The translations under genes were made by a program, and so were the position numbers. A stretch of 64,000 bases of DNA, taken from assembly GCA_022822745.1 (NCBI GenBank), contig JAJEAO010000088.1:1-64000 (forward strand), given 5' to 3'. Of this stretch, positions 1 to 64,000 are shown in pieces. This DNA comes from Acidobacteriota bacterium. Lineage in GTDB: Bacteria; Acidobacteriota; Vicinamibacteria; Marinacidobacterales; Marinacidobacteraceae. The notes under the pieces are model-generated. The model was not told the DNA's origin, ran no database searches, and saw nothing but the letters and a program-made list of their open reading frames with translations. The stretch's first letter is position 1, and each line of letters begins with the position of its first letter.

Positions 1-152
1 ACACCGGGGAGACCCGGGAGGACGAGGCGATGAAGAAGATCCGGGAGATTCTGGAGTTTCCGGTGGCGGTGGGCGTGGACTGGGCGCGGGATGCCGTGCA
101 GGTGTGCGTGCTGGTGGCCGGGAGCCAGAGGGAGTGGCAGCAGCGTGCGTAA
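1..152 (+). CDS. C-terminal end of an unidentified protein (5' cut by window edge)
   Basis: An open frame enters from the left edge (codons in phase with base 3) and ends with TAA at 150-152. The visible 49 residues start TGETREDEAMKKIREILEF and end REWQQRA. A central hydrophobic strand (FPVAVGVDW, then VCVLVAG) follows a charged helix, which looks like the last alpha/beta unit of a cytosolic domain. An ATG exists at base 30, but the open frame and charged residues before it suggest it is internal. The symporter gene follows 18 bases later on the same strand. I do not recognise the family. Confidence 0.5.
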   Translation, partial: TGETREDEAMKKIREILEFPVAVGVDWARDAVQVCVLVAGSQREWQQRA

Positions 153-170
153 CGCCGTGAGAGCGATCCC

Positions 171-1595
171 GTGATCCCGGCCGCGCTGCTGCTGCTGACC
201 CTCGCCGTCGGTCTCCTCGCCATGCGGCGCACCCGCACGGCGGCCGATTACTTCGTCGCCGGACGCCGACTCGGCCCGGTCCGGGCCGGGCTCGCGGTGG
301 CGGCTTCGGCGTTCAGCGGATTCGTATTCCTCGGCGGGCCCGGGCTCACCGGCCAGATCGGCTTCGGTTCGCTGTTCATCGTCCTGCCGGCCGGATTCAC
401 CGCAGCTCTCCTGGTGCGCACCGTCGGCCGGCGGCTGGTCCTGATCGCGGAGGCGTCCGGGGCCGAAACCCTTCCCCAGGCGCTTCGCTTCCGGTTCGGG
501 GGCCGCACGCCGGCGGCGCTTTCCGCCGGCGTCATCCTGCTCGGAAGCGTGATCTACCTCGGAGTTCAGCTCGCCGCCCTCGCCCGGGCCGCCGCCACCG
601 CGTTCCCCGGTCTGGACCTGACCGCCGCCCTCCTCGCCGGTCTTTTCCTGCTTCTCGCCTATTCGCTCGCCGGCGGCATGGTGGCCTCGGTGAACACCGA
701 TGTGCTCCAGGGGATCGTGATGGCGGTCGCGGCGACGGCGGCCTTCGCCTGGGCCCTGTCGAGCGCGGGCGGCCTTGCGGGACTCGCCGCGACCGTCGCC
801 CCGGAGCGACTCGATCCCCTCGGCGTACTCGACCCGGGCACCGCCTTCGGGTTCCTGCTCCTGTTTTCGGTCGGCGTCCTGGGCCAGCCCCATATGCTCC
901 ACAAATTCCTGATGCTGAGGAGCCCCGAGGCGCTGCGCGCCATGCCGGCGGTCATCGCCGGCGCCCAGGGCCTCAGCCTCCTCGTCTGGATCGGGCTCGG
1001 CGCCGCTGCCCTGACCCACGCCGGACGTCTCGATCTCGCCCACCCCGACGACGCCGCGCTCGCGATCCTGTCCCTCCCGGAGGCGCCGGCGATGCTGGCG
1101 GGCCTCGTCAGCGCCGCGGTGCTCGCCGCGATTCTCTCCACGAGCGATGCGTTCCTGAACCTCGGCGCCGCGGTCCTGGTGCGGGATCTCCCGGCCGCGC
1201 TCGGACGCCGGACGCCCTCGCTCGAAGGGCTCCGCGCCGCCCGCGGGGCCTCCGTCCTCGTTGGGCTCGCCGCGCTCGGGATCGCCGGCGCGCACCTCGC
1301 CGGCGGCGGGATGATCGTCTGGCTGGGCACGATGGGCTTCGCCGTCTTCGCCGTGGGCCTGGCCCCTGCGCTCACCCTCGGGCTCTCGTGGGAGCGCGTG
1401 GGTGGCCGCGCGGTCGCCCTCGCCATCGTCCTCGGGCTCGCCGCCCTCTTCCTGCTGGAAGCGGTCCCCGGGCTGGTCGCCGGACCGCCCGCCGCCGCCG
1501 CGCTCGGCATCGGCTTCGCCGCGTTGCTCCTCGGAGCACTCCTCTTCCCTTCCGGACCGCTGCCCGAGCCGGTCCGCCTCTCGCTCAGGCTGTGA
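171..1595 (+). CDS. Sodium:solute symporter (SSS family) permease
   Basis: Inner-membrane transporter of the sodium/solute symporter family (PutP/PanF type), expected to import a small organic solute with Na+. The 474-aa protein starts with GTG and is almost wholly hydrophobic, with about 13 membrane segments. Family features include the early TM1-loop-TM2 region ending SGFVFLGGPG, a GQPHMLHKFLML segment matching the GQPH motif of PutP relatives, and SAAVLAAILSTSDAFL, which fits the Ser/Thr-rich helix carrying Na2-site residues. The substrate cannot be read from sequence. Its stop overlaps the ddl start (TGATG), so the two are probably co-transcribed, though no functional link is obvious. The length is normal for the family. 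Confidence 0.88.
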   Translation: MIPAALLLLTLAVGLLAMRRTRTAADYFVAGRRLGPVRAGLAVAASAFSGFVFLGGPGLTGQIGFGSLFIVLPAGFTAALLVRTVGRRLVLIAEASGAETLPQALRFRFGGRTPAALSAGVILLGSVIYLGVQLAALARAAATAFPGLDLTAALLAGLFLLLAYSLAGGMVASVNTDVLQGIVMAVAATAAFAWALSSAGGLAGLAATVAPERLDPLGVLDPGTAFGFLLLFSVGVLGQPHMLHKFLMLRSPEALRAMPAVIAGAQGLSLLVWIGLGAAALTHAGRLDLAHPDDAALAILSLPEAPAMLAGLVSAAVLAAILSTSDAFLNLGAAVLVRDLPAALGRRTPSLEGLRAARGASVLVGLAALGIAGAHLAGGGMIVWLGTMGFAVFAVGLAPALTLGLSWERVGGRAVALAIVLGLAALFLLEAVPGLVAGPPAAAALGIGFAALLLGALLFPSGPLPEPVRLSLRL

Positions 1596-2650
1596 TGACC
1601 CGATCCCCGATCCCCCCTCTCCGGGTCGCCCTGATCACGGGCGGCACGACGCCCGAACGGGATGTTGCGCTCGCCGGCGCCGGAGAGGTCGTGCGCGCGC
1701 TCCGGGCCTCCGGACACGAAGTGACCGCGGTGGACACGGTGTACGGCGAACTCGGGCCCGACCGGGAAGGCAACGCGCTCGCGCTCCGCGTGGGGCATCG
1801 CCCGCCGCGGGAATCCGAACTCGCCCGCCTCCGTCGGATGGAGGATCTCCCCGGCCTGCTGCGGCTCCCGGCGATCCGGAGCGCGGATGTCTGTTTCCTC
1901 GTCCTCCACGGGCTCGACGGCGAAGGCGGGCGGGTCCAGGCCGTCCTCGACCTGGGAGGCCGGACGTACACCGGGAGCGGCATGCTCGCGAGCGCGCTCG
2001 CCATGGAAAAAAAGGCGGCGAAGCGGGTGCTCCTCGGCGCCGGGATCCCGACCGCGCCCTTCGTGGTCTGCGACCGCGACGACCCGGACCCGTGGCGCGC
2101 CGAAATCGAGGCCCTCGGGCTGCCGGTCATCGTCAAGCCCTCGCGGGTCGGCTCCTCGGTGGGTCTCACGCGCGCCGAGTCCCATGAGGACATTCGGCCG
2201 GCGGTGGCGAAGGCGCGCCGCCACGACCGACTCGTCCTCATCGAGGAGATGCTTCCCGGCCGCGAGTTCACCGTCGGAATCGTCGGCTCCGACGAGGAAG
2301 GGCCGCAGGCGCTCGGCGTCGGGGAGATCGTGGCCCACGGCGGGCTCTTCGACTACCACGCCAAGTACACCCCGGGGCTCGCGGACGAGATCTTCCCCGC
2401 GGACATCCCGAAATCCCTGGAACGGCGGCTCGGCGAGCTCGGCGTCGCCACCCATCGGGCTCTGCAGCTACGGGACTTCTCCCGCGTGGACTTCCGTCTC
2501 GACGCGGCCGGGGAACCCGCCGTACTCGAAGCGAACACGCTCCCGGGCATGACGACGCGAAGCCTCCTGCCGCAGTCGGCGGCATCCGTGGGGATCTGCT
2601 TCCCGGATTTCTGCGACCGGATCGCGCGACTGGCTGCCGACCGGCGGTGA
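1595..2650 (+). CDS. ddl: D-alanine--D-alanine ligase (ATP-grasp)
   Basis: Cytosolic ligase making D-alanyl-D-alanine for peptidoglycan precursors. It has 351 aa, beginning at the ATG that overlaps the symporter stop by one base. The N-terminal domain starts RVALITGGTTPERDVALAGA, the usual Ddl substrate loop. The ATP-grasp part shows KKAAKRVLLGAGIPTAPF, VIVKPSRVGSSVGLT and VLIEEMLPGREFTVGI. The C-terminal EANTLPGMTTRSLLPQSA carries the Mg-binding Glu-Asn pair and the final loop. Here GGTTPER replaces the more common GGxSxEH, so a less typical Ddl-like ATP-grasp ligase is possible. The start was chosen by overlap and by the Ddl N-terminus; an ATG further upstream in frame lies inside the symporter gene. 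Confidence 0.88.
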   Translation: MTRSPIPPLRVALITGGTTPERDVALAGAGEVVRALRASGHEVTAVDTVYGELGPDREGNALALRVGHRPPRESELARLRRMEDLPGLLRLPAIRSADVCFLVLHGLDGEGGRVQAVLDLGGRTYTGSGMLASALAMEKKAAKRVLLGAGIPTAPFVVCDRDDPDPWRAEIEALGLPVIVKPSRVGSSVGLTRAESHEDIRPAVAKARRHDRLVLIEEMLPGREFTVGIVGSDEEGPQALGVGEIVAHGGLFDYHAKYTPGLADEIFPADIPKSLERRLGELGVATHRALQLRDFSRVDFRLDAAGEPAVLEANTLPGMTTRSLLPQSAASVGICFPDFCDRIARLAADRR

Positions 2651-2900
2651 ACGCGATCGCCCGGTTCGGCGCGCCGATTTCGAGGTGCTTTCCGGCCCCA
2701 TCCCTTCGCCGCCGGACCGGCCCCTCCTCGACCCGCACGTCGTCTCCACCTGGATGAACGGCCAGCAGATTGCCAGCGCCGCCGAGTCATGACGCGATCC
2801 GTCACGGCGCGACGCCACACTCCTCAGCTGCCCCTTCCCGAACCCCACGTTTCCGAGGGATGAGGCCACTTCGACCCGCCAGCCCCCTCGCCGACGCCCG

Positions 2901-3869
2901 ATGAACGACGCCACGACCCCGCCGACCGGGATCTACGGCGTCGCGCCTCCCGGGGTCCAGGCGACCCGTGACCGCGGGGATGCGCCGGCGCTCTCGTGTC
3001 CGCTGTTCGAGGACGAAGGCGCCTTCCGGGCGCATCGCTCCGACGCGCCCGAACGGCCGAAGCGGCTCGCCTTCGCGGGCGCGGTGATGCGCACCGACGC
3101 GCAACTGACGCGCACTGGCGACGACGGCGAGGCGACGACCGGACTCGCCGGGAGCGTGGCGGCGGGAGCCGTCCTCGTCGCCGCTGGACAGGAGGCCCAG
3201 GTCGCCCGCACCACGGTCCGCCGGGTCATGATCTCCGGGGGCTCCCCGCGGATGCGACTGCCGGACCAGGCGGGGGGTTGGCGCTGGAGCGCGCTCGCCG
3301 CCGGGAGGCGCAATCGGCGGGCGCCGCGGCAGCGGCTTCAGTCGCTCATGCGGAGCGAGCTCGCCGGGGTGGCCGAGCGGTTATGCGCCGAGGGCTGGCT
3401 CACGCTCCTCGATGGACCGCTCCACGGGATCCGCGGTCGGCGAGGCCTGCCCGTCGTCGGCTACGTGAAGTCCCATCCGCGCCGGCTGCTCGACCCCGGG
3501 TCGTGGGCGCGAGTCCCCGGGCTCGCCGTGGGGGAGCGTTCAGGCCTTTTCGCCATCGGCGGGGAGCGCTTCGCCGCCTTTCTCCGGATGGCGGCGCCGG
3601 GTCCCTGGGGGAACGCGTGGTCCGGGATCGCACGCATCGAGGTGTCCGCCGCGATCGGCGAGCGGAAGGCCGCCGCGACCGCGGATCGCGTCCAGGCCTG
3701 TCTCCCCCGTTTCGCCTCCGGCCAGCCGGAAACCACGCGGGCCGCGGTCGCGCTGAGGCCGATCGCGGGTCTGAAGCGGCAGCTCCGTCACCTGCAGGGC
3801 GAACCCCGACTCGCGCTGCGGGCGGTGCGGGACGCCGTCACCGAACACAACCGGGAGGCATCCGCTTGA
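2901..3869 (+). CDS. nurA: NurA-like nuclease domain protein, partner of HerA
   Basis: NurA is a 5'-3' nuclease that works as a ring complex with the HerA translocase in DNA-end resection. This 322-aa protein shows the C-terminal signatures of bacterial NurA: LLDGPLHGIRG near residue 170, VGYVKSH, the SGLFAIGGERFAAFLRM strand, ARIEVSA, LPRFASG and RPIAGLKRQLRH. The first motif usually reads VDG with a catalytic Asp, but here the matching place reads FAGAVMRTDA. The conserved His expected after LPRFAS is also not obvious. It may therefore be catalytically altered, judged from family memory and not from a computed alignment. The stop overlaps the herA start by 4 bases. The upstream 250 bases show no clear promoter. 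Confidence 0.75.
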   Translation: MNDATTPPTGIYGVAPPGVQATRDRGDAPALSCPLFEDEGAFRAHRSDAPERPKRLAFAGAVMRTDAQLTRTGDDGEATTGLAGSVAAGAVLVAAGQEAQVARTTVRRVMISGGSPRMRLPDQAGGWRWSALAAGRRNRRAPRQRLQSLMRSELAGVAERLCAEGWLTLLDGPLHGIRGRRGLPVVGYVKSHPRRLLDPGSWARVPGLAVGERSGLFAIGGERFAAFLRMAAPGPWGNAWSGIARIEVSAAIGERKAAATADRVQACLPRFASGQPETTRAAVALRPIAGLKRQLRHLQGEPRLALRAVRDAVTEHNREASA

Positions 3870-5674
3870 CTTCGACCCCGACGCGGATCGGGCTGGTGGA
3901 CGGCTCGGTCGCAAGCGACTCCCGCATCTTCCACATCGTGCTCGATCCGGACGTGGATGTTCAGCTCGACGAGCTGCTCTGCGTGACGACCGAAACAGCC
4001 GATTCGGGCGCGGTGACCCACTACGGCGTCGTCACCGAGCTGAGGTCGCGCTTCGAAGGCGCCGATCTCCCCTCCGACACGAGCCGGGTGGTCGAGCAGA
4101 CCCTGCCGGCGGTGCTCGTTCGCCGCGCCGAGATCCGGGTGCTCCGGGTCGTGCCCGAGGTGTTCATCCCTCCGCGGCCAGGGGCGCCGGCGATGCGCGC
4201 CGAGGGCGAGCACCGCGCCCGGGCGCTGTTCGAGGACGTGATGACGCGGGGCCGGCTGCCGGTCGGGCTGGACCTCGGTGGCGAACCGGTCCACGCCGAC
4301 ATGCGGTTCGTGGATGGCCGCTCCGGCGGACATGTCTCGATCTCGGGGATCTCCGGCGTCGCTACGAAGACCTCCTACGCCCTCTTCCTGCTCTACCAGC
4401 TCCTCGAAACCGACCAGGGGATGGATCTCCTCGGCGGACGCTCCGAGCGGGAGAACGTGCGGGTTCTCATCTTCAACACGAAGGGAGAGGATCTGCTCCA
4501 TCTCGACCGGCCGAACCGCGAGTTCGCCCGGCGGCCGGAGGACCGGGCGCGGTGGGAGGCGCTCGGGGTCGCGACGCCGGGGCCGTTCCGCTCGGTGCGG
4601 TTGTACGCGCCGCGCGGCTCGGAGGCGAACGTCGCGAACGTCCGGTCGCGCGCCGCCGGCGATGTGGCGGCCTACGGCTGGACGCCGCAGCGGTTCATCC
4701 GCGAGCAGCTCCTGCAGTTCTGCGTCAGCGCCGGGGACGAACGTTCGACTCAGGTCGGCCTGGTGGAGCAACTGATCCGCGTCCAGCTCCTCCGTCGCCT
4801 CGCGCGACCGGAGGGCGACGATTCGGGCGCGGCGCTCATCCTCGAAGATCCGCCGGCGGGGGTGGGGACCGATCCGGATCAACTGGCGCGTCGCGAGCCG
4901 CAGTCGGCGCCCGCTTCCGCCGGGCGGATCGTCGGCGACTTCGGAGGACTGATCTCGCTCCTCGAGGAGGTCGCCGATGACAAGGCGCTGGCGAAGGAGT
5001 GGTACGGCCGGGCCACCGCCGGCACCCGCAACGCATTCCTCCGCCGCCTGTGGAAGCTGCGGCCGCGGCTCGGTCCGCTGATCGGACGGGATCTGACCCC
5101 GGTCTCGGCGGAGAACGGCCGCATCCACGTCGTGGACATCTCCCGGCTCCACGACGACGCGCAGCGCTTCGTCGTCGGCGCCCTCCTCGCCGAGGTCTGG
5201 GAGACGAAACAGGGGACCGGTCGCACCCCCCTGCGCTTCGTGCTGCTGGATGAACTCAACAAGTACGCCCCCGCCACCGGCTACTCGCCGCTCAAGGAGC
5301 TGCTCGTGGACATCGCCGAGCGGGGCCGATCCCTCGGGGTTCTGCTTGTCGGGGCGCAGCAGGCAGCTTCGGCCGTGACGCCCGCGCTTCCGCGGAACGC
5401 CTCGCTGAAGGTCGTCGGCCGGCTCGACGCCAGCGAGTCGGACTCCTACCGGTTCCTGTCCCCGGGACTGCGGCAGCGCGCCACGCGGCTCATGCCCGGG
5501 ACGATGGTCGTCTCGCAGCCGGTCGTCCCCGAGCCGATCCCGATCCGCTTCCCGTTCCCGCCCTTCGCGACGAACCCCGACGAAGCGGCTCGGGATGTCG
5601 AGGCCGAGAAGACCGAGACCGAGCGCATCCTGCGCAACGTGCGCTCCTACGGCGGGCTGGAGGACATCCTGTGA
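3866..5674 (+). CDS. herA: HerA-type DNA translocase ATPase
   Basis: Hexameric HerA/FtsK-superfamily motor predicted to pump DNA through the NurA ring. The 602-aa protein starts at TTG in the overlap TTGA with the nurA stop; no better start lies nearby, and the N-terminus RIGLVDGSVASDSRIFHI fits the HerA beta-barrel (HAS) domain. The P-loop is the variant GISGVATKTS (about residues 161-170), in which the usual GKT is TKT, a form I recall from bacterial HerA proteins. Walker B is FVLLDELNKYAP (about 457), followed by IAERGRSLGVLLVGAQQAAS with sensor and arginine-finger-like residues. It is coupled to nurA upstream and sbcD downstream by 4-base overlaps. HerA proteins are also found in phage-defence pairs, so a defence role is possible. 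Confidence 0.9.
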   Translation: MTSTPTRIGLVDGSVASDSRIFHIVLDPDVDVQLDELLCVTTETADSGAVTHYGVVTELRSRFEGADLPSDTSRVVEQTLPAVLVRRAEIRVLRVVPEVFIPPRPGAPAMRAEGEHRARALFEDVMTRGRLPVGLDLGGEPVHADMRFVDGRSGGHVSISGISGVATKTSYALFLLYQLLETDQGMDLLGGRSERENVRVLIFNTKGEDLLHLDRPNREFARRPEDRARWEALGVATPGPFRSVRLYAPRGSEANVANVRSRAAGDVAAYGWTPQRFIREQLLQFCVSAGDERSTQVGLVEQLIRVQLLRRLARPEGDDSGAALILEDPPAGVGTDPDQLARREPQSAPASAGRIVGDFGGLISLLEEVADDKALAKEWYGRATAGTRNAFLRRLWKLRPRLGPLIGRDLTPVSAENGRIHVVDISRLHDDAQRFVVGALLAEVWETKQGTGRTPLRFVLLDELNKYAPATGYSPLKELLVDIAERGRSLGVLLVGAQQAASAVTPALPRNASLKVVGRLDASESDSYRFLSPGLRQRATRLMPGTMVVSQPVVPEPIPIRFPFPPFATNPDEAARDVEAEKTETERILRNVRSYGGLEDIL

Positions 5675-6909
5675 AGCTGCTCCACACCTCGGACTGGCAC
5701 CTCGGCGCCCGGCTCGGCCGGGTGGAACGGGCGCCGGACCACCGGGCGGCGCTTCGCGGGCTGCTCCGGATCGCCGACGAGGAGCAGCCCGATCTGATCC
5801 TCCATACCGGGGATCTCTTCGACGCCTACCGGCCGCCATACGGCGCCCTCGAACTCGGCATCGTCGCTCTCGGTCGCCTGTCGCGGATCGCCCCGACCGT
5901 GGTGCTGTGCGGAAACCACGATTCCCCGCGGCTGCTCGGCGTGCTCGACCACCTCGCCGGCGCGCAGTCGCCGAAACGGCTGTGGTTTCTCACCCGGCCG
6001 GCCGTCTGGAGCCAGCCAGGCCATCCGGCGGTCGTCGCCTGCGTCCCCTTCCTCCGACCGGGCGCGATCGCGAACTACGCGACCGACGACCCGTCGCAGT
6101 TCGAGGGCAACTACGCCGACGGCATCCGGCTTCTGAACCATCGGCAGCTCGATCTGGCCCGCGAGGCGGCGGGATCGCGCGGCATCGTCCTCTACGCCGC
6201 CCATCTCCACGTCCACGGGGCCCGGCCCGGCCGGTCGGAGAAGCGCATGACCGTGGGCGACGACTACGCGACGCACCTCGACGGACTCCAGCGTGCGCTC
6301 TACTGCGCTTTCGGCCACATCCACGACCCGCAGCTCCTCCCCGGCGGCATCACCCGGGGACGCTACGCCGGCTCGCTGATCCCGCTCGATTTCGGCGAGA
6401 GCCGCCAGACGAAACAGGCGGTCGTCGTCGAGGTCGCCGAGGAAGTTCGCGTCGAGCCGCGGGAGCTCCCGGGCGGGCGGCCGCTCGTGGACTTCGACGG
6501 CACGCTCGACGAACTCGAGGCGCGCGCGGCGGACGGCGGGCTCGACGAGAGCATCCTGCGAGCCCGGGTGGTCTCCGACGAACCGGTGCCGGACCTGATG
6601 GACCGTCTCGCCGAATGGTCGCCGCGGTGCCACGTCTTCCATGTCGCCAACGCGGTTCGGAAGCAGGCGGTCAAGGCCGTCGCCACCCATCCCTCCGATG
6701 GGTCGGAGCCGCCGATCGAGGAGCTCTTCGAGGAATGGCGGACGACCCGGGGGGCCAGGATGGCGGCGCCTGCCGAGGCCGTTCGCAGCCTGTTCTCCGA
6801 GGCGCTCGGCGCCGCTGCCGGAGACGCGCCCGACTTCGGAACCGCCCGGCTGGCCGCCGAGGCGGACCGTGTCCTCGCCTCGCTCGCCGCCGCGCGGCGC
6901 CATCGCTGA
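5671..6909 (+). CDS. sbcD: Exonuclease subunit SbcD/Mre11
   Basis: Mn-dependent metallophosphatase-fold nuclease that pairs with SbcC to open hairpins and process double-strand ends. It has 412 aa with a GTG start in the overlap GTGA with herA. The metal-binding motifs appear in order: SDWHLG (D8, H10), HTGDLFD (about 45-50), CGNHDSP (about 80), HLHVHG (about 178) and FGHIHD (about 214). The capping domain follows. The C-terminal region from about 290 (MDRLAEWSPRCHVFHV onward) ends in an Ala-rich helical stretch and is expected to bind the SbcC coiled coil. The sbcC start is 3 bases after the stop, so the pair is translated together. Confidence 0.95.
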   Translation: MKLLHTSDWHLGARLGRVERAPDHRAALRGLLRIADEEQPDLILHTGDLFDAYRPPYGALELGIVALGRLSRIAPTVVLCGNHDSPRLLGVLDHLAGAQSPKRLWFLTRPAVWSQPGHPAVVACVPFLRPGAIANYATDDPSQFEGNYADGIRLLNHRQLDLAREAAGSRGIVLYAAHLHVHGARPGRSEKRMTVGDDYATHLDGLQRALYCAFGHIHDPQLLPGGITRGRYAGSLIPLDFGESRQTKQAVVVEVAEEVRVEPRELPGGRPLVDFDGTLDELEARAADGGLDESILRARVVSDEPVPDLMDRLAEWSPRCHVFHVANAVRKQAVKAVATHPSDGSEPPIEELFEEWRTTRGARMAAPAEAVRSLFSEALGAAAGDAPDFGTARLAAEADRVLASLAAARRHR

Positions 6910-6912
6910 GCC

Positions 6913-9900
6913 ATGCGCCCGCTCCACCTCAAGATCGAGGGACTGCGCTCCTTCCGCGCGCCGGTGACGCTCGACTTCGCCGGCCGCGACCACATCGCGA
7001 TCGTCGGCGACACCGGCGCCGGGAAGTCCTCCATCCTCGAGGCGATGACCTGGGCGCTCTACGGACGCACGACCTTCAGCGCGCAGGGCAAGCAGGAGCT
7101 GATGAACGACACATCGCGCGCGATGCGGGTCGTCCTCCGTTTCGGCCTCTCCGGCGAGACCTGGGAGATCGTCCGGGGCGCCCGCCGGAGCAAGGCGGGG
7201 AGAGTCGGCGCGGTGTGGGCGCAGCTCACCCGGATCGGCGAGGACGGCGAGCCGGAGGAGCGCATCGAGCAGGTTCGGCTGGTGAAGCAGCGGGTCGAAG
7301 CTCTGATCGGGCTCGACGGCGAAGCCTTCCTGCGGACCGTGATCCTCCCCCAGGGCCGATTCGCCCGCCTGCTCGTCGAAGACAAACCCGGCGCACGGAG
7401 CAAGATCCTGCGGCAGGTCTGGCGCACCGACGAGCTGGAGGCCGCGGGCCAGCGGGCCACCGAAGCGCTCCGCACCGCCGAGGCGATCCGCATCCGTCTC
7501 GAGCAGGAGGCGGACGCCAGCCCGGAGGACCCCGACGCGCACCTCGCCGAGCTGCGGCGGGCGCTCGAGGCGGCGAGAGCGCAGGTCGAGGTGACCGGCA
7601 GCGCCGCGTCGGAAGCCGAGGAGGCCGCAGACGCACTGGAGCGGGCGCAAGCGAAGGGGGCGACCGCGGCGGCAGTCCGCCGGCGACTCGGCTCGGTGGA
7701 TCTCGATGCGATCGCCACCGGACTCGCGCCGCTGGCCCGCCGAGCCGCCGATCTGGATCAGGAGGAGCGCGAACTCGATCGGGGCCGGGAGGCGCTCGAA
7801 GCCGAGCGCGACCGGATCCCGACCACGGATGGCCCCACCGTCCAGCAGGTCGCCACGGCGCTCTCGAAGCTCGACGGCCTCGGCCACTTCATCGAAGCCG
7901 CGGAGCGGGCGGCCGCCGAACTGCGGTCCGGCAGGAAGCGGGCTTCGGAGCAACGGGCGGCGGAGGCGGGTGTGGCGGCGAAGGCCGCCAGAGCCAGGAA
8001 GGCGAGCGAGGAACACGCGCCCGGCCGAGCCCCGCTCGAAAACGCTGCCCGGGAGGCGCGGAACCGCCGGAACGAGGTCGAGCGGCTCCACGCCGCGGCG
8101 GAAGATCGAAGCCTGGAGCTCCGGGGCGGCAGGCGCCGGCTCGACGGCCTCCAGCAGCAGGTGAGGCGCGCCGAGGCCGACTTCGCGGCTGCGGAAGAGC
8201 GCGCGGCTCGCGCGAAGCGGAAGGCGGACGAGGCCGACGAATGCCTCGCAGCCGCGCAGCGTTCGGACGCCGCCGCGCACGCCGCCCACGGACTCGCTCC
8301 CGGCGATTGCTGTCCGGTCTGCGAACGCGATCTCCCGGGTGGCTGGATCCCGCCGCCAGGAGAGGACATCGAGGCCGCAGCCGGACTCCTCCGGGAGGCC
8401 CGGCGCCTCGCGAGCGCCGGGGAGCGGCGACGGGAGAGGCTGCGCGGCGAACTCGGGGGCGCCCGGAACCAGGCTGCGGAGGCCAAGCTCTCCGCGACCG
8501 CGTTCACCACCCGTCTGGCGGAGGCGCGTCGCCGGCTCGCCGCGGTCGCCGGTGGGGATCCCGACGGCCCGCTGCCCGGACGGGATGTTCTCCTCGCTCC
8601 CCTGGACGAACAGCGGAAGCGGGCCGACAGCGCTCTCGCGGACCACAACCGCGTGGCTGAGGGACTCCTCCGGGAAGCAAGGGCGCGGGAGACCGAGGCA
8701 CAGCTCGCCCGCCAGGCCGTGGTGAGCGCCGACAGCGCGACGGCGAAGTCCCACCGATCCGCGATTCGCCATCGCGAGGCGCTCGCCGCCGCGATCGGGG
8801 CCATCCCCGGGGACTTCCGGCCGACGCTCGCCCTTCCTGCGGAACCGGCGGACTTGCGGGAAGTGGACCGGGCGCCGGTGGAGCAGACGCGGGAAGCCGC
8901 CCGGGCTCGACAGGCGGCGCTGAGGAAGCGGGAGCAGAAGCTCGCCCGTCTCGCGGCGCGGATCGCCGAGACCGAGCGCGGCCTGCGGAAGCTGGCCGAG
9001 CGGAGACGGAGCCAGATCATCGGGCCGCTCGTGGCGTTTCGGCGGCGGCTCGGACAGGACCGCGACGCCCTCGTCGCATCGGCCAGCCCGGTGGGGCTGG
9101 CGCGAGAGGTTCCCCATCCGGCCGGCGGCGAACCGCCGGCGCTCCTGGCCCATGCCCGCGACCTGGCGACGCTGCTCGAAGGAATCGAAAACGCCGCGAG
9201 CGCTCTCGCGGAGGAGGGCGCCCGGGAGGAGGCGATGGTTCGCGCCCGCGTCCGGGAGCTCGGCGAGCCGTCGGGCGATCCGGCTTCTCTCCTCGGGCGA
9301 GCCCGGCGACAGGCGGAGGAAGCGCGCCACCAGCAGCGCACGGCGCGGCGCGAGGTGGAGCGTTTCGCCGCGGTCGCCGACGATATCCGGCGACTCCGCG
9401 AGCTGCTCGACGAGGCGCAGCGGAGGGAGTGGGCGCTCCGAGACCTGTCGGAGGCGCTGAAACCGGGACGTTTCCTCAAGTGGCTGACGCTGCGGCGCTC
9501 GAAGGAACTTCTGATCCACGCCTCGAGGAAGCTCGGGGAGGTGAGCGGCGGACGCTACTCCTTCGTGGATCCGCAGGAGGTGGACGAGCGGTGGAGCGTT
9601 CTGGACAACGACTCGGGCGAGCCGCGCACCCCGGCGACGCTCTCGGGCGGGGAACAGTTCCTCGCCTCGCTCTCGCTCGCGCTCGGGATGGTCGAGATGA
9701 TGGAACGCACCGGAGGCAGGCTCGAGGCGCTCTTCCTCGACGAGGGCTTCGGGTCGCTCGACGCCCGGAGTCTCGACGCCGCGATCGCCGCCCTCGAAAC
9801 GGCGGCCGCGCATCGGATGGTCGCGGTGATCTCCCACATCCGGGCGGTGGCCGAGCAGGTGGACGATGTGCTGGCCGTGACCCGGGAGTCCACCGGGAGC

Positions 9901-10020
9901 CAGGTTCGGTGGCTCTCGAGGGCGGACCGGGAACGCTGGGCCACGAAGGAGGTCGGGCTCGATGCTCTGGCCTTGAGCGACGAGGCGGAGTCCGCCGCCG
10001 TCAACGGCCTCCTCGACTGA
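6913..10020 (+). CDS. sbcC: Exonuclease subunit SbcC/Rad50 SMC-like ATPase
   Basis: ABC-type SMC-like ATPase that clamps DNA and controls SbcD. It has 1035 aa: an N-terminal lobe with P-loop GDTGAGKSS (about 33-41) and the Q-loop region VILPQGRFARLL, long Ala/Arg/Glu-rich coiled coils, and a zinc hook CCPVCERD with CxxC at about 467-470. A second coil leads to the C-terminal lobe with signature LSGGEQFLASLS (about 910), Walker B LEALFLDEGFGSLD (about 935) and the H-loop VAVISHI. The length suits SbcC. It is the last gene of the nurA-herA-sbcD-sbcC operon and is followed by a hairpin with a short T run. Confidence 0.95.
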   Translation: MRPLHLKIEGLRSFRAPVTLDFAGRDHIAIVGDTGAGKSSILEAMTWALYGRTTFSAQGKQELMNDTSRAMRVVLRFGLSGETWEIVRGARRSKAGRVGAVWAQLTRIGEDGEPEERIEQVRLVKQRVEALIGLDGEAFLRTVILPQGRFARLLVEDKPGARSKILRQVWRTDELEAAGQRATEALRTAEAIRIRLEQEADASPEDPDAHLAELRRALEAARAQVEVTGSAASEAEEAADALERAQAKGATAAAVRRRLGSVDLDAIATGLAPLARRAADLDQEERELDRGREALEAERDRIPTTDGPTVQQVATALSKLDGLGHFIEAAERAAAELRSGRKRASEQRAAEAGVAAKAARARKASEEHAPGRAPLENAAREARNRRNEVERLHAAAEDRSLELRGGRRRLDGLQQQVRRAEADFAAAEERAARAKRKADEADECLAAAQRSDAAAHAAHGLAPGDCCPVCERDLPGGWIPPPGEDIEAAAGLLREARRLASAGERRRERLRGELGGARNQAAEAKLSATAFTTRLAEARRRLAAVAGGDPDGPLPGRDVLLAPLDEQRKRADSALADHNRVAEGLLREARARETEAQLARQAVVSADSATAKSHRSAIRHREALAAAIGAIPGDFRPTLALPAEPADLREVDRAPVEQTREAARARQAALRKREQKLARLAARIAETERGLRKLAERRRSQIIGPLVAFRRRLGQDRDALVASASPVGLAREVPHPAGGEPPALLAHARDLATLLEGIENAASALAEEGAREEAMVRARVRELGEPSGDPASLLGRARRQAEEARHQQRTARREVERFAAVADDIRRLRELLDEAQRREWALRDLSEALKPGRFLKWLTLRRSKELLIHASRKLGEVSGGRYSFVDPQEVDERWSVLDNDSGEPRTPATLSGGEQFLASLSLALGMVEMMERTGGRLEALFLDEGFGSLDARSLDAAIAALETAAAHRMVAVISHIRAVAEQVDDVLAVTRESTGSQVRWLSRADRERWATKEVGLDALALSDEAESAAVNGLLD

Positions 10021-10021
10021 T

Positions 10022-10044
10022 GCCCCCCGGCGGGGGCCATTTTC
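10022..10044 (+). terminator. Probable intrinsic terminator after sbcC
   Basis: Directly after the sbcC stop, GCCCCC (10022-10027) and GGGGGC (10032-10037) form a perfect 6-bp stem around the loop CGGC, followed by CATTTTCC. The T run is short (four), so termination may be weak, but no other hairpin of this kind is seen between sbcC and the next gene. Confidence 0.55.
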
Positions 10045-10046
10045 CG

Positions 10047-10052
10047 TAGAAT
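10047..10052 (+). promoter_or_regulatory. Possible -10 element (TAGAAT)
   Basis: TAGAAT matches the TANNNT -10 form and lies about 35 bases before the NHL lipoprotein start at 10088, leaving room for a short leader that contains GGAGGG. No clear -35 element is seen. It would separate this gene's transcription from the sbcC operon. Confidence 0.3.
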
Positions 10053-10087
10053 CGTCGGTCCGCCCGGCGCGGAACATGGAGGGCAGA

Positions 10088-11185
10088 ATGGATCGATTCA
10101 CGAACACGAGGCGGGTGGCCTGGACCGGTCTTTTCCTCGCGGCGGGACTCCTTCTCGGCTGCGGCGGCGACGCCATGAGCGAGCCGGAACCGGAGGCAGC
10201 GCAGCCAGCGGTCCCGGAGCACGACGACTACCCGAACCCGTTCGCCGGGGAACCGATGTGGGGCGACCTGCCGGGGGAACGGACATTCGGCGCCGTCAGC
10301 GCGATCTACCCGGCCGCCGACGGGAACATGTGGGTGGCCGAGCGTTGCGGCGCGAACTTCTGCGGCGACCGGCCGGAGGTGGACACGGTCGTCCTGTTCA
10401 GCCCCGAAGGCGAGGCTCTGAAGAGCTTCGGCGCCGGGCTCATCGCGTGGCCCCACGGGATGTTCGTGGACCACGACGGCAACGTCTGGGTCACGGACGC
10501 CAAGGGCTTCGTTCCCGACGAGATGGTTCCCGAGGGCCTCGGCCACTTCGTGATCAAGTTCAGCCCGGAGGGCGAGGTGCTGATGCGCCTGGGCGAACCC
10601 GGCGTGGCGGGGACGGGCGACGGGCAGTTCAACATGCCATCGGATGTCCTGGTGGCGCCCGACGGGACGATCTATGTCGCCGACGGCCACAACGCCGGCG
10701 GAAACAACCGCATCGTGATGTTCTCGGCGGAGGGGGAGTTCCTCGGGAGCTTCGGCGAGACCGGGACCGGGCCGGGAGAGTTCCGCGACCCGCACGCTCT
10801 CGCGATGGACTCCGCCGGACGGCTCTTCGTGGGCGACCGGGCGAACAACCGCATCCAGCTCTTCGACCGGGAGGGCAACTTCATCGAGGAGTGGCTCCAG
10901 TTCGGGCGGCCGAGCGGCATCTTCATCAGCGCCGACGACACGATCTACGTGGCCGATTCCGAATCCACCTCGGGAGCGAACCCGGGGTTCGGCCGGGGCA
11001 TCCGGATCGGGAGCGCGGTGGACGGCGCGGTTCACTACTACCTGCCGGATGACGTCTCCGACCTCGAACCCGGCGCCGAGCCCGTGACCAGCGGGCCGGA
11101 AGGCATCGCGGTGGACGGCGAAGGGAACGTGTACGGCGGCGAGGTGCGCCAGATGATGGTGCGCAAGTTCACCCGGAGCGAGTAG
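10088..11185 (+). CDS. NHL-repeat beta-propeller lipoprotein
   Basis: Exported six-bladed NHL propeller, similar in style to bacterial proteins annotated as peptidyl-alpha-hydroxyglycine amidating lyase-like; the enzyme activity is not established. The N-terminus has a signal peptide with lipobox LLLGC, then a Glu/Pro-rich linker. Propeller repeats include VDHDGNVWVTDAKG, VAPDGTIYVADGHN, MDSAGRLFVGDRANNRIQLF and ISADDTIYVADSE. The start at 10088 is preferred because GGAGGG stands 4 bases before it; an in-frame ATG at 10076 lies just upstream of that site. The product has 365 aa. The next gene is also an exported lipoprotein, 39 bases downstream. Confidence 0.8.
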   Translation: MDRFTNTRRVAWTGLFLAAGLLLGCGGDAMSEPEPEAAQPAVPEHDDYPNPFAGEPMWGDLPGERTFGAVSAIYPAADGNMWVAERCGANFCGDRPEVDTVVLFSPEGEALKSFGAGLIAWPHGMFVDHDGNVWVTDAKGFVPDEMVPEGLGHFVIKFSPEGEVLMRLGEPGVAGTGDGQFNMPSDVLVAPDGTIYVADGHNAGGNNRIVMFSAEGEFLGSFGETGTGPGEFRDPHALAMDSAGRLFVGDRANNRIQLFDREGNFIEEWLQFGRPSGIFISADDTIYVADSESTSGANPGFGRGIRIGSAVDGAVHYYLPDDVSDLEPGAEPVTSGPEGIAVDGEGNVYGGEVRQMMVRKFTRSE

Positions 11186-11224
11186 AAGGACGACCTGACG
11201 GGAACGCGGAAGGAGACCCGCCCG

Positions 11225-12838
11225 ATGAGCGACCGACGTGCGACCCGGCGCGCCGCCGGAGCGGTCCTCGTCCTCCTCGCGGCGGGCTGCGCCAGCGACG
11301 AGACCCGCGCCGACCTGCTGCTGACCGGGGGATCGGTCCTCGACGGCTCCGGCGGCGAGGCCGTGACGGCCGATGTGGCGGTCTCCGGGGACCGGATCGT
11401 GTTCGTGGGAGACGCCGCCGAAGCAGGGTGGACCGCCGTCGAAACCGTGGATGTCACCGGACTCGTCGTCACGCCGGGCTTCATCGACATGCACTCCCAC
11501 GCCGAGCTCGACAGCGACCACGGACGCGATGCGCGCGCCTTCCTCCACCAGGGCATCACCACGGTCTCCCTCGGCCTCGACGGCGGCGGGACCGCCGAAG
11601 TCGCGGCGCGCATGGATCTCTGGCGCGAGCAGGGCATCGGGGTCAACGGCTTCCTGTTCGTCGGACACAACCACGTTCGACGCCAGGTGCTCGGCATGGA
11701 AGACCGGGCCCCCGACGCGTCCGAGCTCGACGCGATGCGGGATCTGGTGCGCCAGGGCATGGAAGAGGGCGCCCACGGCCTCTCGTCGGGGCTCTTCTAT
11801 CTGCCGGGCAACTACGCCGAGACCGAGGAAGTCATCGAGCTGAACCGGGTCGCGGCGGAGTACCCGGGGGCCATCTACGACACCCACGACCGCGATCTGG
11901 GGGCCTCCTACCCGCCCTTCGGCTACCTCGAGTCCATCGCCGAGGGCATCCGGATCGGCGAGGAGGCCGGCACCAAGGTCATCTTCAGCCACTTCAACGC
12001 CCAGGGCGCCCACAACTACGGACGGGCCCACGAAGGCGCCGCCCTGATCGAGGCCGCCCGCGAGCGGGGCGTGGAGGTCGCGGGGGCGCACCACATGTAC
12101 ACCGCCACGCAGTCGAACCTGCGCTCCTACACGGTCCCGGGCTGGGCCGTCGTCGGAGGACAGGAGGCGATGGTGGAGCGCTTCGACGACCCGGAGACGC
12201 TCAGCGTGATCGAGGAGCAGCAGCGCGAGATGCTGGCCATCCGGGGCGGCGCCCAGCGCATCCTGTTCGCCGACGAGCGCCCCGACCTGAACGGCCGGAC
12301 CCTCGAGGACCTGGCCGAGGAATGGAGCCTCGATCCTCCGGCGGCTGCCCGGCGGATCCTCCGCGAGGGCAACGCCTCGGTGATGAATCTCGGCCTCTAC
12401 GACGGCGAGAACCTGCGCGACCTCGCGCAGCGGGACTGGATGATGACCTGCACCGACGGGCGCGATCCCGGACCCACCCGCCCGATCACCCATCCCCGCG
12501 CCTTCGGCTCGTTCACGAAGAAGATCCGGAACCTGGTGCTGGACGAGGAGCTGATCGCGCTCCCGTTCACCGTGCGATCCATGACCGGGCTGGCGGCCGA
12601 CTTCCTCGGATGGGAGGACCGGGGGTATCTGCGCGAGGGCTACGCCGCCGACATCACCGTGCTGGACATCGAGGCGGTCGAAGACCTCGCGACCTACGAG
12701 GATCCGCACCAGTTCTCGCGCGGGACGGTGCACGTGCTGGTGAACGGGGTCTTCGCGGTGAAGGGCAGCGAAGCCACTCTGGAGCTCGCGGGACATCCGC
12801 TCCTCCGCGGGGGCGTCGTCCATGAGCCCGGGCAGTGA
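11225..12838 (+). CDS. Lipoprotein amidohydrolase of the N-acyl-D-amino-acid deacylase family
   Basis: Metal-dependent amidohydrolase, probably hydrolysing N-acyl-D-amino acids or related amides outside the inner membrane. It has 537 aa with signal peptide and lipobox (LLAAGC). The urease-type fold is shown by LLLTGGSVLDGSGG, the metal motif FIDMHSHAELD, HNHVR, a SSGLFYLPG segment as in D-aminoacylases, the metal ligand region IFSHFNAQG, and a C-terminal DITVLDIE beta-sandwich. The Asp expected late in the family is offered by MMTCTDGRDPG. GGAG stands about 10 bases before the ATG. Overlap of the 3' end with the following enoyl-CoA hydratase gene (17 bases) suggests co-expression. Confidence 0.85.
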   Translation: MSDRRATRRAAGAVLVLLAAGCASDETRADLLLTGGSVLDGSGGEAVTADVAVSGDRIVFVGDAAEAGWTAVETVDVTGLVVTPGFIDMHSHAELDSDHGRDARAFLHQGITTVSLGLDGGGTAEVAARMDLWREQGIGVNGFLFVGHNHVRRQVLGMEDRAPDASELDAMRDLVRQGMEEGAHGLSSGLFYLPGNYAETEEVIELNRVAAEYPGAIYDTHDRDLGASYPPFGYLESIAEGIRIGEEAGTKVIFSHFNAQGAHNYGRAHEGAALIEAARERGVEVAGAHHMYTATQSNLRSYTVPGWAVVGGQEAMVERFDDPETLSVIEEQQREMLAIRGGAQRILFADERPDLNGRTLEDLAEEWSLDPPAAARRILREGNASVMNLGLYDGENLRDLAQRDWMMTCTDGRDPGPTRPITHPRAFGSFTKKIRNLVLDEELIALPFTVRSMTGLAADFLGWEDRGYLREGYAADITVLDIEAVEDLATYEDPHQFSRGTVHVLVNGVFAVKGSEATLELAGHPLLRGGVVHEPGQ

Positions 12839-13610
12839 GGTTCTCGCGTCGCGGGACGGCGCGCTCCTCGTCCTCACGCTGAACCGGCCGCACCGCCTCA
12901 ACGCGGTGAACGCCGCCCTCTACCGCGGGCTGATCGGGGAACTGGACCGCGCCCGGGTCGACCCGGCGATCCGCTGTATCGTGATGACCGGCGCCGGGCG
13001 CGCCTTCTGCGCCGGCGCCGACCTGAAGGCGCATCGCGACCACCCGCCGACCTCGGAGGAGCGCCGCGCCTATATCGGTCTCGGCCAGCGCGCGAACCTC
13101 TCTGTCCAGTCGATCCCCAAGCCGGTCGTGGCGGCGGTCAACGGACACGCGATCGGCGCCGGACTGGAACTCGCGCTCTCGGCGGATCTGGCGATCGTGG
13201 CGGAGGAGGCGAAGCTGCGTTTTCCGGAGCTCGCCCTGGGGACCTTCGTCGGCGGCGGGACGATGTACACGCTGGCCGAGCGCGTGGGCGTGCCGAAGGC
13301 CCGCGAGCTCATCTACCTGGGGGACTTCTTCTCGGGGGCGGAGGCCGCGCGCCTCGGCGTGCTGAATCGCGCGGCCCCGGCTGCCTCGGTGCTTACCGAG
13401 GCCTTGCGGCTCGGGCGGCGTCTCGCCCGGCGGGCCCCGATCCCGCTCGCGAGAGCGAAGGGGCTGATCGGCCCGGCAGGGGGCATGACGCGCCAGCAGA
13501 TGCTCGAGAGCGAGCGAGTCGCCCTCAACGAGATCTTCCGGACCGACGACTGGCGCGAGGGCATCGCGGCATTCCACGAAGGGCGCCGTCCCGTGTACCG
13601 CGGCAGATGA
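12822..13610 (+). CDS. Enoyl-CoA hydratase/isomerase family protein
   Basis: Crotonase-fold enzyme acting on acyl-CoA thioesters in fatty or organic acid breakdown. It has 262 aa. Family marks include LTLNRPHRLNAVN, the oxyanion-hole segment GRAFCAGADLKAHRD, and AVNGHAIGAGLELALSADLAI with the second oxyanion-hole glycine. FPELALGTFVGGGTMYTL is the place where hydratases carry a catalytic Glu; here PELALG keeps Glu and the second acid position is Gly/Gly. The exact reaction (hydration, isomerisation or other) cannot be fixed. It starts inside the 3' end of the amidohydrolase gene and is followed after 3 bases by an acyl-CoA synthetase. Confidence 0.88.
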   Translation: MSPGSEVLASRDGALLVLTLNRPHRLNAVNAALYRGLIGELDRARVDPAIRCIVMTGAGRAFCAGADLKAHRDHPPTSEERRAYIGLGQRANLSVQSIPKPVVAAVNGHAIGAGLELALSADLAIVAEEAKLRFPELALGTFVGGGTMYTLAERVGVPKARELIYLGDFFSGAEAARLGVLNRAAPAASVLTEALRLGRRLARRAPIPLARAKGLIGPAGGMTRQQMLESERVALNEIFRTDDWREGIAAFHEGRRPVYRGR

Positions 13611-13613
13611 CCG

Positions 13614-15779
13614 ATGCTGGGGCGCATCTTCGAGCCGCGCTCGATCGCCGTCGTGGGGGCCAGCGCTGACCCCGCCAAGCGGGGCCACCAGATCCTCCGG
13701 ACGCTCGCCGAGTCCGACTACCCGGGCCGGGTGTACGCGGTCAACCGGAGCGGCGGGACCATTCTGGGTCACCGGGCCCACCGATCCGTGGAGGATCTGC
13801 CGGAGGCGGCCGATCTCGCCGTTCTCTGCACGCCGGCCGGGACGGCGCCGGAGCTGGTGCGGGCCTGCGGGAAGCGGGGGGTCGGTGGGGCCGTGGTCCT
13901 CGCGGTGGGGTTCGCCGAATCCGGCGCCGCGGGCGCGCGACTGGAGTTCCGGCTTCGGGAAGCGGCTCGCAGCGCTGGCGTCCGGGTGATCGGGCCCAAC
14001 ACCTCCGGGCTGCTCAACCTCCCCCGCGGCATCAACCTGATCGGCGCCAGGGGCGTTCGACCCGGGGGGATCGGACTGCTGACCCAGTCCGGCAACATCG
14101 CGCTCGACCTGATGAACCAGGTCAGCCGCCAGCCCGACGCGGGGTCTTCGATCGGGGGCATTTCGATCTGCGCCGGTCTCGGGAACGAAGCCGATCTCGG
14201 GTTCGGCGAAGTCCTGGAGTACCTCGGCGGCCACGACGAGACCCGCGTCGTCATCGCGCATGTCGAGGGATGCCGGAGGCCCGCGGAGTTCCTCGCCGCC
14301 GCCTCCCGGGTCACCCGCAGGAAGCCCGTCGTGGTGATCAAGTCCGGACGGACGGCCGCCGGCGCCCGCGCCGCGCTCTCCCACACCGGCGCGGTCGCGG
14401 GCCCGTACGAGCGGCTGCGCGCCGGGCTCCGCCAGGCCGGGATGGTCGAAGTCCGGCGCACCGACGAACTCCTGCCGGTGGCCGCCACGCTCGGATCGCA
14501 GCCCCCCGCCCCGCCGGGGACCGGAATCGCGATCCTGTCGGACGGCGGCGGACAGAGCGCGCTCGTCGTGGACGCGCTGCAGGAGCGGGGAGTTCGTCTC
14601 GCCGAACTCGCGCCGGAGACGTCCGCGGCGCTCCGTCGCCTCCTGGGCCCCGGCGCCGCGGTGAGAACGCCCGTGGATGTCGCCGGCGCCGCTGATTCCG
14701 ATCCGGGCGCGATGGCTCGCGCGCTGGACGTCCTGGCCCGGGATGCGGTGGTGGGAGGGGTTCTGCTGGTCGGCATGTTCGGCGGCTATGCGCTCCGCTT
14801 CTCGGAGACGCTGGCCTCGTTCGAGGTGGAGGCGGCGGTCGCGATGGCGGGCGCGATGCGGAGGCGGAACAAGGGGTTCGTGGTCCATTCGCAGTACGCC
14901 TCCCACCCGAGCGCGCCGCTGGATGCGCTGCGACGAGCCGGTGTTCCCGTGATCCGTTCGCTCGAAGCCGCCGGTCGCGCCACGGAGGAACTGCTGCGCC
15001 GGGGCGAGCGGATCTCGAGGCGGCGGCCGCCATGGCGTCCCATCGGCCCGGCGGCGGGGCGGCGCTCGACGGCGACGCACCCGGCAATCGAGGCGGCTCG
15101 CCGCGAGGGGCGCGTCACGCTGACGGAAATCGAATCGGGGGCGCTTCTTCGGGATGCGGGCCTCGCCTTCGCCCCCGCACGGGTCGTCCGTTCCGCCGAT
15201 GAGGCCGGCGACGCAGCCGGCCTCGCCCTTTCCGCGGTCGCGATCAAGCTCCTCTCGCGCCACATCAGCCACAAGACGGACGCCGGGGGCGTGGCGCTGA
15301 ACGTGGTCGGGAAGGAGGCGGCCCGAACCGCGTTCCAGCGCATCGCGGAGAGCGCATCGCGCTACGCCCGGCGCCACGGGCTCCCCTCAGAGGATTCGGC
15401 CGCGACCGTGACCCCCATGCTCCCGGCTCCGGTCGTCGAGCTGATCGTGGGCGCCAGCCGCGATCCCGGGCTGGGACCGGTCCTGACCGTGGGGGCCGGC
15501 GGAGAGTGGGTCGAACTCCTGCGCGACGTGACCCATCGGGTGCTGCCGGCGGACGAGGACGAACTGGAAGCCGCGATCCGGGAGCTGCGAGTCAGCGCGC
15601 TCCTGACCGGCCATCGCGGCCAGCCAGAGGTGAACTTCCACCCGATTGTCGAGGCGGCCGCCGCGGTGGCCCGGTGCCTGACCAGGTGGCCGGACGTGGC
15701 GGAAGCCGAGGTCAATCCCCTCTTCGTCTATCCCGACCGCGTCGCTCCCGCCGACGCCCGCGTGATCCTCACCCGGTAG
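13614..15779 (+). CDS. NDP-forming acyl-CoA synthetase (fused alpha and beta parts)
   Basis: Makes or uses acyl-CoA with ADP-forming chemistry, as in acetate--CoA ligase (ADP-forming). It has 721 aa in one chain: CoA-binding Rossmann domain (IAVVGASADPAKRGHQIL), succinyl-CoA-ligase-like domains with the phosphohistidine segment ALSHTGAVAG (His at about 257), then a C-terminal ATP-grasp domain from about 500 with AIKLLSRHISHKTDAGGVAL and the metal-binding end EAEVNPLFVYP. The gene is 3 bases after the crotonase gene, so they probably serve one acyl-CoA pathway. The substrate is unknown. Confidence 0.88.
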   Translation: MLGRIFEPRSIAVVGASADPAKRGHQILRTLAESDYPGRVYAVNRSGGTILGHRAHRSVEDLPEAADLAVLCTPAGTAPELVRACGKRGVGGAVVLAVGFAESGAAGARLEFRLREAARSAGVRVIGPNTSGLLNLPRGINLIGARGVRPGGIGLLTQSGNIALDLMNQVSRQPDAGSSIGGISICAGLGNEADLGFGEVLEYLGGHDETRVVIAHVEGCRRPAEFLAAASRVTRRKPVVVIKSGRTAAGARAALSHTGAVAGPYERLRAGLRQAGMVEVRRTDELLPVAATLGSQPPAPPGTGIAILSDGGGQSALVVDALQERGVRLAELAPETSAALRRLLGPGAAVRTPVDVAGAADSDPGAMARALDVLARDAVVGGVLLVGMFGGYALRFSETLASFEVEAAVAMAGAMRRRNKGFVVHSQYASHPSAPLDALRRAGVPVIRSLEAAGRATEELLRRGERISRRRPPWRPIGPAAGRRSTATHPAIEAARREGRVTLTEIESGALLRDAGLAFAPARVVRSADEAGDAAGLALSAVAIKLLSRHISHKTDAGGVALNVVGKEAARTAFQRIAESASRYARRHGLPSEDSAATVTPMLPAPVVELIVGASRDPGLGPVLTVGAGGEWVELLRDVTHRVLPADEDELEAAIRELRVSALLTGHRGQPEVNFHPIVEAAAAVARCLTRWPDVAEAEVNPLFVYPDRVAPADARVILTR

Positions 15780-15799
15780 CACCGGCGACTCGCTATGGA

Positions 15800-15935
15800 C
15801 CGCCGCTCTTCCTATGGAGCGCCCCGGTTCTCCCGGTAGGGGTTAGAGCGGCAATTCGCGCCACCTCTCGGCGGCGCCAGCGTACGCACTGCCGGGCAGG
15901 GGCCTTAGCGGGAGAAACGCCCCGACCGGCCGGCG
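15800..15935 (-). repeat. Dispersed intergenic repeat, copy 1
   Basis: Read on the minus strand, this stretch matches the repeat at 37771-37880. It shares GCCCGGCAG, then a GTACGC box, a GCCGAGA box, and AATTGCCGCTCT in the same order and spacing, with scattered mismatches. A GCGCTCCAT box follows in both. It starts about 8 bases after the stop of the 54-aa minus-strand gene and has the same orientation as that gene. Confidence 0.65.
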
Positions 15936-15942
15936 TGGCGCG

Positions 15943-16107
15943 CTACGGCGCCTGCCGGCGCTCCAGTCTCCAGTCCAGCTCGCGCAACGCGCGCTTCCGC
16001 GTGCTGTGCGTCATGCGCTTGCCCTTGCCTTCCCGCTGGTGCTTGTGCGGCTTGCACCAGAGACAGCCGCTCCGCGTCGATTTCGGCCCCTTGCGCTTGT
16101 GATGCAT
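15943..16107 (-). CDS. Small basic CxxC protein (54 aa), function unknown
   Basis: An ATG at 16107 opens a 54-residue frame ending TAG at 15943. The product starts MHHKRKGPKSTRSGCLWCKP and continues with HKHQREGKGKRM and an Arg-rich C-terminal helix (RELDWRLERRQ). C15 and C18 form CxxC with H21 close by, which could bind a metal. I recall small proteins with the same KxxRxGCLxCKPHK pattern in other bacteria, which supports a real gene, but no function is known to me. It is very basic, so nucleic-acid binding is possible. A dispersed repeat follows it directly. Confidence 0.6.
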   Translation of the reverse strand: MHHKRKGPKSTRSGCLWCKPHKHQREGKGKRMTHSTRKRALRELDWRLERRQAP

Positions 16108-16209
16108 CGCTCCCGAAGCCTATCCCGACCGACGCCCGCAGTCTCTCCCGGACACGACAGATTCCGACCGAGTGGCGCCCGGGATCCCAATCGCGAGAGG
16201 ATTGCCCCC

Positions 16210-16680
16210 ATGAACCACCGCCCGATCCCCCTCCTGCTCCTTCTCTCCCTTCTCGCGGCCTGCGCCCCTGAGCCCGCGCCCGCACCCCCGGAAACGACCC
16301 CGGAGCGGTCGTACGTCAACCCTCGCACGCCGGATGACGGGGATGTCCTGCCGTTCAGCGGCGGCGTCATGGTGGGAGACACCTTCTACGTGTCCGGGAA
16401 TCTCGGGCTCGGCCCCGACCAGACGGTCCCCGACACACCCCAGGAGGAAGCCCGGAACGTCCTCACGAACGTGCAGGCCACCCTCGAAGCCGCCGGACTG
16501 ACCATGGACGATCTGGTCATGGTTCAGGTTTACTCCTCGGACGTGGCCGACTACGCCGCCTTCAACGAGGTCTATCGCACCTTCTTCACGACGGAATTCC
16601 CGGCCCGCGCATACCTCGGCTCGGGAACCCTCCTCTACAACGCCCGCTTCGAGGTCCTCGGCATCGCCGTCAAGCGATAG
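16210..16680 (+). CDS. Exported RidA-family lipoprotein
   Basis: RidA proteins (YjgF/YER057c/UK114) hydrolyse reactive enamine/imine intermediates in the cytosol. This 156-aa member instead has a signal peptide with lipobox LLAAC and a Pro/Glu linker, so it should be anchored outside the inner membrane. The RidA core runs from about residue 35: GVMVGDTFYVSGNLG, EARNVLTNVQATLEAAGLTMDDLVMVQVY, FNEVYRTFF and FPARAYLGSGTL. The catalytic Arg of true RidA sits in a PARS/PART motif; here PARAYL keeps that Arg. GAGAGG lies 10 bases before the ATG. The substrate is unknown. Confidence 0.85.
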   Translation: MNHRPIPLLLLLSLLAACAPEPAPAPPETTPERSYVNPRTPDDGDVLPFSGGVMVGDTFYVSGNLGLGPDQTVPDTPQEEARNVLTNVQATLEAAGLTMDDLVMVQVYSSDVADYAAFNEVYRTFFTTEFPARAYLGSGTLLYNARFEVLGIAVKR

Positions 16681-16802
16681 ATCGAGTCAGATCCCGCGCT
16701 GCCCCGAAGTCGCGCCGCAGGCCACTCGCTGGAGGATCCCGCCGGGGTTCGGGATCCCGCACTCCCTGTTCGGCCGGCTCCGCTCTCTTGAGAGCTCGCC
16801 TC

Positions 16803-16870
16803 ACCGATGGAGCAAATCGCGGTGCCGGGCGGGGGCCCCGCCGGGAGAACTGCCCTGGCGCGCCGGCAGA
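16803..16870 (-). repeat. Dispersed intergenic repeat, copy 2
   Basis: On the minus strand this copy reads GCCGGCGCGCC, then CAGTTCTC, a GGGGCCCCC box and GCCCGGCA, in the same order as the copy at 37771. It lies downstream of the hsdR stop (16956) and has the same orientation as hsdR. The rest of the 16681-16955 gap shows no gene. Confidence 0.65.
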
Positions 16871-16955
16871 GTCACGGCGCCGCGGGGAGTCCACCGCGCC
16901 GGCAGCGCGCCGCGACTCGGGGCGGCGGACCGGGCCGGGCTTCCGGCTGGCCCCG

Positions 16956-19900
16956 TCAGGCGGCGGTCCGTTGGCCGTAGCTCAGGCGGAACACGACGCC
17001 GGTCATCCAGCGCTTGAAGTCGGGGTCGTCCTGGAAGCGCCGGAAGAGCTCGGTGTCGTCCTGCATGATGGCCATCATCACGCGCTGCAGCGCCCGGTCG
17101 TGCTCGATGCGGGCGTTCTCCCGGTCCGAGTTCTCCCGGGCGTTGCGGAACGCCGGATCCTTCCCCACCATTCCGGGCAGATCCTTCGTGATGATCCTCC
17201 TCACCCGGTCGCTGTCCTCCCACGGAATGTCCCCCCAGCGAGTGTTGAAGTCGGCCACGATGTTGGACAGCAGGTCCAGCTCGACTTCTCCCCTGCCCCC
17301 GCCCTGCTCTCCGAGCACCGGATCGATCTCCGCGTCCGCGTTTTCGAGCAGGATCTTCTGGACGGCCTGCTTCTCGGCCCGGTAGCTGTCCATGTCGATC
17401 GTCTCGAGGATGCCCTTCGAGAGATCGTCCTCCGCGGGTGACGGCAGCTTCGGGATCAGGAAGTTCAGGAAGATGGACAGCTCCTCCCATCGCCTCCGGT
17501 TGTAGGGGAGGATGGAGCCCAGGAACGCGTAGAGCCGCCCGAACGCCTTGGCGCGGCCCTTGAACCGCACCTGTTCGTCCTCGCCAAGGTCGCTCGCATA
17601 GACATCCACGCAGCGGTCGAGGATCGGGTCGAGGACGTCCCGGTCCGCCCCGTCGAGATACCGCTCCACGAACTTCCGCACTTCGTCCGGCGAGTACACC
17701 CCGGCGGCGTCCAGTTCGCCCTGGAGGTCGTGGAGCTTGTTCGGGTCCGTCTCGTCGGCGAGGATCGTCGTCTGGTAGTAGTCCGAAAACGCCTTCTGGA
17801 TCGTGTCGGTGTCGTTCTGAAAGTCGAGCACGAACACGTCGCGCTTCCCCGGGTGCGCCCGGTTGAGCCGGGACAGGGTCTGCACCGCCCGGATTCCCGA
17901 GAGCGGCTTGTCCACGTACATCGTGTGAAGCAGCGGCTCGTCGTAGCCGGTCTGGAACTTCTCGGCGCAGATGAGGAAACGATAGGGGTCCTCGCGGAAC
18001 ATCGCGGCGATCTTCGCGGACGGGAAACCGTTCAGGCTGGTCTCGGTCACGGCCGAGCCGTCGTGCTTTTTCTCGCCAGAGAAGGCGACGATCGCCTGGT
18101 AGGGGCTGCGGCACTCGATCAGATACTGACGGATCGCGTGGAAATACTGGATCGCCCGCGCGACGCGGCTGGTCACCACCATCGCCCGGGCCTTGCCGGC
18201 CACGCGGCGCCGGGCGGCGACCTGCTGGTGGAAGTGGTCCACCATGATCTCGGCCTTCAGGCGGATCGCGTGATCGTGCCCCTCGACGTAACGCCGGAGC
18301 TTCTTGTGGGCCTTCTTCACGTCGAACTCGGGATCGTCGTCCACGCTTCGCGCCAGCCGGTAGTAGCTCTGGACCGGGGTGTAGTGGCGGATCACGTCCA
18401 GGATGAAGCCCTCCTCGATCGCCTGCTTCATGCTGTAGTTGTGGAAGGGCCGGTGCTTGACGGTCCCGTCGCTCTGCGGGGCGGCGGCGCCGAAGATCTC
18501 CAGGGTCTTGTTCTTGGGCGTCGCGGTAAAGGCGAAGTAGCTGGCGTTCGTGAGCAACTTCCTCGACTCCATCAGCCGGTTGATCTGGTCCTCGGTGGTC
18601 TCGTTCTCGCGCTTCGCTCCGGCCTCGCCCAGCGCCTGCGCCATCGCCGCGCTCGTCTTCCCTCCCTGGCTGGAGTGGGCCTCGTCAATGATGATCGCGA
18701 AGGTCCGGCCGCGCTGCCGGTTGCCGATCTCGTCGAGGATGAACGGGAATTTCTGGATCGTGGAGATGATGATCTTCTTGCCCTGCTCGAGGAACCGGCG
18801 CAGGTCGCCCGATTTCTCGGCATGGCCCACGGTGGACCGGACCTGAGCCGACTTCCGGATCGTGTCGCGGATCTGTCGGTCGAGGACGCGTCGGTCGGTG
18901 ACAACGATGATCGAGTCGAAGACCGACTTCCCGTCGCGCTCGAGCGGGATGAGCCGGTGCGCCAGCCACGCGATCGAGAAGCTCTTGCCGCTCCCCGCCG
19001 AGTGCTGGATCAGGTAGCGCTTGCCGGGCCCGTGTCGGCCCGCATCGTCGAGGAGCCGACGCACGACATCGAGCTGCTGGTAGCGCGGCCAGATCTGGAC
19101 CTTCGCCTTGTTCCGGCCCTTCGCGTCCTTCGGCTGCAGGATCTGCGCGTAGTTCTCGAGGATGTCGGCCACGCTCTCCCGGGCAAGGATCCGGCGCCAC
19201 AGGTAGTCCGAGCGGAGTCCCGTCGGGTTCGGCGGGTTCCCAGCCCCGGAGCGCCAGCCGCGGTTGAACGGGAGGAACCACGACCTCCGGCCGCGAAGGT
19301 GGGTGCAGAAATGGACCTCGTTTTCGTCCACGGCGAAGTGCGCGACGCAGCGTCCGAAGCGGAAGAGCGGCTCCCGCGGGCTGCGATCCTTCCGGTACTG
19401 CTCGACGGCATCGCCGACATTCTGCCGCGTCAGGAGGTTCTTCAGCTCGAAGGTGAAGACCGGAAGTCCGTTGATGAAGAGTGCGATGTCCAAGGCGCGC
19501 CCGGTCTGGTCCCGGCTGTAGCGAAGCTGGCGGGTGACGCTGAACCGGTTCTGCCAGAAGAGCCGCCGGGCGGTCTCGTTCGCGGCGGACGGGATGCCGT
19601 AGAACAGGTCGAGGTCGAGAGGCCCGTGCTTCAGCCCGCCGCGCAGGACGGCGATGGTGCCCCGGCGATTGATCTCACCCTGGAGGCGGGCGAGGAACTT
19701 GCGGCGAGTGGGCCCGTCCTCGTCGAGCCGGAGGGCGGGCGCGAGGTCCGGCTGGGTCTCGCGGAGGAAGGCGCGAAGCTGAAAGAGGTCCACGCACCAG
19801 TCGCGGTCGTAGTCGCGGTGATCCCCGGGCGACCAGCCGACCCCGCCGTAGGGGCGCGGCTCTTCTCCGGCTCGCTCGCCCGAGGACGGCTCGCAAGGAT

Positions 19901-19961
19901 CGCCGGTGAGGGCCCGGCAGATCAGTTCCTCGAGGCTCCGCTCGCTCAGGTCACTGCTCAC
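16956..19961 (-). CDS. hsdR: Type I restriction enzyme R subunit (HsdR)
   Basis: Motor-nuclease subunit of a type I restriction system, translocating DNA and cutting away from the site. It has 1001 aa with a GTG start at 19961 overlapping the hsdS stop (GTGA). The N-terminal nuclease region includes ALDIALFINGLPVFTFELKN (Asp, then Glu-x-Lys, about 160-175). The SF2 helicase shows P-loop HSAGSGKSFSIAWLA (about 320), VVTDRRVLDRQI, DEAH box AIIIDEAHSSQ (about 424), FAFTATPKNKT (about 482), TGYDEPLLHTMYVDKPL and QTLSRLNRAHPGK. The C-terminal helical part is complete to FRLSYGQRTAA. It appears intact, unlike hsdM upstream. Confidence 0.95.
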   Translation of the reverse strand: MSSDLSERSLEELICRALTGDPCEPSSGERAGEEPRPYGGVGWSPGDHRDYDRDWCVDLFQLRAFLRETQPDLAPALRLDEDGPTRRKFLARLQGEINRRGTIAVLRGGLKHGPLDLDLFYGIPSAANETARRLFWQNRFSVTRQLRYSRDQTGRALDIALFINGLPVFTFELKNLLTRQNVGDAVEQYRKDRSPREPLFRFGRCVAHFAVDENEVHFCTHLRGRRSWFLPFNRGWRSGAGNPPNPTGLRSDYLWRRILARESVADILENYAQILQPKDAKGRNKAKVQIWPRYQQLDVVRRLLDDAGRHGPGKRYLIQHSAGSGKSFSIAWLAHRLIPLERDGKSVFDSIIVVTDRRVLDRQIRDTIRKSAQVRSTVGHAEKSGDLRRFLEQGKKIIISTIQKFPFILDEIGNRQRGRTFAIIIDEAHSSQGGKTSAAMAQALGEAGAKRENETTEDQINRLMESRKLLTNASYFAFTATPKNKTLEIFGAAAPQSDGTVKHRPFHNYSMKQAIEEGFILDVIRHYTPVQSYYRLARSVDDDPEFDVKKAHKKLRRYVEGHDHAIRLKAEIMVDHFHQQVAARRRVAGKARAMVVTSRVARAIQYFHAIRQYLIECRSPYQAIVAFSGEKKHDGSAVTETSLNGFPSAKIAAMFREDPYRFLICAEKFQTGYDEPLLHTMYVDKPLSGIRAVQTLSRLNRAHPGKRDVFVLDFQNDTDTIQKAFSDYYQTTILADETDPNKLHDLQGELDAAGVYSPDEVRKFVERYLDGADRDVLDPILDRCVDVYASDLGEDEQVRFKGRAKAFGRLYAFLGSILPYNRRRWEELSIFLNFLIPKLPSPAEDDLSKGILETIDMDSYRAEKQAVQKILLENADAEIDPVLGEQGGGRGEVELDLLSNIVADFNTRWGDIPWEDSDRVRRIITKDLPGMVGKDPAFRNARENSDRENARIEHDRALQRVMMAIMQDDTELFRRFQDDPDFKRWMTGVVFRLSYGQRTAA

Positions 19962-21442
19962 CGCTGATCCTCCCCAAGGTTCTCCCCCACCCGGTCCTCC
20001 GTCTCCAACAGAACCTCCTGCTCCCCGTCTCCACCCGATCCGTCCTCATCCAGGGCCTTGGCCGCCTCGCGCACATCCAGCTTCCCGGTGACCACATCGG
20101 AGATGAGTCGCGACCGATACTCCTGTGCGAGGTGAATCTGCCGCCGAACGGTCGCTATCGCGCCACTCGTCCATTTCATGGTACGCGAGAGATGGGCAAC
20201 CACAGCCCTTTGCTCGAGTACCGGTGGCACGACAATCCGGACAGCCGCAGCGCCGCTAGCACTCAGATTACGCATCGTCGTTCCGACGGAGTGGGCTTCT
20301 AGAGCCTGCCGGCCAGGGCCGGAGCCCAAGACATATACCAAGAATGCCGGAAGGAGTGAGGTGCCTACTGTCCGGATGCGCATACTCCCGGTCCCGCAGA
20401 CCCAGCCAGACTCCGTTTGGCCTATTCGAGCACACCGCCCCAGATCCCCGCGTCGCGCCATCACTACGTCCCCATGCTGGAGTCGGTGTCGCTGGAGTTC
20501 GCGAGCCTTCGATGTCGAAACGGTCACACTCCGATTGGATACTACCCGCCCACGCTTCAAGTGGGATGGGTTGATGACGGGTACTTGCCCATCCACGTAA
20601 TCCCTCTGATGGAGTTGACTCCCGAACGGCCCAGTCTGAATCAATTCGCACACTGCTCGAAGTGAAGACACGTGCCAGTGTGAAGGGATCCTGCGCCGAG
20701 ATTCCACTCCCAAGTCCATGTAGGTAGGATGCGGTCGGCCGGTTCGAACATCAATCTGACCCGTGACGGCCTGATGGATGACGGCCTGCTTCTGCTCCTC
20801 CAGCAGCTCGATCAGCCTCATCTTGGCTGAGACATATGCCTCAAGGGCAGCCACGGCGTTGTGCAGATACCGCGCGATAGCCCTCTGCTCGAAGAGTGAT
20901 GGCGTGAGAATCACGAGGCGCTTAAGATCTCTCGTGTACAGATGTACGATCGTAAACCCACACCCCATCTTCGCCTTCTGAGATGCTGCCCCCGGTGCGG
21001 AGGTGGCCCACCCCAGATAATCGGGATCCACGGACGTAACCGGCCGAAGAATAATGACATCACCACCACAACACGCTTGACATCTCATGAGGTTCACCGC
21101 CGACCGGCCGATCTCGTCCGTGGTTTCGCCCGAGCTTGCAAAGAGTACATCGCCATGCCGAATCGGCGTGTAGGAGCTTACGTGAGACTCCGAGACGTAG
21201 GCCTTGGTATTCGTGATATGCGCCTCGTGGAACGTATAGAGATCTCCGTAACGAACGCACGGCACCCCAGACCGAACTTCATCCCGCTTGCTGCCACCAG
21301 AACCCTTTGTGAACCGCCCCAAGGAGCGCAGTTGGCGTACGCCCCACGCAGCTGGGATCTGGCCCAGGCAATCCCGGCCGGAGTCCTTGTAGGCGGCGTA
21401 GGGTCGTAAGCCGCTAGCGGCGATGGCGGGCGCGGTCGTCAC
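19958..21442 (-). CDS. hsdS: Type I restriction specificity subunit (HsdS)
   Basis: Recognises the bipartite DNA target for both methylation and restriction. It has 494 aa. The GTG at 21442 overlaps the stop of the upstream small gene (GTGA), and the N-terminus AAYKDSGRDCLGQIPAAW matches the typical YKDSGxxWLGxIPxxW start of HsdS. There are two target-recognition domains: one after LGRFTKGSGGSKRDEV, and one after RRIPSHWHVSSLRAVCELIQTGPFG. Each is followed by a conserved helix (LFEQRAIARYLHNAV and VLEQRAVVAHLSRTM). Parts of this gene (about 20.2-21.3 kb) look clearly less GC-rich than their surroundings, as is common for exchanged recognition domains. Confidence 0.92.
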   Translation of the reverse strand: MTTAPAIAASGLRPYAAYKDSGRDCLGQIPAAWGVRQLRSLGRFTKGSGGSKRDEVRSGVPCVRYGDLYTFHEAHITNTKAYVSESHVSSYTPIRHGDVLFASSGETTDEIGRSAVNLMRCQACCGGDVIILRPVTSVDPDYLGWATSAPGAASQKAKMGCGFTIVHLYTRDLKRLVILTPSLFEQRAIARYLHNAVAALEAYVSAKMRLIELLEEQKQAVIHQAVTGQIDVRTGRPHPTYMDLGVESRRRIPSHWHVSSLRAVCELIQTGPFGSQLHQRDYVDGQVPVINPSHLKRGRVVSNRSVTVSTSKARELQRHRLQHGDVVMARRGDLGRCARIGQTESGWVCGTGSMRIRTVGTSLLPAFLVYVLGSGPGRQALEAHSVGTTMRNLSASGAAAVRIVVPPVLEQRAVVAHLSRTMKWTSGAIATVRRQIHLAQEYRSRLISDVVTGKLDVREAAKALDEDGSGGDGEQEVLLETEDRVGENLGEDQR

Positions 21443-21687
21443 TCGTCGTCGCTGGCCTTGGCGTTGGTCGCCGCCTCGGGGTCCGGGCGGGGTGGCACTG
21501 CACCCGGCGCCACGATCCGATCGAGGATCGCGGCGAGGCCGGGGTCTCGCCGGATCCTGGCGTGGCTCCACGCCCGCTGTTCCTCGAAAGACATGTCCTT
21601 CGTCTCCTCGTAGATCCGATCCCGAGTCTCGCGCGTCCACTTGACGCAGTCGAAACCCTCGATGGGAGGCCCCCACTTCACGGGCAT
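21439..21687 (-). CDS. Small antitoxin-like protein, copy 2
   Basis: 82-aa protein starting MPVKWGPPIEGFDCVKWTRE. The central part FDCVKWTRETRDRIYEETK with DMSFEEQRAW is closely similar to the neighbouring copy (FDCMKWKRETRDRL, MTWEELTTW), so the two arose by duplication. I recall small proteins with this FDCVKxxRExRxxIYEETKxMSFEE pattern next to PIN-domain toxins, which suggests an antitoxin role. The start at 21687 is one base after the previous stop; a longer start at 21705 would overlap it by 17 bases. The C-terminus is low-complexity and acidic. Its stop overlaps the hsdS start. Confidence 0.65.
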   Translation of the reverse strand: MPVKWGPPIEGFDCVKWTRETRDRIYEETKDMSFEEQRAWSHARIRRDPGLAAILDRIVAPGAVPPRPDPEAATNAKASDDE

Positions 21688-21688
21688 G

Positions 21689-21931
21689 TCACACCCGAGG
21701 CGCATCGAGAGTATCCCTCCCGGCCGCCTGCTTCCGGATCGGCCCGCGGCGGGGGGGCACGATCCGCGCCTTGGGCATGCGCGAGAAGAAGGGATGCCGA
21801 TCCGCCTGTCCTTCCAGCCAGGTCGTGAGCTCCTCCCAGGTCATGGTCGCCATCTTCCGGCTGAGCCGGTCGCGGGTCTCGCGCTTCCACTTCATGCAGT
21901 CGAAACTCTTCTCGCTGCCATCACTCGTCAT
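21689..21931 (-). CDS. Small antitoxin-like protein, copy 1
   Basis: 80-aa protein with the core KSFDCMKWKRETRDRL, then KMATMTWEELTTWLEGQAD, and a basic C-terminal tail (RIVPPRRGPIRKQAAGR). It begins 11 bases before the end of the PIN-domain reading frame and is followed at once by its paralogue, so all are translationally linked. Position right after a PIN domain and the shared core support an antitoxin-like function. That is inference: neither protein has a DNA-binding domain I can recognise. Confidence 0.65.
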   Translation of the reverse strand: MTSDGSEKSFDCMKWKRETRDRLSRKMATMTWEELTTWLEGQADRHPFFSRMPKARIVPPRRGPIRKQAAGRDTLDAPRV

Positions 21932-22376
21932 CGTCGAAATCCTCCGGTGTGCAGATCCCCACGGAACGGTATCCCAAATTCCGGTTCACGCGGTCGTACT
22001 GGCGCATTCGTCTTTCGTTCACGATGTCCCGGAAGTTCCAGCTCACCAGAGCGTCCACCCCCGTCGTCGAGGCGATGGCGATATGGAGGGCATCCGCACG
22101 CATCTTCTCGGTGAGGGCGCCGCTCGCGATGTAATGGTCCGCGAGGGCCCGGGCCTCCGCCGTGAGCTGGACGCGCTCGGTAGCCTCGGGGGGCAGAGAG
22201 AAAAAGGCATCCTGAACGGCCTTCGGAGCACCATCGAGCTCCTCCAACATCACGGAGGACACGACCAGGGTGATCTCGCCGCCCGCGACTCGATCCATCA
22301 GGCGGCGCGACGCGGTCCGAAACTCCTCGTCCTCGCACCCACCGATGACCGAGGTGTCGGCATAGACCCGGAGCTT
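21921..22376 (-). CDS. PIN-domain RNase-like module, in frame with HsdM
   Basis: About 151 residues with PIN-fold marks: KLRVYADTSVIGG (first Asp), a helix and SSVMLEELDG (acidic residues), RADALHIAIASTTGVDALVSWNFRDIV (the later Asp residues and the SWN motif). Such domains are usually VapC-like toxin RNases of about this size starting with M(K)LRVYxDTS. No ATG, GTG or TTG stands in frame just before KLRVYADTS, and no stop separates it from the HsdM C-terminus, so as written it is a fusion. Two antitoxin-like genes follow. It could also be a free toxin whose start codon was lost. Confidence 0.75.
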   Translation of the reverse strand, partial: KLRVYADTSVIGGCEDEEFRTASRRLMDRVAGGEITLVVSSVMLEELDGAPKAVQDAFFSLPPEATERVQLTAEARALADHYIASGALTEKMRADALHIAIASTTGVDALVSWNFRDIVNERRMRQYDRVNRNLGYRSVGICTPEDFDDDE

Positions 22377-24544
22377 GCGGTACCTGACCCGTGACTCGCG
22401 GGCGAGGAAACCTCCGGTGATCTGGCTGAGCAGGCCCTCGGCCTCGCGCTCGGTGGCGAGGATGTCCGCGGTGATCTCCTCCAGCGTGCGCATCGGCTTG
22501 GGCTTGTAGAACACCCGGTTGAAGCTGATCTCGTAGCCGATCTTGACGCTGCCCTCGTCGTACCAGGCGTCCGCCGCCCACGGCAGCACCTCCTGCCGGA
22601 GGAAGGCCTCGATGCCACCCTCCTCGAGGAGCGAGATCTGCTCGGTGTCGCGAAGCTCGGAGTCCCTTTCGTACTCGACGACGCGCGTCCCCCGCCCCTC
22701 GCCGACCGCGAAACGCCCGCGGATCGGATCGGCGGCCGTTCCCCGGGGCAGCACCTTGTCAATGACCGGCTCCGCCGCCTCGTCGCGGTCCGCGAGATGG
22801 GCGTGAAGCAGCCCCCTCCGCTTGATCGTGAGTCTGGTCCTCCGGCCGCCGAGCCGCTTCAGCTCACCCCTCACCTCGTCCTCGACCGCGGCCAGATGCC
22901 GGTGCGGGCCGGCGCCGATGCGCTCCGCGACCGCTCCCGCCGCCTCGGCGAGCGCCGGATCTCCCGCCGCCCGGCACGCCACCCAGAACGGCTCCAGCCG
23001 CGCCTCCGAGAGATCCACCGCGAGCCGCAGCGGCCGATCCACCGTGACCCTCCAGTGGCCGAAGAAGCGGTTCTCGAAGATCCGGCTCTCCTCGCTCTCC
23101 TCGAAGTCGAGGAAGGTCCGGCAGATCCGCTCGATCTCCGCCTCGCCGAGCTCGCAGTTCTTCTGGCCCAGGTTCTTGCGGAGCGGCCGGAACCAGTTCG
23201 TCGCATCGATCAACTGCACCTTGCCGCGGCGGTGCTCGGGCTTCCGGTTCGTGAGAACCCAGATATAGGTGGCGATCCCGGTGTTGTAGAACATGTTCAG
23301 CGGGAGGGCGACGATCGCTTCCAGCCAGTCGTTTTCCAGGATCCAGCGCCGGATGTTGCTCTCCCCTGCCCCGCCGACCCGGTGAAGAGCGAGCTGCCGT
23401 TGTGGACTTCGGCGATGCGGCTGCCGAGTTTCGTCCCCCGCTTCATCTTGGAGAGCATGTTCACGAGGAAGAGCATCTGCCCGTCGCTCGTCCGCGTCAC
23501 GAGCGAGTACTCGGGATCTCCGGCGTGCTCGATCACGAAGCGCGGATCGCGCATCTCCTTCTTGCCGCCCATCCGCTTCAGGTCGGTCTTCCAGCTCTTC
23601 CCGTAGGGCGGGTTGGAGAGCATGAAGTCGAACTCCCGATGCCCGAACGCGTCGCTGGAGAGCGTGGAGTGCTCGGGCCCGCCGATGATGTTGTCGGCGG
23701 CTCGCCCCTCCCCCTTGAGGAGGAGGTCGGCCTTGCAGATGGCGTAGGTCTCGCCGTTGATCTCCTGCCCGTAGGGATGGGCCGAGACCTCCTTGCCGCG
23801 GTCCTCCGCGATCTGCTGCAGCACTTCCTCGGCCACGGTCAGCATGCCGCCGGTCCCGCATGCGCCGTCATAGAGCAGGTAGGTGCCGGACTCGATCCGG
23901 TCGGCGACGGGGAGGAAGACAAGCTTCGCCATCAGAGTCACGGCGTCGCGGGGCGTGAAATGCTCGCCCGCTTCTTCGTTGTTTTCCTCGTTGAACCGCC
24001 GGATCAGCTCCTCGAACACGGTCCCCATGCCGTGGTTGTCCAGCCCCGGACGAAGGATCTCGCCGTCCGGCCCCCGGATGGGCTCGGGGCCCAGATTCAG
24101 CTCGGGGGCGGTCAGCTTCTCGATGAGCGATCCGAGCGCGTCCGCCTTCGAGAGACGGGGGATCTGGTTGCGGAACTCGAAGTTGTCGAGGATCTCCTGC
24201 ACGTTCGGCGAGAAGCCGTCGAGGAAGTCCTCGAAGTCGGCGCGGAGCTGCTGCCGGCTGGCGCGGGAGCGGAGGTCGTGGAGGGTGAACTTCGACGTGT
24301 TGTAGAACGCCTGCCCGGCGGCCGAACGGAGCGGGCCATCCTGCTCGACGAGCCCGATCCGGTCCACGGTCTCCTTCATGGCGAGCACCTTCTCCCGGGT
24401 GGGCTCGAGGACCGCATCCAGCCGCCGGAGGACGGTCATCGGAAGGATCACGTCCCGATACTTGCCGCGGACGTACACGTCGCGGAGAACATCGTCGGCG
24501 ATACCCCAGATGTAGCCGGCGACCCAGCTCAGATCCCGGTTCAC
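21921..24544 (-). pseudogene. hsdM: Type I methyltransferase HsdM, frameshifted, read through into a PIN domain
   Basis: The N-terminal frame (GTG at 24544) gives an HsdM start MNRDLSWVAGYIWGIADDVL, GEHFTPRDAVTLMAKL, SAM motif YDGACGTGGM and catalytic motif FDFMLSNPPYGKSWK, and is normal to SSLFTGSAGQG. There the frame is lost. The continuation ESNIRRWILENDWLEAIVAL and FYNTGIATYIWVL is in another frame. One missing G in the run at about 23363-23366 explains the change. The second frame finishes the HsdM C-terminus (EEITADILATEREAEGLLSQITGGF) and, with no stop, continues into a PIN domain ending at 21921. The broken frame may be a real mutation, phase variation in a short G run, or a sequence error. 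Confidence 0.85.
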
Positions 24545-24565
24545 GGCAGCGGGTTCACCCGCGGA

Positions 24566-25696
24566 TCACGACGAGCCAGGAGGATGGCGCGCCTCGACCC
24601 AGGCACGGCCGGACTGCATGAGGCCCCGGAAGGTGTCTCCCTCGCCCTCGGCGACAGCGCGGCGGAGGCGCTCGACCGCGTTCGCGAGTCGGGCGAGGAC
24701 GTGGGCGCCGTCGGGGTTCAGCCGCTGGATCTCGAAGTAGAGGTCGGGATTTTCGCCGGAGACGCCCGCCGCGACCCGGAGCTGGCGATCGAAGGTGACG
24801 CTCGAGATCCGGGCGAGTCGAGGCGCCTGCTCGCCGCTCGTCCGGAGCGCATCCAGAAAGGCCAGGTTCAGGGCGTGGGAGAGGCCGAGGACATAGGCGA
24901 TCAGCGCGTCGTGCTCCTCGAGGGGGAGGTGGAGGATCTCGGCCATCGTGTCCCGGAACACGGCCGCCGCCTCCTCGGCAGCCTCGGCGTGGCCGGCGTC
25001 CATGACGAGGATGTGCCGCCCGTGCAGGTGGGTCACGTCGGGGCCGAACATGGGGTGGACCGACGCGACCCGGACGCCCGCGGCGGCGAGCCGGCCGAGC
25101 GCCGGGAGGAGCGGCGCCTTCACCGAGCCGATGTCGAAGACGAGTCCCGGCCATCCGTCCCGGGCCATCCTCTCCAGGATGCGGGCGGACACGAGGATCG
25201 GCGCCGCGACGACCGTGACGTCCCAGTCGGGGCCCCGGGCCTCCCGCCAATCCCGAACGGTCTGTAAGTCGGTCTGCGAGTCGGTCTGCGAGTCGGATGG
25301 ACAGGCGGCCGGATCGGCGACGGTGACCTCGTAGGCGAGATCGGCGAGGAAGCGCGTGAACCAGCGCCCCATGCGGCCGAACCCGCCGATGACGAGAGCT
25401 TTCGCGCCATCACCGTGATGGTGCGCCTTGACCCGGATCGCCTCCTGTCGGGCCCGGGACGTCTCGATGACGACCCGCAGCACTCTCTCGACGGCATCGG
25501 GCGACAGCCCCCTCGCCCTGGCGCCGGCGCGGGCCTCCGCGATGACGGGAATCTCCCGCGCCGGGTCGTGGATCGGGAGGTTGCGCTCGGTCTTGAAGTG
25601 GCCGATGGCGCGAACGGCCGCCTCCCGGCGCTCCCAGGCGTCGAGCAGCGCCCGGTCCGCCTCCGCGATCCGCTCTCTGAGGGCATCGAGGGACAT
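24566..25696 (-). CDS. tyrA: Chorismate mutase / prephenate dehydrogenase (TyrA)
   Basis: Bifunctional enzyme of tyrosine synthesis, converting chorismate to prephenate and then to 4-hydroxyphenylpyruvate. It has 376 aa. The AroQ-type mutase domain covers about 1-95 (LDALRERIAEADRALLDAWERR, then VIETSRARQEAI). The dehydrogenase has a Rossmann start ALVIGGFGRMGRWF (about 100) and the active-site region SVHPMFGPDVTHLHGRHI (about 225). The segment SDSQTDSQTDLQT at about 135-147 is a short tandem repeat in DNA and protein, probably a loop expansion. The chosen ATG at 25696 begins the mutase domain. hsdM follows 21 bases downstream on the same strand, so tyrA transcription may run into the restriction operon. 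Confidence 0.93.
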   Translation of the reverse strand: MSLDALRERIAEADRALLDAWERREAAVRAIGHFKTERNLPIHDPAREIPVIAEARAGARARGLSPDAVERVLRVVIETSRARQEAIRVKAHHHGDGAKALVIGGFGRMGRWFTRFLADLAYEVTVADPAACPSDSQTDSQTDLQTVRDWREARGPDWDVTVVAAPILVSARILERMARDGWPGLVFDIGSVKAPLLPALGRLAAAGVRVASVHPMFGPDVTHLHGRHILVMDAGHAEAAEEAAAVFRDTMAEILHLPLEEHDALIAYVLGLSHALNLAFLDALRTSGEQAPRLARISSVTFDRQLRVAAGVSGENPDLYFEIQRLNPDGAHVLARLANAVERLRRAVAEGEGDTFRGLMQSGRAWVEARHPPGSS

Positions 25697-25706
25697 GGCG
25701 GCCCGA

Positions 25707-25712
25707 ATGTTA
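25707..25712 (-). promoter_or_regulatory. Probable -10 element for tyrA (near-leaderless)
   Basis: TAACAT on the minus strand ends 10 bases before the tyrA ATG. A transcript from this element would start within a few bases of the start codon. The same spacing is seen before three other genes in the window. Confidence 0.4.
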
Positions 25713-25784
25713 CGGGTCCGGGGCGGAAGCCCGGCCGGATCGGAGCGCCGCCCACCTCGACGACGATGCGGCCTGACTTCCGCA

Positions 25785-25790
25785 TACCAT
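25785..25790 (+). promoter_or_regulatory. Probable -10 element for the binding-protein gene (near-leaderless)
   Basis: TACCAT (TANNNT form) ends 8 bases before the ATG at 25799, within the 102-base region shared with the divergent tyrA. No Shine-Dalgarno sequence is visible before the ATG. Confidence 0.35.
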
Positions 25791-25798
25791 GATCCGCC

Positions 25799-26914
25799 AT
25801 GAACGCGCGCTCCCGAGCCCATCGCAGCCCGCCTCACTCCCTCGGGTGCGGCGCCGCCCTGGTGCTTCTCGGCGCTCTCGCGTGTGGGGGCGCCGACGAG
25901 GATCGGCTCACGGTTGTGAGCTGGGGCGGCGCCTACACCGAAGCGAGCGGACCCGCCTACTACGAGCCGTTCGAACAGCAGACCGGTGTCACGGTGCGCC
26001 GGGTCCAGTACAGCGGTGGCCTGGAGGAAATCCGGGAGCAGGTCACTTCGGGAGACATCGAGTGGGACGTCGTGGACATGGAGATCTTCGACACGGTGCG
26101 AGGTTGCGAGGAAGGCCTCCTGGAGCCGATCCCGTTCGTCATGATGGCGCCGGCGCCTGACGGAACCTGGGCGGAGGAGGACTTCTTCCCCGACACGACG
26201 ACCGAATGCGGCATCGGGGCGACGATCTACTCCACGATCTATGCCTACGACAACCGGCAATTTCCCGACGAAAGGCCCGCCACGATCGCCGACTTCTTCG
26301 ACCTGGAGCGATTCCCCGGAGGACGGGGGATGCGGCGCTCCCCGCAGGTCAACCTGGAGTTCGCCCTGATGGCGGATGGTGTGCCGGCGGAGGAGGTCTA
26401 TCCGGCGCTTCGCACCGCAGCCGGCAGGGAACGGGCTCTCCGCAAGCTCGACACGATCCGTGACGAGATCCACTGGTGGACCGACCCGGGGGATACGGTC
26501 CGGCTGCTCGCGGAGGGCGACGCCGCCATGAGCACGGCGTTCAGCGGGAGGATGTTCCACGCCCGCTTCGTCGAGGAACACCCCTTCACCGTGGTGTGGG
26601 ACGGACAGGTGGTGGACCTCGGGCAACTCGCGATCGTGCGTGGAACGCCTCGGCTCGGGGACGCCTTTCGTTTCATTCGCCTCGCCTCCTCCACCGAAGC
26701 GAACGCCACCCTCGCGCGCCACGGCGCCTACAGCCCGTCGCGGAGGTCGGCCCTTCCGTTCGTCATTCGCCACCCCGGAACCGGCGTGGAACTCGCGCCG
26801 CACCTGCCCACGACTCCGGCGAACCTCGAGCGGGGCCTCCGCAGCGACTGGCGCTTCTGGGTCGAACACCTGGACGAGATGAACGAGCTCTTCGAGACCT
26901 GGCTGGACCGCTAG
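25799..26914 (+). CDS. Spermidine/putrescine-type substrate-binding lipoprotein
   Basis: Periplasmic solute-binding protein of the PotD-like ABC family. It has 371 aa with a signal peptide and lipobox (LGALAC). It shows TVVSWGGAYTEAS, FEQQTGVTVRRVQYSGG, EWDVVDMEIFD, YSTIYAYDNRQFPDERPATIADFFD and the late LARHGAYSPSRRSAL, all typical of polyamine-binding proteins. No permease or ATPase gene lies next to it, so it must work with a transporter elsewhere or have another role. It stands alone between tyrA (divergent) and the defence-like module (88 bases downstream, same strand). Confidence 0.85.
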   Translation: MNARSRAHRSPPHSLGCGAALVLLGALACGGADEDRLTVVSWGGAYTEASGPAYYEPFEQQTGVTVRRVQYSGGLEEIREQVTSGDIEWDVVDMEIFDTVRGCEEGLLEPIPFVMMAPAPDGTWAEEDFFPDTTTECGIGATIYSTIYAYDNRQFPDERPATIADFFDLERFPGGRGMRRSPQVNLEFALMADGVPAEEVYPALRTAAGRERALRKLDTIRDEIHWWTDPGDTVRLLAEGDAAMSTAFSGRMFHARFVEEHPFTVVWDGQVVDLGQLAIVRGTPRLGDAFRFIRLASSTEANATLARHGAYSPSRRSALPFVIRHPGTGVELAPHLPTTPANLERGLRSDWRFWVEHLDEMNELFETWLDR

Positions 26915-26987
26915 AAGCCCGAGTGGGTGGGCGCGTCGGCTGGCGCGTCCGCGACCGGCTGCGCGGGGTCGGGGCGGCCGGGTTCGG

Positions 26988-26993
26988 CATAAT
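26988..26993 (+). promoter_or_regulatory. Probable -10 element for the MAD6-like gene (near-leaderless)
   Basis: CATAAT, one mismatch from TATAAT, ends 9 bases before the ATG at 27003 in an otherwise GC-rich region. No Shine-Dalgarno sequence is seen. It would drive the three-gene module from a very short or absent leader. Confidence 0.45.
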
Positions 26994-27002
26994 CGGCGGC
27001 CC

Positions 27003-30000
27003 ATGAGAGTGGAGGTCGTTCGCTGCGCGCCCCCGGTGAACGAGAGCGAGCGGCTGGCCGCCGACCAGCTCAAGACGCGCCTGATCTCCCAGCTCGGAGA
27101 CGGGACGTGGTGGCTCTTCACGAACCTCCTGTTCTCCGCCACCCCGGAACGCCAGCCCGACGAGATCGACATCGTGGCCCTCGGGCCTCCGGGGATCCGT
27201 CTCATCGAGGTGAAGCACTGGACCGGCTCGTGGGTCCGGCGGCACCCCGGCCGGGTCGAGGACGAAGCGGATCGCGTCACGCGCAAGGCGCAGCGACTCG
27301 GCACCACGCTTCGCCGGACCGTCGCGAGTCTCCGCTTCGTCGAGGGGGTCTTCCTCGTCACCGAGTCCGCCCGCAAGGTGCGAGAGCTCCGGAAGCTGGC
27401 GCCGGTTCGGGGCGTGCCGTTCTACACGCTCCCGACCTGGCGCGAGGCGCTGGGGCTCGGCGCCCCGGCCACGCTTTCCGAAGGCGAGGTCGAGGTTCTC
27501 GCCCATCAACTCAAGCGCCGCCAGCCGCCCGGTCGAGCGAAGCGGCCCCAGCGAATCGCCGGATACACGAACCTGAAGCTGCGGTCCCCGACGGAGGAGC
27601 GCTTCCACCGAGTGTTCGACGCGGTTCACCATTCGCGTCAGGATCGCGTCGTTTTGCACCTCTACGACCTGTCGGCGGGAGAGGATCACGGGCAGCCGGA
27701 GCGGGACTGGAAGCGGCTCCACGAGCTGCAGCGCTATGGATGGGCGCCTCGCCTCGTGGATTCGCTCCAGGATCTCCCCGGCCACCACGGCGAAGTGCAG
27801 TTCTTCACGGCCGCGAACGAAGCGGCCCCCGACCTGCGCCGCCGCGTGGCGGACGCGGACTGGGATTCCCGCGACCGGGTGAAGTTCGCCGCCGAAACGG
27901 TTTCGGGGCTCCGGGAACTGTGGAGCGCCGGAAGTCCGGACGGCGAGCTGCTTCGGGCGGCCGCCCTCAGCGACAAAGTGATCCGCGTCCGCCAGGACCA
28001 GACCCCGCTCTTCGACACCTTCGTCCCCTTCCCCTCGTCGGAGAGCGACAGGCCGGAATCCGGCGGAGGGGACGCGTCTGCGCCCGCAGACGCCGCCGAA
28101 GACGGTGTGAACGCGCTTCTCGCGATGCTGGCCGATGTCTTCGAGGGCCGGAAGGATCGCTGGGGACGCGGGGCCCGCGAGATCCTCGAACGCTGGCCGC
28201 GAACCGCCCCGCCGAAGCGACTCGGAAACATCGGTTCGGCGCTCACCGAGTTATCCGAAAAAGCAGCGAAGCCCGCGCCCGGGAACGCGGATTCGTGGGC
28301 GGAGGGAGAGGAGATTCACTGCGACGGCCACCTCTACCGCGTTGTCGCGCCGATCGGCGTCACTTCCGCCATCCGGAACTTCCAGGTCGTGGAACTGGAT
28401 CAGGCCACCGGTCGGGAACTCGGGGCGCACATCGCGCTGGCGTCGGCCGACGAAGCCGCGGGGCGGGATCTCCGCGCCGCGTACGCTCGGGCCGCCTCCC
28501 TGCCCGCTCACCCCTGCCTCGGAGCAGTCGGCGCCGTAGCGCCCGAGTGGCGCCCCGATCGGTTTGCGGCCGTGCTGCCGGCAAGCGACGGCGCTTCCCT
28601 TGATGAGTACTCCGGGGTGCTCCCGATTCTGGCCGAGGACCTGGGCGAATCCTCGACCGAGGCGCTCGTCCTGAGGTGGCTGCGCGGCGTCTGCGGCGCG
28701 CTCGACGTGATGCACCGGAACGGCGTGGTCCATCGGAATGTGCGTCCCGGCAACCTGATCGTCACCGGAGGCGACCTCGTGCTCTCCGGCCTCGAGCGGG
28801 TCGAACGCTCCGATGCGACGCGACCGGCATCGGGACGCGCCACCGCGCAGGACGATCTTCGCGCCCTGGCAAAGAGCATCCACGACGTTCTGTGGCCCGA
28901 AGAAACCACGGATCCCTCGACACAAGTCGAACACGAAGCGGACCGGGACGAGTTCCCGGTGGTCGCACCGTTCCTGGATCGCGCGATGGGAGGCGATTCC
29001 GGGCGACCGCTCGACTCGGCGGCGGAGGCCCTCCGGCTCCTGAGCCCGAAGGAGGAACCTCGGGATGTCGCGCCCGAGCCGCGGTCCCGAAACCGCGTTC
29101 CGTGGCTGCGTCAGCTTCTCCAGTCCTATCCGGGGTCGCGCTGGGGAAACCGCGAAACGCGCGGGCTGGACAGCGAGTTCGCCGAGAAGACCTATGTTCC
29201 GACCGAGCTGGAGGTGTCCCTGGAACAGGACATCCGGGAGCGCCGCGTCCGCCTGGTGGTTCTCTGCGGGAACGCCGGTGACGGGAAGACGGCGCTCCTG
29301 CAGCATCTCGCCAGGCGCCTCGGGATCGGGACGGCCAGCTCCGCCGAGCGAATTCTCGAAGGCAGGCTGTCCGACGGCGGGACCGTGCGCATGAACTTCG
29401 ACGGCTCCGCGGCGTGGGACGGACGGTCCGCGACCGAGCTGCTCGACGAGTTCCTGAACCCCTTCCAGCAGGGGCCGCCCGAGGAGGATCTCGTTCATCT
29501 GCTCGCGGTCAATGACGGCCGGCTCCTCGAGTGGATCGAGGAGTACGAGAGCGAGACTCCCCTCACCGAGGCGCTCTCGGAGGCCGTTTACGGCAACCTG
29601 CCCGCCGAGGCTTCACACATCCGGTTCGAGAATCTGAACCACCGCTCGCTGGTGGGGAAGCGGACATCCGATGGATCCCGAGTCGAGACCCGCTTCGCCG
29701 ACCGGCTCGTTGACGCCCTCTACGGCGGCGAAAGCGCCGCCGAGACGTGGCGCCCCTGTCGGACCTGCACGGCGCAGGAGCGTTGCGAGGTCTTCCGCGC
29801 GGCCAGCGTCTTCGGTCCCGCGCCGCTCGCTCCGGCTGAAGTACGCGACCGTGCGCGCGGGCGGCTCTTCGAGGCGCTCCAGGCGGTCCATCTCCGTGGA
29901 GAGACCCACATCACCGTGCGCGAGCTTCGCGCGGCGCTGGTGTACATCCTCTTCGGGACCGACGACTGCGAGGACTACCACGAGAGCGACCGACCCGCCG

Positions 30001-30836
30001 GGTCCAGGCCCCGCTACGGCGAACGCGCCTTCGCGCCCCGGTCCCGAGCGCGGCAGGGAGAGGTTCTGAAGGAGCTGGTGCGGTTCGACCCGGCGCTGGA
30101 ATCGGATGCGCGGCTGGATCGCGCTCTGTGGAAGGAGCACCTCGCCCGGATTCCCGAGACGGATCTGGCGCTCTCCCATCGAACGCTGCTCGGTGAGCTT
30201 CGCCGGTGGGCGTACTTCGAGGGCGACATCTCCGGCGGCGGTGGCGCGCCGCTCGCCGGGGGCGCGAACCTCCAACGCTTCCTCGATCTGGCGAGTGGGT
30301 CCGAGTCCGCGGAGCTGACGCGTCGTCTCTGCGCCGGGATTTCCCGGCTGCAGTCGCTGCCCGATGCGGCCCTCGACCGACCCGATGTGGTTCCCCTACC
30401 GATCAATCCCCGAACGCCCACGGAGACCGCCTTCTGGGTGGAGAAGCCGCTCGCCTCGTTTCGGGTGGAACCCGATCGGGCGCGCGTCGCGGGGGACGCC
30501 GGTTGGCTCCACCGACGAGCGCTCCTGATCTACCACTACGACGACGGGAGAGAGGAACAGCTCCCGCTGGGCGCCGAGCTGTTCCACCTCCTGCTCGAGC
30601 TGGGCGGGGGCCGACAGTTGGGCGACGCCGGGACGGAGGGGGCGTTCGCCCGACTCTCGATCTTCGTCCAGCGGGTCATGCAGGAAGACGAGCGGAGGAT
30701 CATGGCCTGGAATCCAATGCGGGAGGATCAGGTGTTCGAAGTGGAGGCAGCCGTCGAGCGGGAAGCAGGCGAGCTGCGACAGATGCTCCGGATCACTCCG
30801 GCGGGAACCGAGGGCGACGGTGGCCAGGAGCTCTGA
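27003..30836 (+). CDS. NERD nuclease - pseudokinase - NTPase protein, MAD6-like
   Basis: 1277-aa multidomain protein. Residues 15-130 form a NERD nuclease-like domain: QPDEIDIVAL (D56) and LIEVKHWTG (E69, K71) match the PD-(D/E)xK core. Residues about 435-650 resemble a protein kinase, but the usual Lys strand reads ELGAHIALAS, the HRD loop reads HRNVRPGNLIV and DFG is absent, so it is probably a pseudokinase. From about 750 comes an NTPase with P-loop LCGNAGDGKTALLQHL, then a possible zinc cluster CRTCTAQERC (about 919-928). This architecture resembles the protein kinase MAD6 of the methylation-associated defence system, and also PglW. It overlaps the next gene by 17 bases. Confidence 0.75.
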   Translation: MRVEVVRCAPPVNESERLAADQLKTRLISQLGDGTWWLFTNLLFSATPERQPDEIDIVALGPPGIRLIEVKHWTGSWVRRHPGRVEDEADRVTRKAQRLGTTLRRTVASLRFVEGVFLVTESARKVRELRKLAPVRGVPFYTLPTWREALGLGAPATLSEGEVEVLAHQLKRRQPPGRAKRPQRIAGYTNLKLRSPTEERFHRVFDAVHHSRQDRVVLHLYDLSAGEDHGQPERDWKRLHELQRYGWAPRLVDSLQDLPGHHGEVQFFTAANEAAPDLRRRVADADWDSRDRVKFAAETVSGLRELWSAGSPDGELLRAAALSDKVIRVRQDQTPLFDTFVPFPSSESDRPESGGGDASAPADAAEDGVNALLAMLADVFEGRKDRWGRGAREILERWPRTAPPKRLGNIGSALTELSEKAAKPAPGNADSWAEGEEIHCDGHLYRVVAPIGVTSAIRNFQVVELDQATGRELGAHIALASADEAAGRDLRAAYARAASLPAHPCLGAVGAVAPEWRPDRFAAVLPASDGASLDEYSGVLPILAEDLGESSTEALVLRWLRGVCGALDVMHRNGVVHRNVRPGNLIVTGGDLVLSGLERVERSDATRPASGRATAQDDLRALAKSIHDVLWPEETTDPSTQVEHEADRDEFPVVAPFLDRAMGGDSGRPLDSAAEALRLLSPKEEPRDVAPEPRSRNRVPWLRQLLQSYPGSRWGNRETRGLDSEFAEKTYVPTELEVSLEQDIRERRVRLVVLCGNAGDGKTALLQHLARRLGIGTASSAERILEGRLSDGGTVRMNFDGSAAWDGRSATELLDEFLNPFQQGPPEEDLVHLLAVNDGRLLEWIEEYESETPLTEALSEAVYGNLPAEASHIRFENLNHRSLVGKRTSDGSRVETRFADRLVDALYGGESAAETWRPCRTCTAQERCEVFRAASVFGPAPLAPAEVRDRARGRLFEALQAVHLRGETHITVRELRAALVYILFGTDDCEDYHESDRPAGSRPRYGERAFAPRSRARQGEVLKELVRFDPALESDARLDRALWKEHLARIPETDLALSHRTLLGELRRWAYFEGDISGGGGAPLAGGANLQRFLDLASGSESAELTRRLCAGISRLQSLPDAALDRPDVVPLPINPRTPTETAFWVEKPLASFRVEPDRARVAGDAGWLHRRALLIYHYDDGREEQLPLGAELFHLLLELGGGRQLGDAGTEGAFARLSIFVQRVMQEDERRIMAWNPMREDQVFEVEAAVEREAGELRQMLRITPAGTEGDGGQEL

Positions 30837-32649
30837 CTCGAACCCCCGCGCGCTCGTGCGCGAGGTGCTGCCCCGCGCCATGGCGGACCGGATCTGGTCG
30901 GCGAGTTACCGCAAGGTGCTCCCGGTGGACCTCCAGGACTTCGATCTGCAGGATGTGCTGCCGGCGGTGTTCTATCTGTTCCGCTACGGCTTTCGTCGAG
31001 GCAAGGGGCGCTTCCTGGACGCCTTCTCCCCGCCGGACCTCGCGAACCTCCCCGAGCGAAGGCGAAAGACCACGGCAAAGCGCATCGCCAGCGTCCTGTC
31101 GCGGCGCCCGGATCTGGACGGATTCCGTGGAGAAACGGAGCAGGCCGTGCTCGCCGATCTCCTGCTCTGCTTCTGCGTCCAGAACGCCCGGCGCGCCCTG
31201 GGTCGCGATCAGCAGGTGCAGCGGGTGGCGCCCACGCACTTTTTCGCGAGCTGGATCGATCTGCCTGCCAGCGCGGCAAGCCTGCGCCATGTTCCGGAGA
31301 TGCTGACGGCAGTCCTGGCGAACCAGGAGGGACCCAGTGTGGAGAGGACCGTCAAGGGTCCGACATGGTTCGCCGTGGCGAATCCGCGCCGGAGCGCGAA
31401 GCGGACCAACCTGTTGCTGGAACCGTTCACAGGCGGAATGCAGTGGTCGAAGGTCGGCGCGGACCTCGCTGGCGACAGGTTCGACGAGGACGAGAAGTCA
31501 CTGGGTCACGACCAGGTTCTCACCGTTCGCCTGGCCCAGCAGCTCAAGCAGGCGCCGATCAAGCTGCGGGGCAAGGCGGGGTCGCGGATCCCGAACCAGC
31601 GGCCGATCGGACGGAGGTCGGCGGAACGCTTTTCCGAGGACATTCGCCGCTTTGTGCGGGGATACTCCGGATCCATGCCGAGGCAGGTCTTCCTCGACTG
31701 TCTGGAGTCCTCGGTGACGATCGGCCTGACCACGATCCTGGGCGGCAGCGCCGAAGTGCTGTTCCACTGGATCGAGACGGGGGAAGTCCTCCGGCCTACT
31801 GATCAGCGTCCACCGCCACTGCTGGTGGACTGCTCCCGCGGTCTCGACTGGACGATCCGCCGGCACGCCGAGGACTCCATGGATGACTTCACGCGCCGGC
31901 TTTCCCGCCTCCCGGAAATCCTCATGGCGCTGCGGCTTCTGGACTACACGGTGTGGGGAAACCGGCGCACGAAGACGGACGCGAGGCGAACCCCGTCCCG
32001 GCCCGACCCCAGCGACTGGATCCGACTGCTCGGGAAGATCCTTCACGGACGTCACGAGGGGGCCAATTCGATCCACGAACGGCTCTACGAATACGGTCAG
32101 GATCTGGCGGACACCCTCGACGCCGACCATCCGGAGATCGCGGCGGCGCTGCGCGACGAGGGCAGGCAGTCGAACGCAGTCCGGCGGCTCGCCACGGGTC
32201 TCACGCGCCTCATGGGACGCGGGGTGACGACGGGGAGGCTCTTCATTTTTCTGGACTCCGGGGCCGGCGTCGGCGGACCGAATGCGCTCGTGCACAAGCG
32301 AAGGACAACGCGAGGAACAGACGCGGCGAGTGGGCCGCGCAGCAGGCAAGTGCGGTCGCTCGTGTTCGGCGATTCGATGCTGGAATACCTGGTCCATCGC
32401 CACTTGCTGAACACCCGAGGAAAGCAGCGACCACTGTCCGTGCAGGCGTTCCTGCGCGTGATCCAGACCCGTTACGGGTTCCATGTGGACACGCCTCCAC
32501 GGCACTTCGCGGTCTCGGGGGATCTCCTGCAGCGGAACCGCTCCTTCCTGGAGCGACGACTGCGGGATCTCGGACTCCTCCGCGGCGTGAACGACGCCGA
32601 ATCCATGAAGCGGCTGCGGCCGCGATTCACTCCGGGTGCCGCATCGTGA
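30820..32649 (+). CDS. Unknown middle gene of the module, MAD7-like
   Basis: 609-aa soluble protein with a GTG start inside the 3' end of the MAD6-like gene. No catalytic motif stands out. The N-terminal half is helical (LPAVFYLFRYGFRRGKGRFLD, FCVQNARRALGRDQQVQRV). The C-terminal region has GDSMLEYLVHRHLL, QAFLRVIQTRYGFHVDTPP and LQRNRSFLERRLRDLGLLRG, the last two looking like a winged-helix or other small DNA/protein-binding fold. By position between MAD6-like and MAD8-like genes, and by size, it corresponds to MAD7. DptG of the phosphorothioate restriction system is an alternative positional analogue. Confidence 0.6.
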   Translation: MARSSDSNPRALVREVLPRAMADRIWSASYRKVLPVDLQDFDLQDVLPAVFYLFRYGFRRGKGRFLDAFSPPDLANLPERRRKTTAKRIASVLSRRPDLDGFRGETEQAVLADLLLCFCVQNARRALGRDQQVQRVAPTHFFASWIDLPASAASLRHVPEMLTAVLANQEGPSVERTVKGPTWFAVANPRRSAKRTNLLLEPFTGGMQWSKVGADLAGDRFDEDEKSLGHDQVLTVRLAQQLKQAPIKLRGKAGSRIPNQRPIGRRSAERFSEDIRRFVRGYSGSMPRQVFLDCLESSVTIGLTTILGGSAEVLFHWIETGEVLRPTDQRPPPLLVDCSRGLDWTIRRHAEDSMDDFTRRLSRLPEILMALRLLDYTVWGNRRTKTDARRTPSRPDPSDWIRLLGKILHGRHEGANSIHERLYEYGQDLADTLDADHPEIAAALRDEGRQSNAVRRLATGLTRLMGRGVTTGRLFIFLDSGAGVGGPNALVHKRRTTRGTDAASGPRSRQVRSLVFGDSMLEYLVHRHLLNTRGKQRPLSVQAFLRVIQTRYGFHVDTPPRHFAVSGDLLQRNRSFLERRLRDLGLLRGVNDAESMKRLRPRFTPGAAS

Positions 32650-35600
32650 CGCGCGAGCCGTCCCGGACCGCCGCCCTGCTGGGTCGAACCCTCGAGACGT
32701 TGCTCGGCAGCGCCGAGGACGGCGCCATCGCCTTCGTGCGGTGCCTGTCTCCGGACATGGTCGAGCGCCTTGCCCGGAGCGCCTCCTTCGCTCCCGAGGG
32801 ATGGCGGGTTCTGCGCGTCGCCGCGGAAGAAGATGTCTCCTCCCGGACGATTCCCGCCGACCGCGCCGTGGAGGAGCGCGAGTCCAAGGGCGGCGCGTTG
32901 CTCCTGCTCGTGGACACGGCCCTCGCCGGCGCCGGGATGGACGGGATCTACAGCGCCAGTCGGGAGGTGACGGAGGCCGACCTCTTCGACCGGGCGGCGC
33001 GAATCGGCGCCGACGAGATCCAGAGAAGGTGCGGCGCCCCCGTCCGCCGCTATGCGGAGCGAGCGATTCGCGCCGCCCGGCGCGGCCCGTTCCCGAGCGC
33101 CCGCTCGGACGAGTTCGACTTCCTGTGTCGCGTGGCCGGAGGGGAGGATCCCCCGGGTTCCCATCTGGCCGGACTCGGACTCTGGCCGGTCGCCGATGAT
33201 GCGGAAGCGGAACCCGGGGAGGCTCTGAGACTCTCGCGACTCTTCGCGACGCGGCTGCTGGGCGCCGCCGGCTCGCAGCTTCCGCCGGACGAGCGGGTCC
33301 GCGGTCTCCGCATCGATCCGGACCTGCAGGCGGCGCAACGACGGCTGGAACAGTTCCTCCACCGCGTGGACACCCTGCCCGCGCGCGAGGCGCTGCGACA
33401 ACTGGAGCAGCATCGCGAGCTCTGGGTCGGCCCCCTCCGGCTTCAGCCGACGGACCGGATCCGGGGGATCGAGCTCAAGTCGTGGCGCAACCGCAACGGC
33501 ACCCTCGCCAGATGGTCCGGACTGAAGCCGGGGCCGGACCCCGAGTCGCCCCCGGAGCTCGTGCTGCGTCTGACCGGAGGCGATCGGGACGCCACCTCCT
33601 TCCTCGAGGTGCGTTGGAAGACGGATCCCCCGGGGCTTCCCGCGGGCGCCGTGGAGTACCAGGTCTCGGTTCGCACCGATCAGGACGAGCTGCTCGCGGT
33701 GAAGGAACCGCAGCATCGCGGTCTGAAAGGGGGAGAGAAGGTCCGCTTCACCGCCGAGGACCTGGAGGATATGCCCGAGGACGCAGTGGTCTCGGCTTCG
33801 GTCGTCCTCGAAGTCGTCGGCCAGACCGACAGGATCGAGCCGGGAAGGAGCGAGGAGTTCCAGATCCGCTTCGGAGACCCCGGCGAGATCGCCGCCACCG
33901 GCGCCGGGAAGGAGGTCCGCGCGTTCAGCGAGGGGCTCATCGAACTCCCGGATCGGGCTGCCGTGACCCGGGCGGTCTCCGGACCCGACCGGGCCCGATG
34001 GGACCCCGGCAAGCAGTGGGTGACTCTCTCGACTCCGGTCGTGAAGGGCCGACGCCGCAGCTTCAGGGTGCGCCGGCCGGCGCTCATCGCCGAGGTCGAA
34101 GACGAGTGGGCGGCCCGGCAGGGGGAGCCCGGCCGCTGGACCGTCCATGTGCGCGCGGACGGCAGCCTGGCGGGGAGCCCGGCATTCGAGCCGGTCCCCG
34201 GAGAGGAGAGCGAGGCGTGGGAGCGGATCCTGTCGGCCAGCCGCCGGCTCTCCCGCCGCTTCGCGGACGGCGGGGGTCTGGCACAGGTGTACGACGACGC
34301 CCGAGCCGTCATCCCGGTGGTGCGGGAGTACCTCGCCGGGTGGTCCGAGGTCATGGAGTCGGACTCCCCCGACCTTGCGCTCGCGAATACGCTTGAGGTC
34401 CGTCAGCAGTCGGGACGCACGATCGGTCTCATCGTGCTCCCGGCGCACCCGATCCGGGTCGCCTGGCACGCGGCCTACGACAGCCTCGTCTTCCACGCCG
34501 CGTTCGTCCACGAACGGAAGCCGAACGAGGTTCGGAAGGAGCTGGCGAGCCTGGACGGGGCGATGTTTCCGGCCTTCCTCCCGAATCCCGCCGGGGGCGC
34601 CTTCGTCTTCGCCGACATGCTCGGATTCCAGCTTCCGGCGATGGTTCCGGACCTGGATCCGGAGCCCAAGGCCGCGGTGGCCCTGCTCGCCCGGGCCCTT
34701 GGCGGGGGCCGGGCGGCGGAGCAGACGCCGACCGTCGGGGGCCGCAGCGCCCGGGCCCTGGCTTCCGAAGTGATCCGCTACCTAGAAGCGCACCACCGCC
34801 CGCGCGTCCTCGGCATGCATGCCCTCCGGGCCGGCGACGGTCTGACCGTCGCCCGGGCGCTGGGGCAGGTCCACGAGGAGATGAACCGGGGGGAGGCGGG
34901 CGAGACGCGAGACCCGGAGAGCGAGGTCACCTTCTCCCTGGACCTCTATCCGTCGGCGGAGGGGCGCTATCTCTCGGGACGCTTCATCACCGAGGCCCGC
35001 GAGAAGCGGCGAACCCGGGCGGCCGGCCTGGCCGAAGAGGACCGGTGGATGCTGGGCTCACTGAACCTCCCGGGCGGGGTGACGCCGCCGCGTCTGCGCT
35101 GGGCCCGAAAGGAGGAGGAGATCCCCCGGACCGGCGCCCACCTGGCGGCGGCGTTCGACACCTTCGACTCCACTGTGGAGGTGGCCCCCGGCGAAGGACA
35201 GTCAAGGAACCGCCCGTTCCACGCCTACGGGCTCTCCTCGTTCTACGAGCGCCGCTACCGGAGCGCCCCCGCGCCGACCTGGACCAGCCGGCCGGCCGTC
35301 GGCGCGACCGGCGAGAAGCACCCCGGGCGGCGGGCGCACACGGAAGCCCTGGTCCGAGTCCAGAACGCGATCGAGAGCGCGGTGGCGCGGCATCTCGGAG
35401 AACCGGAAGGGTCTCCCGTGCTGCAGACCCGGATCACGCCGGAGAAGTCCGAGAGCCTGGAGAAACTCCATGGGCTCGCCGACTGGGTGGTCACGCTGGA
35501 TCGGAACGCCGGGATCGAGTACTTCGATTCCCCCCGGGAGCACCGCAACATCTACGATGCCTACGTCATCGACTGCGTGCCGGAGCGCGAGGATCTGGGC

Positions 35601-37751
35601 TGCCTGCAGCTCATCACCTCGACCGCGAACCTGGACGAGATCCGGAGCATCCTCGACCCGGCTCTCGGCCGGATGGGACTGCCCCAGAGCCAGCGGAACG
35701 CTGACTTCCTGCTGGAGCAGCTCAAGGCGCTCAGCGGTCGGCTCGCGATCCGGCTCACCGGACAGCACCCTCCGGCCGCCGAACTGGTCGCGCTGGCGGT
35801 GACCCGGGCCAACTGCCGCATCGGAGAGGACGAGGGCTGGGTCTCCCTTCGCGACGGCTTCCTGGTCCCGGTGGACGATGTCCGGGAACTCCTCCCTCCG
35901 CTGCGGGACGGGGCGAAGAACGACGCTGGCGGGGCGTCGCGGCCCGACCTGATCTTCGTCTCCATCGTGCGCCGGCGGCTCTGCCTCCGGTTCATCGAGG
36001 TCAAGTATCGGCGTCATCTGCGCGCCGCGAGAGCCCCCGAGACGCTGAACCGGATCTCGCGCCAGACCGGAGAGTTCCGGAAGCGGTGGGAGGCCTGCTA
36101 CGGCCTCGAGGCGCCGGGCATCTTCCGGGCCATCCGGCGGGCCACTCTCGCGCGGGTGCTGCGGTTCTACGCGGACAAGGCGGCTCGCCACGAGCTCTCG
36201 GCCGAACGGCGCGAGGCGCTGGTGGCCGAGATCGCCGCCATGATCCGGAGCGGCGGACGCTACGCCTTCGCGGATCCGCCGGAGGGCGACCTGGGGTGGA
36301 TCTTCTGTCCCGAATACACCGGCGCCAGACCGCTCGGGATCTGGTCGGATCCCGGTGGCGCGCGGGTCTATCTCTGTGGACCGGGCGCCATGCTGGAACC
36401 GGGTGGATCGGCCGCCGCGCCGCGCCCGGAGTCCGGCGACGCCGACCCGCGGAAGGCGCGGAGGGCCCCCGAGTCACCGGCGCCGGCGCCGGTGCCTCGA
36501 GGCGACCAGACGGAGAGTCCCCCGTCCGCGTCGGATGCAGGCGGCTCGGAACCGCCAGCGACAAACAGCTCTCCCGGGAAATCGTCAGCGACTGGCGACT
36601 CTCCCAGGAAATCGTCGGCGACTGGCGACTCTCCCGAGGAATCGTCAGCGGGCGGCGACTCCCCTGCGACGGCGGCGGGCGACTCTCCCGCCGGTCCCGC
36701 CCGCGTCAGGCTGGGGAAGGACACGCTCACGGACACCTCGGTGGAGTGCGCGCTGTCGGTGAAGGGCAATCCGCACCTCCTGATCGCCGGACTGCCGGGG
36801 ATGGGGAAGACCACCTGTCTCGTGAATCTGTGCCGTCAGATGGTCCGTCAGGGCGTCCTGCCCATCGTGTTTTCCTACCACCAGGACATTGATGCGAGCC
36901 TGACCGAGGCGGTGGGTCCGGTGCGGTTCGTGGATTTCGACGGTCTCGGCTTCAACCCGCTGGAGGTGATCGCCCGCGGGAAGTTCGGCGCCCATCTCGA
37001 TGTCGCGGGCGCGATCCGCGACATCTTCGCCGCGATCTACCCGGAGCTCGGCGATGTCCAGACCGAGATGATCCGGAGCGCGGTCAAGCAGAGCTTCGAG
37101 GAAGCCGGCTGGCGCCGCGATGAATCCGGCGAGCGACTGCCTCCCTTCGGACGCTTCATGGAGATCCTCCGCGGACACCCGAAGCCGGACCGCAGCCTGC
37201 ACACGCTGCTCGCCCGCCTCGGAGAACTCGACGACTACGGCCTGTTCGCGCCTGCCCCGGACGGCTCGACCGGACTCTGGACCGGCGACCGGCCCACGGT
37301 CGTGCGCGTCCACTCGACGCAGAACGAGGTTCTGCAGCGCGCCTTCTCGTTCCTCGTCTTCTATGGGCTCTACAAGGACATGTTCCGGCGGGGCATCGGC
37401 GAGAAGATCACCCACGCGCTGGTCTTCGACGAGGCGCACCGGGCGGCGAAGCTGAAGCTGCTCCCGACGATGGCGAAGGAGTGCCGCAAGTACGGGGTCT
37501 CGCTCGTCCTCGCGTCGCAGGAAGCCCGCGACTTCCATACCTCGGTGTTCTCGGCCATCGCGAACTACCTGATCCTCCGGTGCACCGAAGCCGACGCCAG
37601 AGCGCTCGTCCGGAATGTCGCCACCCGACGCCAGGAGCAGCGACTCGTGGATCGGATCAAGCAGATGGAGCGGTACCACGCGCTCCACTTCAGCGAGGGA
37701 CGGGCGCGACCCGCGCAGGTGGCGCTGGAACCGCCGGCGCGTCCGGGCTGA
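32646..37751 (+). CDS. Large HerA/FtsK-superfamily ATPase, MAD8/DptH-like
   Basis: 1701-aa protein with a GTG start in the overlap GTGA with the preceding gene. The N-terminal region (AFVRCLSPDMVERL, GGALLLLVDTALAGAGMDGIY) and the long middle region match no enzyme I can name. A Ser/Gly/Asp-rich linker with three 10-residue repeats lies at about 1308-1345. The C-terminal ATPase has P-loop IAGLPGMGKTTCLV (about 1381), Walker B HALVFDEAHRAAK (about 1588) and ASQEARDFH, as in HerA-type motors. Size and layout fit the ATP-binding MAD8 protein or DptH. It is probably the DNA-translocating effector arm of a defence system. It ends 186 bases before trpE. Confidence 0.75.
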   Translation: MTREPSRTAALLGRTLETLLGSAEDGAIAFVRCLSPDMVERLARSASFAPEGWRVLRVAAEEDVSSRTIPADRAVEERESKGGALLLLVDTALAGAGMDGIYSASREVTEADLFDRAARIGADEIQRRCGAPVRRYAERAIRAARRGPFPSARSDEFDFLCRVAGGEDPPGSHLAGLGLWPVADDAEAEPGEALRLSRLFATRLLGAAGSQLPPDERVRGLRIDPDLQAAQRRLEQFLHRVDTLPAREALRQLEQHRELWVGPLRLQPTDRIRGIELKSWRNRNGTLARWSGLKPGPDPESPPELVLRLTGGDRDATSFLEVRWKTDPPGLPAGAVEYQVSVRTDQDELLAVKEPQHRGLKGGEKVRFTAEDLEDMPEDAVVSASVVLEVVGQTDRIEPGRSEEFQIRFGDPGEIAATGAGKEVRAFSEGLIELPDRAAVTRAVSGPDRARWDPGKQWVTLSTPVVKGRRRSFRVRRPALIAEVEDEWAARQGEPGRWTVHVRADGSLAGSPAFEPVPGEESEAWERILSASRRLSRRFADGGGLAQVYDDARAVIPVVREYLAGWSEVMESDSPDLALANTLEVRQQSGRTIGLIVLPAHPIRVAWHAAYDSLVFHAAFVHERKPNEVRKELASLDGAMFPAFLPNPAGGAFVFADMLGFQLPAMVPDLDPEPKAAVALLARALGGGRAAEQTPTVGGRSARALASEVIRYLEAHHRPRVLGMHALRAGDGLTVARALGQVHEEMNRGEAGETRDPESEVTFSLDLYPSAEGRYLSGRFITEAREKRRTRAAGLAEEDRWMLGSLNLPGGVTPPRLRWARKEEEIPRTGAHLAAAFDTFDSTVEVAPGEGQSRNRPFHAYGLSSFYERRYRSAPAPTWTSRPAVGATGEKHPGRRAHTEALVRVQNAIESAVARHLGEPEGSPVLQTRITPEKSESLEKLHGLADWVVTLDRNAGIEYFDSPREHRNIYDAYVIDCVPEREDLGCLQLITSTANLDEIRSILDPALGRMGLPQSQRNADFLLEQLKALSGRLAIRLTGQHPPAAELVALAVTRANCRIGEDEGWVSLRDGFLVPVDDVRELLPPLRDGAKNDAGGASRPDLIFVSIVRRRLCLRFIEVKYRRHLRAARAPETLNRISRQTGEFRKRWEACYGLEAPGIFRAIRRATLARVLRFYADKAARHELSAERREALVAEIAAMIRSGGRYAFADPPEGDLGWIFCPEYTGARPLGIWSDPGGARVYLCGPGAMLEPGGSAAAPRPESGDADPRKARRAPESPAPAPVPRGDQTESPPSASDAGGSEPPATNSSPGKSSATGDSPRKSSATGDSPEESSAGGDSPATAAGDSPAGPARVRLGKDTLTDTSVECALSVKGNPHLLIAGLPGMGKTTCLVNLCRQMVRQGVLPIVFSYHQDIDASLTEAVGPVRFVDFDGLGFNPLEVIARGKFGAHLDVAGAIRDIFAAIYPELGDVQTEMIRSAVKQSFEEAGWRRDESGERLPPFGRFMEILRGHPKPDRSLHTLLARLGELDDYGLFAPAPDGSTGLWTGDRPTVVRVHSTQNEVLQRAFSFLVFYGLYKDMFRRGIGEKITHALVFDEAHRAAKLKLLPTMAKECRKYGVSLVLASQEARDFHTSVFSAIANYLILRCTEADARALVRNVATRRQEQRLVDRIKQMERYHALHFSEGRARPAQVALEPPARPG
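36571..36684 (+). repeat. In-frame 30-bp tandem repeat in the MAD8-like linker
   Basis: Three consecutive 30-base units at 36571-36600, 36601-36630 and 36631-36660, then a shorter degenerate unit. They encode SPGKSSATGD, SPRKSSATGD and SPEESSAGGD. The unit length keeps the frame, so copy number could vary without breaking the protein. It forms a flexible linker before the C-terminal ATPase. Confidence 0.85.
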
Positions 37752-37770
37752 GGCCGCCGGAGCCCCCTTG

Positions 37771-37880
37771 CCGGCGCGCCGGGCCAGTTCTCTCGGAGGG
37801 GGCCCCGCCCGGCAGCGAGTACGCCGGCGATGCCGAGAAGTAGCGCCAATTGCCGCTCTGGAGAGCGGCGCTCCATGGAG
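37771..37880 (+). repeat. Dispersed intergenic repeat, copy 3 (longest)
   Basis: Contains GCCGGCGCGCCGGG, CAGTTCTC, GGGGCCCCGCCCGGCAG, GAGTACGCCGGCG, GCCGAGAAGTAGCGCC and AATTGCCGCTCT, ending with a hairpin GCCGCTC-TGGA-GAGCGGC (37852-37869) and the palindrome CTCCATGGAG. It starts 19 bases after the stop of the MAD8-like gene and has the same orientation. It links copies 1 and 2, sharing different parts with each. Confidence 0.7.
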
Positions 37881-37923
37881 GGTCGCGCCGAGCAGGGCAG
37901 GAGACGGAGCCCTCCATACACCC

Positions 37924-37929
37924 TACACT
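37924..37929 (+). promoter_or_regulatory. Probable -10 element for trpE (near-leaderless)
   Basis: TACACT ends 8 bases before the ATG at 37938. No leader peptide or attenuator hairpin fits between it and trpE, so classical trp attenuation is unlikely here. Confidence 0.45.
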
Positions 37930-37937
37930 CCCCCGGC

Positions 37938-39443
37938 ATGTCGGGTCGGGGCCGAGTCACGCCGTCGCGGGAGGAGTTTCGCCTCCTCGCGCGCACCGCG
38001 GATCTCATCCCGGTGCGGCGGGAAATCGTGGCGGACTGCGACACCCCGGTCTCCAGCTTCCTCCGACTCGGGCGGAGCGGACCATCGTTCCTCATGGAAT
38101 CCGTCGAGGGGGGGGAATCGGTGGCTCGCTATTCCTTCCTCGGCGCCCGACCGCGCGAGATCCTCGAGATCCGCGGCGAGACCGTCACTCGCCGCTCGCT
38201 GCCGGACGGAGCGATCTCCACGACGACCAGCCGCGATCCACTCGACGCGCTGCGGGCGGTCCTCGCCGAGGTGACTCCGGCCCGCACGGACGGCCTGCCT
38301 CCGTTCCACGGCGGCCTGGTGGGCTACCTCGGCTACGACGCGGTCCGGCGCTTCGAGCGGCTCCCGGACACGAACGCGGACACCCTGCAACTGCCGGACG
38401 CCGCCTTCCTGCTCACCGGCGCGGTCATCGTCTTCGACCACGCCCGCAGCGTGCTCGAAGTCGTAGCGAACGCTCGCGTACACCCCGCGGAGGATCCCGA
38501 CGCGGCGTGGGAACGGGCGGGGGCCGAGATCGAGGCGGAGCTGCGGCGGCTGTGGGCCCCGCTCCGCGAGAGCGCGCGCATGGCGCCGGTCCAGCCCGGC
38601 CCCTTCCCCGCGCCGACATCGAACGTGACCCGCGACGACTACCTGGATCGGGTCCGGAAGGCGAAGGCCTATGTCGCGGCCGGAGACATCATCCAGGTCG
38701 TACCCTCGCAGCGGTTCGAGATCCCGCTGACCGTTCACCCGTTCGACTTCTACCGGGCGCTGCGCGTCGTGAATCCCTCGCCCTACATGTACTACGTGGA
38801 CTTCGGGGATCTCGTCGTGGCGGGGGCCTCGCCCGAGATGATGACCCGCACCGAGGACGGGATCGTCGAGACGCGGCCCATCGCCGGCACCCGGAGGCGC
38901 GGGGCGGATCCGGCCGAGGACGAAGCGCTCGCGCGGGAGCTCCTCGCGGATCCCAAGGAACGCTCCGAACACGTGATGCTGGTGGACCTCGCCCGCAACG
39001 ACCTGGGGCGGGTCTCGGGCTTCGGCGACGTCGCGGTCGAGGGCTTCTTCGAGGTCGAGCGCTACTCCCACGTGATGCATCTCGTCTCGCGGGTCCGGGG
39101 GCGGCTTCGTCCCGGACTCGACGCCTTCGACGCGCTGCGAGCCACCTTCCCCGCGGGGACGCTGACCGGCGCCCCCAAGATCCGCGCCATGGAGATCATC
39201 GAAGAACTCGAGACCGATCGCCGGGGCGTGTACGGCGGCGCGGTGGGCTACTTCTCGTGGAGCGGCGCGTCGGACACCGCGATCGCGATCCGCACCCTGA
39301 TTGCGCGGAACGGGATCGCCCACTTCCAGGCGGGGGGCGGCGTGGTCGCCGATTCGGACCCCGAGGCCGAGTACGACGAGACCTGCAACAAGGCCGACGC
39401 GGTCCTCGCCGCCCTTCGCCTGGCGCACCGCGGGCTGGCCTGA
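37938..39443 (+). CDS. trpE: Anthranilate synthase component I
   Basis: Converts chorismate to anthranilate with ammonia from the glutaminase partner, the first step of tryptophan synthesis. It has 501 aa. The N-terminal region carries SFLMESVEGGESVARYSFLG, whose ES...RYS pattern is the usual tryptophan feedback site. The chorismate-binding core has YVAAGDIIQVVPSQRFEI, NPSPYMYYVDFGDLVVAGASPEMM, ETRPIAGTRRRG, HVMLVDLARNDLGRVS, TFPAGTLTGAPKIRAMEII and GGAVGYFSWSG. The ATG at 37938 is chosen because of the -10-like element 8 bases upstream and because residues before it do not resemble the family. It heads the aromatic operon. Confidence 0.93.
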   Translation: MSGRGRVTPSREEFRLLARTADLIPVRREIVADCDTPVSSFLRLGRSGPSFLMESVEGGESVARYSFLGARPREILEIRGETVTRRSLPDGAISTTTSRDPLDALRAVLAEVTPARTDGLPPFHGGLVGYLGYDAVRRFERLPDTNADTLQLPDAAFLLTGAVIVFDHARSVLEVVANARVHPAEDPDAAWERAGAEIEAELRRLWAPLRESARMAPVQPGPFPAPTSNVTRDDYLDRVRKAKAYVAAGDIIQVVPSQRFEIPLTVHPFDFYRALRVVNPSPYMYYVDFGDLVVAGASPEMMTRTEDGIVETRPIAGTRRRGADPAEDEALARELLADPKERSEHVMLVDLARNDLGRVSGFGDVAVEGFFEVERYSHVMHLVSRVRGRLRPGLDAFDALRATFPAGTLTGAPKIRAMEIIEELETDRRGVYGGAVGYFSWSGASDTAIAIRTLIARNGIAHFQAGGGVVADSDPEAEYDETCNKADAVLAALRLAHRGLA

Positions 39444-39464
39444 TCCGGATTCGGAGGTCCTCTG

Positions 39465-40037
39465 ATGACGCTCGTCGTGGACAACTACGACTCGTTCACG
39501 TGGAACCTCGTCCAGCTCCTCGGCTAACTCGGCGCGGAACCGGCGGTGTTCCGCAACGACCGGATCACGGTGGAGGAAGCCGAAGCGATGGGCCCGGCGC
39601 GGATCGTCATCTCGCCCGGCCCCTGCACTCCCGCGAAGGCGGGCATCTCGGTGGAGCTCGTGCGCCGTCTCACCGGCAGAGTCCCGATCCTCGGGGTCTG
39701 TCTCGGCCACCAGGCGATCGTGGAGGCGTTCTCCGGCTCGGTCGGGAGGGCCCGCCGGCTGGTCCACGGCAAGACCTCTCCGGTGCGCCACGACGAGGAC
39801 GGACTCTTCGCCGGACTCGAAAATCCCTTCGACGCCGGCCGCTACCACTCGCTCTCGGCCGCCGAGCCGCTGCCCCCGGAGCTGGAGATCACCGCCCGCT
39901 CCGACGATGACCGTGAGATCATGGGGATCCGGCACCGAACCGCCCCGGTCTGGGGGGTTCAGTTCCACCCCGAGTCCATCCTGACGCCGGCGGGACGCTC
40001 CCTGCTGCGCAACTTCCTCGACCTGACTCCACTCTGA
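39465..40037 (+). pseudogene. trpG: Anthranilate synthase glutaminase, in-frame TAA at codon 21
   Basis: Class I glutamine amidotransferase supplying ammonia to TrpE. The frame begins MTLVVDNYDSFTWNLVQLLG and then has TAA at 39525-39527, where relatives usually have Glu or Tyr. After the stop it continues LGAEPAVFRND and keeps everything needed: the oxyanion region ISPGPCTPA, nucleophile GVCLGHQ, GRYHSL and the His-Glu pair VQFHPES. One base change (for example TAC to TAA) explains the stop. Restart at GTG 39546 would lose the first strand and helix. It could be a real nonsense mutation, a sequence error, or be replaced by another glutaminase such as PabA. Confidence 0.85.
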
Positions 40038-40049
40038 AGGGGGTCCAAC

Positions 40050-41126
40050 ATGCAACGCCGCCCACCGGAACCGGCCACCATGGTGCTCATCCTGCACCAG
40101 GGGGCCACCTCGCAGGACATCGACTTCATGATCCGCCGGATCCAGGCCCGCGGCCTGGACTACGCGGTCTATCGCGCCGCCGTCCGCAGCCAGATCCACG
40201 TCCTCGGCGACCTGTCCGGGGAGACCGAGGCCGACTGGCGAACGCAGCCGGCGGTGAAGGAGGTGTACGGGCTGCCAAAGCCCTACCGGCTCGCGAATCG
40301 CACCCACCGCCGCTCCAGCACGCGGATCCCGATCGGAAGCCAGGAGCTCGGCTCCTCCGATCTGATCGTGATCGCCGGCCCCTGCGCGCTCGAGAGCGAG
40401 GAGCAGGGACTCGCGGCGGCCCGGATGGTCCAGTCGCTCGGTCTGGAGGTGATGCGGGCGTCCGTCTTCAAGCCGCGAACCTCGCCGTACTCCTTCCAGG
40501 GCCTCGGACGGGAAGGACTCCGCATCCTGAGTCGCATCCGCGAGGCGACGGGCATCCTGGTCGAGACCGAGGTCATGGATGTGCGGGACGTCGAGCTTGC
40601 CGCCGAGCTCGCCGACGTGATCCGGGTCGGAACCCGCAACATGCAGAACTTCGATCTGCTCCGGGAGGTCGCTCTGGTCCAGCGGCCGGTGATCCTGAAG
40701 CGGGGGATGGCGAACACGATCCGCGAGTTCCTGCTCGCCGCCGAGTACATCCTCCAGGGCAACGAGCAGGTCATCCTGTGCGAGCGCGGCATCCGCTCCT
40801 TCGAGACCGCCTACCGCAACACGCTCGATGTGGGCGCCATCGGAATCCTGAAGCAGGAAACCCACCTCCCGGTGATCGCCGACCCGAGCCACGCCGCCGG
40901 AAACAAGATCCTCGTGCGGCCCCTGGCGCTCGCCGCCATCGCAGCCGGCGCCGACGGGCTCCTGATCGAAGTCCACCCGAACCCCGCGGAGGCGCTGAGC
41001 GACGGCGCGCAGTCCCTCTATCCGAGCCAGTTCGAGGACATCATGGCCGCTCTGCGACACGTGGGCGCCGCGCTCGGGCGTTCCGTGGCGGAGCCGGTCC
41101 CGGTCCGGGTTTCCGCCGGCGGGTGA
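40050..41126 (+). CDS. aroF: 3-deoxy-7-phosphoheptulonate (DAHP) synthase, type I-beta
   Basis: First enzyme of the shikimate pathway, condensing PEP and erythrose 4-phosphate. It has 358 aa with a strong AAGGGGG ribosome site before the ATG. A ferredoxin-like regulatory domain occupies about 1-75 (MVLILHQGATSQDIDFMIRRI, then SQIHVLGDLSG), as in Thermotoga-type enzymes feedback-inhibited by aromatic amino acids. The catalytic barrel has VIAGPCALESEEQG, RASVFKPRTSPYSFQGLG, VGTRNMQNFDLL, VILKRGMANTIREFL, CERGIRSFETAYRNTLDV and VIADPSHAAGNK with the metal-binding Cys, His, Glu and Asp. Its stop overlaps aroB (GTGA). Confidence 0.95.
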   Translation: MQRRPPEPATMVLILHQGATSQDIDFMIRRIQARGLDYAVYRAAVRSQIHVLGDLSGETEADWRTQPAVKEVYGLPKPYRLANRTHRRSSTRIPIGSQELGSSDLIVIAGPCALESEEQGLAAARMVQSLGLEVMRASVFKPRTSPYSFQGLGREGLRILSRIREATGILVETEVMDVRDVELAAELADVIRVGTRNMQNFDLLREVALVQRPVILKRGMANTIREFLLAAEYILQGNEQVILCERGIRSFETAYRNTLDVGAIGILKQETHLPVIADPSHAAGNKILVRPLALAAIAAGADGLLIEVHPNPAEALSDGAQSLYPSQFEDIMAALRHVGAALGRSVAEPVPVRVSAGG

Positions 41127-42256
41127 ATCCGGGTCCGGCCTCCGTGCTGGCCCGGGTTCCCCTCAGCGCTCCGCCGCGCCGATGGTCGGCGGAGGCGCTC
41201 GTCGGTCCGGGCGCTCTCGGACGGCTTCCGGGACTCCTCCGGAACCGATTTCCCGACTTTCGGGTGGCCGCGGTCGCCGATGCGGGAGCACTGCGCCGCC
41301 ACGCCGGGAGGCTCGAGGCCGCGCTCCCGCCGGGATCGCTGATCCTGGAAAGGCCCTGCGGGGAGGAACACAAGACGCGGGCGGAGAAGGTCCGGGTCGA
41401 AGACGAGATGCTCCGCCGCCGACTGGGGCGGGACACCGTGATCCTCGGCTTCGGGGGCGGCGTCGTGACGGACCTCGCCGGGTTCGTGGCGGCGACCTAC
41501 CTTCGCGGCGTACCGTACGTGAGCGTCCCGACCACGCTGCTCGGCGCAGTGGACGCCTCCGTGGGCGGGAAGACCGGCGTGAACACGCGCTGGGGCAAGA
41601 ACCTGATCGGCGCCTACCACCAGCCGGCCGCGATCCTGGTGGACACCGAAGTTTTCGGAACGCTTCCGGACGCGGAGTTCCGGAACGGGCTCGCGGAGGC
41701 GTTCAAGATGGCGGCCACCAGCGATGCTGAAGCGTTCGCAGCCTTCGAACGGGAAGCCGGCGCGCTGCGGCGTCGCGAGCCGGCGGCGACGGCGCGCCTC
41801 ATCACGACGAGCATCCGGATCAAGGGGGCCGTCGTGGGCGCGGATGAACTCGAGGGCGGGCTCCGGGAAGTGCTGAACTTCGGGCACACCGTGGGGCACG
41901 GGCTGGAGCGGGCCTCGGACTACCGGCTCGCGCACGGGGCTGCGGTCGCGGTGGGGGTCGTGTCCGAGTGCCGGATCGCGCGGTCCGAAGGGGCCCTTCG
42001 CGCGCGCGACGAGGCGCGCGTGACCGCGCTCTTGGCCTCCGCCGGGCTTCCCTCGCGCGCGCCCGCCGGGATGCGCCGTCGCGATGTGCGGAAGGCGATG
42101 GGAAGCGACAAGAAGGCCCGCCGCGGCGAACTGCGGTTCGTCGTCCTGGAGGGGATCGGACGGGTCCGCGCCGCGGGAGACGGTTCGGGCCGCCGGTTCG
42201 CATTCCCCGTCTCGGAGTCCTCGCTCGACGCCGGACTGAGCCGGATCGGCCTGTGA
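41123..42256 (+). CDS. aroB: 3-dehydroquinate synthase
   Basis: NAD- and Zn-dependent second enzyme of the shikimate pathway. It has 377 aa with a GTG start overlapping the DAHP synthase stop; GTG at 41144 is a shorter alternative. Typical motifs are CGEEHKTRAEKVRVEDEML, VILGFGGGVVTDLAGFVAATYLRG, VPTTLLGAVDASVGGKTGVN, GKNLIGAYHQPAAILVD, RNGLAEAFKMA (Zn ligand Glu), LREVLNFGHTVGHGLE (Zn ligand His) and a late MGSDKKARRGELRFVVL. It is the first of the genes whose order matches the AROM domain order. Confidence 0.95.
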   Translation: MNPGPASVLARVPLSAPPRRWSAEALVGPGALGRLPGLLRNRFPDFRVAAVADAGALRRHAGRLEAALPPGSLILERPCGEEHKTRAEKVRVEDEMLRRRLGRDTVILGFGGGVVTDLAGFVAATYLRGVPYVSVPTTLLGAVDASVGGKTGVNTRWGKNLIGAYHQPAAILVDTEVFGTLPDAEFRNGLAEAFKMAATSDAEAFAAFEREAGALRRREPAATARLITTSIRIKGAVVGADELEGGLREVLNFGHTVGHGLERASDYRLAHGAAVAVGVVSECRIARSEGALRARDEARVTALLASAGLPSRAPAGMRRRDVRKAMGSDKKARRGELRFVVLEGIGRVRAAGDGSGRRFAFPVSESSLDAGLSRIGL

Positions 42257-42257
42257 T

Positions 42258-42295
42258 CCCGCCGGCGCGCCGGGACGATTCTCCCTGCCGGGACC
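42258..42295 (+). repeat. Dispersed intergenic repeat, copy 4 (short)
   Basis: GCCGGCGCGCCGGGA followed by GATTCTCCC and GCCGGGAC matches the first third of the copy at 37771. It begins 2-5 bases after the aroB stop, in the same orientation as aroB. Confidence 0.5.
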
Positions 42296-42363
42296 CTTCC
42301 GGGACCATGCCGGGCCCCCGCCGGGACCCCTCCCGGACCATGCCGGGCCCCCGACGGGATCCC
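42289..42363 (+). repeat. 33-bp tandem repeat between aroB and aroA
   Basis: Two nearly identical 33-base units (42289-42321 and 42322-42354), each with CGGGACC, a GGACCATGCCGGG core and CCCCCG, followed by the start of a third (CGGGATCCC). Only about three positions differ. It occupies most of the 142-base aroB-aroA gap, directly after repeat copy 4. Confidence 0.85.
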
Positions 42364-42398
42364 GCCGGCGACCGCGAATCGCGTCGCGCCGACGCCGC

Positions 42399-43721
42399 AT
42401 GATCCGGGTCCGTCCCCCCGAAAGGGCCATCCGGGCCGCCGTCTCCGTCCCCGGCAGCAAGTACGAGGCGAACCGGCTGCTTCTCGCCGCCGCGCTCACC
42501 GATGGCGAGACCCGCCTCTCCGGCCTTCCCGACAACGAGGACATCGGGGCCGCCGTCACCGCGATCCGGGCGCTGGGCTGCGAGGTGCGCGAGGAGGAGG
42601 ACGCCCTCCTGATTCGCGGTCTGCCGGCCGACGGGGGCGGCCCGCCCGACCCCGTCACGGTGGACGTGGGCGAGTCGGGCACGCTGTTCCGGTTCCTGAC
42701 CGCGGCCGCCGCGACGGTGGAGCGGCCCATCACGATCCGGGGCCGCGGCCGGATCCACGAACGCCCCATCGGGGGGCTGGTCCGGACGCTCCGGCGGCTC
42801 GGGACCCGGGTCGAGACGACCGGCGGATTCGCCCCGCTGACGGTGATCTCCGGTCGTCTCGCCGGCGGGCGGGCGCGGATCCCGGGAGCGGAGACCAGTC
42901 AGTTCGCCTCGGCGCTCCTGCTCGCCGCGCCCCGAAGCCGAGCGTCCCTCGAGATCGAGATCGCCGGGCCCGCGGTCTCGACCTCCTACCTCGATCTCAC
43001 CGTGGCCGTGATGGGTCGCTGCGGCGTTCGGATCGAGCGGACGGGGGCCCGGAAGTTCCGGGCGCCGGCGCATGCCCGCTACCGCCCCGGGGCGCGGCGC
43101 GTCTCCGGCGACTGGACCAGCGCCAGCTACTTCCTCGCCGCGGCCGCGCTCGGCGGCGGCGTGGACGGCGCCCCGGGACGCGTCGAGGTCCGCGGGCTGG
43201 ACCCCGACTCGCCGCAGGGAGAGCGTCGTTTCCCCGACCTGCTCCGGCGGATGGGATGCGAGGTCGCCGAGGAGCGGGACGAAGGCGGGTTCCGGGTTCG
43301 GGTCACCGGGACCGACCGGCTCGTGGGCGTGGAGGCGGACATGGGCTCTCTCCCCGACGCGGTTCCGACCCTCGCCGCGCTGGCGCCGTTCGCCCGGACG
43401 CCGACGCGGATCACCGGCATCGGCCACCTGCGCCTCAAGGAGAGCGACCGCATCGAGGCGCTCGCCGCCGGGCTGTCGGCGCTCGGGGCGAGGGTGGAGT
43501 CCGGAGCGGACTGGCTCGCGATCCGGCCGTCCCGGCTGCGCGCCGGGGAGATCGAACCGCGCGGCGATCACCGGATCGCCATGGGGCTCGCCCTCGTCGG
43601 CTTGCGCGTCCCGGGCGTCCGGATTCGATCCCCCGGCGTGGTCCGGAAGTCGTTTCCCGGGTACTGGGACGCGCTCCGCGGACTCGGGGCGTCGGTGGCG
43701 GACGGGGATGCCGCCGGATGA
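42399..43721 (+). CDS. aroA: 3-phosphoshikimate 1-carboxyvinyltransferase (EPSP synthase)
   Basis: Transfers the enolpyruvyl group of PEP to shikimate 3-phosphate. It has 440 aa and the complete inside-out barrel pair. Visible sites are GESGTLFRFLTAAAA, GAETSQFASALLLA (S3P site), GDWTSASYFLAAAAL, GSLPDAVPTLAALA (catalytic Asp), HLRLKESDRIEAL (catalytic Glu and Arg), GDHRIAMGLAL and VRKSFPGYWDAL. The substrate-binding motif, normally PGSKS, reads PGSKYEANR, so the Ser that contacts S3P in E. coli is Tyr here while Lys and Arg are kept. Its stop overlaps the aroKDE start (ATGA). Confidence 0.93.
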   Translation: MIRVRPPERAIRAAVSVPGSKYEANRLLLAAALTDGETRLSGLPDNEDIGAAVTAIRALGCEVREEEDALLIRGLPADGGGPPDPVTVDVGESGTLFRFLTAAAATVERPITIRGRGRIHERPIGGLVRTLRRLGTRVETTGGFAPLTVISGRLAGGRARIPGAETSQFASALLLAAPRSRASLEIEIAGPAVSTSYLDLTVAVMGRCGVRIERTGARKFRAPAHARYRPGARRVSGDWTSASYFLAAAALGGGVDGAPGRVEVRGLDPDSPQGERRFPDLLRRMGCEVAEERDEGGFRVRVTGTDRLVGVEADMGSLPDAVPTLAALAPFARTPTRITGIGHLRLKESDRIEALAAGLSALGARVESGADWLAIRPSRLRAGEIEPRGDHRIAMGLALVGLRVPGVRIRSPGVVRKSFPGYWDALRGLGASVADGDAAG

Positions 43722-45865
43722 ACGATCTCCCGACCGGACGGTTCGATCCGCAGCGGTTCGCCAGTCTCGTCCTGATCGGCGCCCGAGCGTCGGGGAAGAG
43801 CCGGGCGGCGCGGATCGCGGCGCAGCGGACCGGCTGGAAACGCATCAGCACCGACGAGCGGATCGAGGCCCGTCTGGGGCCGATCTCCACCTTCGTGGCC
43901 CGCCACGGCTGGGAGCCCTTCCGGGACGAGGAGACGGCGGAACTGGCGTCCATCGCCGGGACCGGCCTCATCGTGGACTGCGGCGGCGGCGTCCTGGAGC
44001 ACCCCCGGAATCTCGCCCTGCTCCGGCGGCTGGGCGCCATCGTCTGGATCCGGGCGACGCTCCCGGTCATCGAGGCCCGACTCGATCGAGCCGGGCGGCG
44101 GGCCCGGCGGCCGCCCCTTCTGCCCGGCTCGACGGACCCGGTGGCGGAGGCGGCCGCGGTGCTCGCCCGGCGCACGCCGATCTACCGGGAAGCCGCCGAC
44201 TTCGAGGTCTGGAGCCATCCCGAGGGCGAAGCCGGCGACCGGCTCGTGAAGGCCCACTTCGGTCCCTCCATGGCCGTGGTCGCAGCCGCCGGCGCCGACC
44301 CCGTGGACACTCCGGAGCGGGTGACAGCGGAGGCGTTCGCCCACGCCGGGCCGTTCGACCTGGTCGAGCTCCGGTGGGACGGCTTCGCCCGCCAGCGACT
44401 CGACGCCTCCCGGCTGCGCGGCGTCATCCGGTCCCTGCCCCGGAGCCGGCGCGCGCGCCTCCTCGTCACGGTCCGCAGCCCGGAGGAGGGCGGGCGCCTC
44501 GATCGCCCGGACCGGGAACGGGCGCGACTGCTGCTGGAGGCGGCCGATGCCGGCGCGGGCGCCGTGGACCTCGAAGCCGCGACGGACCGCCGCTCCGGAT
44601 GGACCCTGTCGCGGCGACTTCGGGAGGCCGCGCCCGCCCTCCGGATCTTCGGGTCGGTCCACGACCTTGCCCGCTGTCCGCGGCGACTCGGCGCGCTCGC
44701 CGCCGGGATGGATCCGATGGACGGCCACGCCGGTCCGGCGGTGCGGAAGATCGCGGTCCGCACCCGCAGCGCCGGGGACCTCGCCCGCGTCGGCCGCTTC
44801 CTGCGGGACGCCCACCGGGGCTCCCGACGCGTCATCGGGATCGGGCTCGGCGAGCGGGGCGCGGCGCTTCGGGTGGTCGCCGAATCGCTCGGGAGCGCGC
44901 TCGCGACCTACGCCCCGCCCCCCGGCCGGAACCGGACCGCTCCCGGACAGCTCGACTCGGATGCGGTTCGGTCCCGCGCCGCCCGCTGGGGGCGCCATCT
45001 CGCCGCGCCGGTCCCGGTGTACGGCGTCCTCGGCCACCCGGTCGGACACAGCCTGAGCCCCCCGATGCACGAGGCGGCCTTCCGCCGCGCCGGCCTCGAG
45101 GCGACCTACCGGAAGTTCGCCGTCCCGCCGGATGAACTCGCCACCTTCCTCGACGCCGCCCGGCTGCTCGGGGTCGCCGGCCTCAACGTGACCGTCCCGC
45201 ACAAGACAGCGGTCCTGGAGCTGCTCGACGATGTGGATCCGGAGGCAGAGCGGATCGGCGCGGCGAATACGATCGTCCGCGTGGGCGATCGCCTGGTGGG
45301 ACGGAACACGGACGCCTCGGGAGCGGTCCGCGCGCTCGAAGAGGGCCGGCCGGCCGGTTGGCTCGACGGTCTGCGGGTCACCGTGCTCGGCGCTGGAGGC
45401 TCGGCGCGGGCCGTCCTGAGCGGGCTCCTCGCGAGCGGCGCCCGCCCCGTCGTCGTGTCCCGGGACGACGGCAAGGCAGCGCGGCTCGCTCGGGAATTCG
45501 AGGCCGGGAGCGCGCCGTGGGCCGATCGCGCCCGGCTGGAGGGCGATGTCCTCGTGAACGCGACGCCGGTGGGGATGCGCGGCGGGCCCGGCGGATCCGG
45601 CTGGCGCGAGGCCCGGGCGGCGCCGGACGGGACCATCGCCGGCCACGATGCAGTCTTCGACCTCGTGTACGAACCCCGGCGCACGGCGCTCCTGCGCCGG
45701 GCGGAGGCCCTCGGCAAGCGAACGATCCCCGGCCTCTCGATGCTCGTCTTCCAGGCCGAGGCCGCCTTCGCCGCCTGGACCGGCGTGGAGGGGACGGCGG
45801 GGGTGATGCGCGAGGCAGCGGGGGCGGCGTCCGGGATGCGTCGGAGCGCGAGCCGTGGCCGGTAG
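43718..45865 (+). CDS. Trifunctional shikimate kinase - 3-dehydroquinase (type I) - shikimate dehydrogenase
   Basis: 715-aa fusion of three shikimate enzymes. Residues 1-170 are shikimate kinase (AroK): P-loop variant LIGARASGKSRAA, STDERIE, FRDEE, IVDCGGGVLEHP and RRPPLL. Residues about 190-430 are type I dehydroquinase (AroD): DLVELRWD, LLVTVR, SVHD with catalytic His, and RKIAVRT, where the Schiff-base Lys sits. Residues about 440-715 are shikimate dehydrogenase (AroE): VYGVLGHPVGHSLSPPMHE, LNVTVPHKTAV (catalytic Lys), GAANTIV, GRNTDASG and VTVLGAGGSARAV. The P-loop has Ala where Gly is usual. All three domains look complete. aroC overlaps the end by 11 bases. Confidence 0.95.
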   Translation: MNDLPTGRFDPQRFASLVLIGARASGKSRAARIAAQRTGWKRISTDERIEARLGPISTFVARHGWEPFRDEETAELASIAGTGLIVDCGGGVLEHPRNLALLRRLGAIVWIRATLPVIEARLDRAGRRARRPPLLPGSTDPVAEAAAVLARRTPIYREAADFEVWSHPEGEAGDRLVKAHFGPSMAVVAAAGADPVDTPERVTAEAFAHAGPFDLVELRWDGFARQRLDASRLRGVIRSLPRSRRARLLVTVRSPEEGGRLDRPDRERARLLLEAADAGAGAVDLEAATDRRSGWTLSRRLREAAPALRIFGSVHDLARCPRRLGALAAGMDPMDGHAGPAVRKIAVRTRSAGDLARVGRFLRDAHRGSRRVIGIGLGERGAALRVVAESLGSALATYAPPPGRNRTAPGQLDSDAVRSRAARWGRHLAAPVPVYGVLGHPVGHSLSPPMHEAAFRRAGLEATYRKFAVPPDELATFLDAARLLGVAGLNVTVPHKTAVLELLDDVDPEAERIGAANTIVRVGDRLVGRNTDASGAVRALEEGRPAGWLDGLRVTVLGAGGSARAVLSGLLASGARPVVVSRDDGKAARLAREFEAGSAPWADRARLEGDVLVNATPVGMRGGPGGSGWREARAAPDGTIAGHDAVFDLVYEPRRTALLRRAEALGKRTIPGLSMLVFQAEAAFAAWTGVEGTAGVMREAAGAASGMRRSASRGR

Positions 45866-46943
45866 TTCGTTCGGTCGCCTGTTCCGGGTCACCGCGTGGG
45901 GCGAATCCCACGGGCCCGGGATCGGCGTCGTCGTGGACGGTTGTCCGCCGGGCCTGCCGCTCGATGCAGCCGCCGTGCAGGAGGATCTCGACCGACGCCG
46001 CCCCGGACAGAGCGAACTCGTCACGCCGCGGCGCGAAGCCGACCGGGTCCGGATCGAGTCGGGCGTGTACCGGGGGAAGACGACCGGCCACCCGATCGCG
46101 ATGTCGGTTCGGAACCGGGACGCCCGGCCGGCCGACTACCGGGCGTTCGGAACCGCCTTCCGCCCGGGGCACGCCGACTTCACGATGCAGGCCAAGTACG
46201 GACTGCGCGATCCGGGAGGCGGCGGCCGATCCTCGGCGCGGGTCACGGTCGCGCATGTGGCGGCGGGGGCCGTGGCGCGCCTGTTCCTCTCCCGCCGTTA
46301 CGGCGTGACCTGCACCGCCTGGGTGCGACGAGTCGGGGATGTGGAAGCCGCGGTGGACCCGGAGCGCGTGACCCGCGAGCGGGTCGAACAGAGCCCGACC
46401 CGCTGCCCCGATCCGGAGGCGGCCGAGCAGATCCGGGAGCTCATCGCCCGGACCCGCTCCCGCGGGGATTCGCTCGGAGGCGTCGTCGAGTGCTGCGCCC
46501 TCGGAGTCCCTCCCGGGCTCGGCGAGCCGGTCTTCGACAAGCTGGAGGCGGATCTCGCCCGGGCGATGCTCGCGATCAACGCCTCGAAGGGGTTCGAGAT
46601 CGGGAGCGGCTTCGCCGGAACCCGGTGGACGGGAAGCCGCCACAACGACCTGTTCCGGACCGAGGGCGGACGCATCGTGACCGCGACGAACCACGCCGGC
46701 GGAGTGCTCGGCGGCATCTCGACCGGGATGCCGGTCGTGTTCCGGGTGGCGTTCAAGCCGACCTCCACGATCCGCAAGCCCCAGCCCAGCGTGGACATCG
46801 CCGGCAATCCCGTCGAGGTGGCCGGCAAGGGTCGCCATGACCCCTGCGTCCTCCCCCGGGCGGCGCCGATCGTGGAGGCGATGGCGTGTCTCGTCCTCGC
46901 GGACCACGCGCTCCGACAGACGGCGATCCGCACGGGCGGCTGA
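45855..46943 (+). CDS. aroC: Chorismate synthase
   Basis: FMN-dependent last step to chorismate. It has 362 aa with a GTG start within the end of the aroKDE gene. Motifs: FRVTAWGESHGPGIGVVVDGCPPGL, RRRPGQSELVTPRREAD, GKTTGHPIAM, RPGHADFTMQAKYGLRDPGGGGRSSAR, INASKGFEIGSGF, NHAGGVLGGISTGMP and VAGKGRHDPCVLPRAAPIVEAM. The His residues of the active site (ESHG and GRHDP) are both present. It closes the aromatic operon. Confidence 0.96.
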   Translation: MAGSSFGRLFRVTAWGESHGPGIGVVVDGCPPGLPLDAAAVQEDLDRRRPGQSELVTPRREADRVRIESGVYRGKTTGHPIAMSVRNRDARPADYRAFGTAFRPGHADFTMQAKYGLRDPGGGGRSSARVTVAHVAAGAVARLFLSRRYGVTCTAWVRRVGDVEAAVDPERVTRERVEQSPTRCPDPEAAEQIRELIARTRSRGDSLGGVVECCALGVPPGLGEPVFDKLEADLARAMLAINASKGFEIGSGFAGTRWTGSRHNDLFRTEGGRIVTATNHAGGVLGGISTGMPVVFRVAFKPTSTIRKPQPSVDIAGNPVEVAGKGRHDPCVLPRAAPIVEAMACLVLADHALRQTAIRTGG

Positions 46944-47002
46944 TCCGGCCGGGAGACCGGGGCGCGTGGCCTCATCCGGCCGGGAGACCGGGGCGCGTGG
47001 CC
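46943..47002. repeat. 29-bp direct repeat pair upstream of tRNA-Ala
   Basis: Two identical 29-base copies (46943-46971 and 46974-47002) separated by two bases. Each reads ATCCGGCCGGGAGACC, then GGGGCGCGTGGCC. The first begins at the last base of the aroC stop. Each has short self-complementary parts (GGCC...GGCC). The pair lies just upstream of the tRNA promoter. Confidence 0.9.
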
Positions 47003-47018
47003 CCGCCGCGAAGAGGGT

Positions 47019-47024
47019 TACAAT
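47019..47024 (+). promoter_or_regulatory. Probable -10 element for tRNA-Ala
   Basis: TACAAT, one mismatch from TATAAT, in a locally AT-rich patch 12 bases before the tRNA 5' end. No good -35 hexamer is seen at the expected distance, where the direct repeat ends. Confidence 0.5.
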
Positions 47025-47036
47025 TCAACAAGGTAC

Positions 47037-47113
47037 GGGCGGCTAGCTCAGCCAGGGAGAGCGCGGCGTTCGCAATGCCGAGGTCACGGGTTCGATCCCC
47101 GTGCCGTCCACCA
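47037..47113 (+). tRNA. tRNA-Ala (anticodon CGC)
   Basis: A 77-base cloverleaf with encoded CCA. The acceptor stem GGGCGGC/GCCGTCC includes the G3-U70 wobble that identifies alanine tRNA. The anticodon arm CGGCG-TTCGCAA-TGCCG has anticodon CGC at 47071-47073, reading GCG. The T arm ACGGG-TTCGATC-CCCGT is perfect. The D arm is GCTC...GAGC. Confidence 0.95.
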
Positions 47114-47192
47114 CCTCCCGGGACGACTGCCCGAGGGGCCCCACGAGAACGTGGAGGCGCGAGGGCGGCCCCGACCTCCCGAACTTCCCCCG

Positions 47193-48233
47193 GTGCAAAT
47201 TCCCCCGACGCGCTTCGCAGTCCTCCTCCGACCCGCTCGGAGAAAACGCTGCGTCGCGCGCCTCTCGATGCTCTTCGGCGGACTGCTCGCGGGAGGGATC
47301 GTCACCGCGCAGCCCGCCGTGCAGCAGGGCTCCCAGGCCGTGGAGACGCAGCCGACCCGGGACGGGACGACGACCGGATCGCCTTCGCGGGAGGCCGGCG
47401 GCGACCAGCCGGCCGAAGAGAGCGACGCGGGAGCGCAACCGCCCCTCGCCGAAGCCGGATCGCCGGATGACGAGGGGCCGGGCTCGTCGGTCCCGGACCC
47501 GTCGCCCGACCCGTCGCCGGACGCACCGTCGGACGCGCCGGACGATGCCGGGGGGGAAGCGCCGGCGGGCGGGCGCTCCGAATCGGAGTCCGTCGCGCGC
47601 GGCGACACGGCGCAGCATGTCGCGGCGCTGATCGACCGGATCGAGTCCCACCACCGATCCCTTCCCCACTTCGAGACCCGGTTCGAGCAGCGCTTCATCC
47701 CGCGCATCTTCGGGCGGGAACGAGTGGAGAACGGGCGGCTCACGGTTCGGAATCCGGGGCGGATGCGCTGGGAATACGAGGATCCCGAGCCGAAGGTGTT
47801 CGTCACGGACGGGGAAAGCACCTGGTTCCATGTCCCCGCGGACCAGCAGGTCGTCGTCGGCTCGCTGGGAACGGACGAGGACGCCGGGGCGGGAGCGCAC
47901 CCGCTGCGCATCCTCACCGGCGAGGCCGCCATCCTCGACCACTTCGACGCCTACCTCGCCGGGAACCTCCAGCCCGACGACGAGGGCGGCGACGAACTCA
48001 CCGCCGTGATGCTGACTCCGCGCGAACCGGGAGAGATCGCATCGCTCCGCCTCGAAGTGGAGGAGGCCACCGGCCGCGTTCAGGGGATCGCGACCGAGGA
48101 TCCGGAGGGGAACCGGACCGAGTTCCGGTTCTGGAACTTCACATTCGGGGAGGTGCCTCCCGACTCGCTGTTCCGGTTCACGATCCCTCCGGGGACGGAA
48201 GTGCTGACCGCCGGGTCCGGAAACTCCCGGTGA
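47193..48233 (+). CDS. LolA-like outer-membrane lipoprotein carrier domain protein
   Basis: Periplasmic protein with a LolA-like fold, which in known cases carries lipoproteins to the outer membrane. It has 346 aa from GTG 47193 (GTG 47151 is an alternative). After a membrane-like start (RLSMLFGGLLAGGIVTAQ) comes about 120 residues of Asp/Pro/Ser/Gly-rich linker including PDPSPDPSPDAPSDAP. The LolA part then begins: IDRIESHHRSLPHFETRFEQRF, NGRLTVRNPGRMRWEYEDPEPKVFVTDGESTWFHVP and TEFRFWNFTFGEVPPDSLFRFTIPPG. The long linker is unusual for LolA. The secretin gene overlaps its stop (GTGA), hinting at a shared envelope role. Confidence 0.8.
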   Translation: MQIPPTRFAVLLRPARRKRCVARLSMLFGGLLAGGIVTAQPAVQQGSQAVETQPTRDGTTTGSPSREAGGDQPAEESDAGAQPPLAEAGSPDDEGPGSSVPDPSPDPSPDAPSDAPDDAGGEAPAGGRSESESVARGDTAQHVAALIDRIESHHRSLPHFETRFEQRFIPRIFGRERVENGRLTVRNPGRMRWEYEDPEPKVFVTDGESTWFHVPADQQVVVGSLGTDEDAGAGAHPLRILTGEAAILDHFDAYLAGNLQPDDEGGDELTAVMLTPREPGEIASLRLEVEEATGRVQGIATEDPEGNRTEFRFWNFTFGEVPPDSLFRFTIPPGTEVLTAGSGNSR

Positions 48234-49861
48234 AACGCGCGCTCCGGGCCGCGATCGCGGTCCTGGTCGCAGCGGGTCTGTCGGCATGCGCCGTCCGGAG
48301 CGGGGATCTCTCCGCCGGCGCCGCCGCCGAACGAGCCGGGCGCTACGACGAAGCGGTGGCGCACTACGCCCGGGCAGCCGCCGAGGGGGCGACGCCGGAG
48401 GCGCTCCAGTCTCTCGTCCGGGCGAAACAGCGCGCCGCCGCCGCCCACGCCGCGGAAGCCGAGCGGATGGCGGCCGCCGGCAATTTCCATGGCGCCGCCG
48501 ACGAACTGCGCACCGCCGTTCTGTTCGCTCCCGACGAGAGCGCCTACCAGGAGCGCCTCGCCGAGATCCAGGCGGCGGCCGCCGACGGCGAGCGGGAGGC
48601 CCGCCTCGAGACGCTCTCCGCGCTCAAGGCAGAAGTGCTCGGCCGGCCCCTCGGCATGGAAGTGCTGGAGGGCGCCCACGCCCCGGCCCGGTTCGTGTTC
48701 CAGGACGCCAGCCTGCGGGATGTCCTCCTGACCCTCGCGGACATCGGCGGAGTCAACATGGCGTTCGACGGCGACTTCCGGGACCGCACCGTGTCGGTCG
48801 AGGCCGAGGACTCCACCTTCGAGGACGCGCTGCGCATGGTGACGGCGACGACCGGCCACTTCTTCCGCGTCGAGAGCCCCCGGCTGATCACGATCATCCC
48901 GGACACGCCCGACAAGCGCGCCCGCTACGAGGACGAGGTCGCGCAGACCTTCTACCTCTCGACGGCCGACCTCACCCAGACCACGGACACGCTGCGCATC
49001 GTGCTCGGACTGCGGCAGATCGCCGCGACCGAGGGAACGAACTCGATCACGATCGTGGACAACCGGGAGCAGCTCGCGGCGGCGGCGCAGATCATCCGCG
49101 CCCTCGACCGCAGCCCGGGGGAAGTCGTCGTGGACGTCGAGCTCATGGAGGTGAACCGGACCCGCTTGGAGCAGTACGGGCTGCCGCTGATCTCGGGCGA
49201 GACGACCGGAATCGCCACCTCCGTGACGCCGCGCCTCGACACCCTGCTCACGAACCCCTACACGACGGAGAGCCTGCGGGTCGCGGGACTTCCCGGGGCG
49301 ATCCTGCAGCTCGTCCGAACCGATTCCGACACGCACGTGCTCGCGAACCCGCAACTGCGCGCTTCGGACGGGCGGACGGCCACGGCGGACTTCGGCGAAC
49401 GCGTTCCGGTCCCGGTGACGACCTTCGCCCCGATCGCCACCGGCGGCCTCGCCCAGCAGCCGACGACGACCTTCGAGTACGAGAACGTGGGCGTGAGCAT
49501 CGAGGTCATGCCCCGGATCCACCACGACGACAGCGTGACGCTCGACGTCCAGATCCGTCTGGACAACGTCTCCGGCACCGGCTACTCGGGGCTGCCCACC
49601 TTCGGCAACCGCAGCGTGGCCACGACGCTCCGGCTCCGGAACGGCGAAACGAGCATGATCGCCGGGCTCATCCGCCAGGAAGAGCGCACCACCCTGAGCG
49701 GGCTCCCGGGCATCAGCGACCTCCCGGTGCTCGGTCGGCTGTTCGCCCGGAACGAGGACGACTCCCGCGAGTCCGACATCATCCTCACGATCACCCCCCG
49801 GATCGCCCGGCGCGCCGACCTCGACCGGGAGGCGATGCTGCCGCACGTCATCCGCCGCTGA
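48230..49861 (+). CDS. Secretin-family outer-membrane lipoprotein (GspD/PilQ type)
   Basis: Forms outer-membrane gated channels in type II secretion, type IV pili and related machines. It has 543 aa with lipobox LSAC, an N-terminal TPR-like helical part (AGRYDEAVAHYARAAAEGATPEAL), a small N0-type domain (FVFQDASLRDVLLTLADIGGVNMAFD), one NolW-type domain (TLRIVLGLRQIAATEGTNSITIVDNREQL) and the secretin barrel (VVVDVELMEVNRTRLEQYGL, VLANPQLRASDGRTATADFGERVPVP, TFEYENVGVSIEVMPRI, GLPGISDLPVLGRLFA, ESDIILTITPRI). It is short for PilQ and closer in layout to a compact GspD-like protein. No other secretion genes are adjacent. Confidence 0.9.
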   Translation: MKRALRAAIAVLVAAGLSACAVRSGDLSAGAAAERAGRYDEAVAHYARAAAEGATPEALQSLVRAKQRAAAAHAAEAERMAAAGNFHGAADELRTAVLFAPDESAYQERLAEIQAAAADGEREARLETLSALKAEVLGRPLGMEVLEGAHAPARFVFQDASLRDVLLTLADIGGVNMAFDGDFRDRTVSVEAEDSTFEDALRMVTATTGHFFRVESPRLITIIPDTPDKRARYEDEVAQTFYLSTADLTQTTDTLRIVLGLRQIAATEGTNSITIVDNREQLAAAAQIIRALDRSPGEVVVDVELMEVNRTRLEQYGLPLISGETTGIATSVTPRLDTLLTNPYTTESLRVAGLPGAILQLVRTDSDTHVLANPQLRASDGRTATADFGERVPVPVTTFAPIATGGLAQQPTTTFEYENVGVSIEVMPRIHHDDSVTLDVQIRLDNVSGTGYSGLPTFGNRSVATTLRLRNGETSMIAGLIRQEERTTLSGLPGISDLPVLGRLFARNEDDSRESDIILTITPRIARRADLDREAMLPHVIRR

Positions 49862-50038
49862 CCGGCGCGGACCAGGCCCCGACCTCCCTCGCATCCTGCC
49901 GGCGGCTCGCCGGGAGATGCCGAATCCGGGTTCCGGGTCGGAGACTCACTGGTTCCAGCGTCCGACCGGGCTCCGCGCGACCGGGGAGCAGCCTCGGATG
50001 CGGGCAGCCCGGGCAACCCGGGCGCCGGGAACTCGGAG

Positions 50039-51493
50039 CTACCGGTTCGCGCCGAGTTCGCGCGCGGCGGCCTCGGGCGCCCCGCCGAAGTAGCCGTTCG
50101 AGAGGAACAGGAGGACGACGGGGCGCGTCCCGGCGGAGGCATGTCCCGCCGCGGCCGACGCCACCGAGGCGTGGTCCTCGTGGACCGAAGCAGGGACTCC
50201 CCGGGCTGACAGCTCCGCAGCCAGCCGGTCGAGATCGAGTCCGCCCCCGCCGGGACGACGCCCCCGCGACTCCCCGGCCGGGGACGCGAGCAGAACGGCG
50301 TCCGCCGCGGCGAACGACCGGGCGTAGTCCGCCTGGAAGCGGGCGCTTCGCGAGGTGTAGGAGCGGGGTTCGAACGCCGCCACGACCCGGGCGTCCGGCC
50401 ACCGGCGCCGAACCGCTTCGAGGATCGCGGTCGCCGCCGTCGGATGGTGGGCGAAATCCCGGACGACCCGGATGCTCCCGTCCGCCGTCTCTCCCAGCAC
50501 CTCGAGCCGGCGAGCCACGCCGGTGAAGGTCCGGACCGCCCACCGGACGGCGTCCCATTCGACCCCCAGCCAGCGGGCCACCGCAGTGGCGGCGACGGTG
50601 TTCCGCGCGGCGGCGACGCCCCAGAACGGCCCTTCCAGCGTGACCGGGGCTTCGCCGCGGCGCCGGACTTCGAGCCGGCTTCCCGCCGGTCCGGACTCCC
50701 CGGGCGTCCCTGCCCAGTCGGCCGGGAAGGCGCCCGGGGGAGCAGCGAATGTCTCCACGGTCGTGTGGGCGTGGCGCCGCAGATCGAGGGCAGCGGGCGA
50801 ATCCGCGCCGAGCAGCAGCAGCCCCCGGCGCGGCGGCAGGCGGGCGAGAAAGGAGAAGGCCCGGCGGACCGCGGCGAAGTCGGCGTAGATGTCGGCGTGG
50901 TCGAACTCCACGTTGCCGATCACGGCGACCTCCGGCAGGTAGTGGAGGAACTTCGGGCCCTTGTCCCAGTAGGCGGTGTCGTACTCGTCGCCCTCGACGA
51001 CGAACGGATGCCCCTCCCCGCCGAGCCGGAAGCTGGTCCCGAAGTCCTGCGGCACGCCGCCCACGAGGAAGCCCGCATCCATCCCGGCGACCCGAAGGAT
51101 CCACGCGAGCAGCGAAGTCGTGGTCGTCTTGCCGTGGGTGCCGGCGATCACGACCGGCCGCCGCGGGCGGAGCACCAGCTCCCGCAGCGTCTCCGGCATC
51201 GAGACGAGCGGGAGCCGCCGGTCGAGCGCGGCCTCGAGCTCGGGATTGCCTCGCGAGACGGCGTTCCCCACGACGACCGCGACGTCGCCCGGGGGCAGAT
51301 TCTCCGGCGCGTAGGGAGAACGCACCGGGATGCCCTCGCGCTCGAGCAGGGTGGACATCGGCGGGTAGGCGCCCTGATCCGAGCCGGTGACCCGGTACCC
51401 GAGCCGCGCGAGCAGCCCGGCGAGCGAGGCCATGGCCGTCCCGGCGACGCCGAGGACATGGAGCGGGTCGCCCCGAACGAGCCCGGAGATCAC
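50039..51493 (-). CDS. mpl: UDP-N-acetylmuramate:tripeptide ligase (Mpl, murein recycling)
   Basis: Mur-ligase that attaches recycled L-Ala-D-Glu-mDap tripeptide to UDP-MurNAc. It has 484 aa with a GTG start overlapping the ldcA stop. It shows HVLGVAGTAMASLAGLLARLGYRVTGSDQG, P-loop VIAGTHGKTTTTSLLAWIL, FVVEGDEYDTAYWDKGPKFLHY (Mpl-type, where MurC differs), GNVEFDHADIY, RRLEVLGE and DFAHHPTAATAILEAVR. The ending FLSNGYFGG is also Mpl-like. MurC is the alternative, but the DEYDTAYWDKGPKF segment favours Mpl. The LD-carboxypeptidase gene directly upstream belongs to the same recycling route. Confidence 0.88.
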   Translation of the reverse strand: MISGLVRGDPLHVLGVAGTAMASLAGLLARLGYRVTGSDQGAYPPMSTLLEREGIPVRSPYAPENLPPGDVAVVVGNAVSRGNPELEAALDRRLPLVSMPETLRELVLRPRRPVVIAGTHGKTTTTSLLAWILRVAGMDAGFLVGGVPQDFGTSFRLGGEGHPFVVEGDEYDTAYWDKGPKFLHYLPEVAVIGNVEFDHADIYADFAAVRRAFSFLARLPPRRGLLLLGADSPAALDLRRHAHTTVETFAAPPGAFPADWAGTPGESGPAGSRLEVRRRGEAPVTLEGPFWGVAAARNTVAATAVARWLGVEWDAVRWAVRTFTGVARRLEVLGETADGSIRVVRDFAHHPTAATAILEAVRRRWPDARVVAAFEPRSYTSRSARFQADYARSFAAADAVLLASPAGESRGRRPGGGGLDLDRLAAELSARGVPASVHEDHASVASAAAGHASAGTRPVVLLFLSNGYFGGAPEAAARELGANR

Positions 51494-52422
51494 CGGCCCG
51501 GTCCCTCGAGAAGCGTGAGCCCCGCCTCATCCATGCGCGCGCCGACCTCGAGCGGCGCCGTGCGGCACAAGGAGCCCGGTTCCGTGTGACCGGTCGCGTA
51601 CCGGAAGACGGCGGGCGCGCCGAAACTCTCGGTGAGGCGGCGGAGGAGGTCGGCCGTCGTGTAGCCCTGATCCGGATGCTGGACACAGCCCGGCATCTCG
51701 CCGAACACGAACCCCCGCACCCCGTCCAGCGCTCCGGCGTAGCGGAGCTGGGTGAACATCCGCTCGATCTGGAACGGCTTCGTTCCGATGTCCTCGAGAA
51801 CCGCGATCGCGCCGGCGAAGCGGATGGCCCACGGGGTCCCGACGAGCGCCGCGACCAGCGAAAGGCAGCCTCCGCGAAGAACCCCCTCCGCGACGCCGGC
51901 GTGAAGCGTCTCCGCGCCTCGCCACGCCAGCCGCGTCCCGGGCGCGGCGCCGGCGAGAAGCGAGAGGAACTCGGCCGAGTCCCACGCGGCCTCGCCCCGC
52001 GCGATCTGCTGGGCGAGCATCGGGCCATGGAAGGATGGGATCCCCGCCCGCGACGCGAGCGCGAGGAGCGCCGTCGCATCGCTGGCCCCGATGATCGCCT
52101 TGGGCGCGGCGCGGAGTCGCGACAGCGGAACCCGGGGCAGCAGGTCGAGGCAGCCGTACCCTCCCCGCGCGCACAGGATCGCTTCCACCTCCGGGTCGTC
52201 GAGGAAGCCGAGGAAGTCCCCGACCCGCTGCTCCGGACTCCCGGCGGTGTAGTCGGCCCTGGCGAAGAGGTGGGGCGAGCGCCGGACCCGGAACCCGAGC
52301 CTCTCGAGGTTCCGCTCCCCCGCCTCCACGTACTCGATCCGGACGGGACTCGCGGGCGCCAGGACGCCGATCACCGCCGGCGGAACGACGGCGGGCAGCC
52401 GCGGCGCAACGCCCGGTCTCAC
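51490..52422 (-). CDS. ldcA: LD-carboxypeptidase (S66 family)
   Basis: Serine peptidase trimming the terminal D-Ala from murein tetrapeptides in the cytosol. It has 310 aa, with GTG at 52422 overlapping the FHA-gene stop. Core motifs are VIGVLAPASPV, AILCARGGYGCLDLLPRV, IGASDATALLALASRAGIPSFHGPML (nucleophile Ser in the GASD region), GGCLSLVAALVGTPWAI, LEDIGTKPFQIERMFTQL and a final ATGHTEPGSLCRTAPLEV with the active-site His. The product feeds Mpl, encoded next. Confidence 0.88.
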   Translation of the reverse strand: MRPGVAPRLPAVVPPAVIGVLAPASPVRIEYVEAGERNLERLGFRVRRSPHLFARADYTAGSPEQRVGDFLGFLDDPEVEAILCARGGYGCLDLLPRVPLSRLRAAPKAIIGASDATALLALASRAGIPSFHGPMLAQQIARGEAAWDSAEFLSLLAGAAPGTRLAWRGAETLHAGVAEGVLRGGCLSLVAALVGTPWAIRFAGAIAVLEDIGTKPFQIERMFTQLRYAGALDGVRGFVFGEMPGCVQHPDQGYTTADLLRRLTESFGAPAVFRYATGHTEPGSLCRTAPLEVGARMDEAGLTLLEGPGR

Positions 52423-53021
52423 CGAAGCACCGCGACGACGAACAGGATCAGGGCGATCACGACGACGCCGATCCCCAGCCCCACCAGCCGGTTCCGCCGG
52501 AATTCCGCCGCGATCCCCCGCGCAAGCAGCGTCCACGGAGAAGCTCCGGCCTCCGGCCCCTCCGGTGGTCCCTCGTCGTCCTCGGGCGTTTCCTCGAGGC
52601 CTCCGTCCCTTTCGGGATCCTCGACGGGCACCGGGAATCCCGACTCGATCCGGCACAGCGACTTGCCGAATTCGAGGACGTCCCCGGGGCGGACCTGGAC
52701 CCGCGTCTCGACGAGATCGCCGTTCCGGCGGGTGCCGTTCGTGCTCCCCAGGTCCTCGAGGTGGAGCTCGTGGTCGCGCAGGAGCAGGACCGCGTGCCGC
52801 CGGCTCACGAACTCGTCGTCGAGCCGGATGTCCGCCGCCGGCTCCCGCCCCACGATCGTCTCCCGCACCTCGATGCCGTACGCCGCGGGCGGAGGACGCC
52901 GTTCGCCGACGGCGGCGCCGGATTCCACCGTGTCCACGATCAGCCGGTACGGCGGCGGGGCCTTCGGCCCCGGGGCTCGGGCGGCGACGGATCCCGGTGG
53001 CCGGGGAGCGCGTTCGCTCAT
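52419..53021 (-). CDS. FHA-domain protein with C-terminal membrane anchor
   Basis: Phosphothreonine-reading adaptor. It has 200 aa. The FHA domain covers about 45-130: ETIVGREPAADIRLDDEFVSRRHAVLLLRD contains the GR...S..H core, followed by LEDLGSTNGTRRNG. After an acidic linker, a single C-terminal membrane helix (LVGLGIGVVVIALILFVVAVL) places the FHA domain in the cytosol. GAGGAGGG stands just before the ATG at 53021. No kinase is encoded nearby in this operon. Confidence 0.85.
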   Translation of the reverse strand: MSERAPRPPGSVAARAPGPKAPPPYRLIVDTVESGAAVGERRPPPAAYGIEVRETIVGREPAADIRLDDEFVSRRHAVLLLRDHELHLEDLGSTNGTRRNGDLVETRVQVRPGDVLEFGKSLCRIESGFPVPVEDPERDGGLEETPEDDEGPPEGPEAGASPWTLLARGIAAEFRRNRLVGLGIGVVVIALILFVVAVLR

Positions 53022-53028
53022 GCCCTCC

Positions 53029-55092
53029 TCAGTGCGCGAGCCCGGCCCGGCGGAGCGCGAGCGGCGCGAGCACCGGACCGTCATGGGTCCGAAGCGTGGC
53101 GCCGGGCACCGCCGCCGCCGCCTCGAAGGCCTCGCTCGCCCTCGCCGTCTCTCCGAGCGCGGCCAGAGCCGCCCCGCGCTGGTAGAGCAGAGTTCCCCGG
53201 CCCACGCCGGCGTCGAACAGCGCGGTCGCTCCGGAGTCCAGCGCGGCCAGGAAGTCCCGCATCGCGCGCCCGGGATCTCCGAGCAGGATCCAGCAGGCCG
53301 CGGCCTCCAGCCGCCGCGTCGGATCCGTGGCGCCGCGCGCCAGCTCGCCTTCCAGAGCGACGAGCCGCCGATTGCATCGGCCCCCGCGCGCCTCCGGCAG
53401 AACGGGAGTCTCGGCGACCTCCACCCGCAGCAGGCGGTCGGCCCCGCCGCGGCGAACGAGCAGGTCCAGGGTGGCCCCGGTCTCCGCCGCCGCGACCGCT
53501 CGCCGCCAGCCCAGCTCGTCCCGGATGGCCTCCCCGCCGAGTTCGAGCACTTCGTCCCCGGGCTCGACGCCGGCCAGCGCGGCCGGGCCGCCTGGATGGA
53601 GCCCGGTCACCTCGAACGGGCGCGCCTCTCCGTCGGCGGTGACCACCCGGCGCACCGTGGCGGTGAGGCCGATCCAGTTCCGCCGTCGCTCGGGAGGGTC
53701 GAGAAGACGTCGGAGCGCGTCGCCGGCGCTCGTCGGCGAGAACCGGTCGAACTCCGCCCGGTCCGGCGTCGGCGAGTCGGCGACCAGGAACTCGACCCGG
53801 GCCGGACCGGCGCCCGGCTCCGGGAGCAGAACCCGCACCCTCGCCTGGACCCGGCCGCCATCCTCGCCGTCCTCGAGGAAGTGGAATCCCGCCGCCTCCT
53901 CGAGCGCGCCGCGCAGCACCGGCTCCAGACCGGGGACCGCGTCGAGCCCGGCGTCCTCGAGCAGGATCGCCGGAAGGATCTCGCACCGCACGGCGGAACG
54001 GGATCCGCGGGTCACCTCGAACGACCGGGCGCAGCGGCCCACCCGGTGCCGGATCTCCACCCGGTGGGGCCCGGAGCACAACGCCGAGAAGGAGAGAGGC
54101 GTGACGCCTCGTTCCTCTCCGTCGAGGATCACGGCGCCGCCGGCGGGGTCGCTCTCGATGCGAAGTCCGCCGGTGGACAGCCCGAGCCGCACGAAGCGAG
54201 GCAGATAGTCCCGCACCTCGTCGGCATGGAACACGAATCGGGACGGCCGCCGGCAGGGCGCCTCCATCGTGATCTCGTTGGGCCCGGTCGCGAGCACGGC
54301 CAGGTCGAGAGGAGCAGAGAAGGTCTCGCCGGAGAACCGGGGCGGCACCAGCGGCCGCAGCTCCTCGGGGAGCTCGCCCCCGGTCACGCCGATGACGCGG
54401 CCGCCGACGCGGACCGTGGCCCCGGCGGGCGCCGTGACGACCGGAAGGACGGGGCCGGTGCGCTCGAGCTCGTGTTCGAGGATCAGCATGTCTCCCGGGA
54501 GCAGATCGCGGCGGCCCTCGTCCACCGGAGCGAACCCCGGGCGCTCGATCCGGATCCGCACCTGGCCGGCGAACACCGGGTGCCCGGCGAGCGGGGTTCG
54601 GCCGACCGACCGCTCTCCCACGAAGACGGTCGCTCCGGGAGGCTCGGTGACGACGCTCAGATGGGCCAGCAGGGAAGATCGCTGCATCTCGAAGAGATCG
54701 AGCACCGCGGGCGTCAGTCCGGTGACCTCGAGTCGGTGCGCCGGGGCGGCCAGGACCAGGAGCCGCAGGTCGTCGGCGGCCAGCGCCGACTGGCCCCGGG
54801 TCAGGTGGGCGCGGGCCCGGTACTCGAGGGCGCGCAGGTGCAGCTCCATCTCGATCGCGGGGAGCCTCCCCGAGGCGTCCCGGAGCGCATCCAGCTCCTG
54901 GAGGATGTCGGAGAGTCGAACGACCGCCCCGAGGGCGCCGTCCGGATCGGAGGCGGTGGCCCGCAGGCCGCTCAGTTCGTCGGCGAGCGCGGCCAGGTCG
55001 GGGCCCGGCTCCTGCGCCTTCAGCGGCCCCGCGAGGGTGAGGCCGACTGCGAGCGCGAGAGCCGCCTCAACAGGGCCGCCGGGCCGGGTCAT
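53029..55092 (-). CDS. Exported PEGA / PDZ / TPR multidomain protein
   Basis: 687-aa protein with a signal peptide (AALALAVGLTLAGPLKAQ). An N-terminal helical TPR-like part comes first. PEGA-type surface domains follow: VVTEPPGATVFVGERSVGRTPL, APAGATVRVGGRVIG and IESDPAGGAVILDGEERGVTPL. A PDZ-like domain follows (FEVTGLHPGGPAALAGVEPGDEVLELGGEAI), then C-terminal TPR helices (LYQRGAALAALGETARASEAFEAAA). PEGA domains occur in surface-layer and envelope proteins, and no enzyme residues are seen. It overlaps the upstream gene by 4 bases. Confidence 0.8.
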   Translation of the reverse strand: MTRPGGPVEAALALAVGLTLAGPLKAQEPGPDLAALADELSGLRATASDPDGALGAVVRLSDILQELDALRDASGRLPAIEMELHLRALEYRARAHLTRGQSALAADDLRLLVLAAPAHRLEVTGLTPAVLDLFEMQRSSLLAHLSVVTEPPGATVFVGERSVGRTPLAGHPVFAGQVRIRIERPGFAPVDEGRRDLLPGDMLILEHELERTGPVLPVVTAPAGATVRVGGRVIGVTGGELPEELRPLVPPRFSGETFSAPLDLAVLATGPNEITMEAPCRRPSRFVFHADEVRDYLPRFVRLGLSTGGLRIESDPAGGAVILDGEERGVTPLSFSALCSGPHRVEIRHRVGRCARSFEVTRGSRSAVRCEILPAILLEDAGLDAVPGLEPVLRGALEEAAGFHFLEDGEDGGRVQARVRVLLPEPGAGPARVEFLVADSPTPDRAEFDRFSPTSAGDALRRLLDPPERRRNWIGLTATVRRVVTADGEARPFEVTGLHPGGPAALAGVEPGDEVLELGGEAIRDELGWRRAVAAAETGATLDLLVRRGGADRLLRVEVAETPVLPEARGGRCNRRLVALEGELARGATDPTRRLEAAACWILLGDPGRAMRDFLAALDSGATALFDAGVGRGTLLYQRGAALAALGETARASEAFEAAAAVPGATLRTHDGPVLAPLALRRAGLAH

Positions 55093-56627
55093 TCGAGCAC
55101 CACGACGCTGCGGGTGGCGTCGTCGAGGATGAAGAGCGCGCCATCGGGGCCGACGTCGAACGAGACCGGCTCGCGGGCCGAGCTCGGCCAGTCGGCGCCC
55201 TCGAGAGTCGCCACCGGACGGAACGAGGCATCGAAGATCGCGAGGCGCGGCGTCTCGCGGTCGAGCACGTACAGGTTCCCGAGATCATCGAAGGCGAGAT
55301 CGGCCGGTTCCTCGAGAGCGCGACCCGGCCGAAGCTGGAAGACGCGGGTTCCGCGGGGATCGAAGGCAAGGACTCCCTGCTCGCCGTCCGCGACGACGAG
55401 CACCCCCGCCGGGTGCCTCGCGATCCGGCGCACCTCGTCCAGGGGGCCGTGGGGCACCCGCCCGAGGGGACGGCCGGCCAGATCGAAGGCGAAGACAGCC
55501 TTCTCCCGATCGTCCCAGATCCAGACTCCTTCCGGAGCGGTCGCGACGGCCCGCATCCGGTCGAGCGGCCGACCCCGCCCGGTGGGGGGCGCCGAGAGCG
55601 GCAGGACGTTCCCGCCCACGGCGATCGTGTCGTCCGCCACGACGACCGGGAGCGTCTCCCCGCCCACCGTGAGGATGGCTGCGTCCCGCGGGCTGTCAAG
55701 GCCGTAGGCGCCCTCGAGGACTCCCTGCGCGTCGAAGGTCTGAAGTTCGTCCTCGTCCCGGTCGAGAAGGTGGATCCGGTCTCCGGCGAATCGGACCCGG
55801 ATCGGCTCGTCCAGCTCCCGCGGCGGACGGATCGCTCCCCGGAGCCGCCAGGTCGGCCCGCCGCGCATCCGGAAACGGCTCAGGAGAGTCGAGAGGTCTT
55901 CGGCGCGGGCGGCGAACTCCCCGGCGTGGGACGCCTCGGCGGGATCCGTGGCGTGGTCGCTGACGAGTTCCAGCAGGTCGGCCCGAAGCGCGGAGATCTC
56001 GGCGTAGGCGGCCGTCGCGTCGGCGCGCGCCAGAGCCCGGGCGAGCCGGAACCGGGCTTCGAGACGGTCCGCCGGATCGGGCGGCGGTGGGCTCTCGTGG
56101 AGCGCGGCCAGCAGGGCTCCGGCGGCGGCCCCGTCTTCCATGTGCGTTTCGGCAACGCCGGCGATTCCGCCCAGCGCAGCGAACGACCACCGGGATCCCC
56201 CGGGGCCCGAGGTCATGAGAACCCGCTCGAATTCGGCGCGGGCATCGGCCAGCCGGGGCGGCGAAGCAGCGAGAGCCATCTCTCCCCGCAGCAGATGGGC
56301 GCCCGGGACCGCGTCGCCCGCGGGAAACTCCCGGAGGAGCCGCCCCACCATCGCCTCGGCGGCGTCCTCGTCCCGCTCGACCTCGAATCGGTGTCGCGCG
56401 ATCCGGAGCGCGGCGTCGTCGGCGACGGAAGCGCCGGCCATGGAATCGAGGATGACCTCGAAGTCGCGCAGCGCCTGAGCGTGGCGCCCTCCGGCATAGA
56501 ACTGCTCGGCGCTCCGGAAACGACGCTCGGCTGCCTCGTCGAGCGCCGGATCGGATTCCTGCGCCGACGCGGCCAGAGGGCTGGAGAGCAGCGCAGCCAG
56601 AAGGGACAGGGCCGCGCGGGCGGGCAT
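55089..56627 (-). CDS. Exported TPR plus beta-propeller protein
   Basis: 512-aa protein with a signal peptide ending ASAQ. The first half is helical repeats (FRSAEQFYAGGRHAQALRDFEVIL, AGAHLLRGEMALAAS). The second half is an NHL/6-bladed propeller (IRVRFAGDRIHLLDRDEDELQTFD, EEPADLAFDDLGNLYVLDRETPRLAIFD, FDVGPDGALFILDDATRSVVVLE). It is translationally coupled to the PEGA/PDZ gene, so the two probably form one envelope assembly. Function unknown. Confidence 0.78.
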   Translation of the reverse strand: MPARAALSLLAALLSSPLAASAQESDPALDEAAERRFRSAEQFYAGGRHAQALRDFEVILDSMAGASVADDAALRIARHRFEVERDEDAAEAMVGRLLREFPAGDAVPGAHLLRGEMALAASPPRLADARAEFERVLMTSGPGGSRWSFAALGGIAGVAETHMEDGAAAGALLAALHESPPPPDPADRLEARFRLARALARADATAAYAEISALRADLLELVSDHATDPAEASHAGEFAARAEDLSTLLSRFRMRGGPTWRLRGAIRPPRELDEPIRVRFAGDRIHLLDRDEDELQTFDAQGVLEGAYGLDSPRDAAILTVGGETLPVVVADDTIAVGGNVLPLSAPPTGRGRPLDRMRAVATAPEGVWIWDDREKAVFAFDLAGRPLGRVPHGPLDEVRRIARHPAGVLVVADGEQGVLAFDPRGTRVFQLRPGRALEEPADLAFDDLGNLYVLDRETPRLAIFDASFRPVATLEGADWPSSAREPVSFDVGPDGALFILDDATRSVVVLE

Positions 56628-56643
56628 GAGGCGGGGCGGCAGT

Positions 56644-57291
56644 TTACCGGATCCCCGCTTCGGCGGCGGCTTCGAGAGTCGCGGCGGCCCGTTCCGGCGT
56701 CGCCAGCCCGCGGATTGCGGCGAACCCGGACAGGCCGAGACCCCGGAGCCCGCCCACGGTCGCCGGGCCGAGCCCGCCGATCGCCCAGACCGGAACCTCG
56801 ACGGCCGCGGCGACCGCCCCGAACACGGCGCGCGGGAGCGGACGCTTCGGGCCGGTCACCGGATCCCGGGTCGGCGCGAACGGACCGAGGATGAGATAGT
56901 CGCTGCCCGCTTCCGCGGCGCGAAGGGCGCCTTCGCGGGAATGGACCGAGCGGCCCACGAGAAGGCGCCCCCGCGGAAACCGCTCGCGCACCGCGCCGGC
57001 GGGGAGTCCCGCCTCGGGGAGATGGACTCCGGCGACCGGGAACGTGGCGGCGAGAGCCAGCCGATCGTTCACCAGCACGCGAGAGAGGAGGTCCGGGGCG
57101 CGCCCGGCGAGCCGATCCAGAAACGCCTCGAACTCCCGATCGGTGGCGGCGCGGTCCCGAAGCTGGAAGAAGTCCACGCCTCGATGCCGAAGCGCCCGGA
57201 GTGCGAGGGGATCGAGGCCCCGGACGCCGAGGACCGCGCAGCAGACGGGACGGGCCGGAGAGCCCGGACGAACCGGGACCGCCCGGCTCAG
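56644..57291 (-). CDS. Thiamine phosphate synthase-like protein (ThiE/TenI family), possible CTG start
   Basis: TIM-barrel of the ThiE/TenI family. ThiE joins the pyrimidine and thiazole parts of thiamine; TenI is a related aromatase. Visible motifs are GVDFFQLRDRAATDREF, VLVNDRLALAATFPVAGVHLPEAGLPA, LLVGRSVHSREGALRAAEAGSDYLILGPFAPTRD (catalytic region) and VPVWAIGGLGPATV. The expected first strand (PVCCAVLGVRGL) lies before the first usable GTG (57177). No ATG, GTG or TTG is available there, but CTG at 57291 overlaps the rplS stop as CTGA, matching the coupling seen across the window. The full frame gives 215 aa, normal for the family; the GTG start would give 177 aa. Confidence 0.75.
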   Translation of the reverse strand: MSRAVPVRPGSPARPVCCAVLGVRGLDPLALRALRHRGVDFFQLRDRAATDREFEAFLDRLAGRAPDLLSRVLVNDRLALAATFPVAGVHLPEAGLPAGAVRERFPRGRLLVGRSVHSREGALRAAEAGSDYLILGPFAPTRDPVTGPKRPLPRAVFGAVAAAVEVPVWAIGGLGPATVGGLRGLGLSGFAAIRGLATPERAAATLEAAAEAGIR

Positions 57292-57704
57292 CGGCGCTTC
57301 TCCCGCAGGCGGGCCGCCTTGCCCTTGCGCTTGCGGAGGAAATAGAGCTTCGCCCTCCGCACATGGTGGGAGCGAACGACCTCGATCTTCGCCACGAGGG
57401 GCGAATGCAGCGGAAAGATGCGCTCCACCGCGATGCCGAACGAGGTCTTGCGGACCGTGATCGTGCGCCGGTTGCCCCCGTGCTTCAGCGCGATCAGGAT
57501 CCCTTCGAAGACCTGGATCCGCTCGCGATCCCCTTCCCGGATCGTGGCGTGCACCCGGACCGCGTCCCCTGGACGCAGATCGGGCCGATCCTGGCGCAGA
57601 TCCGCCGCTTCGAGCTCGCGGATGACCTCCTCCCCGGAGGGGAATCGGGTCGGATGCCCGGCGCTATCCCCGGCGTCAATGGACAGGACTTCGGTGGACA
57701 TCAT
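57288..57704 (-). CDS. rplS: Ribosomal protein bL19
   Basis: Large-subunit protein at the 30S-50S interface. It has 138 aa with motifs LRPGDAVRVHATIREGDRERIQVFEG, VRKTSFGIAVERIFPLHSPLVAKIEVV and HHVRRAKLYFLRKRKGKAARL. The N-terminus has about 20 extra residues (STEVLSIDAGDSAGHPTRF) before the usual start. AGGAG precedes the first of two adjacent ATGs, which also overlaps the trmD stop. Confidence 0.96.
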   Translation of the reverse strand: MMSTEVLSIDAGDSAGHPTRFPSGEEVIRELEAADLRQDRPDLRPGDAVRVHATIREGDRERIQVFEGILIALKHGGNRRTITVRKTSFGIAVERIFPLHSPLVAKIEVVRSHHVRRAKLYFLRKRKGKAARLREKRR

Positions 57705-58435
57705 GGCGTGGTCTCCTGGAAACTGGAATCCCGGCTCCCGGGGCCCGAGCGGACCCAGGCCGCATAGAGATCCGGGCGGCGCTCGCGGGTGAGCGCGACG
57801 GACTGCTCCCTTCGGAACCGGCGGACGGCGGCGTGGTCGCCGGAGAGCAGGACCGGGGGCACGCGGGCCCCCCGGAACTCGGCCGGGCGAGTGTAGTGCG
57901 CGTGTTCGAGCAGCCCGTCGCTGAACGACTCCCGGACGACGGACTCGCTGTCTCCGACCGCGCCGGGAAGCAGCCTCGCGACCGCGTCCACGAGGACCAT
58001 CGCCGGGATCTCTCCTCCGGACAGGACGTAGTCGCCCACCGAGATCTCCTCGGCGCCGGAGAGATCGAGAAAGCGCTCGTCCACGCCCTCGTAGCGGCCC
58101 GCCACCAGCAGCAGGCGCGGCTCGGCGGCGAGCTCCGAGACGAGCCCCTGATCGAGGGGGCGTCCGCGCGGCGAGAGCAGGGCGACGCGCGGCGGCGCCG
58201 GGTCGAGCCCCCGGATCGCCTCGACTCCGGCGACGAGCGGCTCGACGCGCATGACCATCCCCGGGCCGCCGCCGTAGGGCGCGTCGTCGGCGAGCTGGAA
58301 GCGTCCCGAGGTCCACCGGGTCAGGCCGTGGACCTCGATGCGGAGGAGATCCGCCTCCCGGGCCCGGCGCACGATCCCGTGCCGGAAGACCTCCGCGAAC
58401 ATCCCCGGGAACAGGGTCAGGATGTCAACGCGCAT
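57701..58435 (-). CDS. trmD: tRNA (guanine-37-N1) methyltransferase
   Basis: SPOUT-class methyltransferase modifying G37 of tRNAs to prevent frameshifting. It has 244 aa: MRVDILTLFPGMFAEVF, RFQLADDAPYGGGPGMVM, LLVAGRYEGVDERFL and the knot region EEISVGDYVLSGGEIPAMVLVDAVARLLPG, then HAHYTRPAEFRGARVPPVLLSGDHAAV. It lies within the conserved rpsP-rimM-trmD-rplS order and overlaps both neighbours. Confidence 0.97.
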   Translation of the reverse strand: MRVDILTLFPGMFAEVFRHGIVRRAREADLLRIEVHGLTRWTSGRFQLADDAPYGGGPGMVMRVEPLVAGVEAIRGLDPAPPRVALLSPRGRPLDQGLVSELAAEPRLLLVAGRYEGVDERFLDLSGAEEISVGDYVLSGGEIPAMVLVDAVARLLPGAVGDSESVVRESFSDGLLEHAHYTRPAEFRGARVPPVLLSGDHAAVRRFRREQSVALTRERRPDLYAAWVRSGPGSRDSSFQETTP

Positions 58436-58994
58436 TGAGACCCAGGAGGCCGTCCGGCAGATCGAGCACGAGGCGCGAGGCCGGGAGGTCCACCTCGACG
58501 CAGAGCGCCTCGACGAACGGAACGAGATCCTCGCCCCCCTCGGCGCCGCGGAGCACGAGCAGGCTGGGACCGGCGGTGTCCTCGAGGCCCACGATCTCGC
58601 CCAGACGGCTCCCGTCCCGAGCCACGGCGGCGCAGCCGATCAGGTCGTCGAGGTAGAACTGGCCGTCCGGCGGCGCGGCGCGCTCGGAGGGGCGAATCCG
58701 GAGTTCGTGGGACCGGAGCGTCTCGGCCCCGGAGATGTCGCGGACCCCTTCGAAACGCACGACTGGTCGTCCCTTCAGGAGGCGCACCGACTCGATCGAG
58801 CGACGGGCGCCGGGACGGCCCGGAGGTCCGATCTCGACCGCCGGGATCTCGAAGAACCGGGCGGGATCATCGGTCAGCGCCTCGACGACGACCTCGCCGC
58901 GGCGACCGAACGGCCGGGCCACGCGGCCGACGACGATGTCGGCCGTCTCGCCCGGCGGCGTCAGCGGTCCATCGGATCCCGTCGGGCTGCCCAT
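58425..58994 (-). CDS. rimM: 16S rRNA processing protein RimM
   Basis: Ribosome-maturation factor for the 30S head, binding S19. It has 189 aa. The N-terminal barrel is seen in VVGRVARPFGRRGEVVVEALTDDPARFF, and the PRC-barrel in FYLDDLIGCAAVARDGSRLGEIVGLED, with the late LVPFVEALCVEVDLPASRLVLDLPDGLL. It overlaps trmD by 11 bases. Confidence 0.94.
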   Translation of the reverse strand: MGSPTGSDGPLTPPGETADIVVGRVARPFGRRGEVVVEALTDDPARFFEIPAVEIGPPGRPGARRSIESVRLLKGRPVVRFEGVRDISGAETLRSHELRIRPSERAAPPDGQFYLDDLIGCAAVARDGSRLGEIVGLEDTAGPSLLVLRGAEGGEDLVPFVEALCVEVDLPASRLVLDLPDGLLGLNAR

Positions 58995-59090
58995 GGTGTC
59001 GAGGAGGATCGGATCACGCTCGGGGGTGGGCGGCGGCGACGGGTTCGATGGGGGGACAGGCGGCGGGAGCGGGCGGCGAAGCGCCCCGGC

Positions 59091-59369
59091 CTACTCGCCC
59101 GGATCGGCGGGGACCGCGTCGGCTGCGGAGGACGCCCGCTTGAGCAGACTCCTCACCGTGGCCGTCGGCTGCGCTCCCTGCCCCATCCAGTACCGGGCCC
59201 GCTCGGAATTCACCGACAGGCGGCCCTCGGCATCCTTGGGCAGGCGGGGGTGGTAATGCCCGACGGTCTCGACGATGCGGCCCACGCGGCCACAGGCGGT
59301 GTCCGAGACGACGACGCGGAAATGCGCGTCCCGCTTCCGGCCGGTGCGGGAGAGTCGGATGTTCAGCAT
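59091..59369 (-). CDS. rpsP: Ribosomal protein bS16
   Basis: Small-subunit assembly protein. It has 92 aa: MLNIRLSRTGRKRDAHFRVVVSD, then GRIVETVGHYHPR and SERARYWMGQGAQPTATVRSLLK. First gene of the rpsP-rimM-trmD-rplS operon. 96 bases separate it from rimM. Confidence 0.96.
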   Translation of the reverse strand: MLNIRLSRTGRKRDAHFRVVVSDTACGRVGRIVETVGHYHPRLPKDAEGRLSVNSERARYWMGQGAQPTATVRSLLKRASSAADAVPADPGE

Positions 59370-59429
59370 GGGGGAGCGACGGTTCCGGGACCGCCCGGTC
59401 GGGGCGGCGCGGCGATCCGCGAGAGGGGG

Positions 59430-59435
59430 AGTCTA
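59430..59435 (-). promoter_or_regulatory. Possible -10 element for the rpsP operon
   Basis: TAGACT on the minus strand, about 60 bases before the rpsP ATG, in the 236-base gap after era. No clear -35 element is visible. Confidence 0.3.
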
Positions 59436-59546
59436 ACCGGGATCTCCCGTGGTGGCTACTGTTCCGCGCGAGGTTCAAACGGAGACGCTGCCGTGCGAAG
59501 CCTGGCGGGCGGCGCGGGTCCGCGCTCCGGATGCGACCGACTGCTC

Positions 59547-59567
59547 CTCTCCGGACGCGGGGTCCGG
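59547..59567 (-). terminator. Hairpin downstream of era, possible terminator
   Basis: CTCCGGAC (59547-59554) and GTCCGGAG (59560-59567) pair perfectly around a 5-base loop. It lies 39 bases after the era stop. There is no T run, so it may stabilise the 3' end or act with Rho. Confidence 0.3.
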
Positions 59568-59605
59568 AGAATCCGGGGAATCCGACGGGGACGGCTGCTG
59601 CCGGG

Positions 59606-60595
59606 TCAGGCGTCGAGTCCCAGATCGCGGAGGATGCCGGGATTGTCCCGCCACCGGCGCCGGACCTTGACCTGGAGCCCGAGGAAGACCCGCCGCCGGA
59701 GACGCTTCTCGAGCGCCCGCCGCGCCTCGGTACCGATTCTCTTCAGCATCCGACCGCGGCGGCCGATCACGATGCCGCGCTGGGAATCGCGGTCGAGCAG
59801 CACGGAGGCCTCGACGCGGACCAGGTCGCGGGAGTCGTCGTATTCCTCGATCCGGACCGCGGCGGCGTGAGGAACCTCCTGCCGCAGATTCCGGAGCATC
59901 CGCTCGCGGACCAGCTCGGAGGCGAAGAACGCCTCGGGAAGGTCGGTGATCTGCCCTTCCTCGTAGAGCGGCGGGCTGAACGGGAGGCTGCGGCGAAGGA
60001 CCTCCACGAGCGGCGCGGCCCCTCCGACCCCCTCCCCCGACGCGATGCCTGCCCCTGTCCTGACGCCCGACGCTATGCCGGCTCCGGTCCGGGCCGAGAA
60101 GACGACGACCTCCCCGGCCTCGCGGGCGCGGTAGATCGCCGCCAGCTCCGAGATCCGCCGGGGCGACGCCACGTCCGCCTTGTTCAGGCCGATGACCCGG
60201 GGCCCGGGGAAACGCGCCACCCGGCGCAGCAGACCGGAGGAGGCGTCGGAAAAGGGAAGCGCGGCGTCCACCACCGCGAGCGCCACGTCGGCGCCCCCCA
60301 GACTCTCTCCCACGGCTCGCATCATGGCGTGTCCCAGCCGGGTCTTCGGGCGATGGACCCCGGGGGTGTCGAGGAGCACGATCTCCACGCCCGGCCGGCG
60401 GGCGATGCCGAGGATGCGGCGGCGAGTCGTCTGGGGCTTCCCGGTGACGATCGCGAGTCGGCGTCCCACGAGGCGGTTCAGGAGCGTGGACTTGCCCGCT
60501 CCCGGGAGGCCGACGATGGCGACGAAGCCGGCCCGATGGGCGGCGGGGCCTTCGGCGACCGGATCCGGCGCCGGTCGGGCCGCCGCGGCGCTCAA
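59606..60595 (-). CDS. era: GTPase Era
   Basis: Ribosome-associated GTPase needed for 30S maturation. It has 329 aa with a TTG start overlapping the CorC-like gene stop (TTGA). G motifs: GLPGAGKSTLLNRL, QTTRRR (G2), LLDTPGVHRPK (G3) and LNKADV (G4). The KH domain has VEASVLLDRDSQRGIVIGRRGRMLKRIGTEAR. A 10-residue unit, RTGAGIASG plus one residue, occurs twice in a row around residue 167-187 in the G5 region (FSARTGAG), coming from a 30-base duplication at about 60036-60095. This insertion is not part of typical Era. Confidence 0.95.
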   Translation of the reverse strand: MSAAAARPAPDPVAEGPAAHRAGFVAIVGLPGAGKSTLLNRLVGRRLAIVTGKPQTTRRRILGIARRPGVEIVLLDTPGVHRPKTRLGHAMMRAVGESLGGADVALAVVDAALPFSDASSGLLRRVARFPGPRVIGLNKADVASPRRISELAAIYRAREAGEVVVFSARTGAGIASGVRTGAGIASGEGVGGAAPLVEVLRRSLPFSPPLYEEGQITDLPEAFFASELVRERMLRNLRQEVPHAAAVRIEEYDDSRDLVRVEASVLLDRDSQRGIVIGRRGRMLKRIGTEARRALEKRLRRRVFLGLQVKVRRRWRDNPGILRDLGLDA

Positions 60596-61827
60596 TCGGA
60601 CCCTTCGGGCAGGAGCGCGATCCGGACCCGGAACACCCGCCGCTCATCCGCCTCGAGGACCTCGATCGAGAGGCCGTGCCGCCGGAGCGTCTCGCCCGCC
60701 GCCGGAATGCGCCCCCACGCCGCCAGCACGAAGCCGGAGACCGTGTCGAAGGAGGCCCCGTGGAGCGAGTCGGGGAACGGAATTCCGGTGGAGCGCGCGA
60801 CCTCGTCCAGCTCGGCGGCCCCGCGCACCAGGTAGGCCCCGTCCGGTTCCGAGACGAGGTCCACCTCCGCCGGGGAGTCGTCCTCGTGAACCTCCCCGAC
60901 GACTTCCTCGGAGATGTCGCGCAGGGTCACGATGCCGGACACGCTGGCGTGCTCGTCCACGACCACCGCAAAGGTCTGGCGAGAGGACCGGAACTCGCGC
61001 AGGAGGTCGTCCACCCGCTTCGTCTCGGGCACGACCGGCGCCGGCCGGGCCAGCGAGGCGATCTCTTCCGGGCCGGAGGCGCCGTCGAAGAGATCCACGC
61101 AGTCGAGGACCCCGAGAACCAGATCGCCGGATCCGAACACCGGAATCCGGTGGTGGCGGCTTCCGGTGACGGCGGCGCGGGCCTCGGCCCGGGTCGCGTC
61201 CGCGCCCAGCGAGACGACCTGCGGGCGCGGCGTCATGACCTCGCGCACCAGCGTGTCGTCCAGCTCCAGCACCCCGCGCACCATCTCGGCCTCCTCCCGC
61301 TCGAGGATCCCTTCCTCGGCGCCGGTCTCGAGGAAGGCTGCGACCTCCTCGTTCGTGGCGTCGTCGTCGGGCTCCGGGGTGAGCGGGAAGACCCGGCGGA
61401 GCCACCGGAGCAGCGGTTCGGCGACCGGGCGGGACATTCGCTCCCAGCGCCGGAACCAGGGCAGGAGCCGCACCAGCACATCCTCGGGATCCCGGAGCAG
61501 CGCCGCCGACGGGATGACCTCGCGGAGCGCGAACCACGCGGCGGCGACGGCGAGGGCCGCGGGAAGGAGCGGCGCTCCGGAGAGCGCGCCGGCTCCGTCG
61601 AGGGCAAACGCCGCCACCACCGCGCCGCAGACGAGCCCGCCCCGGGCCGGGATCAGGACGGCCAGCGGATCGGCGAGGCGCTCCCGGTGGGCCCGAGCCT
61701 CCTCGCCCCGATCCCCCATCGCCCGGACCGCGATCGGACTCGAAGCGAAGAACGCGATCTCGAACAGCGCCGACAGCACGACGAGAGCCCCGGCGACGAG
61801 CAGCAGGGCCACCCAGACCGCGGTCAC
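60592..61827 (-). CDS. CNNM/CorC-type transporter-associated protein with CBS pair
   Basis: Hemolysin C/CorC family membrane protein linked to Mg/Co efflux. It has 411 aa with a GTG start. It has an N-terminal DUF21-like membrane region with about 3-4 helices (VWVALLLVAGALVVLSALFEIAFF), then a CBS pair (VREVMTPRPQVVSLGADATRAEARAAV, and VDDLLREFRSSRQTFAVVVDEHASVSGIVTLRDISEEVVGEV) and the CorC/HlyC C-terminal domain (FDTVSGFVLAAWGRIPAAGE). It lies between ybeY and era with overlaps at both ends, the usual order for this cluster. Confidence 0.92.
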   Translation of the reverse strand: MTAVWVALLLVAGALVVLSALFEIAFFASSPIAVRAMGDRGEEARAHRERLADPLAVLIPARGGLVCGAVVAAFALDGAGALSGAPLLPAALAVAAAWFALREVIPSAALLRDPEDVLVRLLPWFRRWERMSRPVAEPLLRWLRRVFPLTPEPDDDATNEEVAAFLETGAEEGILEREEAEMVRGVLELDDTLVREVMTPRPQVVSLGADATRAEARAAVTGSRHHRIPVFGSGDLVLGVLDCVDLFDGASGPEEIASLARPAPVVPETKRVDDLLREFRSSRQTFAVVVDEHASVSGIVTLRDISEEVVGEVHEDDSPAEVDLVSEPDGAYLVRGAAELDEVARSTGIPFPDSLHGASFDTVSGFVLAAWGRIPAAGETLRRHGLSIEVLEADERRVFRVRIALLPEGSD

Positions 61828-62312
61828 GGGGCGCCCCCGGACCGGACCGGGAGGCCGTGGCGCTTCCGGAGCAGGGCCTCCAGCCGGTGCATCTCTCCGC
61901 GGTCCCGCTCGTGGTCCCAGCCGAACAGGTGGAGGAGGCCGTGAAGCGAGAGGACGCGCAGCTCGGTTTCGAGGCTGCAGCCTGCCTCCCCGGCCTGACG
62001 GGCGGCGGTGTCGGCGGCGATGGCCATGTCCCCGAGGTAGGGATCGCTGCCCGGCGCCTCGGGTGGATCCGCCGGGAACGCCAGCACGTCGGTCGCGCGG
62101 TCGAAGCCGCGGAACGTCCGGTTCAGCTCGCGCATCTCCCGATCGGAAACGATCCGCAGCGTCGCGCCGCGCGGATCCCCCGGGGCCACATCGTCCGCGA
62201 TGCGGGAGAGGAAGCGGGCGAGCCCGGCGGAATCCACCGGAAGGCCCCGCTGCCGGTTCTGGACCTCGAAGCGGGAGGGTTCGGGAGGAGGGCCGCCCTC
62301 GGACTCATCCAC
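61824..62312 (-). CDS. ybeY: Endoribonuclease YbeY
   Basis: Zn-dependent RNase for 16S rRNA 3' maturation and quality control. It has 162 aa with a GTG start. The signature HGLLHLFGWDHERD gives the three metal-binding His residues, and RELNRTFRGFDRATDVLAFP is the other family mark. It overlaps the 7TM-HD gene by 8 bases. Confidence 0.95.
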   Translation of the reverse strand: MDESEGGPPPEPSRFEVQNRQRGLPVDSAGLARFLSRIADDVAPGDPRGATLRIVSDREMRELNRTFRGFDRATDVLAFPADPPEAPGSDPYLGDMAIAADTAARQAGEAGCSLETELRVLSLHGLLHLFGWDHERDRGEMHRLEALLRKRHGLPVRSGGAP

Positions 62313-64000
62313 CGCGCGGTCTCCCGAAGTCGAATCCGGGGTACGACAGGCGCTTGTGGTGGATGCTGAGCAGCGTCGAGAGCAGGCTGTGGCGGATCCG
62401 GTTCATGTCGCGCAGGGTGATGTCGCATTCCACGAGCTGGCCGTCCTCCACGACGGACTCGAGGATGCGGTCCACGACCCGTTCGAACTTCTCCCGGGTG
62501 GGCTCCTCCACGCTGCGGGCGGCCGCCTCCACGCTGTCCGCGATCATGATGATGGCGGCTTCGCGCGTCTGCGGCCGCGGCCCGTTGTACCGATACGCGT
62601 CCTCGTCCACCGTCTCGCCCCGGGCCTCCGCCGCTTTCCGCGCCTTCTCGTAGAAGAAGCGAATCAGCCGCGTTCCGTGATGCTGCGGGATGATGTCGAG
62701 GACGTCCTTGGGAAGCCCCAGGTTCCGGCCGGTCCGGATCCCCTCGGTCACGTGCCCGCGGATGATGGCCGCGCTCTGCACCGGGAGCAGCTCGTCGTGG
62801 GGGCTGCCGCCGCGGAAGTTCTCCACGAAGTAGTTCGACCGGCTCAACTTGCCGATGTCGTGGTAGAGGGCGGCGGCGGCGCAGTACGTGGAGTTGGCCC
62901 CCACCGCGTCGGCGGCCTCCTCCGAAAGGAGGCCGACGAGCACGCTGTGCTGGTAGGTCCCGGGGGCGCGAAGAGCGAGCTGGCGCAGCACCGGGTTGTC
63001 CCGCCGGGCGAGCTCCATGAGCCGCTGCTCGCTGGTGCGCTCGAAGACGAGTTCGAACAGCGGAAGCAGGACGGTCACCACCGGCGTCGCGAGCAGCCCT
63101 CCCGCGAAGGCGCTCCCGGCCTCGAGGACGACGCGGGTGAGTCCCCCGTCGCCGCCCCGGATGAGCGTCAGCGCCACGATCACCCCCGCCCCCACGAACC
63201 CGATCCGGGCGCCCACCCGGAGCAGATGCGCCCTCCGCTCCGAGTGGAAGTAGAAGACGATGCCGGCGCAACCGGTGAGCAGCGCGAACAGCCCGAGCTC
63301 CAGGTCCCCGGTCATGACGGTCAGGGCGACGGCGAAGAGCGTGTGCGTCGCGAGCGCCGAGGCCTGGTTCTCGAGCGCCGAGGTCAGGAGAGCCACGGAC
63401 GCCACCGGCACCGCCCAGACATAGACCCCCGGATCGGAAAACGGCTCGGCCACGAGTTGCGCCGCCACCGCCCGGCCGAGGAACCCCGCCCCCCGGTTCG
63501 CCACCAGATGGATCAGGATCGCGGCGCCGGCGAGGGCGAAGGCGTGGGCCTGCCATCGCGGCTCCTCGCGCGCCGGCGCCAGGAGAATCCCCAGCAGGAT
63601 CGCGAGGAGGAGCGAGAACGCCATGGCGCCGAGCCCCGCCCAGGCGGAAGCCCCGTCGGAGGGGGCGCGCATCGCCTGCAGCAGGTGCCCCGCCAGCGGA
63701 GTCACCTCGTCGCCGGCCCGGACGATCGTGCGGCCGCGGCGCACCTGGATCACGACCGGATCCACCGCTTCCTCGGCGGCGCTGCGGAGATGGGTGGTCT
63801 CGACCTCGTTGCGCAGGAGCGTGGGTCGCACCAGGGTCGCCGCCAGCGCGGCGAGGGCGCGCCGGCGGGGCGTGTCGAGTTCCGAGATCGCGAGGATCTG
63901 GAGTTCCACGGCGCGGCGGGCCTCTTCGAGCGAGAGGACGTTCGAGAAATCGGCGATGACGGTCGAGCCGCCGCCCTGCGGATCGCGTCGCTGGATCTGC
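62305..64000 (-). CDS. 7TM-HD family phosphohydrolase (5' end beyond window)
   Basis: Membrane-anchored HD-domain protein of the 7TMR-HDED/PgpH family, whose known members degrade cyclic di-AMP. At least 565 residues are visible. The N-terminal visible part belongs to the extracytoplasmic domain, followed by seven membrane helices from about 63660 to 63100. The HD domain shows YQHSVLVGLL, AAALYHDIGKLSRSNYFVENF, IIRGHVTEGI and IIPQHHGTRLIRFFY with the metal ligands. The frame stays open to base 64000, so the start lies outside. It precedes ybeY, as is usual. Confidence 0.9.
   Translation of the reverse strand, partial: QIQRRDPQGGGSTVIADFSNVLSLEEARRAVELQILAISELDTPRRRALAALAATLVRPTLLRNEVETTHLRSAAEEAVDPVVIQVRRGRTIVRAGDEVTPLAGHLLQAMRAPSDGASAWAGLGAMAFSLLLAILLGILLAPAREEPRWQAHAFALAGAAILIHLVANRGAGFLGRAVAAQLVAEPFSDPGVYVWAVPVASVALLTSALENQASALATHTLFAVALTVMTGDLELGLFALLTGCAGIVFYFHSERRAHLLRVGARIGFVGAGVIVALTLIRGGDGGLTRVVLEAGSAFAGGLLATPVVTVLLPLFELVFERTSEQRLMELARRDNPVLRQLALRAPGTYQHSVLVGLLSEEAADAVGANSTYCAAAALYHDIGKLSRSNYFVENFRGGSPHDELLPVQSAAIIRGHVTEGIRTGRNLGLPKDVLDIIPQHHGTRLIRFFYEKARKAAEARGETVDEDAYRYNGPRPQTREAAIIMIADSVEAAARSVEEPTREKFERVVDRILESVVEDGQLVECDITLRDMNRIRHSLLSTLLSIHHKRLSYPGFDFGRPRGG

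Follow-up and report, generated by a model that had tools for sequence, protein, structure and literature searches.

The locus examined here raises two questions: whether a nurA-herA-sbcD-sbcC gene set in a bacterium is the archaeal end-resection operon that it resembles, and what its first gene product, which lacks residues that its homologues use for catalysis, could contribute to it. The window (the whole stretch of DNA that was analysed, 64,000 nucleotides) carries the four genes on the plus strand, with ddl directly upstream. A nurA homologue of 322 amino acids (2901..3869) is followed by herA, predicted to encode a hexameric DNA translocase of the Deinococcus type (3866..5674), whose TTG start overlaps the nurA stop in TTGA; by sbcD, for an Mre11-type nuclease (5671..6909), whose GTG start overlaps the herA stop in GTGA; and, after a gap of 3 bases, by sbcC, for a Rad50-type ATPase with an ATG start (6913..10020). 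All four reading frames, both overlaps and the gap are thus present as the earlier note on this DNA described them. Just past the sbcC stop lies a GC-rich, terminator-like hairpin followed by TTTT (10022..10037, plus strand), a consensus match only and the probable end of the operon; since such sites occurred in the scan at about the chance rate, its position after that stop is the sole argument for a terminator. It is close to certain that a Deinococcus-type nurA-herA and an sbcD-sbcC pair are joined here in one operon, and the recurrence of this gene order in tens of genomes puts the arrangement well outside what chance would give. Mis-binning of the contig as the source of a rare operon was considered and rejected, as ddl and another gene, which lies at the opposite end of the contig, are 61-73% identical to those of genomes from the same family.

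The names and order given to the genes are borne out, the first two by family profiles and the latter two clearly. The HerA family profile (A2) aligns with the HerA of Deinococcus radiodurans (drHerA, PDB 7f6d) at E 2e-204 over positions 4-549, a full-length similarity, while the archaeal HerA 4d2i scores only E 1.3 against the same profile. The protein has a HAS-barrel and a RecA-like ATPase with Walker motifs present, keeps 108 of 109 invariant residues, and shares with its family an unusual form of the P-loop, GISGVATKTS. Judged on profile similarity, therefore, HerA is of the bacterial Deinococcus type and not archaeal. SbcD scores 120.1 bits against TIGR00619, above the cut-off of 77.65, with its phosphoesterase motifs intact and none of 32 invariant residues changed. 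SbcC matches TIGR00618 at E 1.9e-53, under the full-length cut-off of that model, and also AAA_23 and SbcC_Walker_B; it has the split ABC ATPase with coiled coil and CxxC hook, including Walker A, signature and Walker B motifs and a CPVC hook that gives a weak Pfam match (E 0.05), and a single one of its 42 invariant residues is changed. Hence the description of the set as archaeal in style holds for gene content, in that the same four functional types share an operon in archaea, but not for protein type, as HerA, SbcD and SbcC all score best with bacterial structures or models. PADLOC matched mad8, mad3 and HerA; these were taken as generic ATPase matches and not as a sign of the MADS system, mad8 also matching SbcC and a third ATPase of the window.

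It is informative to place the operon within its wider distribution. HerA-bearing genomes make up 25 of the 193 examined in the class, and wherever the contig is long enough they show the order nurA-herA-sbcD-sbcC; the genes occur in none of the nine other genomes of the family to which this one belongs. Members of Gemmatimonadota and Chloroflexota have the four-gene set too, and plasmids from Actinomycetota, Chloroflexota and Cyanobacteriota carry it as well. There is no need to invoke a recent transfer from Gemmatimonadota, a possibility that was weighed, because the HerA copies of another family of the same class are 72-73% identical and as close as or closer than those of Gemmatimonadota. 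A bacterial set of this kind has also been published for Oceanithermus profundus, where nurA-hepA has sbcD-sbcC downstream (Blesa 2017, PMC5448004), although that paper gives it one sentence and reports no catalytic change of NurA. The expectation that a bacterium will normally possess either SbcCD or a HerA-NurA pair, each by itself, consequently fails for the present HerA clade, in which all four genes are regularly found together, and it fails likewise in Oceanithermus: the set is not exceptional in bacteria and is a recurring module of several phyla. It is half-way to the conserved housekeeping operon that the earlier note had set against its own reading, in that the order is kept where the genes are present, whereas their presence is patchy. 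The idea that the four genes act as one unit gains support from this conserved order across phyla and from co-occurrence, as SbcD exceeds its family cut-off in 11 of 11 HerA-positive relatives compared with 3 of 49 HerA-negative ones (Fisher p 1e-9).

The first gene deserves closer attention. Neither it nor herA matched any Pfam model as a single protein, and NCBIfam likewise recognised no NurA or HerA; a reading from Pfam alone would wrongly refute NurA. PF09376 matches 7 of 13 relatives, and the window protein is not among the matches. A profile of the NurA family (A1), in contrast, matches the NurA of D. radiodurans (drNurA, 7f6d) at E 1.6e-55, placing the gene where profile searches might have failed to place it. 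An RNase H-like NurA fold is predicted confidently, and a structure search with the model gives Z 24.7 to 1zup, 23.4 to 7f6d and 15.1 to 2ygk. Many other RNase H-like folds, such as endonuclease V and Argonaute, rank below the NurAs in that search, and a confident prediction says little about decay, as the alignment itself carries it. By reading frame, profile, structural model and active-site comparison, the product is a NurA homologue; because the Asp of motif I is missing, we do not file it as a NurA nuclease.

The losses of motif residues, which the earlier note overlooked, are as follows. At codons 58-62 (3072..3086, plus strand) the window has FAGAV in place of the (F/V)(V/I)DG of all other NurAs, so that Gly60 stands at the position of drNurA D53; D53 and G54 are present in all 68 other distinct NurAs. 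Codon 154 (3360..3362, plus strand) is Leu at the position of the otherwise conserved E155 (drNurA numbering), which is Glu in 66 of the 68, and in alignment A1 a Glu lies one residue earlier, which could in principle substitute. Codons 276-284 (3726..3752, plus strand) read PETTRAAVA, compared with the usual HRDxRAPxN: R280, equivalent to R309, is kept, and the D, P and N are lost, with A282 and A284 at the positions of P311 and N313 (63 of the 68 have the P and 62 the N). The equivalents of D184, K201, E272 and R309 remain, K190 and R280 aligning to the catalytic K201 and R309, and the N-terminal Trp (W8) and pin region of drNurA are not recognisable. A local frameshift as the reason for the lost motifs was rejected from the DNA, in which residues around and within them (R64, R280, LRPIAGL) are in the normal frame. 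Among the homologues examined, the loss of the catalytic motif is confined to this lineage. Mutation of the motif I Asp removes nuclease activity from drNurA (D53A; PMC9960219) and abolishes it in Thermococcus kodakarensis NurA (D49A; PMC12977600), and the window NurA is very probably nuclease-dead, as far as its residues allow this to be read. It is improbable, though conceivable, that it still cuts as part of an ordinary end-resection machine through a changed metal site of D171, E247, K190, R280 and a neighbouring E153 or D66: the four retained equivalents, the acidic D66 that follows the lost motif and the E153 that adjoins the lost E155 would allow for this, but the Asp is universal in the 68 homologues, its mutation is fatal to activity in two species, and several more motif residues have gone together with it.

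Whether a NurA that no longer cuts is kept for another purpose or is decaying is a harder question, and the constraint on the gene gives mixed signals. Invariant residues are changed at 6 of 24 positions in NurA and at 2 of 183 in HerA, SbcD and SbcC together (Fisher p 3e-5). Beyond the fully invariant columns, agreement of the protein with the family consensus is on a par with that of active orthologues (by conservation class, 0.72, 0.83, 0.55 and 0.36, compared with 0.72, 0.80, 0.56 and 0.33 for the active orthologue L010). Overall acceleration of NurA was not clearly seen in tree branch lengths, the NurA/HerA branch ratio lying within the range of active relatives. We consider it possible, if somewhat doubtful, that nurA is an early-stage pseudogene in an operon being dismantled, with HerA and SbcCD working and NurA functionless. 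The GC content at second codon positions is the highest of 25 in the NurA family (0.61 versus 0.49-0.57), a sign of relaxed constraint, and 16 of 69 subclade-invariant columns are changed; the absence of the genes from the rest of the family fits such decay, as do partial losses in two same-order genomes, one with sbcDC and a 34-residue HerA-like remnant (G158) and one with an in-frame TGA in nurA and no herA (G160). Set against this are the conserved moderate columns, the unremarkable branch ratio and, weakly at 71% GC, an intact frame of 322 codons whose overlap with herA is kept.

The best explanation, to which we give roughly even chances, is that the operon is a recurring bacterial module for DNA-end processing in which NurA is a non-cutting cap or regulator of HerA and SbcCD does the cutting. 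The hexameric HerA ring would pump duplex DNA, SbcCD would recognise and cut ends and hairpins, and NurA would most likely stay on the ring as a structural or regulatory cap, stimulating the HerA ATPase, gating DNA or modulating partner nucleases; with NurA not cutting, this would fall to SbcD and to other nucleases, for example the AddAB/RecB-type enzymes also present. A dead NurA might equally well be useful or useless as a HerA cofactor. Wild-type NurA strongly stimulates the HerA ATPase (PMC9960219) and drNurA D53A retains its action on HerA and also modulates RecJ stimulated by HerA (PMC4663267), but D53A did not complement in D. radiodurans (PMC9960219), so in that species a NurA that cannot cut does not suffice. 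We propose only tentatively that the cap is a pseudonuclease under selection; HerA would then serve purely to pump or clamp DNA and deliver it to SbcCD, the two being coupled without cleavage by NurA. The second-position GC, the changed subclade-invariant columns, the unrecognisable W8 and pin region, the Glu beside the lost E155 and the fact that the evidence on this NurA comes from one MAG count against the cap explanation as a whole.

It is also worth considering that the module may serve defence against phages or plasmids rather than repair, which we regard as unlikely. Its patchy distribution would suit defence, as would the plasmid copies, which adjoin Wadjet-like TIGR02680/TIGR02678 genes in Streptomyces, lie near a TIR-domain protein in Chlorohelix, and occur in a cyanobacterium; the window itself holds a restriction system and an SspFG/DndH-like cassette at 17-38 kb. 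TdpAB is tied to DNA phosphorothioation-linked defence. One of its chains (PDB 8wfd, 8wet) also uses a NurA-like fold (Z 13), although as a distant match from another family. In the sampled families, however, the operon sits at fixed loci beside citrate synthase, NifU-like, tRNA-synthetase-like, MacB or TonB-receptor genes, with one Fic gene as the only defence-type match among ten neighbours, and these mostly housekeeping surroundings argue for repair over a defence island. The nearest neighbours in the window are metabolic, and the relatives in Deinococcus and Thermus have been studied as repair genes. The suggestion of phage-DNA degradation accordingly finds no support in these family-level surroundings, the plasmid copies notwithstanding.

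The D. radiodurans NurA-HerA pair shares fold and the order nurA-herA with that of the window and differs in its intact NurA active site; any link of SbcCD to HerA-NurA in that species has been stated as open (PMC4663267). How cutting is divided between HerA-NurA and Mre11-Rad50 is unsettled, and the window operon offers a natural case of separation of function. If NurA has indeed been repurposed, it would represent in nature what the D53A mutant is in the laboratory, and would speak strongly for a single bacterial machine made up of HerA-NurA and SbcCD. In the annotated plasmid records NurA is labelled only "hypothetical protein", which, given how widely the four genes occur together, suggests that the coupling of HerA-NurA with SbcCD in bacteria is under-recognised.

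At 2901–10020 the layout proposed in an earlier note is present as described: nurA (2901–3869), herA (3866–5674, overlapping the end of nurA), sbcD (5671–6909, overlapping the end of herA) and sbcC (6913–10020) lie on the same strand with the reported junctions, and a terminator-like hairpin (10022–10037) stands directly 3′ of sbcC. Domain and family model searches assign SbcD and SbcC unambiguously; the first two genes alone match no Pfam family. NurA and HerA homologues were therefore gathered from whole genomes and named MAGs and aligned. The NurA profile matches Deinococcus radiodurans NurA (drNurA, 7f6d_H; E 1.6e-55) and TM1739 (1zup; E 1.4e-19), PF09376 itself recognizes 7 of the 13 NurA relatives, and the AlphaFold model of the window protein (pLDDT 85.7, pTM 0.84) can be superposed on 1zup (Z 24.7) and 7f6d (Z 23.4) as well as on archaeal 2ygk (Z 15.1), bearing out the naming of the first gene as NurA. 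The HerA profile matches D. radiodurans HerA (drHerA, 7f6d_B) at E 2e-204, but archaeal HerA 4d2i only at E 1.3. Based on these profile matches and superpositions, the gene pair is a bacterial, Deinococcus-type NurA–HerA, accompanied by SbcDC; the label “archaeal-style” suits the four-gene content but not the type of HerA. The P-loop of window HerA (residues 161–170, GISGVATKTS) lacks the usual GK(S/T) spacing, and this type is common to almost the whole aligned HerA family, including drHerA.

What is new about the window copy is its naturally disarmed NurA, the gene set itself being of a known kind. In drNurA, all nuclease activity is lost in D53A, and likewise in K201A and R309A (PMC9960219); the mutant D49A, in the equivalent motif of T. 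kodakarensis NurA, is inactive as well (PMC12977600). All 68 other distinct NurAs possess both D53 and G54. In the window protein, D53 aligns to Gly60 (FAGAV in place of FVDGV), E155 to Leu154 and P311/N313 to Ala282/Ala284, while the equivalents of K201, R309 and D184 are retained. These changes are in-frame substitutions. Six of the 24 columns that never vary among the other aligned family members are changed in the window NurA, compared with 0–2 in the other relatives tested and four in drNurA. Invariant residues in the same genome's HerA (1/109 changed), SbcD (0/32) and SbcC (1/42) are better kept (Fisher p 3e-5 for NurA versus these three together).

We favor the interpretation that this NurA is a putative pseudonuclease still serving HerA, because the D53A form of drNurA, although catalytically dead, continues to act on HerA (PMC4663267) and NurA greatly stimulates the HerA ATPase (PMC9960219). 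Decay of the gene is a serious rival: the second-codon-position GC of window nurA is the highest of the family, 16 of 69 subclade-invariant NurA columns are changed, and two sister lineages of the same taxonomic order show partial operon losses: in one (G158:C81, locus L217) a HerA-like remnant of 34 residues precedes sbcDC, and in the other (G160:C165, locus L216, a 5.4-kb contig) nurA has an in-frame TGA and herA is absent. Against this, the window nurA frame is unbroken and still overlaps herA, the protein agrees with the family consensus outside fully invariant columns as often as active orthologues do, and its branch, although long (0.88), has a ratio to the HerA branch within the range of motif-intact relatives.

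In the proposed mechanism, SbcCD would open or clean the DNA end, the HerA ring would thread and pump duplex DNA, the dead NurA would gate or stabilize HerA, and SbcD or other nucleases would finish resection. The window genome, like all 60 of the genomes tested, encodes AddAB/RecB-type nuclease domains, and thus the organism is not dependent on this operon alone.

The earlier note's expectation that bacteria usually carry either SbcCD or a HerA–NurA pair, each by itself, does not hold for this HerA clade. Among all 193 class genomes covered by the search, HerA occurs in 25 and NurA in 24, nearly the same genomes; neither was found in the nine other genomes of the organism's own family, and in two HerA-positive genomes of its order, G159 and G161, the NurA search yielded nothing at E 0.001. 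Where the contig was long enough and a suitable nurA query was used, the order in class loci was always nurA-herA-sbcD-sbcC. SbcD exceeds the family cut-off in 11/11 HerA-positive relatives versus 3/49 HerA-negative ones (Fisher p 1e-9); hence SbcCD of this class largely resides in the four-gene operon. In the phylum of the Chloroflexi MAG, 15 of 251 sampled genomes have HerA of the window's family; in that of the Longimicrobiales MAG, 182 of 395 sampled genomes have NurA matches, most of them weak and to a divergent NurA type. In the subset of loci checked outside the class, the same order appears even where the proteins are only about 30% identical, and a permuted order with nurA after sbcC also exists. 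The set is plasmid-borne in Streptomyces, Candidatus Chlorohelix and Sphaerospermopsis, the nurA genes on plasmid loci L243 (13413–14447), L245 (5876–6871) and L246 (5946–6986) being annotated only as “hypothetical protein”. Given this spread and its earlier description in Oceanithermus profundus (Blesa et al. 2017, PMC5448004), the set as such is a known, recurring bacterial arrangement. The 2.1-Mb HRbin24 genome (G333) has two HerA copies, each within a four-gene set, with nurA first in one (L213) and last in the other (L012). In the Longimicrobiales MAG locus (L010), about 1.2–1.6 kb separates herA from sbcD (9803–11426), and an additional gene may be inserted there.

As for function, end processing or phage-DNA degradation had been suggested. 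A defense role is the less likely of these because the operon keeps a fixed position beside ordinary genes in related genomes, although the plasmid copies, one of them adjoining Wadjet-like genes, count in its favor. On two unrelated plasmids (L243, Streptomyces; L245, Chlorohelix) the set has a gene for an ImmA/IrrE-type metallopeptidase a short way upstream. Since IrrE/PprI controls the DNA-damage response of Deinococcus, a damage-sensing link is possible.

Upstream of the operon in the window are genes for a sodium:solute symporter (171–1595) and a D-Ala-D-Ala ligase (ddl)-like protein (1595–2650, named by eye); an NHL-repeat protein gene and an amidohydrolase gene lie downstream. The ddl-like gene and a gene at the contig's far end are 61–73% identical to genomes of the same family, which indicates that the contig is part of the assembly. 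Further along is a type I restriction system (16956–24544, minus strand), with HsdR at 16956–19961 and a frameshift-split HsdM (23297–24544 and 21921–23294), the second piece of which runs on into a PIN-like domain. Three adjacent large genes on the plus strand (27036–37751) look like a divergent Dnd/Ssp-type defense cassette: the first encodes a 1266-aa NERD-domain and SspF-like protein, the second a weakly SspG-like protein (597 aa), and the third a protein of 1701 aa that has a DndH/HerA-like ATPase at its C-terminal end.

Follow-up and report, generated by a model that had tools for sequence, protein, structure and literature searches.

The hsdM-PIN gene and its operon

Exploring the minus strand of the window (the whole stretch of 64,000 nucleotides that was analysed), we found that EREAEGLLSQITGGFLARESRVRYRKLRVYADTSVIGG forms a single open frame reaching its stop codon at 21921. 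The HsdM tail, ending GLLSQITGGF, runs through LARESRVRYRK into LRVYADTSVIGG and on through a complete PIN domain that ends at 21921. The first-pass annotation had claimed that the hsdM frame enters a complete PIN domain without a stop codon and that no ATG, GTG or TTG stands where a free PIN protein should begin, and the window sequence bore out both points. No stop codon lies at the joint; the linker (ITGGFLARESRVRYRKL; about 22371 to 22421, 17 codons) contains neither a stop codon nor an ATG, GTG or TTG; the 14 codons that precede the PIN are free of these start codons; and the PIN span (21924 to 22370) is likewise without a stop codon. The PIN domain, at 21921 to 22370 including its stop codon, was classed as VapC-like by Pfam PIN_3, by alignment, by a residue table and by the fold match of the homologue in genome G005 to VapC structures. 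In isolation it scored 27.9 bits against PIN_3, for which the cut-off is 27, and it keeps the acidic residues of YADTS, EEL, DALH and GVD. Given that unfused HsdM relatives stop 4 to 14 residues past ...EGLLxEI, HsdM carries the PIN at its native C-terminal end. In free PINs of the same family, a start codon lies a few residues upstream of the point at which the window PIN begins.

The annotation had also read 21921 to 24544 as one frame, which holds for the C-terminal half of HsdM together with the PIN but not for the N-terminal half, which lies in a different frame. The N-terminal part (23379 to 24544, GTG start at 24544, frame running to about 23378) carries HsdM_N (2.5e-22) and the first two thirds of N6_Mtase (2.9e-28) and is 80% identical to the G005 homologue, while the C-terminal part (22422 to 23372), in the second frame, carries the end of N6_Mtase (2.2e-16) and the tail, assigned also by alignment and tree. 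Between them is a one-base frame break inside GGGGCAGGGGAGAGC (23369 to 23379, near 23,373), where the match to Pfam N6_Mtase is interrupted between 23375 and 23372 as the profile passes from 192 to 191. All 17 intact relatives in the alignment are uninterrupted at this position. Since the intact relatives lack the break and the remainder of the gene is undamaged, comparison of the sequences indicates that it is a recent local lesion or an assembly error; a programmed frameshift was considered and rejected because the relatives have no break. The break lies about 1 kb upstream of the junction and leaves it unaffected. The same genome carries another hsdM-like N6_Mtase gene (contig C19, about 37471 to 38446), also in two frames, which is split at an intragenic (TC)17 tract (1481 to 1514 of the extracted locus, L147) and looks like a phase-variable methylase.

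The genes that follow hsdM-PIN on the minus strand overlap one another throughout. Antitoxin-like gene 1 (21689 to 21931, 80 aa) has an ATG overlapping the PIN stop codon and is itself overlapped by antitoxin-like gene 2 (21439 to 21705, 88 aa). The stop codon of the latter is overlapped by the GTG of hsdS (19958 to 21442; Methylase_S, Specificity_I 3e-78), a predicted start in an open frame that extends to 21676, and the stop codon of hsdS is overlapped by hsdR (16956 to 19961; HSDR_N, SWI2_SNF2, TIGR00348). The annotated succession of antitoxin-like genes, hsdS and hsdR is thus correct, and the same order is kept in relatives; the window hsdR has 68-73% identity with its counterparts in G005 and G002. 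With HsdM_N and N6_Mtase in hsdM (whole in relatives, divided between two frames in the window), target-recognition domains in hsdS, and HSDR_N plus a helicase in hsdR, all in one operon, the gene content identifies the locus as a type I restriction-modification (R-M) operon.

Adjoining it on the plus strand, a divergent block (27003 to 37751) encodes a NERD protein that has both an SspF-like ATPase region and a weak kinase-like match, an uncharacterised protein with a marginal SspG match, and a 1932-aa protein whose C-terminus is DndH/HerA-like; this block is possibly an Ssp/Dnd-like defence cluster. In a Meiothermus taiwanensis plasmid (locus L177, 5525 to 7324), hsdM, which there encodes a close HsdM relative, is separated from hsdS by a DUF262 gene. 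This arrangement suggests that the slot between the two genes takes different accessory genes.

Distribution and descent of the fusion

A 249-residue query spanning the junction was searched against 100 genomes, including the window's own. Two genomes of the same family but of other genera, G005 and G002, matched over the full 249 residues at 60-62% identity without a stop codon, so that three genera of one family have the same junction; in most other genomes of the 100 the match stopped at the HsdM C-terminus or spanned a free PIN only. A PIN alignment scan with one genome per species gave 80 loci. From all sources, a PIN at the C-terminus of an HsdM frame was found in 27 copies from 26 genomes, belonging to Acidobacteriota (Bryobacterales, other Terriglobia, Thermoanaerobaculia and Vicinamibacteraceae), Gemmatimonadota and Gammaproteobacteria, with the qualification that some gammaproteobacterial contigs are short and binning errors are therefore possible. 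Complete uninterrupted fused ORFs numbered 19: 17 of 813-871 aa, one of 890 aa (L036) and one of 841 aa (L102). Going by isolate prefixes, many of the genomes are presumably marine sponge or coral MAGs.

One might suspect that a stop codon was lost in this one genome through a point change or an assembly error, the more so as the same gene has the one-base frame break upstream. The chance of this is negligible, and the relatives rule it out: the same junction recurs in independent assemblies from many projects, among them a chromosome-level assembly (L043, on a record of 6.2 Mb that bears the title 'chromosome: 1'), and in the 19 complete ORFs. With the fused gene present in about 26 genomes from three phyla, the HsdM-PIN fusion is a genuine architecture, and sequencing error does not account for it. 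The annotation had proposed looking in related genomes for this junction, and had named an HsdM stop codon followed by a separate PIN start in relatives as the finding that would speak against it. Nearly all relatives lack such an arrangement; the exceptions are L143, with a stop codon immediately upstream of the PIN, and L145, with an HsdM stop codon followed by a PIN that lacks one catalytic Asp and carries the partner domain. Both belong to a genus that has intact fusions, and their separate states look like derived breakage.

Production of a free PIN from an internal start was rejected as a general mode, because neither the window nor L045 has a start codon within 14 codons of the PIN. An ATG stands directly before RVYADTS in four loci (L032, L034, L037 and L038), and other start codons occur within the 14 codons before the PIN in most loci. 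Among the matches listed from 3,084 plasmid records with HsdM relatives, all end at the native C-terminus; the PIN query matched only three Leptospira plasmids; and of 15 loci on viral contigs none matched across the junction.

In the PIN tree, a branch (SH-aLRT 93) separates 58 free PINs from the fused PINs, with L102, whose HsdM belongs to a different subfamily, at the boundary; the free PINs thus form a separate group, with the same partner gene. In the HsdM tree fused and unfused proteins interleave, supported branches force at least five changes, and grouping of the fused HsdM rows as one clade was rejected (p-AU 9.9e-75, L102 left out). Since the fused HsdMs are not one clade, a single PIN lineage has become fused with several lineages of HsdM or has disappeared from them, and so the PIN cassette has been repeatedly gained or lost.

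The PIN domain and its antitoxin-like partner

The catalytic D, E, D, D residues are kept in all 27 HsdM-fused PINs, according to the residue table. In a Gemmatimonadota/gammaproteobacterial cluster of seven loci, pN/pS was 0.12 for the PIN, 0.24 for the C-terminal 150 codons of HsdM and 0.68 for the linker (15 codons), the last a weak value from few sites. AlphaFold modelled the PIN of the G005 fusion with pLDDT mostly 80-90, while the methylase core was poor (mean 62; pTM 0.31), and a Foldseek search with this model was led by the VapC toxins VapC15, VapC1, VapC20 and VapC11, of which VapC20 is a sarcin-ricin-loop cutter by its PDB title. The model thus shows a VapC fold for the fused PIN; a sequence search of the PDB with the PIN profile returned nothing meaningful.

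The partner gene, mostly of 65-90 aa and with the motif FD[CA]VxxxRxxRxxIxxExxxMsxEE, overlaps the PIN stop codon in 26 of 26 located fused loci. The same overlap is found in most free PIN loci, including those of Methanophagales and ANME-1 archaea, and about 20 of the 58 free loci have no detectable partner. At 23 of the 26 fused loci the partner or partners are followed by hsdS, and often by hsdR too where the contig extends far enough. Searched against Pfam and NCBIfam, the partner matched no family above cut-off. Two or more antitoxin-like genes were present at 10 of 26 fused loci versus none of 58 free loci (Fisher p = 2e-6, a value that serves only as a guide since the loci are related).

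Four second copies of the PIN carry the partner domain in the same chain (L033, 6772-7461; L143, 8247-8948; L144, 6748-7749; L145, 7169-7876), and all four have lost a catalytic residue, so that active-looking PINs are those that keep a separate partner. Such loss in all four is what one would predict for a toxin that must be under separate and removable control, and the chains themselves are possible decoys. AlphaFold gave a confident model of one of them (pLDDT 89.5, pTM 0.70), in which the partner is helical. The small proteins are best read as antitoxins that silence the PIN, a label that rests on gene order, overlap and the natural PIN-partner fusions. Two further arrangements were seen. 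The L144 chain reads antitoxin-PIN-antitoxin, and at L140 (contig C45, 1-2000, of G000, the genome to which the window belongs) a free PIN of this family and its partner, whose frames are broken close to the poor end of a contig, are followed by a repeat array, PFSGATAPASLK in translation, that looks like a CRISPR array.

Possible function and relation to known systems

From these observations we infer toxicity of the PIN, its neutralisation by the small proteins and a trigger for its release. The PIN would cleave tRNA or rRNA and thereby stop translation, and the small helical proteins would bind and silence it. HsdM is a component of both the M2S and the R2M2S complexes of type I systems, and its presence in every one of them is one reason why an RNase carried on it would be coupled to the condition of the R-M complex. 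The other reason is that HsdM requires its C-terminal region to assemble with HsdS: without its C-terminus, HsdM of EcoKI does not assemble with HsdS, as cited in PMC6158711. Loss of labile antitoxins, upon loss of the operon or shut-off by a phage, would free the PIN and arrest the cell, and so would capture of the complex by an anti-restriction factor of a phage. A single unit would then combine modification, restriction and a suicide arm, and the R-M system would be self-policing. We give about even chances to this proposal as a whole, namely a type I R-M operon whose methylase bears a VapC-like PIN that is controlled by antitoxins and freed on antitoxin loss or capture of the complex. As for the trigger, PrrC-like sensing of anti-restriction and plain addiction fit just as well as the annotated loss of modification.

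Plain addiction on its own would mean that a PIN-antitoxin module was inserted after hsdM and joined to it, killing cells that lose the operon but sensing neither phage nor the condition of the R-M complex. Two-gene modules of this family do occur in free form, and PIN and partner remain next to a decayed hsdM in L143, L144 and the first copy of L146; yet a free module would suffice for this purpose, and the fusion of one PIN lineage to several HsdM lineages suggests that the covalent link itself is selected. We therefore hold addiction alone to be unlikely, though a serious candidate. The PIN may instead be a structural or regulatory appendage and not a toxin, for example one that trims hsd mRNA. 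Many R-M systems restrain their own expression, and toxicity of the PIN is a prediction; however, 27 of 27 fused PINs retain an intact active site, and free PIN modules of bacteria and archaea have the same overlapping partner, which makes such a role improbable. Slightly poorer still are the prospects of a local effector, in which tethering brings the RNase to transcripts of the DNA under R-M action, so that phage mRNA is cut near unmodified DNA and the cell survives: this agrees with the position of the PIN on a DNA-bound subunit, at a C-terminal region needed for HsdS assembly (PMC6158711), but it leaves the dedicated, often repeated antitoxin-like genes unexplained.

The self-policing R-M operon proposed here resembles PrrC-EcoprrI, in which the gene of a translation-blocking RNase lies in a type Ic hsd operon and the RNase is held by the R-M system and released on its inhibition (PMC3506569, PMC12707154). 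Here too an RNase gene is inside the hsd operon, and the same hold-and-release logic is proposed. However, PrrC is a separate ABC-ATPase/HEPN anticodon nuclease masked by Hsd subunits and is reported with no antitoxin (PMC3506569, PMC12707154), whereas the PIN is covalently part of HsdM and is accompanied by antitoxin-like partner genes; by analogy we propose that HsdM-PIN works like PrrC-EcoprrI, yet is not a member of that system. With VapBC it shares the PIN toxin fold, the conserved acidic residues and a small overlapping partner gene, but the toxin is fused to HsdM and the partner is downstream, often in tandem copies; the DNA-binding VapB-type antitoxin is usually encoded upstream, and the partner, besides its position, gave no Pfam or NCBIfam match of this kind above cut-off. 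HEPN and other toxin RNases associated with R-M systems are likewise linked or fused to R-M components (PMC3710099, PMC3506569). PARIS guards an R-M system, senses anti-restriction and stops growth (PMC12707154), a purely functional comparison as no gene in common was identified. No family model covering the fusion was found in Pfam, NCBIfam or PADLOC, and a full-text literature search outside subscription journals found no report of it. We rate HsdM-PIN as a putative R-M-coupled toxin, a general kind already known.

More tentatively, the methylase subunit may be a holster for an RNase toxin for which tandem antitoxins set the threshold, a disabled R-M complex or loss of the operon freeing the toxin directly, and the cassette may be an exchangeable C-terminal effector that moves between HsdM lineages; together these would define a new class of R-M guardian, a possibility that we put below the general proposal. 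HsdM-PIN does not fit two general statements in the literature: that methylases are avoided when toxin RNases (HEPN) are fused to parts of R-M systems, and that typical antitoxins are missing from immunity loci. If true, it would join methylation, the marking of self, covalently with a toxin-antitoxin module, and the idea of coupling between immunity and suicide would become testable in one gene.
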